Below are positions 1 to 64,000 of a stretch of 64,000 bases of DNA, one piece after another. A model generated the notes under the pieces. It had not been told where the DNA came from and made no database searches. It saw nothing but the letters and a program-made list of their open reading frames with translations. A program made the translations under genes and the position numbers. The stretch comes from Clitopilus passeckerianus (taxonomy: Eukaryota > Basidiomycota > Agaricomycetes > Agaricales > Entolomataceae), in contig CALYLX010000037.1 of the NCBI GenBank assembly GCA_944990035.1, positions 186,001 to 250,000 of the forward strand, written 5' to 3'. Numbering within the stretch: the first letter of the stretch is position 1; every line of letters starts with the position of its first letter.

Positions 1-684
1 ATAGTACTTTAGGCTAGCCTGAAGTTCCTCCTCCAGGATTGAAGTGTAAAGAACCTTGTCCATGGTACATTCAATTCTTGTAGCATATCCAACCCCATCC
101 CATCCCATACAGCCCCACATCATAATATTTCTTCCTCCAAATTTCCGGGTTTCTTTAACGCGTCGCTTGTTAAGCCCCTCCTCCTTCCCTGCCCACACTC
201 TCTCATTCCCATCTGCCCCAAACCAGTTGATTTTAGTCTCATCAGACCAATAGACCTTTTTCCAACCATCTACAGTCCACTCCTTATGCCTCTCTGCAAA
301 CTCCTTTCGTGCATGAATATGCTTCCGGTCAAGTGCAGGTCGTTTCACCTTTCTAAAGGACTTCCAACCAGTGTTTTTGAGGCCCCTGCATACTGTCTGA
401 GGTGTGACAGTTGTGTTGGTAATATCTTGAAGAACTCTAGCAGCTTGGACAGCTGTAGAAATCTTGCCCATGTGCATCTTGAGTTTTGTGTATTTGATGT
501 TGGCAGGTGTAAGCTTGGGAGGACAGCCACCAGATGACTTGGGAAGGTGAGGACAATGCTTATCACGTATTCTGCTAATAGAAGCAAGGCCAATACCAGT
601 CTCTTTATGAATATGAGTGGCAGAGAGGCCAGTATGAAGCAGTTCAATGACACAGGTAGTCTGAGCTTTGGTAAGAGCATGCAT
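1..684 (-). CDS. Tc1-type DDE transposase, partial (intact as far as visible)
   Basis: Transposase that would bind the element's inverted repeats and cut and rejoin DNA at TA sites. The ATG at 684 matches the start used in the other Tc1-A copies (MHALTKAQTT). All 228 codons to the window edge are open in this frame. An N-terminal helix-turn-helix/paired-like region (about residues 1-110) is followed by the start of the catalytic domain with the first aspartate in YWSDETKIN. The second aspartate (QDNDPKHTS) and the glutamate (NPIEHLW) of the DD34E triad, seen in sister copies, lie beyond the edge. This is the only Tc1-A copy in the window whose visible frame has no stop or shift, so it may be an autonomous source. 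Confidence 0.88.
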   Translation of the reverse strand, partial: MHALTKAQTTCVIELLHTGLSATHIHKETGIGLASISRIRDKHCPHLPKSSGGCPPKLTPANIKYTKLKMHMGKISTAVQAARVLQDITNTTVTPQTVCRGLKNTGWKSFRKVKRPALDRKHIHARKEFAERHKEWTVDGWKKVYWSDETKINWFGADGNERVWAGKEEGLNKRRVKETRKFGGRNIMMWGCMGWDGVGYATRIECTMDKVLYTSILEEELQASLKYY

Positions 685-1034
685 GATGGGTTGGGGGCAA
701 AGCAGCACTTGGGTCAGTTGTATATATAGTGTACTGACACTCTAGTCACATGACCTTGTTGACTACAATCAACAAACTCAAGTATCATGTGACTTATCAC
801 ATGAATACTAGATTCAAAACACCTAGCAACAAAACCCTTCCAATGGGTCACCACCTTGTACTGTGTGAAACACCTGCTAAAAGTGAAAGCACAGCCTCAG
901 GGTTATGTCAGCATCAAGCCAAGAGATTGAACTATGATATATATTATTTTCAAGATTCTGGGTAATTTATTTCATTAGCTATTAATACATCTTTGGAAAA
1001 GTAGCAAACATTGGAAGGGTTTTGTTGCCCACTG
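1..1034 (-). mobile_element. Tc1-like transposon, family Tc1-A, copy 1 (cut by window edge)
   Basis: A cut-and-paste DNA transposon of the Tc1 group, lying on the minus strand and running off the left edge. Its one visible end matches four other copies or pieces in this window: about 200 bp of terminal inverted repeat finishing GGGTTTTGTTGCCCACTG at 1034, followed by the duplicated target TA at 1035-1036. The sequence beyond the TA is the 3' end of a LINE, so the transposon jumped into a LINE tail. The other end and the left target copy lie outside the window. Confidence 0.93.
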
Positions 1035-1312
1035 TATAGTGGCGAGCCTGGCCTCCAGGGTTCTTGCTGCTTCTGCGGGGCATTGCATGCTACCATACTC
1101 ATCGATAGATTTATCCTCAGGGGCCACCCTAGCTTGCTCTTTGGTGCACCCCGTATTCAGTGTAGTTCACTTGACGAACACGGTTCTACTTAGGTTAGTA
1201 TACAACGCATGTATTTAGATACTTGCGACTGGACTGCGATTGGGCGCTGGAATATAAATTGTCAGACGCCCCCTTCGGGAGCATAGGGCTTTGACAAAAA
1301 AAAAAAAACAAA
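1035..1312 (+). mobile_element. LINE 3' end with poly(A)
   Basis: Last ~260 bp of the Tad/I-like LINE found throughout the window, ending in the conserved GC-rich hairpin (here decayed, 1265-1284), AGGGCTTTGA and a poly(A) tract at about 1296-1312. The Tc1-A copy interrupts it at TA 1035-1036. It is non-coding apart from possible last codons of ORF2. Confidence 0.9.
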
Positions 1313-2473
1313 GAGATGGCGTGGAAGTTCTGCAAGCTCTGCGCATTGCTGCGCAATCATGCCCACAGTGACCTCTGCAAAAGAGCGAGAGGCAGCGTTT
1401 GCAGGCCTCCTAGGCGGCTGTGATGCAGCAGAAGCATAGGGCGCCTTGGGGGCATGCTGACGCTGTTGTGGTTGCTGCTGCTGTGCTGGGACGCATTAGC
1501 AGGCTTTGGGGCATGCGCAGCATGCAGATTAGATGCTCTGCGCGGTGCAGCAGGCACCTGGGGAGGGGAACGGGCAAACCGGCGCTGGAATTGCATCCAG
1601 TTACCCGAATGGATTCGCTCTAGCTGTGTGATACGTTGCTGTGAACTCTAGTCCTTCCATGGGAGCTGGAGATTTGTGACCAGTTGCAGTGTGTTCCGCA
1701 GGTCGGGGAGGGGTAACCTGGGTTCTGGCGCCTTGGGAGGCGCTGGAGGAGGTGGGGGCAACTGCTGGAGCAGGGGGGGCCAGTGCTGCACCATGCCCAC
1801 CTGCAGCAGCAGTAGAGGAAGCAGATGCTGCCTTTGCAGCACCTTTAGGAACAGCAGGGTGTGTAGGGTGCTGCTGGGGGGAAGGGGACAGCAAGATGGC
1901 GTTCAATGCATCCCTAGCGCGTCGCACTTGTGCAAGAGACCCTTCATCTGTGCCGAGATAGTCTGTGATATGAACAGCTGCTGCACGCGCAACTGTTGCT
2001 ACCAGGGCGTCTGCAATGTACCTCGCTTGGAGTTCATCCACAGCACTAGGAGGACAATGGTCCATCCATCCTTGCATAGTCACTAGAGCATCGGTAAGAG
2101 CCTCAACATCATCCCTGATGGCTGCCTCTGTAGGCTGTAAAGACAGGGTATAAGAGTCCTTTTCTTTGTGACCAGGAAACAGAGCCTTGAACCTTGTTTG
2201 GGTGGGGGAGGCTGCCCTGGAGGCAGTTCTGGACTTGGGCTATGCTACAGCAGCACCAGATGCGTCCTTCCTGTGCTTGTGCTCCGGGGAGGAAGGGGCG
2301 GAAAGAGCAGGGCTCTCATATATATGCCTTGAAATCATCGTCCTCATCCACTGCAGGAGTGGAACACTTATTCCGAGCACCAGAGGGGCCCTGACATGTT
2401 TCTTCACCATCAAATGTGCCATAGTCGTTACCATGGCCTTTCTGAGGTGTGGATGGTGTTGGAGTTGGATCTG
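1313..2473 (-). pseudogene. LINE ORF1 (Gag-like) fragment
   Basis: Minus-strand remnant of the LINE ORF1 protein, the nucleic-acid-binding Gag-like partner of ORF2. It covers the region from near the N terminus (PQKGHG..YGTFDGEE motif, about 2470) through the Ala/Pro/Ser-rich middle (about 1650-1900) to the conserved QCAELAEL region near 1330. The zinc-knuckle half is missing. The reading frame is broken several times; the longest open piece is 1601-2083. At 2473 it is fused directly to an ORF2 3' region on the same strand, so the order along the minus strand is ORF2 then ORF1, the reverse of an intact element. That marks a deletion junction between two tandem copies. Confidence 0.85.
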
Positions 2474-4024
2474 AGCCAAGGTCCGCCTTCAAGGTGCATG
2501 GGCCTTAGGGAAGCACTTTTGTGGGTGAGGCACAAGAAGTTGTTGCCAGAGTAAGAAGGCTGCTGCAGTAGACAAGTCCACTCATGCAGCATTCTGTCCA
2601 CAGCACGTTTCCGGGCATACCCAATGGATGTCTGGGGTCTGTTACCAGCACCCACATGCAGGCCAGAGGCTGCCAAGTGGGCATGGCGGTGAATGTCCCA
2701 GTTGAGTCTTGAGGGGACGTGGACAAAGTGGATGTGCCTAGCAGCGTCATCTGATAACCAAGCACGCAGTTTGGAGCAGATGGACAGCGTGTGTCCTTGC
2801 TCCAAGTGCAGAGACAGGTCCAAGGCCAAAGGGATGGCCTTAGTCAAGTCTGAGAGCACAACTATTTTGTCACAGTTGTTGCGCATGACAGCCTTGGTGA
2901 TAGACAAGTCAATGGCTGCGAGTTCAGCATTATCACAGAGAGCCCTGCCAGATGCCATAGTGTACTCTTCAGGCCCAAAAGCGCTATGAAGAAGAGAGCA
3001 GGCAGCCACCGCCTGGTGCTTCCTGCTTTTGGGAACGGACGCATCAGCTGCAACCAACACCGTAGTGTCGGAGAGATCTGCATTAGCGTGAATCATATCC
3101 AGATGAATGCAGCGAGTATCAAGGGCATCCTTGGACGCAGCAATGACGATGTCAAACATAATCCTGTCAGAGTGCGTGTCCAGCAGGCGATGGCCTGGGA
3201 TCGCTTTGATGTGCACAGGATTGAGAGGTTCAGAGACGCGCACAGCATGCACATCAGAGTCCACAACTGTGGAGAGCAAGTTGGACACATTGTCCCTTCA
3301 TACCGCTGGTGCTTGTCACTAATCAGCAACAGCGTAGGATGGTTGCCAATCAGGGTGCCAATACACACCTGGCTGCGTTTGACCAGTTTCCTGATGTGCA
3401 GATGAATGGGAGGGAGACCAGCAATAGCCTCAGTCCCTCCTCCTGGTGATGTGCTAAAGGCGCCAGTGATCCACCTGGCAGCCTTGTGTGGTATAGTGCG
3501 CAAGTGCGATATAGTGATATAGCAGTCTTGCACCTAGCACCCTTGTAGAACCAGAGGCCCACACCGTACGTTGTGACTGGAAGGACGTATGCACGGTAGA
3601 GCAACTGCTGAAAGACAATAACCAGACAAAGTAGAAGCTCAAGTAGTGCCAAATGCTCTTGGGTTGGAGTGGCGAGTTGCCAGTGTGTGGGGCAAAGCCC
3701 AAGTCGATGGCAGGGTTGACATCGTTGTGCTTGCGAGAGAAGTGGAAGACCTCTGTCATATCATGTTCTAAGACAAGGCCGAGTGCAGTAACAAGCTCTG
3801 TGATGACAGCATACGCTTGTTGCAGCAGGGTGATGTTCTCCCCAAATGATGCCGACTGGACAATGAGCAAACCATTATCCATGTACAACATGAGGGTAGT
3901 GACGCCAGGGGCAATCCTGCGTTCAAAGAGTCTCATCACTGGCACTAGTTACAGTGCAGAGAGGAGAGGAGATAAGGCAGATCCCTGGCCAACACCAACA
4001 TCTGCGGACTACCTGCTGGACTTT
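2474..4024 (-). pseudogene. LINE ORF2 fragment (RT to RNase H)
   Basis: Minus-strand ORF2 remnant running from the RT region upstream of the catalytic motif (VMRLFERRI about 3930; the YVDD box has become YMDN) through the RT thumb, the linker and the RNase H domain (AADASVPKSRKHQA, ELAAIDLS) to the GGPWL motif. Frameshifts separate the pieces 3454-3945, about 3350-3650 and 2428-3288. At 4024 it meets another ORF2 piece head to head. Confidence 0.85.
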
Positions 4025-4390
4025 TCAAGGGAAATCACCCCTCTGCGGAAGCGGCTGCTCTACCATGCATGCATTCTCCTGGTCGCTACGTATGGTGTGG
4101 GCCTCTGGTTCTACAAAGGTGCAAGGTGCAAGACTGCTATGTCGCACTTGCGCACTATGCAACACAAGGCTGCCAGATGGATAACTGGCGGCTTTTGCAT
4201 ATCTCCAGGGGGTGGGACCAAGTCTATTGCTGGTCTCCCTCCTATTAATCTGCACATTAAGAAACTGGTTGAATGTGGCCAGGCGCACATTGGCACCCTG
4301 GTCAGCAACTACCCTACGCTTTTGCTCATTAGTGACAAGCACCAGCTGTATGAAGGGATGATGCGTCTTTCTTTGTTTTGCTCCAACTTC
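4025..4390 (+). pseudogene. LINE ORF2 fragment (thumb/linker)
   Basis: Plus-strand ORF2 piece starting near the ITPLQKRLLY motif and covering VATYGVGLWFYKGA, MQHKAARWITG and the LISDKHQLYEG segment before ending at about 4390. It abuts the minus-strand ORF2 fragment 5' end to 5' end, and on its right abuts the exact 5' terminus of the next LINE copy. Confidence 0.82.
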
Positions 4391-4391
4391 A

Positions 4392-6167
4392 CATCCCTTT
4401 TGATCTGTTACCACCAACATCACAGCCACAACAGCGACGCAAAAGTGCCCTCAAGCATATTGCTAGCTTTATATCTTCTCAGCTCCACCGCCTGTCTGCA
4501 CTATGAGTAGTGCAGGAGGCACCAAAAAGACTTCCCGGCTGCCGGATCTAACTCCAACGCCATCCACACCTCAGAAAGGCCATGGTCGCGACTATGGCAC
4601 ATTTGATGGTGAAGAAACACCCCAGGGCCCCTCTGGCACTCGGAATAAGCGTCCCACTCCAGCAATGGAGGAGGACGATGATTTCGATACAGATGAGGGC
4701 CCTGCTCCTTCAGCCCCTTCCTCCCCAGAGCACAAGCGCAGGAAGAACACCTCTGGTGCTGCTGTAGCACAGCCCAAGTCCAGAACTGCCTCCAAGACAG
4801 GCTCTCCCACTCAAACAGAGTTCAAAGCTCTGTTTCCAGGACACGAAGAGAAGGACTCTTATACCCTGTCTTTACAGGCTACAGAGGCGGCCGTCAGGGA
4901 TGATGTAGAGGCCCTTACCGATGCTCTTGTCACCATACAAGGTTGGATGAACCACTGTCCTCCTAGTGCTGTAGATGAGCTTCAGGCAAAGCTCATTGCA
5001 GACTGCCTTGTCTCAACAGTTGCTCATGCGGCATCTGTTCATATCACAGACTACCTCAGTGTGGATGAAGAGTGTCCCCCCCAAATTTGACGTGTTAGAG
5101 ACACATTGGATGCTCTCCTGCCGTCTCCCCTGCACGCACTGCTGCTCCCAAGGGTGCTGCAAGCGCAGCATCCGCTCCCTCCACTGCTGCCGCAGGTGGG
5201 CATGGTGTAGCACCGGCCTCCCCTGCTCCTGCAGTCGCCCCCACCTCCTCCAGCGCTTCCCAAGGCGCCAGGACTCAGGTTACCCTTCCCCGACCCACGG
5301 AACACACTGCCACTGGTCACAAATCTCCGGCTCCCATGGAGGGACAGGAGTCCACAGCAACATCTCAACAATCTGGCAGCCGGGTCCCTGGACCTGCCCC
5401 AGGTGTTGCCACAGGTGCTGCCCCTTTGCAACCGCAGCCTGAGCGGATCCATTCGGGTAACTGGATGCAATTCCAGCGCCGGTTTGCCCGCCCTCCTCCC
5501 CAAGCGCCTGCTGCACCGTGCAGGGCACCTAACCCGCATGCTGTGCGTGCGCCCAAGCCTGCTAATGCGCCCCAGCAGCAGCAGCAGCAACCGCAACAGC
5601 GTCAGCGCGCTCCCAAGGCGTCCTACGCTTCTGTCGCTTCGCAGCCGCCCAGACGGCCTGCAAACCCCGCCCCTCGCTCTTTTGCAGAGGTTACTGTTGG
5701 CATGTCTGCGCACCAATGCGCAGAACTTGCTGAACTCGCGCGTCATCTCCCTGGATTATCTTGGGATGAAGTAGCGCAACTCAAGGACAATTCTAATGCC
5801 AACAAGCGCAAGGCAGCGTCCTCTCCCCTCCCCTCTGCTCCCTCTCCTTTGAAGAAGAAGCAGAAGCTCAAATCCACCACGCGCGGCCCATCTCGCAGGC
5901 AGTGCTTTATTTATGTGCGCAGAGGCACTGGCAGTGATGCCATCCCTGCGCCTCTCCCCATTCCGCCTGAACAGGCTGTTTCTACTCTCAACCTCCGGCT
6001 GTCTGCTGGAGGTTCTCGCAACAACGCCATTCATGCCAAAGTAGGCAGGGGTGACGCTATCATCGTCCACTTCAGCGACACACCCACCCACAGCGACCTG
6101 GGCATTATCCGGCTCGCTGTGCAGCGCGTTTGGTATCCTCTTACAGAGGGTGGCCAGCCAATTGTCA
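4392..6167 (+). pseudogene. LINE 5' UTR and ORF1, truncated
   Basis: A LINE copy with an intact 5' terminus (CATCCCTTTTGATCTG, 4392) and a ~110-nt 5' UTR. ORF1 starts at ATG 4503 (MSSAGGTKK). The first 195 codons are open to a TGA at 5088-5090; a further lesion near 5130 shifts the frame, which resumes at about 5140 and runs through the Ala/Ser/Pro-rich region, a CAG-encoded polyglutamine run (5574-5592), the QCAELAELARHLPGLSWDEVAQLKDNS box and the basic KKKQKLK stretch. It stops at 6167, where a minus-strand ORF1 copy begins, so the zinc knuckles and all of ORF2 are lost. Confidence 0.88.
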
Positions 6168-7282
6168 TGCTGCCTACAGGTGGCAGTGGGATGACCCCAT
6201 GCCCAGCAGCGTTGACACTGCGGAACGCCAGCATGGACGCTTGCAGGGGAGATGAGACACAGACGACCTCCAATCGAGATCTTCTTGTGTGTGATGGCCT
6301 TGAGGGAGGTGCCAGACCTGGTATCCCAGAAGTTGAAAAACACGACGCACATATCTTGCCCTCGTGATCTGCGGTGCACACGAGGCATTCCAGCAAGCTG
6401 GAGCGCGCTAGTAGCAGGATCTTGACGCAAGAGTGCTAAGACGGCGTCAGGAGTGATAGGAGTGCTGCCCACCAATCCAAAGGTGAAGTAGGGCACTCCC
6501 GTGATGCGTGCATAAGAACGCGATGTAGGGACCTCCACAGAAGCGTGGACAGTGGGGGATGGGCTGTCACCTTCAGTGACACTGCTTCTTCTTTGAAGGA
6601 GATGGAGCAGTAAGAGGTGGGGAGGATGCTGCCTTGCGCTTATTAGCGTTGGAGTTGTCCTTGAGTTGCGCTACCTCATTCCAGGACAGTCCCGGGAGAT
6701 GGCGCGCGAGTTCAGCAAGTTCTGCGCATTGCTGCGCACTCATGCCAGCTGATACCTCTGCAAAGGAGCGAGAGGCGGCGTTTGCAAGCCTCTTAGGCGG
6801 CTGCGAAGCGACAGACGCGTAGGACGCTCTGGGAGCGCGCTGGCGCGGTTGTGGAGATTGCTGCTGCTGCTGAGACGTATTAGCAGGGTTGGGTGCACGC
6901 ACAGCATGCGGATGAGGTGCCCTGCGCGTTGCAGGGGCCTGTGGGGCGGGCCTAGCGAACTGGCGCTGCCATTGCATCCAGTTTCCGGGGTTTACCCGCC
7001 CTGGTTGCGATTTGGCTGGAGTAGCGCCTGGGGTCGGTCCAGGGACCGGGTTGTCAGGTTGCTGAGATGTCACTGTGGACTCCAGTCCCTCCATGGGAGC
7101 CGGAGATTTGTGACCCGTGGCAGTGCGTTCCGTGGGTCGGGGAGGGGTAACCTGGGTCCTGGAGCCTTGGGAGGCGCTGGAGGAGGTGGGGGGAACTGCT
7201 GGAGCAGGGGAGGATGGTGCTACACCATGCCCACCTGCAGCAGCAGTGGAAGAAGCAGGTGCCGCGCTTGCAGCACCTTCGG
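6168..7282 (-). pseudogene. LINE ORF1 fragment, second subfamily
   Basis: Minus-strand ORF1 remnant of a distinct subfamily (MQWQRQFARPAPQAP in place of MQFQRRFARPPPQAP), shared with the copy at 24332-25873. It runs from the Ala-rich middle (about 7270) through the QCAELAEL box to KKKQ at about 6585, then a deletion of roughly 100 codons joins it to the VEVPTSRSYARITGVPYF segment. It ends in the first zinc knuckle (CQRCWAWGHPTATC, about 6205) at 6168. Confidence 0.83.
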
Positions 7283-7392
7283 CATCCTCTTTGATCTGTT
7301 ACCACCACCATCACAGCCACAACAGCGACGCAAATTCGCCCTCAAGCACTTGCACACCGCTCAATCCTCCAGTTTTCGCGCCTGTCTGCACT

Positions 7393-9803
7393 ATGAGTAG
7401 TGCAGGAGGCACCAAGAAGAATACCGGCCGCCGGATCCGCCTCCGACGCCCTCCACGCCACAGAAAGGCCATGGCAGCAGCTATGGCGCTTTTGATGGCG
7501 AAGAAACTCCCCAGGGACCCTCTGGCGCTCGAAACAAGCGTCCTACTCCAGCAATGGAGGAGGACGAAGGTCTTGAGTATGCTGAGAGCCCTGCTCCATC
7601 CGCCCCCTCCTCCCCTGAGCATAAGCGCAGGAAGGACGCCTCTGGTGCTGCTGTTGCGCAGCCCAAGTCCAGAACTGCCTCTAGGGCTGGTTCACCCTCC
7701 CAAACAGAGTTCCTTCCTTTGTTTACTGGTCATGATGAGTCGGAATCCTGTGGTTTGACACTTCAGGCCACTAAGAGCGCTGCAGAGGATGACGTTGAAG
7801 CGCTCACAGACTCCCTCTCGACTATCCAAGGGTGGATGGTGCAGGTTGCATCATCCTTTGACGACGAGCAGAATGCTCGAGAGATCGCCAATGCCCTTAT
7901 CAGCACTGTTGCCCAGGCAGTGAGTTCGCACTTCCTTGACTATCTTTCTGTAGATGAAGGACATGTGCCCCAAGTCAGGCGTGTTAGAGACGCCTTAAAC
8001 AGCCTCCTACCTCCTCCCCCTCCCCAGCAGCGCCCCAAGCGCGCCGCTGCTTCCTCAGGTGCAGCGCCAGCTGCATCTACACACTCCTCTGCTGCTGCAG
8101 GAGGGCATGGTGTAGCACCGGCCTCCCCTGCCCCAGCAGGTGCCCCCTCCTCCTCCAGCGCCTCCCAAGGCGCCAGGACCCAGGTTACCTCTCCCCGACC
8201 CGCGGAACACACTGCCACTGGTCACAAATCTCCGGCCCCCATGGAGGGACAGGAGTCCACAGCAACATCTCAGCAACCTAGCAACCCGGTCCCTGGACCG
8301 GACTCAGGTGTTGCTACAGGTGCTGCCCCTTCCCAACCGCAACCGGAGCGGATCCATTCGGGTAACTGGATGCAATTCCAGCGCCGGTTCGCCCGCCCCC
8401 CTCCCCAGGCGCCTGCTACACCGCGTAGAGCGCCCAATCCGCATGCTGTGCGTGCACCAAAGCCTGCCAATGCGCCCCAGCAGCAGCAGCAGCAACCACA
8501 ACAGCGTCAGCGCGCTCCCAAGGCGTCCTACGCTTCTGTCGCTTCGCAGCCGCCTAGGAGGCCTGCTCACGCCGCCCCTCGCTCTTTTGCAGAGGTCACT
8601 GCTGGCATGACGGCGCTCCAATGCGCTGAACTTGCTGAACTCGCGCGCCATCTCCCGGGACTTTCCTGGGATGAAGTAGCGCAACTCAAGGACAATTCCA
8701 ATGCCAACAAGCGCAAGGCAGCGTCCTCTCCCCTCCCCTCTGCTCCCTCTCCTCTGAAGAAGAAGCAGAAGCTCAAATCCACCACACGCGGTCCCTCACG
8801 CAGGCAGTGCTTCATCTACGTGCGCAGAGGCACTGGGGATGATGCTATCCCTGCCCCCCTCCCCATCGCGCCTGAACAGGCGGTCTCCACCCTCAACCTT
8901 CGTTTGTCTAATGGAGGTTCCCGCAACAACGCCATCCATGCCGAAGTGGGCAGAGGTGACGCAATCATTGTTCACTTCAGTGACACCCCCACCCACGGCG
9001 ACTTGGCTATCATCAGGCTCGCTGTGCAGCGCGTTTGGTACCCTCTCACTGAGGGCGGCCAACCCATCGTCAACGTGAATGTAGAGGTCCCTGCATCGCG
9101 TTCTTACGCCCGCATCACTGGCGTGCCCTACTACACCCTTGGTGCAGCAGAGAGCACTCCGGTCACTCCTGACGCAATGGAGGCTCTCCTGCGTCAAAAC
9201 CCTACTACAGCGTCGCTCCAGCTTGCTGGGAAGCCGCGCATCCGTCGAGCCAGCCTGTCGCATGACATGTGCGTGGTTTTCTTCGACTTCTGGGACTCTA
9301 GGTCAGGTACCACCCTCAAGTCCATCGCCAACAAGAAGGTGTCCATTGGCGGTCGCCTCTGCAACATCTCCCCTGCCAGTGTGCATGCTGGCGTTCCCCA
9401 GTGCCAGCGCTGCTGGGCTTGGGGTCATCCCACTGCCTCTTGCAGGCAGCAGTACAACTCCTGCGCGCATTGTGGCTATGGCCACGACACGCAGAACCAT
9501 CGCAAGCTCTCCCACTGCTGTTGGGAGAAGCCTGACGCGAATCCCCCGGTGCCTGCCACTCCAGCAGGTGCACCCTGTCCCCATGCACCCAGGTGCATCA
9601 ACTGCGGCAAGGACCACAGGGCTGACTCGTCCAAGTGTGCCTTCTCCCGACACCGGTTCGATTCTGGCTGGATCCAGCGCCGGTATGATGTCAACGATGC
9701 GGTACGCTTTTCTGTTAGAGCACCGCAAAGTTATGCTAACGTTCAACCACCCAGGAGGCGTCCGATACGGACTGGTCTGGGTGATCGTGCTGCCCACATT
9801 TGA
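7393..9803 (+). pseudogene. LINE ORF1, Gag-like zinc-knuckle protein (one frameshift)
   Basis: Nearly complete ORF1, about 800 codons; this protein coats LINE RNA in related elements. ATG 7393 begins MSSAGGTKKNT, then a 1-nt loss near 7423 shifts the frame; from about 7425 to the TGA at 9801-9803 the correct frame is open. Order of parts: acidic/Pro-Ser N terminus, basic KHKRRK-type patch, Ala/Pro/Ser-rich linker, polyQ run (about 8478-8500), QCAELAEL box, basic KKKQKLK, a fold seen in all copies around PTHGDLAIIRLAVQRVW, and three zinc knuckles at the C terminus: CQRCWAWGHPTASC, CAHCGYGHDTQNH and CINCGKDHRADSSKC. This is the best ORF1 template here. Confidence 0.9.
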
Positions 9804-9813
9804 TATATTTCTT

Positions 9814-11281
9814 ATGCGCTACAAACATGTATCTGTACTACGCCTCTACTCACAGAATGTGAATAGAAATTATGACTTTGTTGCATCACTCCTAGAAGAA
9901 CGTAAAAACGATTTCGACGTCCTCCTGCTACAAGAGTCTCCCTGGAGGCTCATACGCCGCACCGTGTCCACTACCAGCCCGGAAGGGGAGGCGGTGGTGG
10001 GTGCTCCCACTCATCCAGACTGGCTAGTCATGTTTAGACGTCCAGTATCTGAGACTGACCGCCCACGCGTTATGACGTTTGTGCATAGGCGTCTTGCAGG
10101 CATGCGGCCCCGCATTTCGCACTGACCTCGCCAACCACAATGATGTGGTGGTCACAACACTGTATGGGAGCGCTGGTGCTCAAATACACTTCGCTAATGT
10201 CTACTCTGACCCAGGGGATGGTACTGCCATTCGCTGGTTGTGTGACAATGCCCCACGTCTCCCAAGCATGCTCTGCATGGCAGGGGACTTCAACTGCAAG
10301 TCGTCAGTCTGGGACCCAGACTACAACTCTACAAATCATGTTGCAACTGAACTATGCGATGTTGCGCTTGACCTGGGTTTGGAGGCTAGCGTACTACCAG
10401 TACGCACTCCTACTCACTTCCCGCATGCTGTCAGCCTTAGGCCGTCAGTCATTAATCTATTCTTTCTCCCTGTGGGTCGCACTGCAGGGACTTCACACAG
10501 CGTGGTCACAGAGTGGAAAGGACCCTCTGACCATGCTCCTCTGACCGTCACGCTCCCTATCCAGCCTGTGCAGCTGTCCGCTGAGCGCGTCACTCTGCCA
10601 AGGGGCAGCGAGCAAGAGGAAGAGTTTCTAAAGGAGCTGTCCTCTTCTTTGCGAGCACTGGACACATCTGGTCTCACAACAGCAGAAGCAATCGAACGCT
10701 GCACGGGCACCATTGCAACTGCTATTAAGCAGTCTTGGGATAACAACTCAAAGACTGCTCGCATCACCACCAGGTCAAAGTCCTGGTGGAACCCTGAATG
10801 CTCTGAGGCTGTCAGAGTGTATCGCGCTTCCAAGGCGGTCGCTGATTACAAGGCGTTCCGCAGGACCACAAAAGTGGCCAAGCGCAAGTTCTTTGATAGT
10901 AGGATCCAGACGATTGCTACTACCAACAAGCGTCCATGGGATCTTATGCGCTGGGCGAAACAGCGCGAGCTCCCTACACACGAAGCAATTCGCCACAATG
11001 GTGAACCTTGCAACTCCCTTGAGTCGCTGTGGGCTGCCCTTGACTCAACATACAACTCGGCGTCTGACCGCCCTGTTGACCCCTCTGTGCTTGACGACGT
11101 GCCTCAGTCTCCTCTGCGCGAGTGGTGGGACTTTGGTGTCAGCGAGCTCAGAGAAGAACTGGCAAAGTGCTCAAACACTTCTGCTCCAGGTCCTGATCAC
11201 CTCACATGGTATCAGCTCAAATCCCTGGTTGCTGACACTGTCATTGCAACCAAATTCGTCGAGATTGCCGCCGCGCCCTAA
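9814..11281 (+). pseudogene. LINE ORF2, AP-endonuclease half
   Basis: N-terminal part of the LINE polyprotein. ATG 9814 lies 10 nt after the ORF1 stop, as in the other copies. The endonuclease domain, which nicks target DNA for target-primed reverse transcription, shows its signature residues: LLLQESPWRL, GDFNCKSSVWD and SDHAPLTV. An extra C near 10108 shifts the frame (first piece stops at 10125); the second frame runs 10109-11281. After the domain come a basic segment and the APGPDHLTWYQL lead-in to the RT. The gene is then cut by an internal deletion at about 11270 joining it to the 3' end of the element. Confidence 0.88.
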
Positions 11282-11616
11282 CGACCTTGTCTGGGTGCCG
11301 GGTGCACACCAATTTGTTCGCAGAGAACAGGCCGAAGCGTCTGGCATGGCTTTCCATGCATAGGCGTCAGTGCTCCATCCTTCATATAGCGGCGAGCCTG
11401 GCCCCCAGGGTTCTTGCTGCTTCTGCGGGGTGTTGCGCGCTACCATACTCGCTGAGAGATTTATCCTCGGGGGCCACCCTAGCTTGCTCTTTGGTGCACC
11501 TCGTATTCAGTGTAGTTCACTCGACGAACACGGTTTCTACCTACGTTAGTATACAATGCATGTATTTAGTTACTTGCGACCGGACTGCTATCGGGCGCCG
11601 GAATATAAATTGTCAG

Positions 11617-11635
11617 ACGCCCCCTCCGGGGGCGT
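11617..11635 (+). repeat. Conserved hairpin at the LINE 3' terminus
   Basis: Perfect 8-bp stem with a 3-nt loop (ACGCCCCCTCCGGGGGCGT), 12 nt before the poly(A)-proximal TTTGATC. The same hairpin sits at every LINE 3' end in the window (about 1265, 12119, 25910 minus, 31190 minus, 43350, 52665 minus, 63460 minus), with different loops or wobble pairs. Its position fits an RNA element recognised by the LINE's own reverse transcriptase; that role is inferred. Confidence 0.75.
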
Positions 11636-11665
11636 AGGGCTTTGATCAAAAAAAAAAAAAAAAAA

Positions 11666-12252
11666 TATTGGTGATGGACTTGAGGGCGGTACCAGACCTA
11701 GAATCCCAGAAGTCGAAAAAGACCACGCACATATCATGCGATGTGCTAGCGCGATGAATGTGTGGCTTTCCAGCAAGCTGGAGCAACGACGTAGTGGTGT
11801 TCTGACGCAGTAGTGCTTCCATAGTGTCGGGAGTGACTGAAGCGTCTGGCATGGTTTTCCATGCATAGGCGTCAGTGCTCCATCCTTCATATAGCGGCGA
11901 GCCTGGCCCCCAGGGTTCTTGCTGCTTCTGCGGGGTGTTGCGCGCTACCATACTCGCTGAGAGATTTATCCTCGGGGGCCACCCTAGCTTGCTCTTTGGT
12001 GCACCTCGTATTCAGTGTAGTTCACTTGACGAACACGGTTTTACCTACGTTAGTATACAATGCATGTATTTAGTTACTTGCGACCGGACTGCTATCGGGC
12101 GCCGGAATATAAATTGTCAGACGCCCCCTCCGGGGGCGTAGGGCTTTGATCAAAAAAAAAAAAACAAAAAAAGTGACTGGAGTGCTGCCCACAGCGCCAG
12201 AGGAGTAGTAGGGCACGCCAGTGATGCGGGCGTAGGAACGCGATGCAGGGAC
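11666..12252 (-). pseudogene. LINE ORF1 fragment, split by a younger LINE
   Basis: Minus-strand ORF1 pieces (11666-11839 and 12180-12252) encoding the region around MCVVFFDFWDSRSGT and ASRSYARITGVPYY. They join seamlessly once the insertion at 11840-12171 and one 8-bp duplicate are removed. The left end abuts the poly(A) of the previous LINE; the right end abuts an LTR stub. Confidence 0.85.
11840..12171 (+). mobile_element. 5'-truncated LINE insertion with target-site duplication
   Basis: A 332-bp LINE 3' end starting at GAAGCGTCTGGCATGG (last codons of ORF2) and ending in hairpin and poly(A). It is flanked by AGTGACTG at 11832-11839 and 12172-12179. The uninterrupted version of the target is seen in the homologous ORF1 sequence near 9165. 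This is a textbook target-primed insertion. Confidence 0.93.
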
Positions 12253-12334
12253 AAATTTGGATGTGGCTGTGTATAGCTGCATATTATATAAATAATTCAG
12301 ACGAAAATGTAAATAAAATGTAAAACCGTAACAG
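12253..12334 (-). mobile_element. Gypsy-1 LTR stub
   Basis: 82 bp matching the first 82 bp of the Gypsy-1 LTR in reverse orientation (its TGTTACGG end is at 12334). It is followed by GCGCT and then LINE sequence, mirroring the true left junction of Gypsy-1 at 17254-17340. It is therefore the copied end of an inverted duplication and not an independent LTR insertion. Confidence 0.88.
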
Positions 12335-14393
12335 CGCTATGACATTTGTGCATAGGCATCTTGCAGGCATGCGGCCTGCATTTCGCACTGACCTCGCCAA
12401 CCACAATGATGTGGTGGTCACAACATTGTATGGGAGCGCAGGCACCCAGATACACTTTGCTAATGTCTACTCCAGTCCAGGGGATGGTTCTGCTATTCGC
12501 TGGTTATGTAACAATGCTCCGCGCCTCCCAACCATGCTTTGCATGGCGGGGACTTCAATTGCAAGTCGTCAGTCTGGGATCCGGACTATGACTCTACAAA
12601 TCATGTGGCAACTAAACTATGCGATGTTGCGCTTGACCTGGGTTTGGAGGTTAGTGTTCTTCCAGAACGCACTCCTACTCACTTCCCACATGCTGGCAGC
12701 CTTAGGCCATCAGTGATCGATCTATTCTTCCTCCCTGTGGGTTGCACTGCAGGGACTGCACACAGCGTGGTCGCAGAGTGGAAAGGACCCTCTGACCACG
12801 CTCCCTTGACTGTCACGCTCCGTATTCAGCCTGTACAGCTGGCTGCTGAGCACATCACTCTGCCAAAAGGCAGTGAGCAAGAGAAAGAGTTCCTGAGAGA
12901 GCTGTCCTCTTCCTTGCGGGCATTGGATACAACCACCCTCACAACAGCAGAAGCAATCGAACGCTGCACTGGCGCAATTGCAACTGCTATTAAGCAGTCT
13001 TGGGATAACAACTCAAAGACTGCCCGCATCTCCACCAAGTCAAAGTCCTGGTGGAATCCTGAGTGCTCTGAGGCTGTCAGAGTGTATCGCGCTTTCAGGG
13101 CAGTCGCTGATTACAAGGCGTTCCGCCGGACCACCAAGTTGGCCAAGCGCAAGTTCTTTAATAGTAGGATTCAGACGATTGCTACTACCAACAAACGTCC
13201 ATGGGATCTTATGCACTGGGCCAAACAGCGCGAGCTCCCTACACACGGAGCAATTCGCCACAATGGTGAACCTTGCAACTCCCTTGAGTCGCTGTGGGCT
13301 GCTCTTGATTCAACATACAACTCGGCCTCTGACCGCCCTGTTGATCCCTCTGTGCTTGACGATGTGCCTCAGTCTCCTCCACCTGAGTGGTGGGACTTTG
13401 GCGTTAACGAGCGCAGAGAAGAACTAGCAAAGTGTTCGAACATCTCTGCTCCAGGACCTGATCACCTCACATGGCATCAGCTCAAATCCATGGTTGCGGA
13501 CACGGCCATTGCAACCAAATTTGCCGAGATTGCTAATGCCTGCCTTCAGGTTGGTCACTGGCCTTCTCACTTCAAAGAGTCGCGGTCTGCCATTGTTCCC
13601 AAGCCTGGCAAACCGCACTACTCCACTCCTAAGATGTTCCGCCCTATTGTGTTGCTCAACACGCTAGGAAAACTCTTTAAGAAGATGCTTGCAAACAGAA
13701 TGCAGTTTGAAGCACAGAAATTCAGCGTGTTTCACCCCAACCAGTTTGGAGGTGTGCGCCAACACTCCACTGAGGATGCGGGTGTTTATCTCACTCACAT
13801 CGTCAAGGCCGGTTGGGCTGGAGGGTTGAAGACAAGCGTGGTCGCTTTTGACCTTGCTCAGTTCTTCCCCTCTCTAAACCATGACATGCTGCTACGCATA
13901 TTGCGCAGACTGGGCTTTGCGCCAGAAGTCTGCAACTTCTTTGCGTCGTACCTCGTGGGGAGACACACATCCTACAGCTGGAACGGCGAAGAGTCCAGCA
14001 AGTACTCTGCAGATGTTGGCGTTGGCCAGGGATCTGCTTTATCTCCCCTCCTCTCTGCGCTCTATTTGGTGCCGGGGATGAGGCTTTTTGAACGCAGGAT
14101 TGCTCCTGGTGCTACAACACTCATGGCATATGTGGATGATGGTTCGCTCATCGTTCAGTCGCCATCCTTTGGGGAGAACATCGCCCTACTCCAACGAGCA
14201 TATGCTGTCATCACAGAGCTTGTTACTGCACTTGGCCTGGTCTTGGAACATGATAAGACAGAGGTCTTCCACTTCTCTCGCAAGCACAACGATGTCAATC
14301 CTGCCATTGACTTGGGCTTTGCTCCACACACTGGCAACTCGCCACTTCAACCCAAGAGCGTTTGGCGCTACCTGGGCTTCTACTTTGACCGGT
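12335..14393 (+). pseudogene. LINE ORF2 (endonuclease to RT), plus arm
   Basis: ORF2 segment from the middle of the AP endonuclease (MTFVHRHLAGMRPAF) to just after the RT palm. A missing G near 12545 shifts the frame before GDFNCKSS; from there the frame is open to 14393. RT landmarks are clear: RPIVLLNTLGKLF, FDLAQFFPSLNHD (first catalytic Asp), GQGSALSPLLSALYL and AYVDDGSLIV (YVDD at 14129-14140). The copy ends at YFDRS, where sequence switches to a minus-strand LINE. Confidence 0.88.
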
Positions 14394-17253
14394 CAGCTCC
14401 CAGCGCAAGCGCTGGTTGGGCCGATGTTGGAAGTGCGCACACTGGTGAAGGATGTGGCCCCTCGTTTCCAGTATGCGCCAGTCGCATGCACATGCTGTTA
14501 CCCCACCCATGTTGAAGCGTGCACGGAATTCGCCAATGGGTGCATGACCCAGAACTACGCGTGTAAGGAACGCGGTATGCGCATTGGAAGAACCAATGCG
14601 ACGTAGCCAAGGTCCACCTTTGATGTGTGTGGGCCTTAGAGAGGCACCTTTGTGTGTAAGGCGCAAGTAGTTGTTGCCAGAGTAAGAAGGCTGTGGACAG
14701 CGAGTGTCCTTGCCCAGAGTGGAGAGACGGGTCCAAAGCCAAACGGATGGCTTTAGTTGAGTCTAAGAGCACAACTATTTTGGCACAGTTGTTGCGCAGA
14801 ACAGCCTTGCTTATAGACAAGTCAATGGCTGCAAGTTCGGCATCATCAGAAAGGACTCTGCCCGATGCCATAGTGTATTCTTCTGGCCCAAAGACACCAT
14901 GAAGGAGGGAGCAGGCAGCAACCGCTTGGTGCTTCCTGCTCTTGGGAACAGACGCATCAGCTGCCACCAACACGTTAGTGTCAGACAGATCTGCGTCAGT
15001 ACGAATCACATCCAGGTGGATGCGACGAGAGTCAAGAGCATCCTTAGATGCAGCAATGATGGTGTCAAATGTAACGTGGAGCAGCCGCTTCTGCATAGGG
15101 GTGATGCCCCTTGATGAGTTACCAAGCATGATCATTGCCTTGACAGTGGTCAGGGCCTTGGTAGAGTAATACTTGACATGGTGGCTAAAGGATAGCGACC
15201 AGTCAAAGTAGAAGCCCAAGTAGCGCCAAACGCTCTTGGGCTGAAGTGGCGAGTTGCCAGTGTGTGAAGCAAACCCCAAGTCAATGGCAGGATTGACATC
15301 GTTGTGCTTGCGAGAGAAGTGGAAGACCTCTGTCTTATCATGTTCCAAGACCAGGCCAAGTGCAGTAACAAGCTCCGTGATGACGGCATACACTTGTTGG
15401 AGTAGGGTGATATTCTCCCCAAAGGATGCCGACTGGACGATGAGCGAACCATCGTCCACATACGACATGAGTGTAGTAGCAGCAGGCAAAATCCTACGCT
15501 CAAAGAGTCTCATCACTGGCACCAAATAGAGCGCAGAGAGAAGAGGGGATAAAGCAGATCTCTGACCAACGCCAACGTCTGCAGAGTACTTGCTGGACTC
15601 TTCGCCGTTCCAGCTGTAGGATGTGTGTCTCCCCACGAGGTACGACGCAAAGAAGTTGCAGACTTCTGGCGCAAAGCCCAGTCTGCGCAATATGCGTAGC
15701 AGCATGTCATGGTTGAGAGAGGGGAAGAACTGAGCAAGGTCAAATGCAACCACGCTTGTCTTCAACCCTCTAGCCCAACCGGCTTTGACGATGTGAGTGA
15801 GATAAACACCCGCATCCTCAGTAGAGTATTGGCGCACACCTCCAAACTGATTGGGGTGGAACACGCTGAATTTCTGCGCTTCAAACTGCATCCTGTTTGC
15901 AAGCATCTTCTCAAAGAGTTTCCCCAGCATGTTGAGCAACACAATGCGGCGGAACATCTTGGGGGTTGAATAGTGCGGTTTGCCAGGCTTTGGAACAATG
16001 GCAGACCGCGACTCTTTGAAGTGAGAAGGCCAGTGACCAACCTGAAGGCAGGCATTAGCAATCTCGGCGAATTTGGTTGCAATGGCCGTGTCCGCAACCA
16101 TGGATTTGAGCTGATACCATGTGAGGTGATCAGGACCCGGAGCAGAAGTGTTTGAGCACTTTGCAAGTTCTTCTCTAAGCTCATTAACACCAAAGTCCCA
16201 CCACTCGCGCAGAGGAGACTGAGGCACGTCATTGAGCACAGAGGGGTCAACAGGGTGGTCAGACGCCGAGTTGTATGTAGAATCAAGAGCAGCCCAAAGC
16301 GACTCAAGGGAATTGCAAGGTTCACCATTGTGGCGAATTGCTTCATGTGTAGGGAGCTCGCGCTGTTTGGCCCAGCGCATAAGATCCCATGGACGTTTGT
16401 TGGTAGTAGCAATCGTCTGAATCCTACTATTAAAGAACTTGCGCTTGGCCACCTTGGTGGTCCTGCGGAACGCCTTGTAATCAGCGACTGCCCTGGAAGC
16501 GCGATACACTCTGACAGCCTCAGAGCACTCTGGATTCCATCAGGACTTTGACTTGGTGGAGATGCGGGCAGTCTTTGAGTTGTTATCCCAAGACTGCTTA
16601 ATAGCAGTTGCAATGGCGCCAGTGCAGCGTTCGATTGCTTCTGCTGTTGTGAGGGTGGTTGTATCCAATGCCCACAAGGAAGAGGACAGCTCTCTCAGAA
16701 ACTCTTTCTCTTGCTCACTGCCTTTTGGCAGAGTGATGTGCTTAGCAGCCAGCTGTACAGGCTGGATACGGAGCGTGACAGTCAAGGGAGCGTGGTCAGA
16801 GGGTCCTTTCCACTCTGCGACCACGCTGTGTGCAGTCCCTGCAGTGCAACCCACAGAGAGGAAGAATAGATCGATCACTGATGGCCTAAGGCTGCCAGCA
16901 TATGGGAAGTGAGTAGGAGTGCGTTCTGGAAGAACACTAACCTCCAAACCCAGGTCAAGCACAACATCGCATAGTTCAGTTGCCACATGATTTGTAGAGT
17001 CATAGTCCGGATCCCAGACTGACGACTTGCAATTGAAGTCCCCCGCCATGCAAAGCATGGTTGGGAGGCGCGGAGCATTGTCACATAACCAGCGAATAGC
17101 AGAACCATCCCCTGGACTGGAGTAGACATTAGCAAAGTGTATCTGGGTGCCTGCGCTCCCATACAATGTTGTGACTACCACATCATTGTGGTTGGCGAGG
17201 TCAGTGCGAAATGCAGGCCGCATGCCTGCAAGACGCCTATGCACAAATGTCAT
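14394..17253 (-). pseudogene. LINE ORF2 (endonuclease, RT, RNase H), minus arm, interrupted by Gypsy-1
   Basis: Minus-strand ORF2 continuing from 24066-24322 across the Gypsy-1 insertion. The endonuclease part (16540-17253) ends at a TGA near 16538 that replaces the tryptophan of SWWNPEC. The next 709 codons (14380-16509) are open and include a full RT with YVDD. In-phase deletions remove the linker (near 15085) and part of RNase H (near 14690). AADASVPKSRKHQ and ELAAIDLS mark RNase H; the C-terminal CxC..HxxxxC finger lies in another frame near 14480-14560. It is the longest RT reading frame of the LINE family here, but not functional as it stands. Confidence 0.87.
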
Positions 17254-17258
17254 AACGC

Positions 17259-17539
17259 TGTTATGGTTTTACATTTTATTTACATTTTCGTCTGAATTAT
17301 TTATATATTATGCAGCTATACACAGCCACATCCAAATTTGGATTGCGTCATCACATACCCTTTACCCAGTACATACATAAGGTTTACATGAGGCATACTG
17401 TATATATAATGAGTAGTTCTCAAATGAAACACCAGACTTGAACTGGTTTTTACCCCCATAGCTAGTTTGAGTTAGGTGTGTACGACAGACGTGGATTGAG
17501 TGAACGACCCAGTAGCTTAGGCTAGTTGTGTCGCTAACA
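17259..17539 (+). repeat. Gypsy-1 5' LTR
   Basis: 281 bp, starts TGTTATGG and ends GTCGCTAACA. It contains the TATA box and presumed transcription start. It differs from the 3' LTR at five positions. Confidence 0.95.
17401..17444 (+). promoter_or_regulatory. Gypsy-1 TATA box and predicted transcript 5' end
   Basis: TATATATAA at 17401-17409 lies 33 nt upstream of AGACTTGAACT (17434-17444). That 11-mer is the exact reverse complement of the primer site just after the LTR. In Tf1-type elements the self-priming sequence is the first 11 nt of the mRNA, so I place the start at 17434. The start site itself is inferred. Confidence 0.72.
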
Positions 17540-17541
17540 AA

Positions 17542-17552
17542 AGTTCAAGTCT
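17542..17552 (+). other. Gypsy-1 primer-binding site (self-priming type)
   Basis: AGTTCAAGTCT, 2 nt after the LTR end, pairs over all 11 nt with AGACTTGAACT in the R region of the LTR. No tRNA-type site beginning TGG is present at the LTR edge. In Tf1, the folded-back mRNA 5' end primes minus-strand DNA synthesis. Confidence 0.75.
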
Positions 17553-18143
17553 CTTCCTACTGCCTCTTTCCTCTTTCCTCACCCTTTAGCTTTCGTCTCT
17601 TAATCACTACTTTTTTTATCCATCTTAGAGTGTACTCCCTTTGTCACTGTGTTGAGGGACATTGTGGTAATCTCTGAGCTCTGAGCTCCTCGAAGCGCCC
17701 CTTATCAACTCTCCGACAAACTCTCGATATCCCATACCCACCTAGTGAATGGTGGTTTTGACTGAAACTCGTGCCGTGGCGGTAGCAGTCATCGAGAAAG
17801 TCCTGTTTAACCTGGAACTCTAGGTGACAATCTCAAACTTACTGTGGGCTCGACGGAATTTAAGTCAGTCTCAAAACTTGCCAAGAGGCACAGTAAGCAA
17901 GAGATATCGGACAAACTAGGCAATAATCCTTCGAGTATTATACTTGTTGGACAGACCCTATTCGACATCTATAACCCGGCGTTATAGTCCGACTCTCCCC
18001 TCCCTGTGAAACGTGTACCGTATTACGTGGTCACTGTTCGCCATCCCGACTGGTTGGCAGTGATTAGATAAAGAAAGTGCACGAGGTAACTTCGAGGTTC
18101 CCCCCACATTTTCACAATTACACACATACTCGTGTCCTGAAAC
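17553..18143 (+). other. Gypsy-1 untranslated leader
   Basis: About 590 nt between the primer site and gag with no long open frame. At least one upstream ATG is present (near 17748), unlike the Gypsy-2 leader. A TGA lies two codons before the gag ATG, so 18144 is the first possible in-frame start. Packaging signals are expected here in this class but none can be recognised by eye. Confidence 0.6.
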
Positions 18144-19538
18144 ATGTTCCAATACCTTCAGCTCCTACCCCTCTTTGCCTTCTGGCAATTCTTCCTCATT
18201 CTTCTCCTTCCATTGTCACCTTTCTATTCTGGAGAGAATGACGGCGGATCATCTGAGTCTGGTGCTTCCTCTTTGGCTAAACCCAGAGTTGCTGTTACTT
18301 GGGCCAAACTTGGCGCAACCCGTGTCGAGATAAAGAAAGTAAACTCTGATCAGAAAGTTGTCTATAACATCAAAGATCTTAGCAGTGATGATGTCATCAA
18401 GATTGCCATTGGAAAAGGAGATCTAGAAGGAAATGCAGAAATGGACAATATTTTTCTCGACAACCATAGATCGTTATGGGAAAGAATAGTACAATTCCTC
18501 GAAGCGATTTTCAATGCAATTATAAACATGGTATCTGTTCAAGAAAAAATTGCAGTTGCACAGGAAAGTGTTGCTAGAGCCACAGACAAACTTGCCAAGA
18601 AAGGAAAAAAGATTGATGTCGCAAAACCCGATAAGTTTACAGGCGATTGGACTAAAGTCAGAGGGTTCCTGATTGACCTTAAGCATTACTTCATGGGTCA
18701 AAATATCGATGACGACATGGAAAAGATCTTCCTTGCCTTATCATTGATTGAAGGCGGTAAAGACAATGTGGCAGGCAACTGGTCCCAGAAGCAAAATGAA
18801 TTAAGCGTCAATAAAGAGGTAGAAGCCCTTGAAACATTCGCACAATTTGAAACAAGCTTCAAACTTCACTTCCAGTCTATCGCCGACGAAGAGCAAGCTA
18901 GGGTTGACATCAGAAAGATCGCCCAAGGCAAGCGTATGGCAGAAGATTATACCCTGGAATTCTGTGATCTCCTATGCAGGAGTGGTCTTGATGGTGAAGC
19001 GGTCAAATTAGACTATGTCAAGGGTCTTACCCTTCCTCTCCGCAAATCAGTCCAAAGTTGTCAGGTTCAACCAAAGGACCTCAAAGAATGGGCAAACGCG
19101 GCAATTGAGGAAGATGTCCGCTGGCGTCAGAACAATGAGCTAAACGCATTGCTTCAAGGAGCTTCAGGCACGACAAACACCGATAAGGGAAAAGCCAGAG
19201 AAATCACACATAAGGCTAATCCTACTTCGGTCACCACTCCCTCCCCCGTTTCAGGTTCAAAGGTTGAAACCCTTTCCCCCGGCGAGCCCATGATGATTGA
19301 TCATCGCGCTAATCCATGCTACAACTGCGGAAAAATGGGCCATATTGCGTGGAACTGCCGAGCTCCCAAAAATCCTCATTCTTCTTTTACTCGTAATGTA
19401 GATATGTCTTCTTCCTCTTCCTCTATGCCTTCCTCTACTACTGTACCTACTATGAATTTCTTTGATATGAATAAGGCAAAAGGAATGTCTGATGCCGATT
19501 TACTAGCATATGTTCGTTCTTTTTCGGGTTTTCAGTAG
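18144..19538 (+). CDS. gag: Gypsy-1 Gag (capsid/nucleocapsid)
   Basis: 464 residues. Structural protein that forms the virus-like particle and binds element RNA. Residues about 155-340 resemble the retrotransposon gag domain (PDKFTGDWTKVRGFLIDLKHYF and the following helical stretch). A CCHC zinc knuckle, CYNCGKMGHIAWNC, lies near residues 392-405, and a Ser-rich tail follows. The first 30 residues are strikingly hydrophobic (residues about 5-27 rich in Leu and Phe), unusual for a Gag and resembling a membrane or signal segment. The stop TAG at 19536 follows a slippery heptamer. The frame is intact. Confidence 0.93.
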   Translation: MFQYLQLLPLFAFWQFFLILLLPLSPFYSGENDGGSSESGASSLAKPRVAVTWAKLGATRVEIKKVNSDQKVVYNIKDLSSDDVIKIAIGKGDLEGNAEMDNIFLDNHRSLWERIVQFLEAIFNAIINMVSVQEKIAVAQESVARATDKLAKKGKKIDVAKPDKFTGDWTKVRGFLIDLKHYFMGQNIDDDMEKIFLALSLIEGGKDNVAGNWSQKQNELSVNKEVEALETFAQFETSFKLHFQSIADEEQARVDIRKIAQGKRMAEDYTLEFCDLLCRSGLDGEAVKLDYVKGLTLPLRKSVQSCQVQPKDLKEWANAAIEEDVRWRQNNELNALLQGASGTTNTDKGKAREITHKANPTSVTTPSPVSGSKVETLSPGEPMMIDHRANPCYNCGKMGHIAWNCRAPKNPHSSFTRNVDMSSSSSSMPSSTTVPTMNFFDMNKAKGMSDADLLAYVRSFSGFQ

Positions 19539-19568
19539 AGTCGGGTGTGAGCGCAAACACGCCGACTT
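19526..19568 (+). promoter_or_regulatory. Candidate -1 ribosomal frameshift signal, Gypsy-1 gag/pol
   Basis: The heptamer G GGT TTT (19526-19532) is in the gag frame and fits the X XXY YYZ slippery rule. After a 5-6 nt spacer that contains the gag stop comes a stem-loop: arms 19539-19544/19562-19567 (AGTCGG/CCGACT, plus a possible G-U pair outside) and 19545-19548/19557-19560 (GTGT/ACAC), one bulged G at 19561, loop of 8 nt. Pol is open in the -1 frame from 19493, so a shift here yields a Gag-Pol fusion. Confidence 0.8.
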
Positions 19569-22500
19569 CATGTAATTCCTCTTCTTCTTCTTCTTTTACA
19601 TACGGTTCTGATGTAAATCCCTCTACTATTCCGGAAATATACGAGGCTTTAAAAGAAAAAGAGGAGCAAAGCGCACGCAGATATGGAAAGACTACCCCGC
19701 ATACAAGCATGTGGATGGCTCAACGGTTGAAAGATCAACCTAAGGAAATGGCTATTGCCTTACTTCAGAATTGGACACACTCTAAAAGAAGAAACGAGTG
19801 TACCTATGAAGCAATAGATGAACTCAATAATCTCAATGATGAGGACATTTTATCAGCTTTATGGGAGATGAAAGGTCCAAAGAAATACATTCGAGGTTCA
19901 AAAGGCAAACAACTAGATGTTCCATTGGTTGCAATGTCAACGGCAACTCTGAAATCTTATCAAACTCAAGCGTTACTAGACAGTGGATGCACAGGATCTT
20001 GCGTCAACAAGAAATGGATAGAGGAAAATAAACTTGCCACATATAAATTTCCTCGTCCAATCCCTGTCTATAATGCAGATGGTACTAGAAACTCAGATGG
20101 AGCTGTTACAGATTATATTGACTTGAGAATTCGCATTGGACACTTTCATGTAGAAACTCTTCGATTTGCAGTCACAAATCTGGGGAAAGCAGACATGTTC
20201 TTGGGCTACGACTGGCTCTCGTTACATAACCCTGAGATAGATTGGCAAAACGGATGCATGAAATTTACCAGATGTCCAGAAGAATGTGGCATTCAACATA
20301 ATCTTGACGAACATGCCAAAATGCAACAAAATGAACCTGAATCTGAAGACTTCAGTGACTGGATAGAATATGATCACGGTGACAAGTTCTTATCTGTCAA
20401 CATGGAAGAAGAACTAGACCGTCGTCAGTTTCACTCCAACATTGAAGATCGGGGAGAAGAAAACACCCACATTCGTGCTTTCCAGAATATCTCATCTAAA
20501 ATCGCAGAAGAAGCTGCCAAAAAGGAGAAATCTAAGACATTCGAGGAAATTGTACCTCCAAGGTATCATAAATTCAAAAGTACAGTCTTTGGTAAAAAAT
20601 CTTTTGATAAACTACCTCCTCAACGTCCATGGGATCATGTCATCGAACTCATTCCAAATGCAAAACTACAAGATTGTAAGGTTTACCCACTTAACCTCGA
20701 AGAACAAAAGAAACTCAATGAATTCTTAGAGGAAAACCTTCAATCAGGACGAATTCGACCGTCAAAATCCCCAATGGCATCACCCTTCTTCTTTGTGAAA
20801 AAGAAAGACAGATCACTCCGACCAGTACAGGACTATCGTAAACTGAACGACATCACCATCAAAAACAAATATCCACTTCCTCTCGTTCAAGAGCTAGTAG
20901 ACAAGCTCAAGAATGCAAAGTATTTCACAACGTTAGATATCAGATGGGGATATAACAATGTCCGGATCAAGGAAGGAGATGAATGGAAAGCAGCTTTCCG
21001 AACCAATAGAGGATTATATGAACCAGTAGTAATGTTCTTTGGGCTTTGCAATTCACCATCTACATTTCAAGCAATGATGAATGAATTGTTTAGAGACGAA
21101 ATCAACTCAGGAACAGTGGTCATATACATGGATGACATTCTTATCTTCACAAAAACTATGGAAGAACACGAGAAAATGGTAGAGATTGTTCTAGAGAAAC
21201 TTCAAATGAACGAACTCTATCTCAAACCAGAAAAATGTTCCTTCCATAAAGAAGAAGTTGAATATCTTGGCATGATCATCTCTGAGAACTCAGTTCAAAT
21301 GGATCCTCTCAAAGTCAAAGTAGTAGTAAACTGGCCTACTCTAACCTGCAAGCGTGATATACAACAATTCCTTGGGTTCTGCAACTTTTATAGAAGGTTT
21401 ATTGAAGGCTTCTCCAAAGTTGCCAAACCTCTATCAGAACTCACTGGAAATGCTGAATGGTCATGGACAGACAGACAAGAAGAAGTGTTTAAGAAGTTAA
21501 AAGAACTAATCACTTCTGCACCAATTCTTGCACTACCAAACGATGACGGAAAGTTTAGGGTAGAAGTAGATTCTTCCAACTTTGCTACAGGTGGCATTCT
21601 TTCCCAAGAGCAAGCAGACGGCAAATACAGACCTGTAGCATTCATCTCTAAAGCATTAAATGATGCAGAACGTAATTACGAGATTTATGACAAAGAAATG
21701 CTGGCTGTTGCACATGCTCTAGAAGAATGGCGCCAATACCTGATGGGTGCAAAACAAGAATTTGAGATATGGACAGATCACGAAAATCTTAAATATTTCC
21801 GAAAACCACAAAAAATAAATCGTAGACAAGCAAGGTGGTTAACGGAAATGCAAGATTATCAGTTTACCCTTCATCATAAACCAGGAAGTTCGATGGGCAA
21901 AGCTGACAGCCTGTCGAGACAACCAGGCCATAAGAAGGGGGTGAATGATAATGAAGATATTGTTCTTTTCAAACCTGAACTTTTTCGCACCATACTCAGA
22001 ACAATTGAAGTCGAAGGAATAGCGGATAAATGGATGAAACAGATTATTTGCGCTAAGGGACAAAAAGATCCAGAGGTCGTAAAATGTCTAAACACCAAAG
22101 AACCAGGATGGATTGAACAAAAAGACTATATCACCTGGAATCACCGTGTTTATGTACCAAAGGACAAGAAACTTAGAGAAGAAATTATTCGAACCCACCA
22201 TGACAAGAAAACTGAAGGACACCCAGGCAGATACAAAACGCTTGAAGCCATCACCAGAAACTATTGGTGGCCAAGAATAACCCTAGACGTCAAAAAATAC
22301 GTTGAAGATTGCCCACTCTGTCAAAGAAACAAGCCAATCAGAGCTGCTCCAAACGCTCCTTTATCTTCAAATGAAATTCCTACTAAACCCTGGGAAATTA
22401 TTTCGGTAGATCTAATTGGTCCACTTCCAATGTCCAACGGATACAACATGATTCTAGTTGTGGTAGATCAATTCTCAAAACAAGCACACTTCATTTCTAC

Positions 22501-23548
22501 AAATGACACTATCACGTCTGAAGGAACAGCAAGGTGCTATCGAGATCATATCTTCTCTAAACATGGAATTCCCCGACACGTTATATCAGATAGAGGACCA
22601 CAATTTGCATCTAAATTCATGAAAGAATTGTGTCATCTTATAGGAATGGAACAAAACAAGTCAACAGCCTATCACCCACAGACAGACGGACAAACAGAAC
22701 GAGTTAACCAAGAGTTAGAACAATACTTAAGGTTATTCGTCAATTACCGACAGTCTGATTGGGCTGAATGGCTTGCCTTAGCAGAATTTTCATACAACAA
22801 CAAAATTCACTCTGCAACAGGCTTCACTCCATTCTATCTGAATTCCGGACAACATCCATGGACTGGCAAAGAACTTTCTACGGAAGTACGAAATCCCTCT
22901 GCTCACAAATTTGCGTCATTTATGAAGAAAATTTGTGAAGAAGCAGAAGCATCTCTCAAGCGAGCGGCTGAGGTGATGAAAACACAGTACGACCAAAAAA
23001 AAGGACCAACACAGGTTTACAATAAAGGAGATAAAGTCTACGTTGAAGGGATTAACATCACTATGGACCGCCCAACAAAGAAGTTAGCTGAAAAGCGATA
23101 TGGTCCCTTCAAAATAATCAAAAAGATAGGATCATCATCCTATGAACTTGATCTCCCTAAGGAATGGAAGGACACTGGTGTCCACACTGTCTTTAATGAA
23201 AGTCTACTCCATCCTTATAAACCGCCTGTCTTTGCATCTCAAAAGAATGTAGTCCCTCGTCCTGTCCAACCTATTGTGCCAAACATTGTCGGACATGAAA
23301 TCGAAGCAATTCTTGATTCTCAAGAAGTCTGGAGGCGTAATAAACGTGCTATTGAATACAAGGTGCAATACAAGGATAAACCCCTTGAAGAAATCTCTTG
23401 GGTCCCTTCTGAAAGCCTTGAAAATGCACGTGACTTGGTCTCCAAATTCCACCGACAAAATCCTGATGCACCTAGATGGGATAATCCTCCGCCAACCCGA
23501 ACTTCCCTTCGAATTCTTCAAATCCCTCAACAAATGTTACCTAAATGA
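19532..23548 (+). CDS. pol: Gypsy-1 Pol (protease, RT, RNase H, integrase, chromodomain)
   Basis: About 1338 codons read in the -1 frame relative to gag; there is no ATG at its start, so expression by frameshifting is expected. Domains in order: aspartic protease with LLDSGCTGS (about 19975); RT with QDYRKLN, TLDIRWGYNN and the catalytic YMDD box (21125-21136); RNase H with VEVDSSNFATGG and WTDHENLKYF; integrase with the HHCC finger (HHDKK..HPGR..CPLCQRN) and a D..D..E core (SVDLIGPLP, ISDRGPQFA, HPQTDGQTERVNQE); a GPF/Y-like module (YGPFKIIKK); and a chromodomain (23297-23470, EIEAILDSQEVWRRNK..ISWVPSESL). The whole frame is open. The TGA at 23546 may not be the original end. Confidence 0.94.
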   Translation, partial: SVESGVSANTPTSCNSSSSSSFTYGSDVNPSTIPEIYEALKEKEEQSARRYGKTTPHTSMWMAQRLKDQPKEMAIALLQNWTHSKRRNECTYEAIDELNNLNDEDILSALWEMKGPKKYIRGSKGKQLDVPLVAMSTATLKSYQTQALLDSGCTGSCVNKKWIEENKLATYKFPRPIPVYNADGTRNSDGAVTDYIDLRIRIGHFHVETLRFAVTNLGKADMFLGYDWLSLHNPEIDWQNGCMKFTRCPEECGIQHNLDEHAKMQQNEPESEDFSDWIEYDHGDKFLSVNMEEELDRRQFHSNIEDRGEENTHIRAFQNISSKIAEEAAKKEKSKTFEEIVPPRYHKFKSTVFGKKSFDKLPPQRPWDHVIELIPNAKLQDCKVYPLNLEEQKKLNEFLEENLQSGRIRPSKSPMASPFFFVKKKDRSLRPVQDYRKLNDITIKNKYPLPLVQELVDKLKNAKYFTTLDIRWGYNNVRIKEGDEWKAAFRTNRGLYEPVVMFFGLCNSPSTFQAMMNELFRDEINSGTVVIYMDDILIFTKTMEEHEKMVEIVLEKLQMNELYLKPEKCSFHKEEVEYLGMIISENSVQMDPLKVKVVVNWPTLTCKRDIQQFLGFCNFYRRFIEGFSKVAKPLSELTGNAEWSWTDRQEEVFKKLKELITSAPILALPNDDGKFRVEVDSSNFATGGILSQEQADGKYRPVAFISKALNDAERNYEIYDKEMLAVAHALEEWRQYLMGAKQEFEIWTDHENLKYFRKPQKINRRQARWLTEMQDYQFTLHHKPGSSMGKADSLSRQPGHKKGVNDNEDIVLFKPELFRTILRTIEVEGIADKWMKQIICAKGQKDPEVVKCLNTKEPGWIEQKDYITWNHRVYVPKDKKLREEIIRTHHDKKTEGHPGRYKTLEAITRNYWWPRITLDVKKYVEDCPLCQRNKPIRAAPNAPLSSNEIPTKPWEIISVDLIGPLPMSNGYNMILVVVDQFSKQAHFISTNDTITSEGTARCYRDHIFSKHGIPRHVISDRGPQFASKFMKELCHLIGMEQNKSTAYHPQTDGQTERVNQELEQYLRLFVNYRQSDWAEWLALAEFSYNNKIHSATGFTPFYLNSGQHPWTGKELSTEVRNPSAHKFASFMKKICEEAEASLKRAAEVMKTQYDQKKGPTQVYNKGDKVYVEGINITMDRPTKKLAEKRYGPFKIIKKIGSSSYELDLPKEWKDTGVHTVFNESLLHPYKPPVFASQKNVVPRPVQPIVPNIVGHEIEAILDSQEVWRRNKRAIEYKVQYKDKPLEEISWVPSESLENARDLVSKFHRQNPDAPRWDNPPPTRTSLRILQIPQQMLPK

Positions 23549-23752
23549 CAACTTTATGACTGGTCCAAAAATTGTGCCTGGACAGTTATCCCTACTCAAC
23601 GCAAAGATGCTATTTGGCGGCCAACACAGTCCCTTACTGGTCGATATCAAAATGAATCTCAACTCAACGACGCCGTAGACGAAATGATGGAGAAGTGGAT
23701 GCTACGAGATCCTGAAAAACGGCAATCTATGCAGAAATACCTTACTGATTAG
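23549..23752 (+). other. In-phase extension of Gypsy-1 pol beyond TGA
   Basis: 67 further codons in the pol frame from the TGA (23546-23548) to a TAG at 23750-23752, with protein-like composition (NDAVDEMMEKWMLRDPEKRQ). TGA followed by C is a leaky stop context, and TGA is also what deamination of CGA would give. The segment is either a readthrough tail or the lost C terminus. Confidence 0.5.
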
Positions 23753-23771
23753 ATATCGGGATGATATCCCT

Positions 23772-23784
23772 AAGAAGGGGGTAA
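23772..23784 (+). other. Gypsy-1 polypurine tract
   Basis: AAGAAGGGGGTAA directly before the 3' LTR. Purine-rich RNA at this position primes plus-strand DNA synthesis in LTR retrotransposons. Gypsy-2 also has GGGTAA immediately before its 3' LTR. Confidence 0.75.
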
Positions 23785-24065
23785 TGTTACGGTTTTACAT
23801 TTTATTTACATTTTCGTCTGAATTATTTATATAATATGCAGCTATACACAGCCACATCCAAATTTGGATTGCGTCATCACATACCCTTTACCCAGTACAT
23901 ACATGAGGTTTACATGAGGCATACTGTATATATAATGAGTAGTTCTCAAATGAAACACCAGACTTGAACTGGTTTTTACCCCCATAGCTAGTTTGAGTTA
24001 GGTGTGTACGACAGACATGGATTGAGTGGACGACCCAGTAGCTTAGGCTAGTTGTGTCGCTAACA
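23785..24065 (+). repeat. Gypsy-1 3' LTR
   Basis: 281 bp, starts TGTTACGG and ends GTCGCTAACA, followed by target duplicate AACGC (24066-24070). The LTR stub at 12253-12334 matches this version (TGTTACGG) at its end. Confidence 0.95.
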
Positions 24066-24322
24066 AACGCGTGGGCGGTCAGTATCAGATGCTGGGCGTC
24101 TAACATGACTAGCCAGTCTGGGTGGGTGGGTGCACCAACCACCGCCTCTCCCTCAGGATTGGTAGTGGATACCGTGCGTCGGATGAGCCGCCATGGTGGC
24201 TCTTGAAGCAGAATCATGTCAAAGTCATTCTTATGTTCCTCTAGTAGCGCAGCAACCAGATCATAGTTTCTATTCACGTTCTGTGAAAAGAAGCAGAGAG
24301 TATTTACATGATTGTGTCGCAT
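24066..24322 (-). pseudogene. LINE ORF2 N terminus, disrupted by Gypsy-1
   Basis: Start of the ORF2 whose remainder is at 14394-17253. ATG 24322 lies 9 nt after the ORF1 stop. NVNRNYDLVAALLEEHKNDFD and LLQEPPWRLIRR are the first endonuclease motifs. A 1-nt loss after LVM shifts the frame about 50 bp before the LTR insertion. Confidence 0.87.
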
Positions 24323-24331
24323 AAAGTAAAA

Positions 24332-25873
24332 CTAAGTGCAGGCAGTGTGTTCACCCCGACCAATCTGAATTGGTCTCCTCCTGGGTGGTAGTACGTCAGT
24401 ATAACTCTGCGGTGCCTTAACAGAAAAGCTTACCGCATTGTTGACAGCATATCGGCGCTGGATCCAGCCAGCATCAAACCAATGTCTTGCAAAAGGGCAC
24501 TTGGGCGAATCAGCCTCATGCTCCTTGCCACAGTTGATGCACCTAGGTGCATGCAGGCATGGTGCGCCATCAGGAGTGGCAGGCACCGGAGGGTTAGCGT
24601 TAGGCTTGCCCTAGCAGCAGTGGGCAAGCTTGCGATGGTTGCGCGAATCATTTGCCATAGCCACAATGCGCGCAGGAGTTAAACTGCTGCCTGCAGGTGC
24701 CAGTGGGATGGCCCCAAGCCCAGCAGCATTGACACTGCGGAACGCCAGCATGGACGCTCACAGGGGAGATGAGACACAGACGACCTCCAATCGAGATCTT
24801 CTTGTGTGTGATGGCCTTGAGGGAGGTGCCAGACCTAGTGTCCCAAAAGTCGAAGAACACGACGCACATGTCATGCGTGCGTGAGTTGCGGTGCACACGG
24901 GGCATTCCAGCAAGCTAGAGCACACTGGTAGCAGGATCTTGACGCAGCAGTGCTAGAACCGCATCGGCAGTGATAGGAGTGCTGCCTGCTGCACCAAAGG
25001 TGAAGTAGGGCACTCCTGTAATGCGCACATAGGAACACGATGTGGGAACCTCCACAGCAGCGTGGACGGTGGGGGATGGGTTGGCACCTTCAGTGACAGG
25101 GTACCAGACGCGCTCAACAGCGATCCGGATGATGCCTAGGTCGCTGTGGGTGGGTGTCTCGTCGAGGTAGACAATGATAGCGTTGCCCCTGCCAATTTCA
25201 GCATGGATAGTGCGGTTCTTAGACCCACCAGCGCCAAAGCGAAGGTTGAGGGTGGAGACAGCCTGTTCAGGCGAAATGGGAAGAGAAACAGAGACAGCAT
25301 TGTCTCCATTGCCCCTGGTAGCGTAGACGAAGCACTGCTTGCGTGAGGGGCCGCGCGTCGTGGATTTGAGCTTCTGCTTCTTCTTCGAAGGGGAGGGAGC
25401 AGTAGGAGGTGGGGAGGACGCTGCCTTGCGCTTATTGGCATTGGAGTTATCCTTGAGTTGCGCTACTTCATCCCAGGACAGTCCAGGGAGATGACGCGCG
25501 AGTTTAGCAAGTTCTGCGCATTGCTGCGCAGTTATGCCCACAGTGACCTCTGCAAAAGAGCGAGGGGCGGCGTTTGCAGGCCTCCTAGGTGGCTGCGATG
25601 CGACAGAAGCGTAGGATGCCTTGGGAGCGCGCTGATGCTGTTGTGGTTGCTGCTGCTGCAGCTGGGACACATTAGCAGGGTTGGGTGCATGCACAGCATG
25701 CGGATTGGGTGCCCTGCGCGTTGCAGGAGCCTGTGGAGCAGGCCTAGCAAACTGGCGCTGCCATTGCATCCAGTTTCCGGGGTTTACCCGCTCTGGTTGC
25801 GATGTGGAAGGCGTAGCACCTGAGTCCGGTCCAGGGACCGGGTTGTCAGGTTGCTGATATGTTGCAGTGGACT
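24332..25873 (-). pseudogene. LINE ORF1, second subfamily, 5' truncated
   Basis: Minus-strand ORF1 lacking its first ~240 codons. It starts in the QQPDNPVPGP linker and continues through MQWQRQFARPAPQAP, the polyQ/Leu-Gln run, QCAELAKLARHLPGL, KKKQKLK and YVRITGVPYFTFGAAGS. A TAG at 24915 replaces a glutamine codon, and a frameshift follows the second zinc knuckle (GYGK, near 24650). The third knuckle CINCGKEHEADSPKC and the end at 24332 are intact. Its 5' end abuts the poly(T) of another minus-strand LINE. Confidence 0.86.
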
Positions 25874-28108
25874 CCTTTTTTTTTTTTTTTGATCAAAGTC
25901 CTACGCCCCCGGAGGGGGCATCTGACAATTTATATTCCGGCGCCCGATCACAGTCCGGTCGCAAGTACCTAAATACATGCATTGTATACTAACGTATGTA
26001 AAACCGTGTTCGTTGAGTGAACTACACTAAATACGGGGTGTACCAAAGAGCAAGCTAGGGTGGCCCCTGAGGATAAATCTCTTAAAGAGTATGGTAGCGC
26101 GCAACACCCCGCAGAAGCAGCAAGAACCCTGGGGGCCAGGCTTGCCACTATATGAAGGATGGAGCACTGACGCCTATGCATGGAAGAACAAATTGGTGTG
26201 CGCCTGGCACCCAGACAAGGTCATCTGGGCACGGAGGTGCAGCGGAGCCTGTCACAGGCATTCGTCGGCGGTGGCCCCCCACAGCGGGGAGGGCATCGCG
26301 GGGCCGTGTAGGGGCCTTCTCAGGTGGCCCACGTCGCCGTGTCTTCCTGGCTTTGGGAAACGGCGGTGGAGACTGTTGTGAAGGAAATGCAAAAGTGGCA
26401 GGGTTGTTCTCAAGAAAGAACAAGAAGGACGACAGGTCCCAGCGCAAGCGCTGGTTGGGCCGACGTTGAAAGAACAAGAAGGACGACAGCTCCCAGCGCA
26501 AGCGCTGGTTGGGCCGACGTTGGAAGTGCGCACACTGGTGAAGGATGTGGCCCCTCGTTTCCAGTATGCGCCAGTCGCATGCACACGCTGTCTCCCCACC
26601 CAGGTTGAAGCGTGCACAGAATACGCCAATGGGTGCATGACCCAGAACTGCGCGTGTAAGGCACGCGGTATGCGCATTGGAAGAACCAACACGACGTAGC
26701 CAAGGTCCACCTTTGATGTGTGTGGGCCTTAGAGAGGCACCTTTGTGTGTAAGGCGCAAGAAGTTGTTGCCAGAGTAAGAAGGCTGCTGCAGTAGACAAG
26801 TCCACTCATGCAGCATTCTATCCATGGTGCGTTTCCGGGCATACCCAAGGGATGTCCGAGGTTGGTCGCCAGCACCCACCTGCAAGCCAGTGGCCGCCAA
26901 GTGAGCACGGTGGTGGATGTCCCAGTTGAGTTTTGAAGGGACATGAACAAAGTGGACTTGCCTGCCAGCGTCGCCCGAGAACCAAGCACATAGTTTGGAG
27001 CAAATGGACAGCGAGTGTCCTTGCCCAGAGTGGAGAGACGGGTCCAAAGCCAAACGGATGGCTTTAGTTGAGTCTGAGAGCACAACTATCTTGGCACAGT
27101 TGTTGCGCAGAACAGCCTTGCTTATAGACAAGTCAATGGCTGCAAGTTCGGCATCATCAGAAAGGACTCTGCCCGATGCCATAGTGTATTCTTCTGGGCC
27201 AAAGACGCCATGAAGGAGGGAGCAGGCAGCAACCGCTTGGTGCTTCCTGCTCTTGGGAACAGACGCATCAGCTGCCACCAACACGGTAGTGTCAGACAGA
27301 TCTGCGTCAGTGCGAATCACATCCAGGTGGATGCGAGAGTCAAGAGCATCCTTAGATGCAGCAATGATGGTGTCAAATGTAATCCTGCCAGAGTGCGTAT
27401 CCAACAGGCGGAGGCCTGGGACTGCTTCACCATGGATAGGGTTGAGAGACTCAGAGACGCGCCCAGCATGTGTGTCAGAGTCCACAACAGTAGAGAGCAA
27501 GTTGCCGCGTACGCGTCGCGACAGGTTGGAGAGGGACGAAGAGAGACATATTGGTCCTTCGTACAGCTGGTGCTTGTCACTAATAAGCGACAGCGTAGGG
27601 TGGTTGCCAATCAGGGTGCCAATACGCGCCTGGCCACGTTCAACCAGTTTCCTGATGTGCAAATGAATGGGAGGGAGACCAGCAATAGACTCAGTCCCCC
27701 CTCCTGGCGATGTGCGAAAGGCGCCGGTTATCCACCTGGCAGCCTTGTGTTGCATGGTGCGCAGGTGCGACATAGAAGTGGAAGACCTCTGTCTTGTCAT
27801 GTTCCAAGAAAAGGCCAAGTGCAGTAACAAGCTCTGTGATCGCAGCATACACTTGTTGGAGTAGAGTGATGTTCTCCCCAAAGGATGCTGACTGGACAAT
27901 GCGACCATCATCCACATAAGACATGAGTGTAGTAACAGCAGGAGGAATCCTGCACTCAAATAGTCTTATCACTAGTACCAAATAGAGCGCAGAGAGGAGG
28001 GGAGATAGAGCAGATCCTTGGCCAATGCCAACATTTGCAAAGTACTTGCTGGACTCTTCACTGTTCCAGCTGTAAGAAATGTGTCTCCCAACAAGGTAAG
28101 ACGCAAAG
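25874..28108 (-). pseudogene. LINE 3' half: ORF2 (RT to C terminus), 3' UTR and tail
   Basis: Minus-strand LINE copy with poly(A) tail (read as T, 25877-25890), hairpin (about 25905-25923) and 3' region, 5' truncated in the RT at about 28108. The RT piece with SYVDDG is followed by a deletion that removes the end of the palm and thumb. A 603-codon frame (26148-27959) then gives the linker, a complete RNase H domain (AADASVPKSRKHQ, ELAAIDLS, VVLSDSTKAI, WDIHHRAHLAA) and the C-terminal zinc finger (CACDWRILETRGHILHQC). It contains an 18-residue in-frame tandem duplication, and its last codons are altered by a deletion near 26190. Confidence 0.87.
26414..26521. repeat. 54-bp tandem duplication
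   Basis: Two adjacent 54-bp units, nearly identical, inside the ORF2 C-terminal region. In the minus-strand protein this doubles QRRPNQRLRWELSSFLFF without shifting the frame. No other LINE copy in the window has the second unit. Confidence 0.88.
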
Positions 28109-28277
28109 AGAAACACCTGCTAAAGGTGGAAGCACAGCCTCAGGGTTATATCAGCATCAAGCCAAGAGATTGAACTATGATATATATTATTTTCAAGATT
28201 TTGCATAATTTACTTCATTAGCTATTAACACATCTTTGGAAAAGTAGCAAACATTGGAAGGGTTTTGTTGCCCACTG
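28109..28277. mobile_element. Tc1-A terminal repeat fragment
   Basis: About 169 bp of one Tc1-A inverted repeat ending GGGTTTTGTTGCCCACTG at 28277 with TA behind it. The rest of the transposon and its other end are missing. The left edge abuts a truncated LINE. Positions 28278-28303 between it and the next LINE are unassigned. Confidence 0.85.
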
Positions 28278-28303
28278 TATATACTAGAATGCAACACTGA
28301 CAC

Positions 28304-29041
28304 CATCCTCTTTGATCTGTTACTACTACCATCACAGCCACAACAGCAACGCAAATTTGCCTTCAAGCACTTGCACACTGCTCAACCCACTAGTTTTTGC
28401 ACCTGTCTGCACTATGAGTAGTGCAGGAGACAACAAGAAGAACACCCGGCCGCCGGACCCGCCTCCAACGCCCTCCATGCCTCAGAAGGACTATGGCAGT
28501 AGCTATGGCACATTTGATGGTGAAGAAACCCCCCAGGGACCCTCTAGTGCTTGAAACAAGCGTCCAACTCCAGCAATAGATGAGGACAATGGTCTTGAGT
28601 ATGCTGAAAGCCCTGCTCCCTCCGCCCCTTCCTCCCCTGAACATAAGCGCAGGAAGGACGCTTCTGGTGCTGCTGTTGTGCAGCCCAAATCTAGAACTGC
28701 CTCTAGGGCTGGTTTACTCTCCCAAACAGAGTTCTTCCCTCTGTTTACAGGTTATGATGAGTCGGAATCCTGCAGTTTGACACTGCAGGCCACTGGGAGC
28801 GCTGCAGAGGATGATGTTGAAGCACTCACAGACTCCCTCTCGACTATCCAAGGGTGGATGGTGTAGGTTGCATCATCCTTTGGTGATGAGCAGAATGCTC
28901 GAGACATTGCCAATGCCCTTATCAGCACTGTTGCACAAGCAGTGAGTTCGCACTTTCTTGACTATCTCTCTATAGATGAAGGACATGTCAGAGACACCTT
29001 GAACAACCTCCTACCCCCTCCTCCATCCCAGCAGCACCTTG
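28304..29041 (+). pseudogene. LINE 5' end and ORF1 N terminus
   Basis: Exact LINE 5' terminus (CATCCTCTTTGATCTG) and 5' UTR, then ORF1 from ATG 28414 (MSSAGDNKKNT). TGA at 28552 (from an arginine CGA in sister copies) and TAG at 28864 (from CAG) stop the frame, and a short deletion near 28986 follows. It ends at an LTR-like insertion; the piece at 30999-31166 may be its continuation. Confidence 0.86.
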
Positions 29042-29301
29042 TGTTGGAATATTGACGCGTCTGGACACGTGACACACCACGCGATACCACCTGACATGGC
29101 ATGTGACCAGGGTCTAGGGTTATTCCATGACTCATACGATATGTCATACATTCCGTCATATATGACTTCATTACACATCACTATTACTATATATAGTTCC
29201 TCTTATATTTCGTACTATATTTAGCACATTCCATGATGTTCTACATCATTCCATACACTTACATACACATGGTCTGTGTGCACTTCATACTTATATATAT
29301 A

Positions 29302-30893
29302 CAGTGGGCAACAAAACTCTTCCAATGTTTGCTACTTTTTCAAAAATGTGTTAATAGCTGATGAAATAAATTATGCAAAATCTTGAAAATAATATATATC
29401 ATAGTTCAATCTCTTGGCTTGATGCTAACATGACCCTGAGGCTGTGCTTCCACTTTTAGCAGGTGTTTCACACAGTACAAGGTGGTGACCCATTGGAAGG
29501 GTTTTGTTGCTACTGATTTTAAAAACAGAAATACATGGATTTTAGTACTTAGTCTACTTTCCCTTGGCATCAACTACTGCCTGAATCCTTCTAGGCATTG
29601 ACTCTATTAAGTTCTGGCACACCTCAGCTGGAATCTCATTCCAAACCTTCTCTACCCTTGCCCAAAGCTCTAATACTCCATTAGTTAGAGAATTATACTT
29701 GCTAAGCTCTTTTTTGACATGAACCCAAAGATGTTCAATAGGGTTCATATCAGGAGGGTTTGCTGGCCAGATTAGAACCTTCATTTTGTGGTGTTTAAAC
29801 CATTCCTTGGCCATGTTGCTGGTGTGCTTGGGGTCATTGTCCTGCTGAAAAATCATATCCTTCACTTTTACCTTATAGTACTTTAGGCTAGCCTGAAGTT
29901 CCTCCTCCAGGATTGAAGTGTAAAGGACCTTGTCCATGGTACCTTCAATTTTGGTAGCATATCCAACCCCATCCCATCCCATACAGCCCCATATCATAAT
30001 ATTTCCTCCTCCAAATTTCCGGGTTTCTTTGACGCGTCGCTTGTTAAGCCCCTCCTTCTTCCCTGCCCACACTCTCTCATTCCCATCTGCCCCAAACCAG
30101 TTGATTTTAGTCTCATCAGACCAATAGACCTTTTTCCAATCATCTACAGTCCACTCCTTATGCCTCTCTGCAAACTCCTTCCGTGCACGAATATGCTTCC
30201 AGTCAAGTGCAGGTCATTTCACCTTTCTAAAGGACTTCCAACCAGTGTTTTTGAGGCCCCTGCGTACTGTCTGAGGTGTGACAGTTGTGTTGGTAATATC
30301 TTGAAGAACTCTAGCAGCTTGGACAGCTGTAGAAATCTTGCCCATGTGCATGTTGAGTTTTGTGTATTCAATGTTGGCAGGCGTAAGCTTAGGAGGACAG
30401 CCACCAGATGACTTGGGAAGGTGAGGACAATGCTTATCACGTATTCTGCTAATAGAAGCAAGGCCAATACCAGTCTTTTTATGAATATGAGTGGCAGTGA
30501 GGCCAGTATGAAGCAGTTCAATGACACGGGTAGTCTGAGCTTTGGTGAGAGCATGCATGATGGGTTGGGGGCAAAGCAGCACTTGGGTCAGCTGTATATA
30601 TAGTGTACTGACACTCTAGTCACATGACCTTGTTGACTACAATCAACAAACTCAAGTATCATGTGACTTATCACATGATTACTAGATTCAAAATACTTAG
30701 CAACAAAACCCTTCCAATGGGTCACCACCTTGTACTGTGTGAAACACCTGCTAAAAGTGGAAGCACAGCCTCAGGGTTATGACATTGAACTATGATATAT
30801 ATTATTTTCAAGATTTTGCATAATTTACTTTATTAGCTATTAACACATCTTTGGAAAAATAGTAAACATTGGAAGGGTTTTGTTGCCCACTGT
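29302..30893 (-). mobile_element. Tc1-A copy 2, both ends present
   Basis: 1592 bp with TA duplicates at 29300-29301 and 30894-30895. Left terminal repeat is 29302-29510; the right one (30700-30893) has lost about 15 bp. Each repeat has the motif GCAACAAAACCCTTCCAATG at its outer end and an inverted copy of it at its inner end. Confidence 0.94.
29554..30558 (-). pseudogene. Tc1-A transposase, two nonsense codons
   Basis: DD34E transposase from ATG 30558. The single frame spans the whole gene with no shift. TGA at 30214-30216 (CGA in sisters) breaks it at FRKVK*PALD, and a TAG replaces the tryptophan of the final KWTKY. The helix-turn-helix N-terminal region, WSDETKIN, QDNDPKHTS and NPIEHLW are all present; 34 residues separate the second Asp and the Glu. 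By decay this is the mildest of the complete copies. Confidence 0.9.
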
Positions 30894-30998
30894 AGTGTAC
30901 ATTCTGTGCCCTAATACAATAAGAGTTTATCACTCGTCCTTTACATAGTTAGTACTCCATTAGTCTCTACACTCAAGGTAAGTACTTTAGTAGTTGCA

Positions 30999-31166
30999 CT
31001 TCCCCGCCTGCTTGACACCCTGTGCACACTGCTGCTCCTAAAGATGCTGCAAGTGCAGCATCTGCTCCTTCCACTGCTGCCGCAGGTGGGCATGGTATAG
31101 CACTGGCCTCCCTTGCTCCTGCAGTCACCCCCACCTCCTGCAGTGCCTCCCAAGGCACCAGGACTC
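30999..31166 (+). pseudogene. LINE ORF1 fragment (Ala-rich linker)
   Basis: Short plus-strand piece encoding the APKDAASAASAPSTAAAGGHG linker region, running into the poly(T) of a minus-strand LINE at 31167. It may continue the ORF1 at 28414-29041. Confidence 0.75.
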
Positions 31167-34100
31167 TTTTTTTTTTTATCAATGCCCTACGCCCCCGAAG
31201 GGGGCGTCTGACAATTTATATTCCGGCGCCCGATCGCAGTTTGGTCGCAAGTATCTAAATACATGCATTGTAAACTAACGTAAGTAAAAACTGTGTTTGT
31301 CAAGTGAACTACACTGAATACGAGGTGCACCAAAGAGCAAGCTTGTGGCCCCCAAGGATAAATCTATCAATGAGTATGGTAGCATGCAACACCCCGCAGA
31401 AGCAGCGAGAACCCTGGAAACCAGGCTCACCGCTATATGAAGGATGGAGCACTGACGTCTATGCATGGTAGAGCATGCCGGACGCTTCGGCTTGTTCTCT
31501 GCAAACAAATTGGTGTGCACCTGGCACCCAGACAAAATCGTCCGGGTTTGGTGGTGCAGTAGAGCCCATTACAGGCATTCATCGGCGGTGTCCCCTTGCA
31601 GCGGGGAGGGCATAGCGAGGATGTGTGGGGGCCTTGTCAGGTGGGCCACGACACTGTGTCTTCCTGGTTTTGGGAAACGGCAGTGGAGGCTGTTGTGATG
31701 GAAACGCAAAGGCGGCAGGATTGTTCTCAAGGAAGAACAAGAAAGACGACAGCTCCCTGCGCAAGTGCTGGTTAAGCCGTCGTTGAAAGTGCGCACACTG
31801 GTGGAGGATGTGTTCCCTTGTTTCCAGTATGCACCAATTGCATGCACACGCTGTCTCCCCATCCAGGTTGAAGCATGCATAGAACTCGCCAATGGGCGCA
31901 TGACCCAAGACTGTGCATGTAAGCCACGCAGCGTGCACGTTGGAGGAACCAACATGATGTAGCCAAGGTCCGCCTTTGAGGTGCGTAGGCCTTAGGGAGG
32001 CGCCTTTGTGTGTAAGGCGCAGGAAATTGTTGCCGGAGTGAGCAGGCTGCTGCAGCAGACATGTCCACTCATGTAGCATTTTGTCAATGGTGCACTTCCG
32101 GGCATACCCAAGGGATGTCCGAGGTTTGTTACCAGCACCCACGCGCAGGCCGGTGGCCGCCAAGTGAGCACGGTGATGGATGTCCCAGCTGAGCCTTGAA
32201 GGGACATGGATGAAGTGGACGCGCCTGCCGGCATCGCCCGAGAACCAAGCACGTAGTTTAGAGCAGATGAACAGCGAGTGTCCCTGCCCAGAGTGTAGTG
32301 TATTTCTCTGGCCCAAAAGCGCCATGAAGGAGGGAGCAGGCAGCAACCGCTTGGTGCTTCCTCCTTTTGGAAACAGACAGATCTGCATCCGCACAAATCA
32401 CATCCAAATGGATGCCACAAGAGTCAAGGGCATCTTTAGATACTGCAATGACGGTGACAAATGTAACCCTGCCAGACTGCGTATCCAACAGGCGAAGACC
32501 TGGGACCGCTTCTCCATGGACAGGGTTGAGAGGCTCAGAGACGCGCATGGCATGTGCGTCAGAGTCCACAACCATAAAGAGCAAGTTGCCGCACAAGCGT
32601 TGCGACAGGTTGGAGAGAGACAAAGGGAGAAGACGCATTGTTCCTTCATACAGCTGGTACTTGTCGCTAATAAGCGACAGCATAGGGTGGTTGCCAATCA
32701 GGGTGCCAATACGCACCTGGCCACGTTCAACCAGTTTCCTGATGTGCAGATGAATGGGAGGGAGACTAGCAATAGACTCGGTCCCCCTACCCGGCGATGT
32801 GCAAAACGCACCAGTTATCCACCTGGCGGCCTTGTGTTGCATAGTGCGCAAGTGCGACATGGCAGTCTTGCACCCTGCACCTTTGTAGAACCAGAGGCCC
32901 ACACCATAAGTAGCGACCGGGAGGACGCATGCACAGTAGAGCAGCCGCTTCTGAAGTGGGGTGATCCCCCTTGTTGAGTTCCCAAGCATGACCATTGCCT
33001 TGACAGTGGTTAATGCCTTGGTAGAATAGTATTTGACGTGGTGGCTGAACGACAGCGACCGGTCAAAGTAGAAGCCCAAGTAGTGCCAATCGCTTTTGGG
33101 TTGAAGAGGCGAGTTGTCAGTGTGTGGAGCAAAGCCCAGGAGGATGGCAGGGTTGACATTGTTGTGCTTGTGAGAAAAGTGGAAGACCTCTGTCTTATCA
33201 TGTTCTAAGACAAGGCCCAGTCCAGTGACAAGCTCTGTGATGACAGCATATGCTTGTTGGAGTAAGGTGATGTTCTCCCCAAAGGATGCCAACTGGACAA
33301 TGAGCGAACCATCATCCACATACAACATGAGTGTTGTAACAGCAGGAGGGATCCTGCGCTCGAAGAGTCTCATAACCCGCACCAAATAGGGTGCAGAGAC
33401 GAGGGGAGAAAGAGCAGATCCCTGGCCAATGCCAACATCTGCAGAGTACTTGCTGGACTCCTCGCCATTCCAGCTGTAAGATGTGCGTCTCCCCATAAGG
33501 TAGGACACAAAGAAGTTGCAGACCTCTGGCGCGAAGCTTAGTCTGCGCAATATGCGCAGCAGCATGTCATGGTTAAGAGAAGGGAAGAACTGAGCAAGGT
33601 CAAATGCGACCACACTTGTCTTCAACCCTTTGGCCCAACCGGCCTTGACAATGTGAGTGAGGTAAACACCCACATCCTCAGTAGAGTGTTGGTGCACACC
33701 TCCAAACTGGTTGGGGTGAAATATGCTGAACTTCTGTGCTTCAAACTGCATTCTGTTTGCAAGCATCTTCTCAAAGACCTTTTCTAGTGTGTTGAGCAGC
33801 ACAATAAGGCGGAACATCTTGGGAGTTGAGTAGTGCGGCTTGCCAGGCTTGGGAACAATGGCAGAGCGCGACTCTTTGAAGTGAGAGGGCCAGTGACCAA
33901 CTCAGAGGCAGGCATTGGCAATCTTGACGAATTTGGTTGCAATGACGGTAGTCCTTGTAACCAAAGATTTGAGCTGATACCATGTGAGGTGATCAGGACC
34001 TGGAGCAGAAGTGTTAGAGCACTTTGCCAGTTCTTCTCTGAGTTTGTTCACACCAAAGTCCCACCACTCGCGTGGAGGAGACTGAGGCACGTCGTCGAGC

Positions 34101-34394
34101 ACAGAGGGTTCAACAAGGCGGTCGGACGCCCAGTTGTATGTTGAATCAAGAGCAGCCCAGAGTGACTCAAGAGAGTTGCATGGTTCACCATTGTGGCGAA
34201 TTGCTTTATGTCTAGAGAGCTGACACTGCTTGGCCCAGCGCATGAGATCCCATAGACGCTTGTTGGTAGTAGCGATTGTCTGAATTCTACTATCAAAGAA
34301 CTTGCGCTTGGCCACCTTAGTGGTCCTTCAGAATGCCTTGTAATTAGCGACCGCCTTGGAAGCGCGATACACTCTGACAGCCTCAGAGCACTCA
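31167..34394 (-). pseudogene. LINE 3' half: ORF2, 3' UTR and tail
   Basis: Minus-strand LINE with tail (T run 31167-31177), perfect hairpin ACGCCCCCGAAGGGGGCGT (about 31189-31207), 3' region and ORF2 up to the ECSEAVRVYRASKAV segment, where it is 5' truncated. A 519-codon frame (32258-33817) covers the RT (FDLAQFFPSLNHD, YVDDGSLIV) and linker. RNase H has an internal deletion near 32300 that removes the segment around its second acidic motif, and further shifts separate the zinc finger (about 31800-31870). Confidence 0.87.
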
Positions 34395-35257
34395 GTTGTT
34401 GCCACAGGTGCTGCCCCTTCCCAACTGCAACCAGAGCGGATCCATTTGGGCAACTGGATGCAATTCCAGTGCCGGTTTGCCCGCCCCCCTCCCCAGGCGC
34501 CTGCTACACCGCGTAGAGCGCCTAATCCGCATGCTGTGCATATGCCAAAGCCTGCTAATGTGTCTCAGCAGCAGCAGCAGCAACTACAACAGCGTCAGCG
34601 CGTGCGCCCAAGGCGTCCTACGCTTCTGTCGCTTCGCAGCTGCCTAGGAGGCCTGCAAACACCGCCTCTCGCAGTTTTGCAGAGGTTACTGTTGGCATGA
34701 CTGCGCACCAATGCGCAGAACTTGCTGAACTCGCGCGTCATCTCCCTGGACTGTCCTGGGATGAAGTAGCGCAACTCAAGGACAATTCTAAGGCCAACAA
34801 GCGCAAAGCAGCATCCTCTCCCCTCCCCTCTGCTCCCTCCCCTTCAAAGAAGAAGCAGAAGCTCAAATCCACTACGTGCAGCCCATCGCGCAGACAGTGC
34901 TTCATTTATGTGCGCAGAGGCACTGGCAGCGACACTATCCCTGCTCCTCTTCCTATCTTGCCTGGACAGGCTGTCTCCGTGCCCCCACGCACCTAGGTGC
35001 ATCAACTGCGGCAAGGTGCACACAGCACAGCAGATTTGTCCAAGTGCGCCTTCTCTCGTCACCGGTTTGATGCTGGCTGGATCCAGCGCTGGTATGATGT
35101 CAACGATGCAGTACACTTTTCTGTTAGAGCACCGCAAAGTTATGCTAACGTTCAACCACCCAGGAGGAGACCGATTCAGACGGCTCCGGGTGATCGTACT
35201 GCTCGTGTTTGAACTACTTTATGCGTCACAAACATGTATCCATGCTTCGCCTCTATT
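34395..35257 (+). pseudogene. LINE ORF1 C-terminal part and ORF2 start
   Basis: Plus-strand ORF1 beginning in the VATGAAPSQLQPERIH linker, with polyQ, the QCAELAELARHL box and KKKQKLK. A deletion near 34980 skips to the third zinc knuckle. The ORF1 stop at 35210 and the ORF2 ATG at 35220 (MRHKHVSMLRLYS) follow before sequence switches to a minus-strand LINE tail. Confidence 0.83.
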
Positions 35258-35344
35258 CTTTTTTGTGTGTGTGTGTGTCAAAGCCCTAAGGGACATGAAC
35301 AAAGTGGACGTGTCTGTCATCGTCGCCTGAGAACCAAGCACGTA

Positions 35345-36950
35345 CAGTGGGCAACAAAAGCCTTCCAATGTTTGCTACTTTTTCAAAAATGTGTTAATAG
35401 CTGATGGAATAAATTATGTAAAATCTTGAAAATAATATATATCATAGTTCAATGTCTTGGCTTGATGCTGTCATAACCCTGAGGCTGTACTTCTACTTTT
35501 AGCAGGTGTTTCACACAGTACCAGGTGGCGACCCATTGGAAGGGTTTTGTTGCTACTGATTTTAAAAACAGAAATACATTAATTCTAGTACTTAGTCCAC
35601 TTTCCCTTGGCATCAACTACTGCCTGAATCCTTCTAGGCATTGACTCTATTAAGTTCTGGCACACCTCAGCTGGAATCTCATTCCAAACCTTCTCTACCC
35701 TTGCCCAAAGCTCTAATACTCCATTAGTTAGAGAATTATACTTGCTAAGCTCTTTTTTGACATGAACCCAAAGATGTTCAATAGGGTTCATATCAGGAGG
35801 GTTTGCTGGCCAGATTAGAACCTTCATTTTGTGGTGTTTAAACCATTCCTTGGCCATGTTGCTGGTGTGCTTGGGGTCATTGTCCTGCTGAAAAATCGTA
35901 TCCTTCACTTTTACCTTATAGTACTTCAGGCTATCCTGAAGTTCCTCCTCCAGAATTGAAGTGTAAAGGACCTTGTCCATAGTACCTTCAATTCTTGTAG
36001 CATATCCAACCTATCCCACCCCGTACGGCCCCACATCATAATATTTCCTCCTCCAAATTTCCAGGTTTCTTTGACGCGTTGCTTGTTAAGCCCCTCCTCT
36101 TTTCTTGCCCACACTCTCTCATTCCCATCTGCCCCAAACCGGTTGATTTTAGTCTCATCAGACCAATAGACCTTTTTCCAATCATCTACAGTCCACTTCT
36201 TATGCCTCTCTGCAAACTCCTTCCGTGCACGAATATGCTTCCGGTCAAGTGCAGGTCGTTTCACCTTTCTAAAGGACTTTCAACCAGTGTTTTTGAGGCC
36301 CCTGCCTACTGTCTGAGGTGTGACAGTTGTGTTGGTAATATCTTGAAGGGCCCTAGCAGCTTGGACAGCTGTAGAAATCTTGCCCATGTGCATGTTGAGT
36401 TTGGTATATTCAATGTTGGCAGGCGTAAGCTTGGGAGGACGGCCACCAGATGACTTGGGAAGGTGAGAACAGTGCTTGTCATGTATTCTGCTGATAGAAG
36501 CAAGGCCAATTCCAGTCTCTTTATGAATATGAGTGGCAGAGAGGCCGGTATAAAGCAGTTCAATGACACAAGTAGTTTGAGCCTTAGTGAGAGTGCGCAT
36601 AATGGGTTGGGGGCAATGTAGCACTTGGGTCAGCTGTATATATAATGTACTGACACTCTAGTCACATGACCTTGTTGACTACAATCAACAAACTCAAGTA
36701 TCATGTGACTTATCACATGATTACTAGATTCAAAATACTTAGCAAACAAACCCTTCCAATGGGTCACCACCTTGTACTGTGCGGAACACCTGCTAAAAGT
36801 GGAAGCACAGCCTCAGGGTTATGACAGCATCAAGCCAAGACATTGAACTATGATATATATTATTTTCAAGATTTTGCATAATTTATTTCATTAGCTATTA
36901 ACACATCTTTGGAAAAGTAGCAAACATTGGAAGGGTTTTGTTGCCCACTG
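35345..36950 (-). mobile_element. Tc1-A copy 3, both ends present
   Basis: 1606 bp, TA duplicates at 35343-35344 and 36951-36952, inserted in a LINE RNase H region. It has the same length and the same two inactivating lesions as copy 5 (61371-62976), though the two sit in different target sequences. Confidence 0.95.
35585..36600 (-). pseudogene. Tc1-A transposase, nonsense plus frameshift
   Basis: ATG 36600 (MRTLTKAQTT). A TGA at 36280-36282 replaces the tryptophan in NTGWKS, and a 1-nt loss near 36015 (in GWDGVGYAT) shifts the frame. The C-terminal 131 codons with QDNDPKHTS and NPIEHLW are open. Without the lesions it would be about 338 residues. Both lesions recur in copy 5. Confidence 0.9.
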
Positions 36951-37265
36951 TAGTTTGGAGCAAATGGACAGCGAGTGTCCTTGCCCAGAGTGGAGAGACG
37001 GGTCCAAAGCCAAACGGATGGCTTTAGTTGAGTCTGAGAGCACAACTATCTTGACACAGTTGTTGCGCAGAACAGCATTGCTTATAGACAAGTCAATGGC
37101 TGCGAGTTCGCCATCATCAGAAAGGACTCTGCCCGATGCCATAGTGTATTCTTCTGGGCCAAAGTTGCCATGAAGGAGGGAGCAGGCAGCAACCGCTTGG
37201 TGCTTCCTGCTTTTGGGAACAGACACGTCAGCTGCCACCAACACAGTAGTGTCAGACAGATCTGT

Positions 37266-38370
37266 GTAGAGGCCACTTGGCTCAACTGCTAAAGTGGACC
37301 CAGAGCTGTGTGGCAGGCAGCGGCAAGGTCAAGGGTTCGATCCTCACGGGTTGCAACTTTCGCATTGCAGGTCCTGAAGTCTGCAGCTTTGTCACATGAT
37401 CATTGGTTCAACCCTGTGACATGACAAAAGCACGTGACATGAGTCCTCCCTTGGTAAAGGAGGTTTGCAGCTGGGTTACTGGCGCTCTAGGCACAGCCGC
37501 GGCATGATGGTTCTATCCGACTGTGGGAAACCTTAAGTAAGCACAGTGATCACGTGACTTTGCCCGCAAGGGACCGAAAGGATAGGGGATGGTAAGAGTG
37601 GGTATGGAGGTGAAAACAAGCCGAACGGCCTGAGTTACTTCCTAATTGGTAGTCATCTGGTTAAGTTGGTACCGGAAGGACAAATCTGTGGTCCCCAGGC
37701 CCAGGCCACCCACCCCCTAGTAACAGGGCGTTAGTCATCGCTGTGCAGGGCGTACGGATTTGTCCACCCGTAGACTGCCGAGAACAACTCCCACAGTGAG
37801 ACAACTCCTCATGGTGCCATGTGGGTAGGGCGATGGCGAGACAGAGACTGAGGACAGATTGGGGATCCGCGCCGGTCGGCAATAAGCGAACCATCTGCCT
37901 TGGAATGGGAAAGTTGTGCTGGGGGTAGCGCCCCAGATCTCAACTGGGCCGTAGCAGGATGGGGCAGCCCCCCTACCCTGGCTCGAGAGGACTAATACTC
38001 TGTCGGCTCCCTCGGAAGTAATAAGTCCGAGTTGGAGTTTAAGTTGATTCCAGAGTGTTGGTCTGCTCAGTAGATCCATGTACCATATGTGGAAGACGGC
38101 CTGAGCCCAATGTGGCAAGGCTTAGTCGACATGCCCAGGCAAGGATTCCAGACCCAATCAGGAGGCCAATGTGCCATGTCAGTCATACTCAGATGAGCCA
38201 GAGCTCAAGTGGAGTCCCTGCAGCACTGATCCGGGAAGGTCGTGAGACCGTGTAACCTGCCGAGTAGCGATACCAATATGGGAGGGCAATGTCCCGATGC
38301 CGAAGAGGCCGGACCTACTAGCAATCTCAGGACCAATGGGTCCTACCGCAAGGTGGGGCCCTAAACTTCG
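37266..38370 (+). other. 1.1-kb noncoding block with pol III-like boxes
   Basis: No LINE, LTR or transposon similarity to the rest of the window and no convincing ORF. Near its left end are TGGCTCAACTGC (37278-37289), resembling a tRNA A box, and GGTTCGATCC (37334-37343), an exact B box; the T-stem around the latter is only partly paired, so this is not a tRNA gene. The remainder contains several GC-rich self-complementary stretches. A tRNA-headed SINE-like retroposon is possible; a fragment of some other structured-RNA element cannot be excluded. Confidence 0.45.
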
Positions 38371-40566
38371 CCCCTGAACATAAGCGCAGGAAGGACGCGT
38401 CTGGCGCTGCCGTTGCACAGCCCAAGTCTAGAACTGCCTCAAGGGCTGGTTCACCTTTCCAAACAGAGTTTGTTCCTCTGTTTACTGGTCATGATGAGTC
38501 GGAGTCCTGCGGTTTGACACTGCAGGCCACTGGGAGCGCTGCAGAGGATGATTTTGAAGCGCTCACAGACTCCCTCTCGACTATCCAAGGGTGGATGGTG
38601 CAGATTGCATCATCCTTCTTCGACGAGCAGAACGCTCGAGATATCGCCAATGCCCTTATCAGCACTGTTGCACAAGCAGTGAGCTCGCACTTTCTGGACT
38701 ATCACTCTGTAGATGAAGGACATGTGCCTCAAGTCAGGCATGTCAGAGACGCCTTAAACAGCCTTCTACCCTCTCCTCTGCCCCAGCAGCGCCCCAAGCA
38801 CGCTGCTGCTTCCTCAGGCGCAGTACCAGCTGCACCTGCACATTCCTCTGCTGCTGCAGGGGGGCATGGTGTAGCACCAGCCTCCTCTGCCCCAGCAGGC
38901 GCCCCCTCCTCCTCCAGCGCTTCCCAAGGCGCCAGGACCCAGGTTACCTCTCCCCGACCCGCGGAACACACTGCCACAGGTCACAAATCTCCGGCTCCCA
39001 TGGAGGGACAGGAGTCCACAGCAACATCTCAGCAACCTGATAACCCGGTCCCTGGACCGGACTCAGGTGTTGCCACAGATGCTGCCCCTTCGCAACCGCA
39101 GCCTGAGCAGATCCATCCGAGTAACTGGATGCAATTCCAGCGCCGGTTTGCCCGCCCTGCTTCCCAAGCACCTGCTGCACCGCGCAGAGCGCCCAACCCG
39201 CATGCTGTGCGTGCACCCAAGCCTGCTAATGCGTCCCAGCAGCAGCAGCAGCAACCACAACAGCGTTAACACGCTCCCAAGGCATCCTACGCGTCTGTTG
39301 CTTCGCAGCCGCCTAGGAGGCCTGCAAACGCCGCCCCTCGCTCTTTTGCAGAGGTCACTGTTGGTATGTCTGCGCACCAATGCACAGAACTTGCTAAACT
39401 CGCGCGACATCTCCCTGGACTGTTCTGGGATAAAGTAGCGCAACTCAAGGACAATTCTAATGCCAACAAGCACAAGGCAGTGTCCTCTCCCCTCCCCTCT
39501 GCTCCCTCTCCTTTGAAGAAGAAGCAGAAGCTCAAATCCACTACGCGTGGCCCATCGCGCAGACAGTGCTTCATTTATGTGCACAGAGGCACTGGCGGCG
39601 ATGCTATCCCTGCTCCTCTTCCCATCTTGCCTGAACAGGCCGTCTCCACCCTCAACCTCTGTTTATCGAATGGGGGTTCTTGCAACAACACCATCCATGC
39701 AGAAGTCGGCAGGGGTGACACTATCATCGTCCACTTCAGTGACACACCCACCCACAGCAATCTGGGCATTATCCAACTCGCTGTGCAACGTGTCTGGTAC
39801 TCCCTCACTGAGGGTGGTCAGCCTATCGTCAACGTGAATGTAGAGGTTCCTGCATCGCGTTCTTACGCTCGCATCACTGGCATGCCCTACTTCACCTTTG
39901 GTGCGGTTGGGAGCACTCCAGTCACTCCTGACACTATGGAGGCACTCCTGCGTCAAAATGCCACTACGTTGTCGCTCCAGCTTGCTGGGAAGCCGCGTAT
40001 TCATCGTGCAAGCAGCCCGCATGACATGTGCGTTGTTTTCTTCGACTTCTGGGACACTAGGTCTGGCACCGCCTTTAAGTCTATCACCAACAAGAGGATG
40101 TCCATTGGTGGTTGCCTCTGCAACATCTCCCCTGCCAGTGTGCACGCTGGCGTCCCTCAGTGTCAGCGCTGTTAGACTTGGGGACACCCAACTGCATCTT
40201 GCAGACAGCAGTACAACTCCTGCGCGCATTGTGGCTATGGTCATGACACGCAGAACCATCGCAAGCTCTCCCACTGCTGTTGGGAGAAGCCTGATGCGAA
40301 TCCCCCCGGTGCCTGCCACTCCTGATGGCGAACCGTGCCCCCACGCACCCAGGTGCATCAACTGCGGCAAGTCGCACACAGCACAGCGGATTTGTTCAAG
40401 TGCGCCTTCTCTCGTCACCGGTTTGATGCTGGCTGGATCCAGCGCTGATATGATGTCAATGATGCGGTATGCTTTTCTGCTAGAGCACCGCAAAGTTATG
40501 CTAACGTTCAACCACCCAGGAGGAGACTGATTCAGACGGCTCTGGGTAATCGTACTGCTCACGTTT
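38371..40566 (+). pseudogene. LINE ORF1, two nonsense codons and a shift
   Basis: ORF1 lacking its first ~75 codons. It is open from 38371 to a TAA at 39267 just after the polyQ run (sister copies have CAG), open again through QCTELAKLARHLPGL, KKKQKLK and ARITGMPYFTFGAVGS, to a TAG at 40173 that replaces the Trp in the first zinc knuckle (CQRCW). A shift near 40310 precedes the third knuckle CINCGKSHTAQRIC, whose last part is altered. Confidence 0.87.
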
Positions 40567-40576
40567 AAATTGCTTT

Positions 40577-43104
40577 ATGCATCACAAATATGTATCTATG
40601 CTTCGCTTCTACTCACAGAATGTGAATAGAAATTATGATCTTGTGTCATCACTCTTGGAAGAGCGTAAGAATGATTTTGATGTTCTCCTGCTACAAGAGC
40701 CTCCCTGGAGGCTAATACGTCGCACTGTGTCCACTACCAACCCAGAAGGGGAGGCAGTGATTGGTGCTCCCACTCATCTGGACTGGCTGGTCATGTTTAG
40801 ACGTCCAGCATCCGATACTGACCGCCCACGCGTTATGATGTTTGTGCATAGGCGTCTTGCAGGCATGCGGCCTGCATTTCGCACTGACCTCGCCAACCAC
40901 AATGATGTGTTGGTCACTACACTGTATGGGAGCACAGGTGCTCAAATACACTTTGCCAATGTCTACTCCAGCCCAAGGGATGGTACTGCCATTCGCTGGT
41001 TGTGTGACAATGCCTCTCATCTCTCAAGCATGCTTTGCATGGCAGGGGACTTCAACTGCAAGTCGTCAGTCTGGGATCTGGACTATGACTCTACAAATCA
41101 TGTTGCGACTGAACTGTGTGATTTTGCGCTTGATGTGGGTTTGGAGGTTAGTGTTCTGCTAGAACGCACTCCTACTCACTTCCCGCATGCTGGTAGCCTC
41201 AGGCCTTCAGTCATTGACTTATTCTTTCTCCCTGTGGGTCACACTGCAGGGACTTCACACAGCGTGGTCACAGAGTGGAAAGGACCCTCTGACCACGCTC
41301 CTCTTACAGTCACGCTCCCTATCCAGCCTGTGCAGCTGGCTGCTGAGCGCATCACTCTGCCCAAGGGCAGTGAGCAAGAAGAAAAGTTCCTTGAGGAACT
41401 GTCCTCTTCTTTGCGAGCATTGGACACAACCACTCTCACGACAGCAGAAGCAATCGAGCACTGCACTGGCGCCATTGCGACCGCTATTAAGCAGTCTTGG
41501 GATAATAACTCAAAGACTGCCCGCATCTCCACCAAGTCAAAGTCTTAGTGGAATCCTGAGTCTCTGAGGCTGTCAGAGTGTATCACGCTTCCAGGGCAGT
41601 CGCTGATTACAAGGCGTTCCACAGGACCACGAAAGTGGCCAAGCGCAAGTTCCTTGATAGTAGGATCCAGACAATTGCTACTACCAACAAGCGTCCATGG
41701 GATCTCATGCGCTGGGCCAAGCAGCGCGAGCTCCCTACACATGAAGCAATTTGCCACAATGGCGAACCTTGCAATTCCCTAGAGTCGCTCTGGGCCGCTC
41801 TTGACTCAACATACAACTCGGCGTCTGACCGCCTTGTTGACCCCTCTGTGCTCGACAACGTGCCTCAGTCTCCTCCGCGCGAGTGGTGGGACTTTGGTGC
41901 ACATGAGCTTAGAGAAGAACTTGCACAGTGCTCCAACACTTCTGCTCTAGGTCCTGATCACCTCACATGGTATCAGCTCAAATTCATGGTTGCTGACACT
42001 GTCATTGCAACCAAATTTGTCGAGATGGCTAATGCCTGCCTTTGGGTTGGTCACTGGCCTTCTCACTTCAAAGAGTCATGGTCTGCCATTGTTCCAAAGC
42101 CTGGCAAACCGCACTATTCAACTCCCAAGATGTTCTGCCCTATTGTGTTGCTTAACACGCTGGGAAAGCTCTTTGAGAAAATGCTTGCAAACCGGATGCA
42201 GTTTGAAGCGTAGAAATTCGGCGTGTTCCACCCCAACCAGTTTGGAGGTGTGCACCAACACTCTACTGAGGATGTGGGTGTTTACCTCACTCACATTGTC
42301 AAAGCTGGTTGGGCTAGAGGGTTGAAGACAAGCGTGGTCGCCTTTGACCTTGCTCAGTTCTTCCCCTCTCTTAACCATGACATGCTGTTGCGCATGCTGC
42401 ACAGACTGGGCTTGTCCCTTCAAGGCTCAGCTGGGACATCCATCACCGTGCTCCCTTGGCGGCCACTGGCCTGCACGTGGGTGCTGGTAACAAACCCCGG
42501 ACATCCCTTGGGTATGCCTGGAAGCATGCCATTGACAGAATGCTGCATGAGTGGACATGTCTGCTGCAGCAGCCTGCTCACTCCGGCAACAATTTCCTGC
42601 GCCTTACACACAAAGGCGCCTCCCTAAGGCCTACACACCTCAAAGGCGGACCTTGGCTACGTCGTGTTGGTTCCTCCAACGCGCACAGTCTTGGGTCATA
42701 CGCCCATTGGTGAGTTCCATGCATGCTTCAACCTGGATGGAGAGACAGTGTGTGCGTGCAATTGGTGCATACTGGAAACAAGGGGACACATCCTCCACCA
42801 GTGTGTGCACTTTCAACGACGGCTTAACCAGCACTTGCGCAGGGAGCTGTCGTCCTTTTTGTTCTTCCTTGAGAACAATCCTGCCGCCTTTGCATTTCCA
42901 TCGCAACAGCCTCCACCGCTGTTTCCCAAAGCCAGGAAGACATGGTGTCGTGGCCTGCCTGACAAGGCCCCCACGCCTGCTCGTGGTGCCCCTCACGCTT
43001 CTGGAGGGCACCGCCGACTCAGACGATCTAGTTTGGGTGCCTGGTGCACACCAATCTGTTTGTAGGGAACAAGCCGAAGCGTCTGGCATGACTTCTCATG
43101 CATA
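40577..43104 (+). pseudogene. LINE ORF2, endonuclease plus C terminus
   Basis: ATG 40577 (MHHKYVSMLRFYSQNVN). The complete AP-endonuclease domain is open to a TAG at 41546 that replaces the Trp of KSWWNPEC: LLLQEPPWRL, GDFNCKSSVWD and SDHAPLTV are present. A 2-nt loss near 41567 and a TAG at 42211 (from CAG) follow. At about 42413 the RT palm is deleted, joining RLGL to the post-RNase H segment (SITVLPWRP in one frame; GNNFLRLTHKGASLRP in another). The final LVWVPGAHQ segment is recognisable to about 43104. Confidence 0.87.
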
Positions 43105-43409
43105 GATGTCAGTGCTCCATCCTTCATATAGTGGCAAGCCTGGCTTCCAGGGTTCTTGCTGCTTCTGCGGGGTGTTGCGCGCTACCATACTCACAGATAG
43201 ATTTATTCTTGGGGGCCACCCTAGCTTGCTTTTTGGTGCACCTCGTATACAGTTTAGTTCACTTGACAAAGGCGGTTACTTACGTTAGTGTACAATATTT
43301 AGGTACTTGCAACCGGACTGTGATCGGGCGCCGGAATATAAATTGTCAGATGCCCTCCTTGGGGGTGTAGGGCTTTGATCAAAAAACAAAAAAAAAGAGT
43401 TTTCCCGGT

Positions 43410-43771
43410 GTTGTTATCCCAAGACTGCTTGATAGCAGTTGCAGCGGCGCCAGTGCAGTGTTCGATTGCTTCTGCTGTTGTGAGACTGGATGTGTCTAGA
43501 CCTCGCAGAGAAGAGGACAGTTCCTTAAGGAACTCTTGCTCTTGCTCACTGCCCTTCTGCAGAGTGATGCGCTCAGCAGCCAGCTGGACAGGCTGGATGG
43601 GGAGCGTGACAGTCAAAGGAGCATGGTCAGAGGGTCCCTTCCACTCTGTAACCAGGCTATGTACTGTCCCTGCAGTGCGGCCCACAGGGAGAAAGAACAG
43701 GTCAATGACTGACAGCCTAAGGCTGCTAGCATGTGGGAAGTGAGTAGGAGTGCGTTCTGGTAGAACACTAC
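43410..43771 (-). pseudogene. LINE ORF2 fragment (endonuclease end)
   Basis: Minus-strand piece covering VLPERTPTHFPHA, IDLFFLPVGRTAG and SDHAPLTV to the AIKQSWDNN segment. Bases 43397-43409 between the previous poly(A) and this piece are unassigned. Confidence 0.8.
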
Positions 43772-46601
43772 CGGACCTTGTACAGGGTTTGACCAGTCGC
43801 TTGTACATGTAATCACTATTTTCCTTCTCATTTGTGACTAACTCAGAATCAGGCTTTTGGATGTGTTCCATTGGAAAGATAGATATCAAAATATTTAAGG
43901 AAATTATTCTTGGGCAGATATGAGGCAAAATTATGTGCTGGGATGCTTCCGAAGTCAATGATGCATGAAATGGCCATTACGGCTAATTTGTACACTTTTA
44001 GCCGAGCTGGAGAGAAATTGGATAATAAAACATGATCGGGGCCGTTTTGCTTCAATATTTCAACATGAGCTACTTTGTATGTATGTAGGATGACAGAGAC
44101 ATTCTACATTCAATTGTTTCACGAACATTTTCTGCCATAATCACGTTCAGAACGTATAAACCGCTATAAACTGCCTGCGCTTGTGGCAGTGCTTCTGAGT
44201 CCCAGCACAATGCTGATTTCGCCTTTCTGGCAAGTGTTCTCTCAAATACAGCTCTTGCCGCACGCAGGGAGCCTTCGAAATTGGTAGTATAGGTAGTTAC
44301 ATGCTATACTTTATATCTCCCACTAATAAGTAGTCAAAACCCCTCCCTATAGGCTCTCTAGGTGGAGATTACAGTGCCATCAAAAATTCTAAAGTAGCAC
44401 TTTTTCAACCTTATTCGCATTTCTCGTGCACGCCAGAGGTATTTATAGCTATTTAGCCTTTCATAAATATGTAATACGTCTATACGCATTGAATGGCACC
44501 CATACTGCGCCAGGAATTGACCGCCATCCACTGAAAATGTGAAGTGTACAGTTGACCCATAGTGTACAAGTGACCGGTCAAACCCTGTATCCCAGAAGTC
44601 GAAGAAAACCACACACATGTCATGCGATGGAGTGGCACAATGAATATGTGGCTTACCAGCAAGTGGAGCGACAATGTAGTGGCATTTTGATGCAGGAGTG
44701 TCTATATTGCGTTGGGAGTGACTGGAGTGCTCCCCGCTGCCCCAAAGGTGTAGTAGAGAACACCAGTGATGCGGGCGTAGAAATGTGATGCAGGAACCTC
44801 CACATTCACGTTGACAATAGGCTGGCCACCCTCAGTGAGCAGATATCAAACGCACTGCACAGCGAGCCAGATAATGCCCAGATCGCTGTGGGTGGGTGTG
44901 TCACTGAAGTGAACAATGATAGTGTTACCCCTGCCTACTTCGGCATGGATGGCGTTATTGCGTGAACCCCCAGCAGACAGGCAAAGGTTAAGAGTGGAAA
45001 CAGCCTGTTCAGGTGGAATGGGGAGAGGCGCAGAGATGGCATCATTGCCAGTGCCTCTGCATACGTAGATGAAGCACTGTCTGCGCGATGGGCCACACGT
45101 AGTGGACTTGAGCCTCTGCTTCTTCTTCAAAGGCGAGGGAGCAGAGGGGAGAGAGGAGGACGCCGCCTTGCACTTGTTGGCGTTGGAGTTGTCCTTGAGT
45201 TGTGCAACTTCATCCCAGGAAAGTCCAGGGAGATGGCACACGAGTTCTGCAAGTTCTGCACATTGCTGCGCAGTCATGCCCACAGTAACCTCTGCAAATG
45301 AGCGAGGGGCGGTGTTTGCAGGCCTCCTAGGTGGCTGCAATGCGACAGAAGCATAGGACACCTTGGGGGCATGCTGACGCTGTTGTGGTTGCTGCTGCTG
45401 CTGCTGCTGGGACGCATTAGCAGGCTTTGGGGCATGCACAGCATGTGAATTAGGTGCTTTACGCAGTGCAGCAGGCACCTGGGGAAGGGGACAAGCAAAC
45501 CGGCGCTGGAATTGCATCCAGTTACCCAAATGGATCTGTTCTGATTGCGGTTGCAAAGGGGCAGCAGCTATGGCAACACTTGGGGCAGGTCTAGGGACCT
45601 GGCTGCCAGATTGTCAAGATGTTGCTGTGGACTCCAGTCCCTCCATGGGAGCCGGAGATTTGTGACCAGTGGCAGTGTGTTCCACGGGTCGGGGAGGGGT
45701 AGCCTGGGTCCTGGCACCTTGGGAGATGCTGGAGGTGGTGGGGGCAATTGCAAAAGCAAAGGAGGTCAGTGCCATACCATGCCCACTGGCAGCAGCAGTG
45801 GAGGAAGCAGGTGCTGCGCTTGCAGCACCTCTGGGAGCAGCATTGCGTGCAGGGGCTGCTGGGGAGTGGGAGACAGAATGTAGGTGTCCAAAGTGTCTCT
45901 AACGCGTTGGATTTGAGGGAGGAAGTTCTTATCTGAAGTGAGATACTTGAGAAAGTCTAGGAAGGCCGCTTGAGAGCAGACATGCACAAGCGTGTCTGCA
46001 TGAGTGCGAGAGCGTTCCTCATCACTGGCAGAAGAAAGGGCATCGTTGAGCCACTCCTTGAAGGTGACCAGAGAGTCTGTGATTGCGTCTATGTCTTCCT
46101 CGACCGCGTCCTCCGTGGCCTACACCTGCAAGCCAATGGAGTCAAACTCTGAATATCCTGGGAACGCAGGAGAGAACTCCTGTGTTGGTAAGGTTGCCCT
46201 AGAGGTGGTTCTGGACTTGGGCTGCACAACAGCAGCACCAGAAGTGTCCTTTCTGCGCTTATGTTTAGGGGAGGAAGGGGCGGAGGGAGCAGGGCTTTTG
46301 GGGTACTCAAGACCTTCGTCCTCATCCATTGCTGGAGTAGGACGCTTGTTTCGAGCACCAGAGGGTCCCTGGAGGGTTTCTTCGCCATCAAATGTGCCAT
46401 AGCTGCTGCCATGGCCCTTCTGAGGTGTAGAGGGTGTCGGAGGTGGGTCTGGCAGCCGGGTATTCTTCTTGTTGACTCCTGCACTACTCATAGGGTAGAC
46501 AGGCACGAAAACTAGTGGGTTGAGCGGTGTGCAAGTGCTTGAAGGCGAATTTGCGTTGCTGTTGTGGCTGTGATGGTGGTGGTAACAGATCAAAGAGGAT
46601 G
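43772..46601 (-). pseudogene. LINE 5' end and ORF1, third variant, split by a nonautonomous transposon
   Basis: Minus-strand LINE with exact 5' terminus at 46601 and ORF1 from ATG 46491 (MSSAGVNKKNTRLPDPPPTP). The first 123 codons are open to 46120. The following segment (DFLKYLTSDKNFLPQIQRVRD, about 45880-45990) is more divergent from the other copies, suggesting an older or separate subfamily. The Ala-rich linker, a long polyQ run (CAG units, about 45390-45410), QCAELAELVCHLPGL, KKKQRLK and the PTHSDLGIIWLAVQ region follow to 44846. A deletion then leads to ARITGVLYYTF and MCVVFFDFWDTG, where the 43783-44587 element is inserted. Confidence 0.85.
43783..44587. mobile_element. Nonautonomous TA-flanked transposon (805 bp)
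   Basis: Terminal inverted repeats of about 26 bp (CAGGGTTTGACCAGTCGCTT at the left end; the right end is its inverted match with two differences) and TA duplicates at 43781-43782 and 44588-44589. The flanks join into continuous LINE ORF1 sequence (ACCTTG-TA-TCCCAGAAG). There is no transposase ORF. Sequence is unrelated to Tc1-A or Tc1-B, so it belongs to a third TA-targeting family, probably mobilised in trans. Confidence 0.88.
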
Positions 46602-48867
46602 AAGGTCTTTTTGACCACGCACCTCTGACTGTTGCTCTCTGCATCCAGCCTATGCAGCTGGCTGCTGAGCACATCACCCTGCCAAAAGACAGTGAGCAAG
46701 AGGTAGAGTTTCCGACAAAGCTGTTCTTTTCTTTGCAAGAACTGGATACAACTGGTCTCACAACAGCGGAAGCAGTTGGGCGCTGCCCTGGTGCCATTGC
46801 AACCGCTATCAAGCAGTCTTGGAACAACAACTTCAAAACTGCACGCATCTCCACCAAGTCAAAGTCCTGGTGGAATCCTGAGTGCTCTAAGGCAGTCAGA
46901 GTATATTGCGCTTCCAGGACGGTCACTGATTACAAGGCGTTCCACAGGACCACCAAGGTGGCCAAGCGCAAGTTCTTTGATAGTAGGATCCAGACAATTG
47001 CTACTACCAACAAGCATCCATGGGATCTTATGCGCTGGGCCAAACAGCGCAAGCTCCCTACACACAAAGTGATTCACCACAACGATGAACTGTGCAATTA
47101 TCTAGAGTCGCTCTGGGCTGCTCTTGACTTCACATACAACTCAGCTTCTGACCGCCCTGTTGACTCCTCTGTGCTTGATAATGTGCCTCAGTGCGCTCTG
47201 CATGAGTGGTGGGACTTTGGTGTACATGAGCTTAGAGAAGAACTGGCAAAGTGCTCAAACACTCCTGCTCCTGGCCCTGATCATCTCACATGGTATCAGC
47301 TCAAATCCTTGGTTGCTGACACTATCATTGCAACCAAATTCGTCAAGATTGCCAAAGCCTGCCTGTGTGTTGGTCATTGGCCTTCTCACTTCAAGGAGTC
47401 GCAGTCTGTCATTGTTCCCAAGCCTGGCAAACCACACTACTCAACTCTTTGAAAAGATGCTTGCAAACAGAATGCAGTTTGAGGCACAGAAATTTGGTGT
47501 GTTCCACCCCAACCAGTTTGGAGGTGTGCGCCAACACTCTACTGAGGATATGGGTGTCTATTTCACTCACATTATCAAGGCCGGCTGCACTAGTGGGTTG
47601 AAGACAAGTGTGGTTGCATTCGATCTTGCTCAGTTCTTCCCCTCCCTCAACCATGACATGCTACTACACATACTGCACAAACTGGGCTTCATGCCAGAGG
47701 TCTGCAACTTCTTTGCATCCTACCTTATTGGGAGACACACTTTATACAGCTAGAACGGCGAAGAGTCCAGCAAGTACTCTGCAGATGTTGGCATTGGCCA
47801 GGGGTCTGCTCTATCTCCCCTTCTCTCTGCACTCTATTTAGTGCCAGTGATGAGACTCTTTGAGCGCAGGATCCCTCCTGCCGTTACAACACTCATGTTG
47901 TATGTGGATGATGGTTCACTCATTGTCCTGTTGCCGTTCTTTGGGGAGAACATCACCCTACTCCAACAAGTGTATGCTGTTATTACGGGGCTTGTTACTG
48001 CACTTGGCCTCATCTTAGAACATAATAAGACAGAGGTCTTCCACTTCTCACGCAAGCACAATACTGTCAACCCTGCCATTGATTTGGGCTTTGCTCCACA
48101 CACTGGCAACTCACCACTTCAGCCCAAGAGCATCTGGCGCTATTTGGGCTTCTACTTTGACCGGTCGCTGTCGTTCAGCCACCACGTCAAATACTATTCC
48201 ACCAAGGCATTAACCACTGTCAAGGCAATGGTCATGCTTGGTAACTCGTCAAGGGGGATCACCCCACTTCAGAAGCGGCTGCTCTACCGTGCATGCGTCC
48301 TCCCAGTTGCTACTTATGGTGTGGGCCTCTGGTTCTACAAAGGTGCAGGGTGCAAGACTGCCATGTCGCACTTGCGCACTATGCAACACAAGGCCGCCAG
48401 GTGGATAACTGGCGCCTTTCGCACATTACCAGGAGGGGACTGAGTCTATTGCTGGTCTCTCTCCTATTCATTTGCATATCAAGAAACTAGTTGAACGTGG
48501 CCATGCGCATATTGGCACTCTGATTGGCAATCATCTTATGCTGTCACTGATCAGTAACAAGCACCGGTGGTATAAAGGGACAATATGTCTTCTCTCATCT
48601 CTCTCCAACTTGTTGCAGCACGTGTGCAACAACTTGCTCTCTATAGTTGTGGACTCTCATGCGCACACCGAGTGTGTGTCTGAGCCTCTCAACCCTGTCC
48701 ATGCAGAAGCAGTTCCAGGCCTTCACCTGTTGGATATGTACTCTGGCAGGATTACATTTGACACCATCATTGTGGCATCAAAGAATGCCCTTGATGCTCG
48801 CTGCGTTCACTTGAATGTGATTCACACCAACACAGATCTGTCCGACACTACTGTGTTAGTGGCAGCT
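46602..48867 (+). pseudogene. LINE ORF2 fragment (endonuclease end to RNase H start)
   Basis: Plus-strand ORF2 from about DHAPLTV. The first frame (46652-47452) reaches APGPDHLTWYQLKSL and the lead-in to the RT. A deletion at 47448 removes the FRPIVLLN motif. FDLAQFFPSLNHD is intact, TAG at 47751 replaces Trp of SWNGEE, and LYVDDGSLIV with the thumb is open in 47841-48443. The linker continues to VLVAA of RNase H, where an LTR-like sequence takes over at 48868. Confidence 0.86.
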
Positions 48868-49094
48868 TGTTAAATTAATGTGTAACACTTACATGATCTA
48901 GTATTGCGCCATATTGCATCATTATTATGTCTTCTTACAAATATGCCTCATGGCAACTCACATGACACTTCATGACTACTTATAACTCATTCTGTGTCAC
49001 TTCTATACTATATTTAGCACAGAGCACACTCTATATGTATATAAACCTATGTAGTTTACCTCAATACATTGGAGACTTCTCTAGTCTTATTATA
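48868..49094 (+). repeat. LTR-like sequence, truncated by Tc1-A
   Basis: Starts TGTTAAATTAATGTG directly at the end of LINE homology and contains CTATATTTAGCACA (also in the LTR-like piece near 29212) and a TATA box GTATATAAACC near 49037. A Tc1-A copy cuts it at TA 49095-49096. The family is unknown. Confidence 0.42.
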
Positions 49095-49096
49095 TA

Positions 49097-50011
49097 CAGT
49101 GGGCAACAAAACTCTTCCAATGTTTGCTACTTTTTCAAAGATGTGTTAATAGCTGGTGGAATAAATTATGTAAAATCTTGAAAATAATATATATCATAGT
49201 TCAATGTCATAACCCTGAGGCTATACTTCCACTTTTAGCAGGTGTTTCACACAGTACAAGGTGGTGACCCATTGGAAGGGTTTTGTTGCTAGGTGTTCTG
49301 AATCCAGTAATCATGTGATAAGTCACATGATACTTGAGTTTGTTGATTGTAGTCAACAAGGTCATGTGACTAGAGTGTCAGTACATTATATATACAGCTG
49401 ACCCAAGTGCTACATTGCCCCCAACCCATTATGCGCACTCTCACTAAGGCTCAAACTACTTGTGTCATTGAACTGCTTTATACCGGCCTCTCTGCCACTC
49501 ATATTCATAAAGAGACTGGAATTGGCCTTGCTTCTATCAGCAGAATACATGACAAGCACTGTTCTCACCTTCCCAAGTCATCTGGTGACCGTCCTCCCAA
49601 GCTTACTCCTGCCAACATTGAATATACTAAACTCAATTTGTGTATGGGCAAGATTTCTACAGCTGTCCAAGCTGCTAGGGCCCTTCAAGATATTACCAAC
49701 ACAACTGTCACACCTCAGACAGTACACAGAAACATCAAAAACACTGGTTGGAAGTCTTTCAGAAAGGTGAAACAACCTGCACTTGACCAGAAGCATATTT
49801 GGGCACGGAAGGAGTTTGCAAAGAGGCATAAGGAGTGGACTGTAGATGATTGGAAGAAGGTCTATTGGTCTGATGAGAGTAAAATCAACCGGTTTGGGGC
49901 AGATGGGAATGAGAGAGTATGGGCAGGGAAGGAGGAGAGGCTTAACAAGCAATGTGTCAAAGAAACCCAGAAATTTGGAGGAGGAAATATTATGATGTGG
50001 GGCTGTATGGG
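49097..50011 (+). mobile_element. Tc1-A copy 4, right part lost
   Basis: Left terminal repeat complete from 49097 (TA at 49095-49096), including the inner inverted motif near 49265-49285. Homology stops inside the transposase at about 50011, where a different degenerate Tc1 fragment begins. The right end is missing. Confidence 0.9.
49431..50011 (+). pseudogene. Tc1-A transposase, 3' truncated
   Basis: ATG 49431 (MRTLTKAQTTCVIELLYTG). It is open without lesions through the helix-turn-helix region and WSDESKIN to GGGNIMMWGCMG, then cut. The second Asp and the Glu of the catalytic triad are missing, so no active enzyme is possible. N-terminal residues match copy 3 most closely, but the Trp codon mutated in copies 3 and 5 is intact. 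Confidence 0.88.
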
Positions 50012-50189
50012 AGTGGTTTGAGAACTATGATATTGATGTTTTTATATGGCCAGCACACTCTCCTGACCATAATCTTATTGAACATCTTGGGGTTCATGTC
50101 AAGAATGAGCTGAAAAAATACCCAGAGCCACCTACTGGAATTCTTCAACTAGCTATCCACCTAATAAGGCCCAAATCTGTGCTTGCACT
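50012..50189 (+). pseudogene. Degenerate Tc1-like transposase C terminus, third family
   Basis: About 50 codons resembling the end of a Tc1 catalytic domain: NYDIDVFIWPAHSPDHNLIEHL, with the glutamate of the triad preserved. It is similar to but distinct from both Tc1-A and Tc1-B at this position. It is fused to the truncated Tc1-A copy without visible ends and stops at the solo LTR. Confidence 0.7.
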
Positions 50190-50346
50190 TGTAAAGGCAG
50201 AGCCTAACAACTTAGGTAATACTGTTTACGCTTGATGTCTTTGGTAAACCAAGACAGAGATTTGTCAGCAGCTGCAGCTGTACTGACGACCTGGTGAGTT
50301 TGACGAAGCAAGAGACTTAAAGGCAAAGTAGAGAACTAAGCAGTTA

Positions 50347-51966
50347 CAGTGACTCAAACAATTGTCTGGATGTTTCGCACTTTTTGAGTATTTGCTTAAT
50401 AACTTTTGCTATACCAAAGTTTGAATTATAGTGTTGGTACATAAAACAAAGCATTTGATCTCTGCTACAAGAATATATAAAAGCTACGTAATTCGGATCA
50501 AAGTCCGTTTAGACATAGTAGAAACAAGTCAGAGATACATCTGGACAATTATTTGACTGTGCTTCCAGAAACACAGACACAGCCCAATTGCAGTGTGCAT
50601 AGCCCTTGGCAGTGCAGCACAGCCTTAGAGGCTATGCACTACAGCCATATGGCTGTGTTTGCAATACATATAAGCAGCTGAAATGCTATCAGATTCCCAC
50701 AATTTACTATGCGGCCTATTCCATCTGCTCAGAAGAAAAACATTATTTCTCTGGCTTCTAACAATTACTCTGTCTGGTCTATTGCCTCCAAACTCAATGT
50801 AGGCAAGTCTACTGTGGCTACAGTGCTTCAAGAAATCTGTCCCAACTGCTGTAAACCTTCTTCTGGCCGCCCTTCTAAGCTCACCCCTACTGATAAACGA
50901 GCTGTTCTGGCACAATTCAACCATGGCAGATGCACTAATGCTGTGCAGGTCACCAAACACATTAACACCATCATTTCCAACACTGTCTCCCCGCAAACAG
51001 TCAGAAATGTACTCAAGAAAAATGATTTCTATGCTGTTGTGTTGAAGCCAAAGCCCTTGCTTACTTCTGCTCAAAAAAAGGCGCGCGTAGCATGGCGCCA
51101 CAAGCACAAGGAATGCACTGTAGAGGACTGGAAGAGGGTGGTATGGTCAGATGAGACCAAGATCAATAGAATTGGGTCAGATGGAAGGAAATGGACATGG
51201 AAACAGAAGGGCCAGGGCCTTATTCCTAGGGAGATAAAAAAAACGGTTAAACACGGAGGAGGAAGCATCATGGTATGGGGGTGTATGGGGTGGAATGGAG
51301 TGGGGCAACTTGCAGAGGTTGAGGGCATTATAGACCGCTTCTAATATCAGGACATTTTGGACCAGCAGCTACTGGTCAGCATGGAGAATTTGAACATTCC
51401 CGAGGACGAAAAAACTTTCTAGCAGGACAACAACCCCAAGCACACCTCTAATGTGGTCCGGGTGTGGATGGAAGACAATGATATTGATCTTCTAGACTGG
51501 CCAGCACAGTCTCCTGACCTCAACCCTATAGAACACCTCTGGGACCATATCAAAAGGAAGCTTAATGAATATCCGACTCACGCTAAGGGGGTTTTTGAAG
51601 TTTGGGAGAGAGTTGCAGAGGTATGGGAGAATATACCACCAGAGGTGTGTCAGAACTTAATAGAAAGTATGCCCAGAAGGATAGAAGCAGTCCTTAAGGC
51701 AAAGGGAGGCAATACCAAGTACTAATGGCTGAATTTTATATATCTAATGTACATAGTCAAATAATTGTCCGGATGTATCTCTGACTTGTTTCTACTATAT
51801 CTCAACGGGCTTTGATCCGAATTACGTAACTTTTATATATTCTTGTAGCAGAGATCAAATGCTTTGTTTTATGTACCAACACTATAATTCAAACTTTAGT
51901 ATAGCAAAAGTTATTAAGCAAATACTCAAAAAGTGCGAAACATCCAGACAATTGTTTGAGTCACTG
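50347..51966 (+). mobile_element. Tc1-like transposon, family Tc1-B, both ends present
   Basis: 1620 bp, TA duplicates at 50345-50346 and 51967-51968; the LTR sequence reads through when it is removed. Terminal repeats are about 212 bp (50347-50558, 51755-51966). As in Tc1-A, a ~20-nt motif at the outer end (ACTCAAACAATTGTCTGGAT) recurs inverted at the inner end of each repeat, although the motif sequence is unrelated. Confidence 0.95.
50709..51725 (+). pseudogene. Tc1-B transposase, two nonsense codons
   Basis: DD34E transposase of 338 codons plus stop, from ATG 50709 (MRPIPSAQKKN), in one frame throughout. The N-terminal helix-turn-helix region (WSIASKLNVGKSTVATVLQE) is followed by GRPSKLT, first Asp in WSDETKIN, second Asp in QDNNPKHTS and Glu in NPIEHLW; 34 residues separate the last two. 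TAA at 51342 and TAG at 51420 (sister families have CAG, Gln) interrupt it just before the second Asp. It shares the PPEVCQNLIESMPRRI C terminus with Tc1-A. Confidence 0.93.
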
Positions 51967-52278
51967 TAGGTAGATTGCCTAGGTCAAGCTGAGGAGCCTT
52001 GACCAAATAGTACAGGTTTATATACCTATCTAGGTAGTTTTAAATATAGCACATGCACAGCATGCTGAGTAAGTAATGAGTCATGCGCAGCATAATAAGT
52101 AAGTAATCGAGTCAGAAAAAGTCAGATAAGGTATAAGTCTCTCATGATTGTGAAAGATGCGGAGCAAGCATAGGAAAAAAATGAGTAATGCGCAGTAATG
52201 CACAGCATAGGTAGGTAAGCATGCATAGGTAAGCAGGCCAGGGTGTGTAAGAAAAAACACATAAGCAAAATCATAACA

Positions 52279-52640
52279 GCACTGCTTCTCCTGCTGCAAG
52301 AGGCCACCGCCAACAAATGCCTGTCACAGGCTCTACCGCACCTTTGTGCTTAGACAATCTTGTTTGGGTGCCAGGTGCACACCAATTTGTTCACAGAGAA
52401 TAGACCAAAGTGTCTGGCATGGCTTTCCATGCATAGGCCTCAGCATTGCTTCCTTCATATGGCGGCAAGCCTGGCCTCCAGGGTTCTTGCTGCTTCTGCA
52501 GGGTGTTGCATGCTACCATACTCTTTGATAGATCTATCCTCGGGGGCCACTCTAGCTTGCTTTTTGGTGCACCTCATATTTATTTTAGTTTACTTGACAA
52601 ATGCGGTTTTACTTATGTTAGTATACAATGTATGTATTTA
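52279..52640 (+). mobile_element. LINE 3' end, tail lost
   Basis: Plus-strand terminal LINE sequence encoding the LVWVPGAHQF end of ORF2 and most of the 3' region, stopping at GTATTTA just before the hairpin. It meets the tail of a minus-strand LINE there, so the two 3' ends face each other. Confidence 0.85.
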
Positions 52641-53412
52641 TTTTTTTGGTCATAGCCCTATGCCCTCAAAAGGGGTGTCTGACAATTTATACAGTAAGCA
52701 ACAAAAGTGTTCCAATGTTTGCTACTTTTCTAAAGATGCTTTAATAGCTCAGGAAATAAAATGCTTATATCATCCATCAAACTTTATTGCACAGCCTCAT
52801 GCTTATGTCAGCCTCAAGCCATGATCTTAAACTATATTGGGTAATATTTTGATGATTTTATCAATTTCATTTCCTGAGCTATTAAAGCATCTTTAGAAAA
52901 GTAGCAAACATTGGAACACTTTTGTTGCTTACTGTATTCTGGCAGCCAATTGCGGTCTGGTCGCAAGTACCTAAATACATGCATTGTATACTAATGTAAG
53001 TAAGACCGTGTTTGTTGAGTGAAGTATACTGAATACAAGGTATGCAAAAGAGCAAGCTAGGATGGCCCCCAAAAATAAATCTATCAATGAGTATAGTAGC
53101 GCGCAACACCCTGCAGAAGCAGCAAGAACCCTGGAGGCTAGGCTCGCTGCTATATGATAGATGGAGCACTGACGTCTATGCATGGTAAGCCATGCCGGAT
53201 GCTTCAGCTTGCTCTCTGTAAACAAATTGGTATGCACCAGGCATCCAGACAAGGTCATCCAGGCGCAGCGGTGCAGTGGAGCCTGTTAGAGGCATTTGTT
53301 GGCGGTGGCCTCCCGCAGCGGGGAGAGCATTGCAGGGACATGTAGAGGCCTTATCAGGCAGGCCACGTTGCTGTGCCTTCCTGGCTTTGGGGAACGCTAG
53401 TAGAGGCTATTG
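52641..53412 (-). mobile_element. LINE 3' end, hit by a MITE and by Gypsy-2
   Basis: Minus-strand 3' end of the LINE derivative that continues at 60676-61370 and 62977-63448: T-run 52641-52647, decayed hairpin, then LINE 3' sequence on both sides of the MITE (52692-52934) up to the Gypsy-2 insertion. The coding part is the ORF2 C terminus, with no usable frame. Confidence 0.88.
52692..52934. mobile_element. MITE related to Tc1-A ends (243 bp)
   Basis: Inverted repeats of roughly 70 bp starting CAGTAAGCAACAAAAGTGTT, flanked by TA (52690-52691, 52935-52936). The repeats resemble the Tc1-A termini (CAGTGGGCAACAAAA..CCAATGTTTGCTACTTTT) but differ at fixed positions, implying a related, unseen autonomous family. 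It sits in a LINE tail: the flanks rejoin as GACAATTTATATTC, as in other LINE ends. Confidence 0.92.
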
Positions 53413-53897
53413 TGTTAGGATTTTGCTTACATGTTTCTCCTTACATACCCCGGCCCGCTTACCTATGCACGATTACTCACATATGCTGCGCATCACTGCG
53501 CATTTTTCATCTTTTTCCATGCTTACTCCGCATCTCTCACGATCGTGAGAGACTTATACCTTATCTGACTCTTTCTTACTCACATCGAGTCATACTGACT
53601 CATGTACTTACTCATCATGCTGCGCATGACTCATTACTTACTCAGCATGCTGTGCATGCGCTATATTTAGAACTACTAGATAGGTATATAAACCTGTACC
53701 ATTTGGTCAAGGCTCCTCAGCTTGACCTAGGCAATCTACCTAACTGCTTAGTTCTCTACTTCGCTTTTAAGTCTCTTGCTTCGTCAATCTCACCAGGTCG
53801 TCAGTACAGCCGCAGCTGCTGACAAATCTCTGTCTTTGTTTATCAAAGACATCGAGCGTAAACAGTATTACCTAAGTTGTTAGGCTCTGCCTTAACA
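53413..53897 (+). repeat. Gypsy-2 5' LTR
   Basis: 485 bp, starts TGTTAGG and ends GCCTTAACA. It contains the 18-bp perfect palindrome CTCTCACGATCGTGAGAG (53534-53551), several GCATGC-type short palindromes (53620-53670), a TATA box and the self-primer sequence. Confidence 0.95.
53685..53728 (+). promoter_or_regulatory. Gypsy-2 TATA box and predicted transcript 5' end
   Basis: TATATAAA at 53685-53692 lies 33 nt upstream of CAGCTTGACCT (53718-53728), the reverse complement of the primer site after the LTR. This is the same spacing as in Gypsy-1. The start site is inferred from this geometry. Confidence 0.72.
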
Positions 53898-53899
53898 AA

Positions 53900-53910
53900 A
53901 GGTCAAGCTG
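53900..53910 (+). other. Gypsy-2 primer-binding site (self-priming type)
   Basis: AGGTCAAGCTG, 2 nt after the LTR end, pairs over all 11 nt with CAGCTTGACCT in the LTR. It differs from the Gypsy-1 site at four positions, each matched by a compensating change in its own LTR. Confidence 0.78.
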
Positions 53911-53934
53911 TTCAGAAGGCCCGCTCATTGTTAG

Positions 53935-54495
53935 CGCAGGCCCACCCCACGACAACACAGCAGAAGCACGCAACAGGCCGATTGCCGTTGCGGCTACCAC
54001 TCAGTCACCACGGTCGTACACAGGGCAGACCACCCGCCACGAAATACCACTCTAGTAGAAGGAACCAACAACGTCTACAAGTTCACCAACGGAAGCTACT
54101 GCGATTTTAATCACAACAATAACCGCTGGTGCTACGCCTCTCTCTCCCTTGGCAAATTCACATTCACCACCGTTGCCGTTGAAAACAGACACTTCCACGC
54201 TCTAGACTTCCCTACCCCTGAACGACCTCATAAGACCCCTGCTATTGTCCGAGCTCAACGAGAACACGACATTGAAGTAGACGAGGAGGAACAGCGACGC
54301 TTCGCACCATTACCCACAGCAATATCCAGGAACCCATCACTAGTCCCGTCTACCAGCGCTTCTGTCTTGCCCGAAGAGGAAGAAGAAGAACACCAAGTAC
54401 AACAACAGCTAGAGGAGAGCCCCACAGCTGAGCCAGAGGAGTGCCCCAGTGCAGAAACAATTGAACCAGAGACCGACTTCGATTTCGACTACGAA
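53935..54495 (+). other. Open in-phase segment upstream of Gypsy-2 gag ATG
   Basis: 187 codons, open and in phase with gag, and protein-like (NVYKFTNGSYCDFN, ALDFPTPERPHK, an acidic EEEEEE run), yet with no ATG in any frame. If translated, it needs a non-AUG start: the ACG at 54010 in ACC ACG G has the best context. Alternatively the original ATG has mutated, or the segment is only leader. Confidence 0.55.
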
Positions 54496-55425
54496 ATGTC
54501 ACAAGACAACAACAACAAGAAGGACATTGGAGCCAAACCCCAAACGTTCTCCGGAGACCGATCCAAGACCAGAAAGTTCATTCAGGAACTTGAAGACTAC
54601 CTCATCCTAAACAACCTCAACCAACTCGAAGATGACAAGAAGATTCGCATCGCCCTATCCTTCCTCAAAGAAGGAACTGCAGCAGCATGGGGATTAGAAT
54701 TTCACGATAAATATTCAGCAGCTGAAAGGAAAGCCACCTACGCTGAATTTATCAGCCAATTCAAAGAAGCCTTTTCCCCTACCGACGACAAAGCTGCCGC
54801 ACTTCTCCAACTCAAAGCCTTACGACAGGATGGAACAGCTGACGAATTTGTCACCGTCTTCAAGAATATTCTTGCACGAACTGATCTCAGCGGTGACACT
54901 GCAAAGATCGAGATCTTCATGGAAGGACTTACCCCCAAACTCCGAGAGAAAATTCTCTTTTCCAATTCCCCTCCTACCACATTCGACGATTGGGTCAAGA
55001 AAGCCGTCCAGTTTGACAACAACTGGCGACGTGCCAAGACAATCATGGGACATACCTGTATCATCAAGACATCTGATATGGTCAAAGGTGCTTACAAAAC
55101 ACCTACTGGAGCCCGAGACCCAATGGCTATGGATGTTGATCGTTTCACCACTGATCCACCCAAACGCCGCCTCACCCAGGAGGAAAGAGAACATCACAAG
55201 AAGAACAACTTGTGCTACTATTGCTCCAAGAAAGGTCACACGATCCAACAATGTCTTCAAAGGAAGAATTTTGGAAGAACCTACCCTAGCAACAACGACA
55301 GCCGATTCCACAAGAAACCTGAGAAGGGAGCCGAGTTGATCAAATATGTCAGAGCAGTCCTAGCTGACATGCCCCAAGAAGAAGCCGCTGAATTCTACAC
55401 CGAAGCAGAGGCTGAGGGTTTTTAA
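54496..55425 (+). CDS. gag: Gypsy-2 Gag
   Basis: 309 residues from the first ATG of the predicted mRNA (MSQDNNNKKD); a non-AUG start upstream would lengthen it. The retrotransposon gag domain begins with TFSGDRSKTRKFIQELEDYL and includes TAAAWGLEFHDKY and GTADEFVTVFKNILARTDL. A CCHC zinc knuckle, CYYCSKKGHTIQQC, lies near residues 240-253. The protein forms the particle shell and binds RNA. The stop TAA at 55423 directly follows the slippery GGGTTTT. The frame is intact. Confidence 0.92.
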   Translation: MSQDNNNKKDIGAKPQTFSGDRSKTRKFIQELEDYLILNNLNQLEDDKKIRIALSFLKEGTAAAWGLEFHDKYSAAERKATYAEFISQFKEAFSPTDDKAAALLQLKALRQDGTADEFVTVFKNILARTDLSGDTAKIEIFMEGLTPKLREKILFSNSPPTTFDDWVKKAVQFDNNWRRAKTIMGHTCIIKTSDMVKGAYKTPTGARDPMAMDVDRFTTDPPKRRLTQEEREHHKKNNLCYYCSKKGHTIQQCLQRKNFGRTYPSNNDSRFHKKPEKGAELIKYVRAVLADMPQEEAAEFYTEAEAEGF

Positions 55426-55461
55426 AGAGGAAGACTGCAAAGCCAACGTCAGTACTTCCTC
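55416..55461 (+). promoter_or_regulatory. Candidate -1 ribosomal frameshift signal, Gypsy-2 gag/pol
   Basis: G GGT TTT at 55416-55422 in the gag frame, a 4-nt spacer, then a stem-loop: GAGGAAG/CTTCCTC (55427-55433/55455-55461) and ACTG/CAGT (55434-55437/55450-55453) with a bulged A at 55454 and a 12-nt loop. The -1 frame is open from the heptamer through the protease. The layout matches the Gypsy-1 signal (7+4 pairs, one-base bulge on the 3' arm) with different sequence. Confidence 0.8.
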
Positions 55462-58400
55462 ACCCGATTGATATTTCCAGTGTACTTGTAGCTACTGATT
55501 TTTATGCTGAATCTATGCGTATCCCGATCTCTCTACAAGACCCTCTAGATGGAAATACAACAATCGCCGGCACAAAAGCTCTCATTGACTCTGGAGCGCA
55601 AGGGTCATTTATCGACTCCGTCTTTGCCAAGACACATCACCTCCCACTACTCCCACTCCGACAACCGATTACAGCACGAAACGTTGATGGCACCCTGAAC
55701 AAACAAGGAACTATTACCCACTTTACCTGGGTTATTGCCAAGATAGGGACAGCCATCATCAAGGAAAGATGTTTTGTCACTGGACTCGGGAAAGACCACC
55801 TGATTTTTGGATTACCCTGGCTAAAACGGGTAGATCCAATCATATCGTGGAGCGACGGCACACTCGAAATCGACGAATCACGCATTACCCAATGACTGTC
55901 GCAAACATTGATGCGAGCAGTAGACATCAAGCGGATGAGAGCCATCCGAGAACAACTACTAGAGGAAAACACGCCACCTACCCCAGCACCTGATTGTTCC
56001 GAAGAGAATCCCGGAAAATCAGAAGGACTTAGCGACTATTTCCGAATAGTCGAAGACGGAGAAGAGATCAATGAAGACTTTCTCATCGCATACTGCCAGA
56101 ACGAACCGGCAGTCGGAATATTCACCAAGGAGGAACCCCCACTTACGCAGGAACACACAAAGGATTACCTTGTGTACAGGCCAATCAGGCCAACTACCAC
56201 GATACGACAGACGGTGATAACACACCATCCAGCAACCAGACATCACACACAGCAGGTGTGGATACGTGCGAAAACATCAATTTCGCAAGCTCTGGAGCAT
56301 AAACGAGAAGATAAGGAGCCAAAGAAATCCCTTGACAAAATCATCCCCGACTATCTTCAAGACTACAGAAAAGTCTTTGAGAAAGCAGCATCTGAACGAT
56401 TCCCACCAAGCCGACCCTGGGATCATGCCATAGATCTGAAGACAGATTTCGTGCCAAAAGACTGCAAGGTCTATCCGCTCAGCCCCTTAGAGCAAGAAAA
56501 ACTCGACGAGTTTCTCAAGGAAAATCTAGCCAAAGGATACATCCGGGAATCCAACTCCCCACAAGCATCTCCGTTTTTCTTCATTGCAAAGAAAGACTCG
56601 GAAGCCCTAAGACCATGTCAGGACTACCGACGACTCAACGAAGGAACAATACCTAACGCTTACCCCTTACCGCTGGCTAGCGAACTCATTGATAAACTCA
56701 AAGGAGCAACTGTCTTCACCAAACTCGACATTCGATGGGGATATCACAACATCCGCATCAAAGATGGTGACCAATAGAAAGCAGCGTTCAAGACCAACCG
56801 AGGGTTATTTGAACCAATGGTGATGTTCTTTGGACTAATGAACTCACCCGGTACCTTCCAAGCAATGATGAACCACCTTTTCCGAGACATGATAGACGAA
56901 GGATGGGTCATCATCTACATGGACGACATCCTCATCTTCTCCAACGATCCAGAAAAACACCGAGAACGCACACGCAGAGTCTTACAAAGACTACAAAACA
57001 ACGATCTCTACCTCAAAGCAGAGAAATGCCAATTTGACACCACAAGAGTGGAGTACCTCGGGTTCATCATTGAACCAAACAAGATCTCCATGGACCCTGT
57101 CAAACTTGCAGGGATGCGCGACTGGCCTACGCCAACTACAGTAAAGGAAGTCCGATCATTCCTAGGATTCGGAAACTTTTACCGCAGGTTCATCGGAAAA
57201 TATGCGGAAATTGCCAAACCGCTGAACAAACTCACCAAGAAAGACAAGAAGTGGGAATGGACCAATGAATGTCACAAAGCTTTCACTACCCTGAAAGACA
57301 AATTCCTGGAAGCGCCTGTGTTGCTGATGCCTGACCCCACGAAGCCATTTGTGGTGGAAAGCGACGCCTCAAAACATGCAACAGGAGCAGTCCTACAACA
57401 ACGTGACGCCAACGGATCATGGCACCCATGTGGTTTCATATCTAAATCGTTCTCGGAAACAGAATGGAACTATGAAATCTACGACCGAGAACTTCTAGGC
57501 ATTATCCGCGCATTAGAAACCTGGCGACACTACTTCCATGGATCCCAACATTCAGTCGTGATTCTATCCGATCACAAAAACCTCACATACTTCCGAGAAG
57601 CCCGGAAGTTGAACGGACGACAAGCAAGATGGAATCTGATGCTATCCCAGTTTAACATCAAACTTGTACACACCCCTGGTGCAAAGATGATACAATCCGA
57701 CGCACTATCTCGACGACCAGACCACATCCCAGGTGAAGATACCGACAACGAAGACATCATTCTCCTCCCCGACAAGCTCTTCCTTCGCTCAATTGACATT
57801 GAACTAAAGGACGAAATTGTACACAAGATGGTCAATGACAAACTGATTGTTGACGCCATTCGCACCGCCAAAGAAGACGGACCTCCACCAATCCGATCAA
57901 ACCTGGAAGACTGGAAATTTGACGATGGCATCTTGTACTACAAAGACAAGTGCGTGGTACCAGATGACGAAGACCTCCGAAGGAAGATAGTCCAACGTTA
58001 TCACGATCTACCCAGCGCAGGACACCCTGGACAATTTGGGACACTGGAGAAAGTCCGGAAGGACTACTGGTGGCCAGGGATGTCAGTGTTCATCAAGAAC
58101 TTTGTGCAGGGCTGTGCAATGTGCCAACAAATGAAGATCAATCGCCACCCCACTGCTCCACCATTAATGCCCATCAAATCCGAAACCACTAGGCCATTTT
58201 TGCTAGTGACGTACGATTTTCACACGGATCTCCCAGAGAGTAATGGTTTCGATAGCATTATGGCCGTGGTCGACCATGGAGCTACGAAGGGGGCAATTTT
58301 CATCCCTTGCACAAAGAAAATCGACGCCACAGGAACTGCAAATGCCTACATTGACAACGTCTACCGTCGCTTTGGACTCCCCGACAAAGGAATTTCAGAC

Positions 58401-59249
58401 AGAGGACCTCAATTCGCCTCTAAAGTTTTCCAAGAAATGGGACGACTCCTTGGAATCAAGCTCAACATGAGTACCGCCTACCACCCACAAACCGATGGTG
58501 CGACAGAAAGGATCAATCAGGAGATTGATGCCTATCTCCGCATCTTCTGTGCACAGAACCCCGAATCCTGGTCCAAATGGATTACCACTCTAGAATTCTC
58601 CTACAACAGCCGAACACACTCTGTCACCAAACGAACCCCATTCTACCTAATGATGGGATACGAACCACCTGCACTCCCATCAGTTGCTCCCACTAGCAAA
58701 ATTCCCGCAGTTGACAAACGGATCAAGGAACTTCTGCTAGCACGCGATGAAGCAAATGCTGCACATGCACTTGCTGTGCAATGCATGGCAGAGAAGATCA
58801 CACGACATTTCACCCCATTCAAAGTCGGAGAAAAGGTGTGGTTAGAAGCCACAAATCTCAATCAAGGAAACATCTCCAAGAAACTAGCACCCAAACGAGA
58901 AGGACCCTTCAAGATACTTGAGGTAAAAGGACACCTGACCTATAAACTCGACCTGCCAAGACGATGGAAGATCCACCCGGTGATTCACGCATCACTTCTC
59001 ACCCGTTACATCTTCACCAAAGCGCATGGACCCAGCTTCTCTAAACCGCCACCTGACGAAATCGACGGAATAGAAGAATACGAAATAGAAGCAATTGTGG
59101 CCCATCAGAAACAGGGCAAAGGGCGACACAGATACCTCGTAAAATGGAAGGGATGGCCATCAGTGGACAACGAATGGATGCCCGAGTCGGAACTGCGGAA
59201 CGCCAAGGAAATACTCACCGAGTATAAAAAGAGGAAGAAACTCACCTGA
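55422..59249 (+). pseudogene. pol: Gypsy-2 Pol, two in-frame stops
   Basis: About 1275 codons in the -1 frame relative to gag. Domains: protease ALIDSGAQGSF (about 55580); RT with QDYRRLN, KLDIRWGYHN and YMDD (56916-56927); RNase H with VESDASKHATGA and LSDHKNLTYF; integrase with HHCC finger (YHDLPSAGHPG..CAMCQQM) and catalytic core (TYDFHTDLP, ISDRGPQFA, HPQTDGATERINQE); and a canonical chromodomain near the C terminus (EYEIEAIVAHQK..YLVKWKGWPSVDNEWMPE). TGA at 55893-55895 separates protease from RT, and TAG at 56775-56777 replaces the Trp of the WKAAF motif. Otherwise the frame is intact to 59249. The second stop kills RT. Confidence 0.93.
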
Positions 59250-59287
59250 CACCACATAGCAAACCCACTCACATCCACTATATAACA

Positions 59288-59881
59288 ATGTCTCAAAATG
59301 CCTCTTCCTACGACCGCACCATCATCCGCAACACCTTCAAATCCGATACCGCTATTACGGCGCTCCGTACGCATACTGCCTGGAGCAGCGACGACAACCC
59401 TCTCACCGCTGTGGGAGAACAAGGAACCCTCTACCAAAACCGACGAACCGAAACTCGCAACGAAGTGGCTCGTCTGCGCCACCAATTTGCGAAAACCACT
59501 GACGATCTTGATCAACTTTTGGACAAAGTTGATCGAGAAACGGAGGAGACCCTCACAGACCTCTTCTTTGCTATTGGAGGAACAGCTTTCCTCAACGAAT
59601 TCTTCCCCAAACGACAAAACTGGTTCAACAACCCGGAGGAGACAGACTTCGAAACCCTTGCCTCCAATCCCTGGGGGCCTGAGGAAAGTCAAGAAGAGGA
59701 AGTCACGATCCTCACTACACGTCAAGTTTGCGGAACCCTACGAGCATTTCCTCCCGTCACCAATTTACACACCGCCGCAAAAATAAAACATAACCCCTTC
59801 GTCAAAGAAGAACAGAACGACAACAAGGAAAACATCAACCCCAATGGCAAACCCTCCGACACCATACCTCTCCGCATTTGA
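59288..59881 (+). CDS. ORF3, unknown protein in the env position of Gypsy-2
   Basis: 197 residues, ATG 39 nt after the pol stop, inside the element before the 3' LTR. I do not recognise a family. Residues about 54-90 (charged with regular Leu/Val spacing: EVARLRHQFAKTTDDLDQLLDK) could form a coiled coil. Residues 95-130 are aromatic and Asn/Pro-rich (FLNEFFPKRQNWFNNPEE), residues 131-138 acidic, and KENINPN at 180-186 matches the KENxxxN form of the APC/C degron. There is no signal peptide or membrane segment. The ORF is open and similar in codon use to pol, arguing against chance. It overlaps ORF4 by 38 nt. Confidence 0.7.
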   Translation: MSQNASSYDRTIIRNTFKSDTAITALRTHTAWSSDDNPLTAVGEQGTLYQNRRTETRNEVARLRHQFAKTTDDLDQLLDKVDRETEETLTDLFFAIGGTAFLNEFFPKRQNWFNNPEETDFETLASNPWGPEESQEEEVTILTTRQVCGTLRAFPPVTNLHTAAKIKHNPFVKEEQNDNKENINPNGKPSDTIPLRI

Positions 59882-60125
59882 AAGCCCACCAGAGTCCGAC
59901 TCACCAACGCTGGTGAACCTTCCCCTTCGACAGTATCGTCCCAGAAGGCGCCGCGCACCGGATACCTTGCCAACAGACCACCACCACCCAGATGGTTCAG
60001 ATGCTACATTTGTGGAGGCAGACACCGACAGTGTCATTGCTTTCGTTTTGTGTGTCGTCTGTGCCATCATCGTGGCCCAGGCCATTACCCGGTTAGCTGC
60101 CCACAACGCTACCACAAGGGCATAG
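59844..60125 (+). CDS. ORF4, small predicted membrane protein of Gypsy-2
   Basis: 93 residues in a third frame, overlapping the end of ORF3. The N-terminal half is Pro/Ser-rich, with an Arg-rich patch at residues 29-37 (RQYRPRRRR). Residues 64-82 (VIAFVLCVVCAIIVAQAIT) form a strong hydrophobic segment, with only 11 residues after it, so a tail-anchored topology is plausible. No family is recognised. It could be reached by its own ATG, by reinitiation after ORF3, or by a +1 shift. It ends 65 nt before the 3' LTR. Confidence 0.6.
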   Translation: MANPPTPYLSAFESPPESDSPTLVNLPLRQYRPRRRRAPDTLPTDHHHPDGSDATFVEADTDSVIAFVLCVVCAIIVAQAITRLAAHNATTRA

Positions 60126-60180
60126 ACCGTCATTTCTGGGGTAAAGGAAGGAATTGAAGTTAGGAGACTTCAACGATAGC

Positions 60181-60190
60181 GAGAGGGTAA
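60181..60190 (+). other. Gypsy-2 polypurine tract
   Basis: GAGAGGGTAA directly before the 3' LTR, with the same GGGTAA|TGTTA junction as Gypsy-1. It is the expected plus-strand primer. Confidence 0.7.
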
Positions 60191-60675
60191 TGTTATGATT
60201 TTGCTTACATGTTTCTCCTTACATACCCCGGCCCGCTTACCTATGCACGATTACTCACATATGCTGCGCATCACTGCGCATTTTTCATCTTTTTCCATGC
60301 TTACTCCGCATCTCTCACGATCGTGAGAGACTTATACCTTATCTGACTCTTTCTTACTCACATCGAGTCATACTGACTCATGTACTTACTCATCATGCTG
60401 CGCATGACTCATTACTTACTCAGCATGCTGTGCATGCGCTATATTTAGAACTACTAGATAGGTATATAAACCTGTACCATTTGGTCAAGGCTCCTCAGCT
60501 TGACCTAGGCAATCTACCTAACTGCTTAGTTCTCTACTTCGCTTTTAAGTCTCTTGCTTCGTCAATCTCACCAGGTCGTCAGTACAGCCGCAGCTGCTGA
60601 CAAATCTCTGTCTTTGTTTATCAAAGACATCGAGCGTAAACAGTCTTACCTAAGTTGTTAGGCTCTGCCTTAACA
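60191..60675 (+). repeat. Gypsy-2 3' LTR
   Basis: 485 bp, starts TGTTATG and ends GCCTTAACA; palindrome at 60312-60329. It is followed by ATTGT (60676-60680) and LINE sequence continuous with that left of 53413. Confidence 0.95.
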
Positions 60676-61370
60676 ATTGTAATAGAAACGCAAAAGCAGC
60701 AAGGTTGTTCTTAAGGAAGAACAAGAAAGACAATAGCTTCCAGCGCAGGCGCTGGTTGGGCTGTCGTTGGAAAAGTGCACACTAATGAAGGATGTGTCTC
60801 TTTGTTTCCAGTATGCGCGAGTCACATGCACATGCCATCTCCCCATCTAGGTTGAAGTGTGCATGGAATTTGCCAATGGGTCTATGACCCAGGACTGCAC
60901 GTGTGAGGCGTGTGGTGTGCGCATTGGCAGAACCAACACAATGTAGCCAAGGCCCACCTTTGAGGTGTGTAGGCCTTAGAAAAGCATTTTTGTGTGTAAG
61001 GCACAAGAAGTTGTTGCCAGAGTAAGAAGGCTGCTGCAGCAGACAAGTCATGCAGCATTCTGTCAACAGTGCATTTCTGGGCATATCCCAATCACTGTCT
61101 CCCCTTCCAGGTTGGTAGTGGACATAGTGCAATGTATGAGCCTCTAGAGAGGTTTTTGTAGCAGAAGCTGCACTGAGGTAGTCTGTAATATAAACAGTTT
61201 TGGCCTGCACAACTGTTGCAACCAGGGTGTCTGCAATGAACCTTGCTTGAAGCTTATCGACACCACTAAGAGGACAATAGTCCATCCACCCTTGCATAGT
61301 AACAAGAGCATTGGTAAAGGCCTTGACATCATCTCTGACGGCTGCCTCTGTAGCCAGTAAAGACAGGGTA
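60676..61370 (-). pseudogene. LINE ORF2 C terminus joined to ORF1 N terminus
   Basis: Continuation of the minus-strand LINE from 53412. Positions 60676 to about 61090 encode the ORF2 C-terminal region (SGNNFLCLTHKNAFLRPTHLKGGPWL and the zinc finger CACDSRILETKRHILH). About 80 bp of unassigned filler follow, and from about 61173 to 61370 there is ORF1 N-terminal sequence (MQGWMDYCPLSGVDKLQARFIAD, VYITDYLS). The middle of ORF1 and most of ORF2 are gone, leaving a short LINE derivative. Confidence 0.82.
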
Positions 61371-62976
61371 CAGTGGGCAACAAAACCCTTTCAATGTTTG
61401 CTACTTTTCCAAAGATGTGTTAATAGCTAATGAAATAAATTATGCAAAATCTTGAAAATAATATATATCATAGTTCAATGTCTCGGCTTGATGCTGACAT
61501 AACCCTGAGGCTGTGCTTCCACTTTTAGCAGGTGTTTCACACAGTACAAGGTGGTGACCCATTGGAAGGGTTTTGTTGCTAGGTGTTCTGAATCCAGTAA
61601 TCATGTGATAAGTCACATGATACTTGAGTTTGTTGATTGTAGTCAACAAGGTCATGTGACTAGAGTGTCAGTACACTATATATACAGCTGACCCAAGTGC
61701 TGCTTTGCCCCCAACCCATCATGCATGCTCTCACCAAAGCTCAGACTACCCGTGTCATTGAACTGCTTCATACTGGCCTCTCTGCCACTCATATCTATAA
61801 AGAGACTGGTATTGGCCTTGCTTCTATTAGCAGAATACATGATAAGCACTGTCCTCACCTTCCCAAGTCATCTGGTGGCCGTCCTCCCAAGCTTACGCCT
61901 GCCAACATTGAATATACCAAACTCAACATGCACATGGGCAAGATTTCTACAGCTGTCCAAGCTGCTAGGGCCCTTCAAGATATTACCAACACAACTGTCA
62001 CACCTCAGACAGTAGGCAGGGGCCTCAAAAACACTGGTTGAAAGTCCTTTAGAAAGGTGAAACGACCTGCACTTGACCGGAAGCATATTCGTGCACGGAA
62101 GGAGTTTGCAGAGAGGCATAAGGAGTGGACTGTAGATGATTGGAAAAAGGTCTATTGGTCTGATGAGACTAAAATTAACCGGTTTGGGGCAGATGGGAAT
62201 GTGAGAGTGTGGGCAAGAAAAGAGGAGGGGCTTAACAAGCAACGCGTCAAAGAAACCTGGAAATTTGGAGGAGAAAATATTATGATGTGGGGCTGTACGG
62301 GGTGGGATAGGTTGGATATGCTACCAAAATTGAAGGTACCATGGACAAGGTCCTTTACACTTCAATCCTGGAGGAGGAACTTCAGGCTAGCCTAAAGTAC
62401 TATAAGGTAAAAGTGAAGGATATGATTTTTCAGCAGGACAATGACCCCAAGCACACCAGCAACATGGCCAAGGAATGGTTTAAACACCACAAAATGAAGG
62501 TTCTAATCTGGCCAGCAAACCCTCCTGATATGAACCCTATTGAACATCTTTGGGTTCATGTCAAAAAAGAGCTTAGCAAGTATAATTCTCTAACTAATGG
62601 AGTATTAGAGCTTTGGGCAAGGGTAGAGAAGGTTTGGAATGAGATTCTAGCTGAGGTGTGCCAGAACTTAATAGAGTCAATGCCTAGAAGGATTCAGGCA
62701 GTAGTTGATGCCAAGGGAAAGTGGACTAAGTACTAGAATTAATGTATTTCTGTTTTTAAAATCAGTAGCAACAAAACCCTTCCAATGGGTCGCCACCTTG
62801 TACTGTGTGAAACACCTGCTAAAAGTAGAAGTACAGCCTCAGGGTTATGTCAGCATCAAGCCAAGACATTGAACTATGATATATATTATTTCCAAGATTT
62901 TACATAATTTATTCCATCAGCTATTAACACATTTTTGAAAAAGTAGCAAACATTGGAAGGGTTTTGTTGCCCACTG
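61371..62976 (+). mobile_element. Tc1-A copy 5, both ends present
   Basis: 1606 bp with 209-bp terminal repeats (61371-61579, 62768-62976). Left target TA is at 61369-61370; the right one reads CA (62977-62978), a T-to-C change. Removing the element restores the LINE ORF1 sequence GACAGGGTATAAGAGTCC seen at 2145. Confidence 0.95.
61721..62736 (+). pseudogene. Tc1-A transposase, nonsense plus frameshift
   Basis: ATG 61721 (MHALTKAQTTRVIELLHTG). TGA at 62039-62041 replaces Trp in NTGWKS; a 1-nt loss near 62310 shifts the frame after GCTGWD. The last 131 codons with QDNDPKHTS and NPIEHLW are open. The lesions are the same as in copy 3, and the flanks differ, so a defective lineage has been moving. 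Confidence 0.91.
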
Positions 62977-63448
62977 CATAAGAGTCCTTCTCTTCGTGAC
63001 CAAGACACAGAGGCTTGAACTCTGTTTGAGTAGAAAAACCTACCCTGGAGGCAGTTCTGGACTTAGGCTGTACTACAGCAGTACCAGAGGCATTCTTTCT
63101 GCGCTTGTGCTCTGGGGAGAAAAGGGCTAAAGAAGCAGGGCTCTCATCTGCATCAAAAATATCATCCTCATCCATTGCTAGAGTAGAACACTTATTCTGA
63201 GCGCCAGAGCAGCCCTGGGGTGTTCCTTTACTGTCAAATGTGCCATAGTCGTTACTATGGCCTTTCTGGGATGTGGATAGCATTGGAGTTGGATTTGGGG
63301 GCTGGAGAGTCCTATTGCTGCCTTTGACACTACTCATAGCGCAGACAGATGGTTATACTGAAGGATTAAATGGTATGCAAGCTGCTTGAGGGTGAATTTG
63401 TGTTGTTGTTGTGACTGTGATGTTGGTGGTAACAGATCATAGGGGATG
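62977..63448 (-). pseudogene. LINE 5' end and ORF1 N terminus
   Basis: Minus-strand LINE with 5' terminus at 63448 and ORF1 from ATG 63337 (MSSVKGSNRTLQPPNPTP), open through PEHKRRKNASG and TEFKPLCLGHEEKDSYA to the Tc1-A insertion. Upstream half of the derivative at 60676-61370. Confidence 0.88.
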
Positions 63449-63538
63449 AAAGCCCTATGCCCCTGAAGAGAGCGTCTGACAATTTATATTCCAGTGCCAG
63501 TTGCAGTCCAGTTGCAAGTACCTAAATACATACATTGT
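63449..63538 (-). mobile_element. LINE 3' tail fragment
   Basis: 90 bp of minus-strand LINE 3' end starting at AAAGCCCTA, with a decayed hairpin and the GTTGCAAGTACC region. The poly(T) has been lost. It is squeezed between two LINE 5' ends of opposite orientation. Confidence 0.8.
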
Positions 63539-64000
63539 CATTCTTTTTAATCTGTTACCACCACTATCACAGCCACAACAGCGGTGCAAATTTGCTCTCA
63601 AGCAGTTGCACACTGCTCAACCCACAAGTTATTGTGCCTGTCTGCACTATGAGTAGTGCAGGAGGCAACAAGAAAAACACCTGGCTGCCGGATCTGCCTC
63701 CAATGCCCTCTATGCCTCAGAAGGGCCATGGCAGCAGAGCCACAACAGCAATGCAAATTTGCCCTCAAGCAGTTGCACACCACCTGTCTGCACTATGAGA
63801 AGTGCAGGAGGCAATAAGAAGAACATCTGGCAACCGAATCCACCTCTGATGCCCTCCACGCCTCAGAAGGGCCATGGCAGTAGCTATGGCGCATTTAATA
63901 GTGAAAAAACTCCCCAGGGCCCCTCTGGCACTTGAAACAAGCATCTGACTCCAGCAATAAAGGAGGACAATAGTTTTGAGCATAATGAGAGCCCTGCTCC
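63539..64000 (+). pseudogene. LINE 5' end with duplicated leader, ORF1 start, cut by window edge
   Basis: LINE 5' terminus (CATTCTTTTTAATCTG) and 5' UTR, first ORF1 ATG at about 63649 (MSSAGGNKKNTWLPDLPP). After about 30 codons the sequence jumps back to a second copy of the 5' UTR (from about 63738) and a second ORF1 start at about 63798 (MRSAGGNKKNIW). A TGA at about 63933 sits where sister copies have an arginine CGA, the same site as in the 28304 copy. Confidence 0.83.

Follow-up and report, generated by a model that had tools for sequence, protein, structure and literature searches.

Self-priming of reverse transcription, as in the Tf1/sushi group, has been known since 1995; the founders of that group are Tf1 and Tf2 of Schizosaccharomyces pombe. 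According to the passages cited here, the first 11 nucleotides of the Tf1 RNA fold onto a site, are freed by RNase H and prime minus-strand DNA (PMC7175516). In the cited sections of other papers self-priming was inferred for Tj1 of S. japonicus (PMC4600332) and for other fission-yeast elements with a pretzel leader (PMC10085805), and it was predicted for most Tcn1-like plant elements (PMC6317226). For one spikemoss Tcn1 element, the passage cited describes neither tRNA priming nor self-priming as evident (PMC2864245).

Here we analysed a stretch of 64,000 nucleotides (C37:186001-250000, "the window") of the 64.8 Mb assembly of Clitopilus passeckerianus, in which we find two elements, Gypsy-1 and Gypsy-2 (Table 1). 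Judged by their letters, both are Ty3/Gypsy chromovirus LTR retrotransposons that are very probably self-primed in the same way as Tf1. Domain scans of Gypsy-2, Gypsy-1 and a further family, B, found the Ty3/Gypsy order of pol domains with a chromodomain at the integrase. The Chromo score was 51.7 bits in Gypsy-2, 38.2 bits in family B and 24.4 bits in Gypsy-1, the last just below the cut-off of 25.1. The SH3_Tf2-1 domain scored 55.5 in Gypsy-2 (cut-off 30); as a pointer to the Tf1/sushi clade such Pfam matches are only suggestive. The two LTRs of Gypsy-2, the ends of which were trimmed by eye to TG...CA, are 99.6% identical (486 nt BLAST alignment). Its pol has one TAG stop, inside the reverse transcriptase (RT), so this copy may need help to move.

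Table 1. Positions of the parts of Gypsy-1 and Gypsy-2 in the window, and of Gypsy-2 copies elsewhere in the assembly that have a shortened spacer.
Element	Feature	Position	Strand	Remarks
Gypsy-1	Target-site duplication	17254-17258 and 24066-24070		AACGC
Gypsy-1	5' LTR	17259-17539	+	
Gypsy-1	Self-primer candidate	17434-17444	+	AGACTTGAACT; 33 nt past TATA start 17401
Gypsy-1	Putative primer-binding site	17542-17552	+	AGTTCAAGTCT; AA spacer after LTR end 17539
Gypsy-1	gag + pol	18144-23548	+	Two open frames, 464 and 1333 aa
Gypsy-1	3' LTR	23785-24065	+	11-mer at 23960-23970
Gypsy-2	Target-site duplication, left	53409-53412	+	ATTG, 4 bp; read from the flanks
Gypsy-2	5' LTR	53413-53897	+	TGTTA...TAACA; self-BLAST match to 60191-60676
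Gypsy-2	TATA box	53685-53691	+	TATATAA; read from sequence, putative function
Gypsy-2	Self-primer candidate	53718-53728	+	CAGCTTGACCT; TATA start + 33; predicted first 11 nt of transcript
Gypsy-2	Predicted stem, 5' arm	53729-53751	+	Adjoins primer; AGGCA, CCTAAC, GCTTAG; RNA fold
Gypsy-2	Predicted stem, 3' arm	53872-53892	+	Just upstream of LTR end; CTAAGT, GTTAGG, TGCCT; RNA fold
Gypsy-2	Spacer, LTR to primer-binding site	53898-53899	+	AA, 2 nt
Gypsy-2	Putative primer-binding site	53900-53910	+	AGGTCAAGCTG; exact reverse complement of CAGCTTGACCT
Gypsy-2	gag	54367-55425	+	Ty3_capsid and Retrotrans_gag domains
Gypsy-2	pol, open-frame pieces	55908-59249	+	RT, RNase H, integrase, SH3_Tf2-1, chromodomain; approximate start
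Gypsy-2	3' LTR	60191-60675	+	Own copy of 11-mer CAGCTTGACCT at 60496-60506
Gypsy-2	Target-site duplication, right	60676-60679		ATTG, 4 bp; read from the flanks
Gypsy-2 copy	1-nt spacer	C66:1043933		
Gypsy-2 copy	1-nt spacer	C67:91976		
Gypsy-2 copy	1-nt spacer	C119:117196		
Gypsy-2 copy	1-nt spacer	C34:755943		

Other repeats surround the two elements. An older LTR related to Gypsy-2 lies on the minus strand at 51967-52278 and 50189-50346, in pieces that are 84% and 95% identical to it. Inserted DNA of about 1.6 kb separates them; the TATA box and the CAGCTTGACCT (51981-51991) of this LTR are intact. A part of the inserted DNA, 50791-51600, matches contig C66 (locus L041) at 96%. Mostly broken repeats of a non-LTR retrotransposon occupy 4486-16509, 24915-41861 and places elsewhere in the window. 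Two tested frames of the window are of this kind, with endonuclease and RT domains, and a 749-aa frame at 7554-9803 within these stretches gave no Pfam match.

The original prediction stated that Gypsy-2 has the same layout as Gypsy-1, i.e. an 11-mer 33 nt from the start of TATA and its exact complement 2 nt past the 5' LTR, and that the sites of the two elements differ at four positions, with each change compensated in its own LTR. Both statements are borne out by the sequence: positions 1, 2, 3 and 9 distinguish the two primers, and at all four each site matches its own primer. Cross-pairing, i.e. the primer of one element with the site of the other, leaves four mismatches. The identical spacing that was also claimed holds for the distances from TATA to primer and from LTR to site, but not for the distance from primer to site, which is 108 nt in Gypsy-1 and 182 nt in Gypsy-2.

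Chance does produce short inverted repeats, and the complementarity between the 11-mer after TATA and the site after the LTR might be one of them. The window was scanned on both strands for a TATA, an 11-mer 20-44 nt on and a complement of it within 500 nt. Only the places of Gypsy-1 and Gypsy-2 matched, both on the plus strand and both exactly at 5' LTR ends, and the other strand had no such layout. In 60 windows simulated with a first-order Markov model the mean was 0.17 layouts per window when no condition was set on the LTR end, and not one simulated layout had a CA two nt before the site, as against the two observed. Moreover, family B has the layout with new letters, and family D, though diverged, has it with the letters unchanged. 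Chance is in practice refuted and we give it next to no credence, as the original prediction had claimed. Its description of the two matches as independent was overstated, given that the pol proteins of Gypsy-1 and Gypsy-2 are homologous (48% amino acid identity over the RT-integrase region). Genome-wide, the Gypsy-2 11-mer occurs 839 times on both strands, versus 83 times for a reversed control, as expected for a sequence that is carried by a repeat family.

Chromovirus families in the assembly were collected with an integrase-domain search (PF17921), in which 150 of 254 candidates were scored, and with three protein searches, for which the figures were 70 of 526, 86 of 400 and 91 of 404. The scored candidates comprised Gypsy-1 (family A), C, B, B2, G, D and Gypsy-2 (family E); further divergent families may exist, because only part of the candidates was scored. 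At the amino acid level C is 82% identical to A, B2 (contig C30) is 72% identical to B over a partial match and G (contig C126) is 49% identical to B. A family was regarded as readable if its 5' LTR and the site after it could be seen together. The comparison across families, which had been proposed along with the original prediction, gave an exact 11-nt complement in all four readable families (Gypsy-1, Gypsy-2, D and B), with three different 11-mers among them. No family with an intact pol and without the complement was seen among the candidates scored.

In family B (locus L039), ATCCTTGATAT and ATATCAAGGAT are fully paired, with the primer at TATA + 33, the site 308 nt away and a 2-nt spacer, TA. 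The end of its LTR was fixed by four other LTR copies, which share the end CCTAACA and are followed by differing DNA; three of the four keep the 11-mer after the TATA box. Family D (L045 and L047) has the pair CAGCTTGACCT/AGGTCAAGCTG at TATA + 34, with distances of 147 and 148 nt. Four of the first nine 5' stretches contain the pair of the expected element (L039, L045, L047 and L046, a Gypsy-2 copy). L042 has a Gypsy-2-family pair where a relative of Gypsy-1 was sought, and no pair was seen in L040, L041, L043 and L044. The pair is also present in two loci from an earlier search, L006 (family D) and L002 (Gypsy-2). A scan of 15 loci found it in seven (L039, L042, L045, L046, L047, L002 and L006) and not in the other eight (L040, L041, L043, L044, L001, L004, L005 and L008), the last four of which had entered the scan through single 11-mer matches.

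In family C the 3' LTR contains AGACTTGAACT, and AGTTCAAGTCT follows a piece of LTR that is displaced and inverted. The family agrees with the Gypsy-1 pair on displaced pieces but has no intact pair. The LTRs of Gypsy-1 and C are identical at 103 of 145 positions over the stretch that starts 40 nt upstream of the primer and extends to the end of the LTR. When the genome was searched with the LTR and site of Gypsy-1, nine matches came up, and only the copy in the window covers LTR, spacer and site at 100%. Relatives of Gypsy-1 on C66 and C110 have no 5' LTR where one is expected. For B2 and G the stretches fetched contained neither a recognisable 5' LTR nor a site, and these families do not count as negatives. 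A degenerate pattern of LTR end and site, TAACANNANHTCAAG, had 20 matches in the genome, compared with 29 for its reversed control. Two of the 20 (Gypsy-1 and B) have an exact partner in the 700 nt upstream, a mutated copy of the Gypsy-2 family had one mismatch, and the remaining 17, the displaced site of family C included, had 2 to 4. This search gave no further family, because only four matches (Gypsy-1, B, C and the mutated Gypsy-2-family copy) were tied to elements. An NCBIfam search returned only transposase and group II RT matches, all below the cut-off.

Some other loci came to light. At L050 (C66:640950-641450) a 3' LTR related to Gypsy-1 is followed by ACATCAAGTGTC, which resembles a worn site; it may be due to chance or be left over from a tandem arrangement. 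C126:626661-628061 (L082) holds an open integrase frame of 468 aa that carries the domains H2C2, rve and SH3_Tf2-1. Upstream of it, at 617000-623000, there is no match to the gag and pol of Gypsy-1 or to the gag and N-terminal pol of Gypsy-2, and the frame is a fragment of an element or possibly an integrase adopted by the host. C153:576581 is a fragment of a G-like integrase (64%).

If the elements are self-primed, transcription would start at the first base of the 11-mer, and the distance of 33 or 34 nt from the start of TATA is compatible with an RNA 5' end at this base. The first 11 nt at the 5' end would fold back onto the site after the LTR, the RNase H of the element would cut after nucleotide 11, and the freed 11-nt RNA would prime minus-strand DNA through U5 and R, after which strand transfers and integration would proceed as in Tf1. 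We infer RNA ends, cleavage and priming from the pairing of the letters and from its conservation.

The same pair could instead be a conserved RNA structure that serves packaging, translation or dimer formation, with a tRNA or another RNA as the primer. The leaders do have strong predicted folds, and an RNA structure close to the site might have more than one function. In addition, Skipper (PMC5006619) and the spikemoss Tcn1 element (PMC2864245) are described, in the passages cited, as having neither a tRNA match nor an LTR complement, so priming is not uniform among chromoviruses. However, the putative sites start with AG (Gypsy-1, Gypsy-2 and D) or AT (B), not with the TGG that would pair with the 3' CCA end of a tRNA, and they lie 2 nt past the LTR, where a primer must sit. 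Also, Watson-Crick pairing extends over exactly 11 nt, the length of the Tf1 primer, in three of the four families (Gypsy-1, Gypsy-2 and D; 12 nt in B). We consider this alternative very improbable and prefer self-priming.

The predicted folds of the leader RNAs differ between the families. In the minimum-energy folds of Gypsy-2 and D all 11 positions of primer and site are paired (mean probability 0.995 and 0.991), whereas for Gypsy-1 and B the leader is predicted without this duplex at minimum energy: none of the 11 pairs is formed, and the mean pairing probability is 0.40 and 0.10, respectively. Gypsy-2 and D also have an extra U5 stem, in which the sequence after the primer is predicted to pair with the sequence just before the LTR end; its letters differ between the two families, and its energy was reached by 2 of 500 shuffles in each. 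This stem is the pre-site duplex; it is supported in Gypsy-1 (3 of 500 shuffles) as in Gypsy-2 and D, and unsupported in B, where 9.6% of the shuffles reach it. The post-site duplex is strong only in B (3 of 500) and unsupported in Gypsy-1, Gypsy-2 and D, where 7%, 30% and 82% of the shuffles reach it. In other words, the three-duplex "pretzel" leader of Tf1 appears to be only partly matched by these models.

The primer of family B differs from that of Gypsy-1 at positions 2, 3, 9 and 10 and from that of Gypsy-2 at positions 1, 2, 3, 9 and 10. Every difference among the three is matched in the family's own site, and positions 4-8 (CTTGA) and 11 (T) are common to all three primer types. The types follow the groups A/C, D/E and B, therefore at least two changes of type are required by parsimony, reckoned without a tree; the three 11-mers are not independent origins. 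Gypsy-2 and one copy of D (L047) were aligned over a stretch that begins 40 nt upstream of the primer and ends 30 nt past the site. They are identical at 11 of 11 positions in both primer and site, and at 104 of 206 in the rest of the leader. This is the clearest sign of constraint in the sequences.

Copies of Gypsy-2 were collected with a pattern anchored at TATATAA and just past the site, which matched 131 places. For the 100 of these that are listed, counts by eye gave 99 copies with an undamaged primer 11-mer and 100 with an undamaged site; worn copies are under-represented here because both anchors required an exact match. Covariation within Gypsy-2 is uninformative because the copies are nearly identical. 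One-sided changes were found at two places, each of them in one insertion only: a C to T change in the primer at C80:492225, and a G to A change in the site at C66:713741, which is outside the anchored set. A spacer of 1 nt instead of 2 nt between LTR and site occurs in the D copy L045 and in 4 of the 100 listed Gypsy-2 copies (Table 1); this may be due to slippage when DNA synthesis starts, to a variant that the copies share or to a later deletion.

Selection on base pairing, which the original prediction saw in these matches, is favoured by the exact pairing that recurs across families, but covariation alone is no proof of it: the families are homologous, and covariation need not take two mutations, because self-priming can copy the site from the primer. 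In the retroviral scheme, plus-strand strong-stop DNA copies the primer. Applied to the present elements, this would mean that a change in the LTR 11-mer spreads unaided to the site, i.e. that self-priming is right and the covariation is templated, not selected. This is compatible with the preferred explanation, and we regard it as a serious possibility that stops just short of being probable. The one-sided changes are each confined to one insertion, as expected of mutation after insertion, and Atwood-Moore et al. (2006) reportedly found, to go by the title, that the Tf1 self primer is not removed, which we count in its favour. On the other hand, no intermediate with a new LTR 11-mer and an old site was seen in several copies, although the copies of the Gypsy-2 family are too much alike to reveal one, and selection may act as well. 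The present data cannot separate templated copying of the site from selection.

A fuller version of the templated course, which we put forward only tentatively and with some doubt, is that each cycle rewrites the primer-binding site from the primer, so that a single change in an LTR spreads to both sites. The outer positions 1-3, 9 and 10 would then drift freely, the core CTTGA (4-8) would be held by something else, e.g. by RT/RNase H, and the three primer types would be products of drift.

Sites have reportedly been compared across elements by Levin (1995), Lin and Levin (1997) and Butler (2001). In the literature searched, we found no comparison of primers and sites across families within one genome. 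The four readable families of this genome join the elements with sequence evidence of self-priming. Their three matched primer types, side by side, form a natural covariation set that could tell selection on pairing from templated copying of the site.

Among pol proteins of solved structure, that of Ty3 of Saccharomyces cerevisiae is the best sequence match (7q5b, 4ol8). Ty3 is primed by a tRNA, whereas the sites described here lack TGG. Skipper of Dictyostelium, according to the passages cited, resembles the present elements in its chromodomain and in a site without TGG, and differs from them in having a polypyrimidine stretch and a left LTR without a complementary region (PMC5006619). Tcn1 of Cryptococcus neoformans and the Tcn1-like elements of moss and club-moss are chromoviruses that the cited passages predict to be self-priming, as we do here (PMC7175516, PMC6317226). 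In Tj1 of S. japonicus and in Tosmo1-3 and Tcry1, which belong to other fission yeasts, the site, as here, complements the predicted RNA 5' end, and the sequence led to the proposal of self-priming (PMC4600332, PMC10085805). Their hosts and sequences are different and, in the sections cited, transposition of Tj1 was demonstrated, whereas the present elements are known as sequences.

The letters of the Tf1 11-mer differ from those of the 11-mers described here. Not all duplexes of the Tf1 pretzel are seen in the present elements, which are known from sequence alone. The likeness to Tf1, as far as the cited passages describe it, lies in the exact match between the first 11 nt of the RNA, the 5' end of which is predicted in our case, and the site past the 5' LTR, to which they are complementary, and also in the CA at the LTR end, the pol with a chromodomain and, in part, the predicted adjacent duplexes of the leader (PMC7175516, PMC10085805). 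We conclude that the elements are most likely new members of the established Tf1 type of self-priming, of which they change nothing basic.
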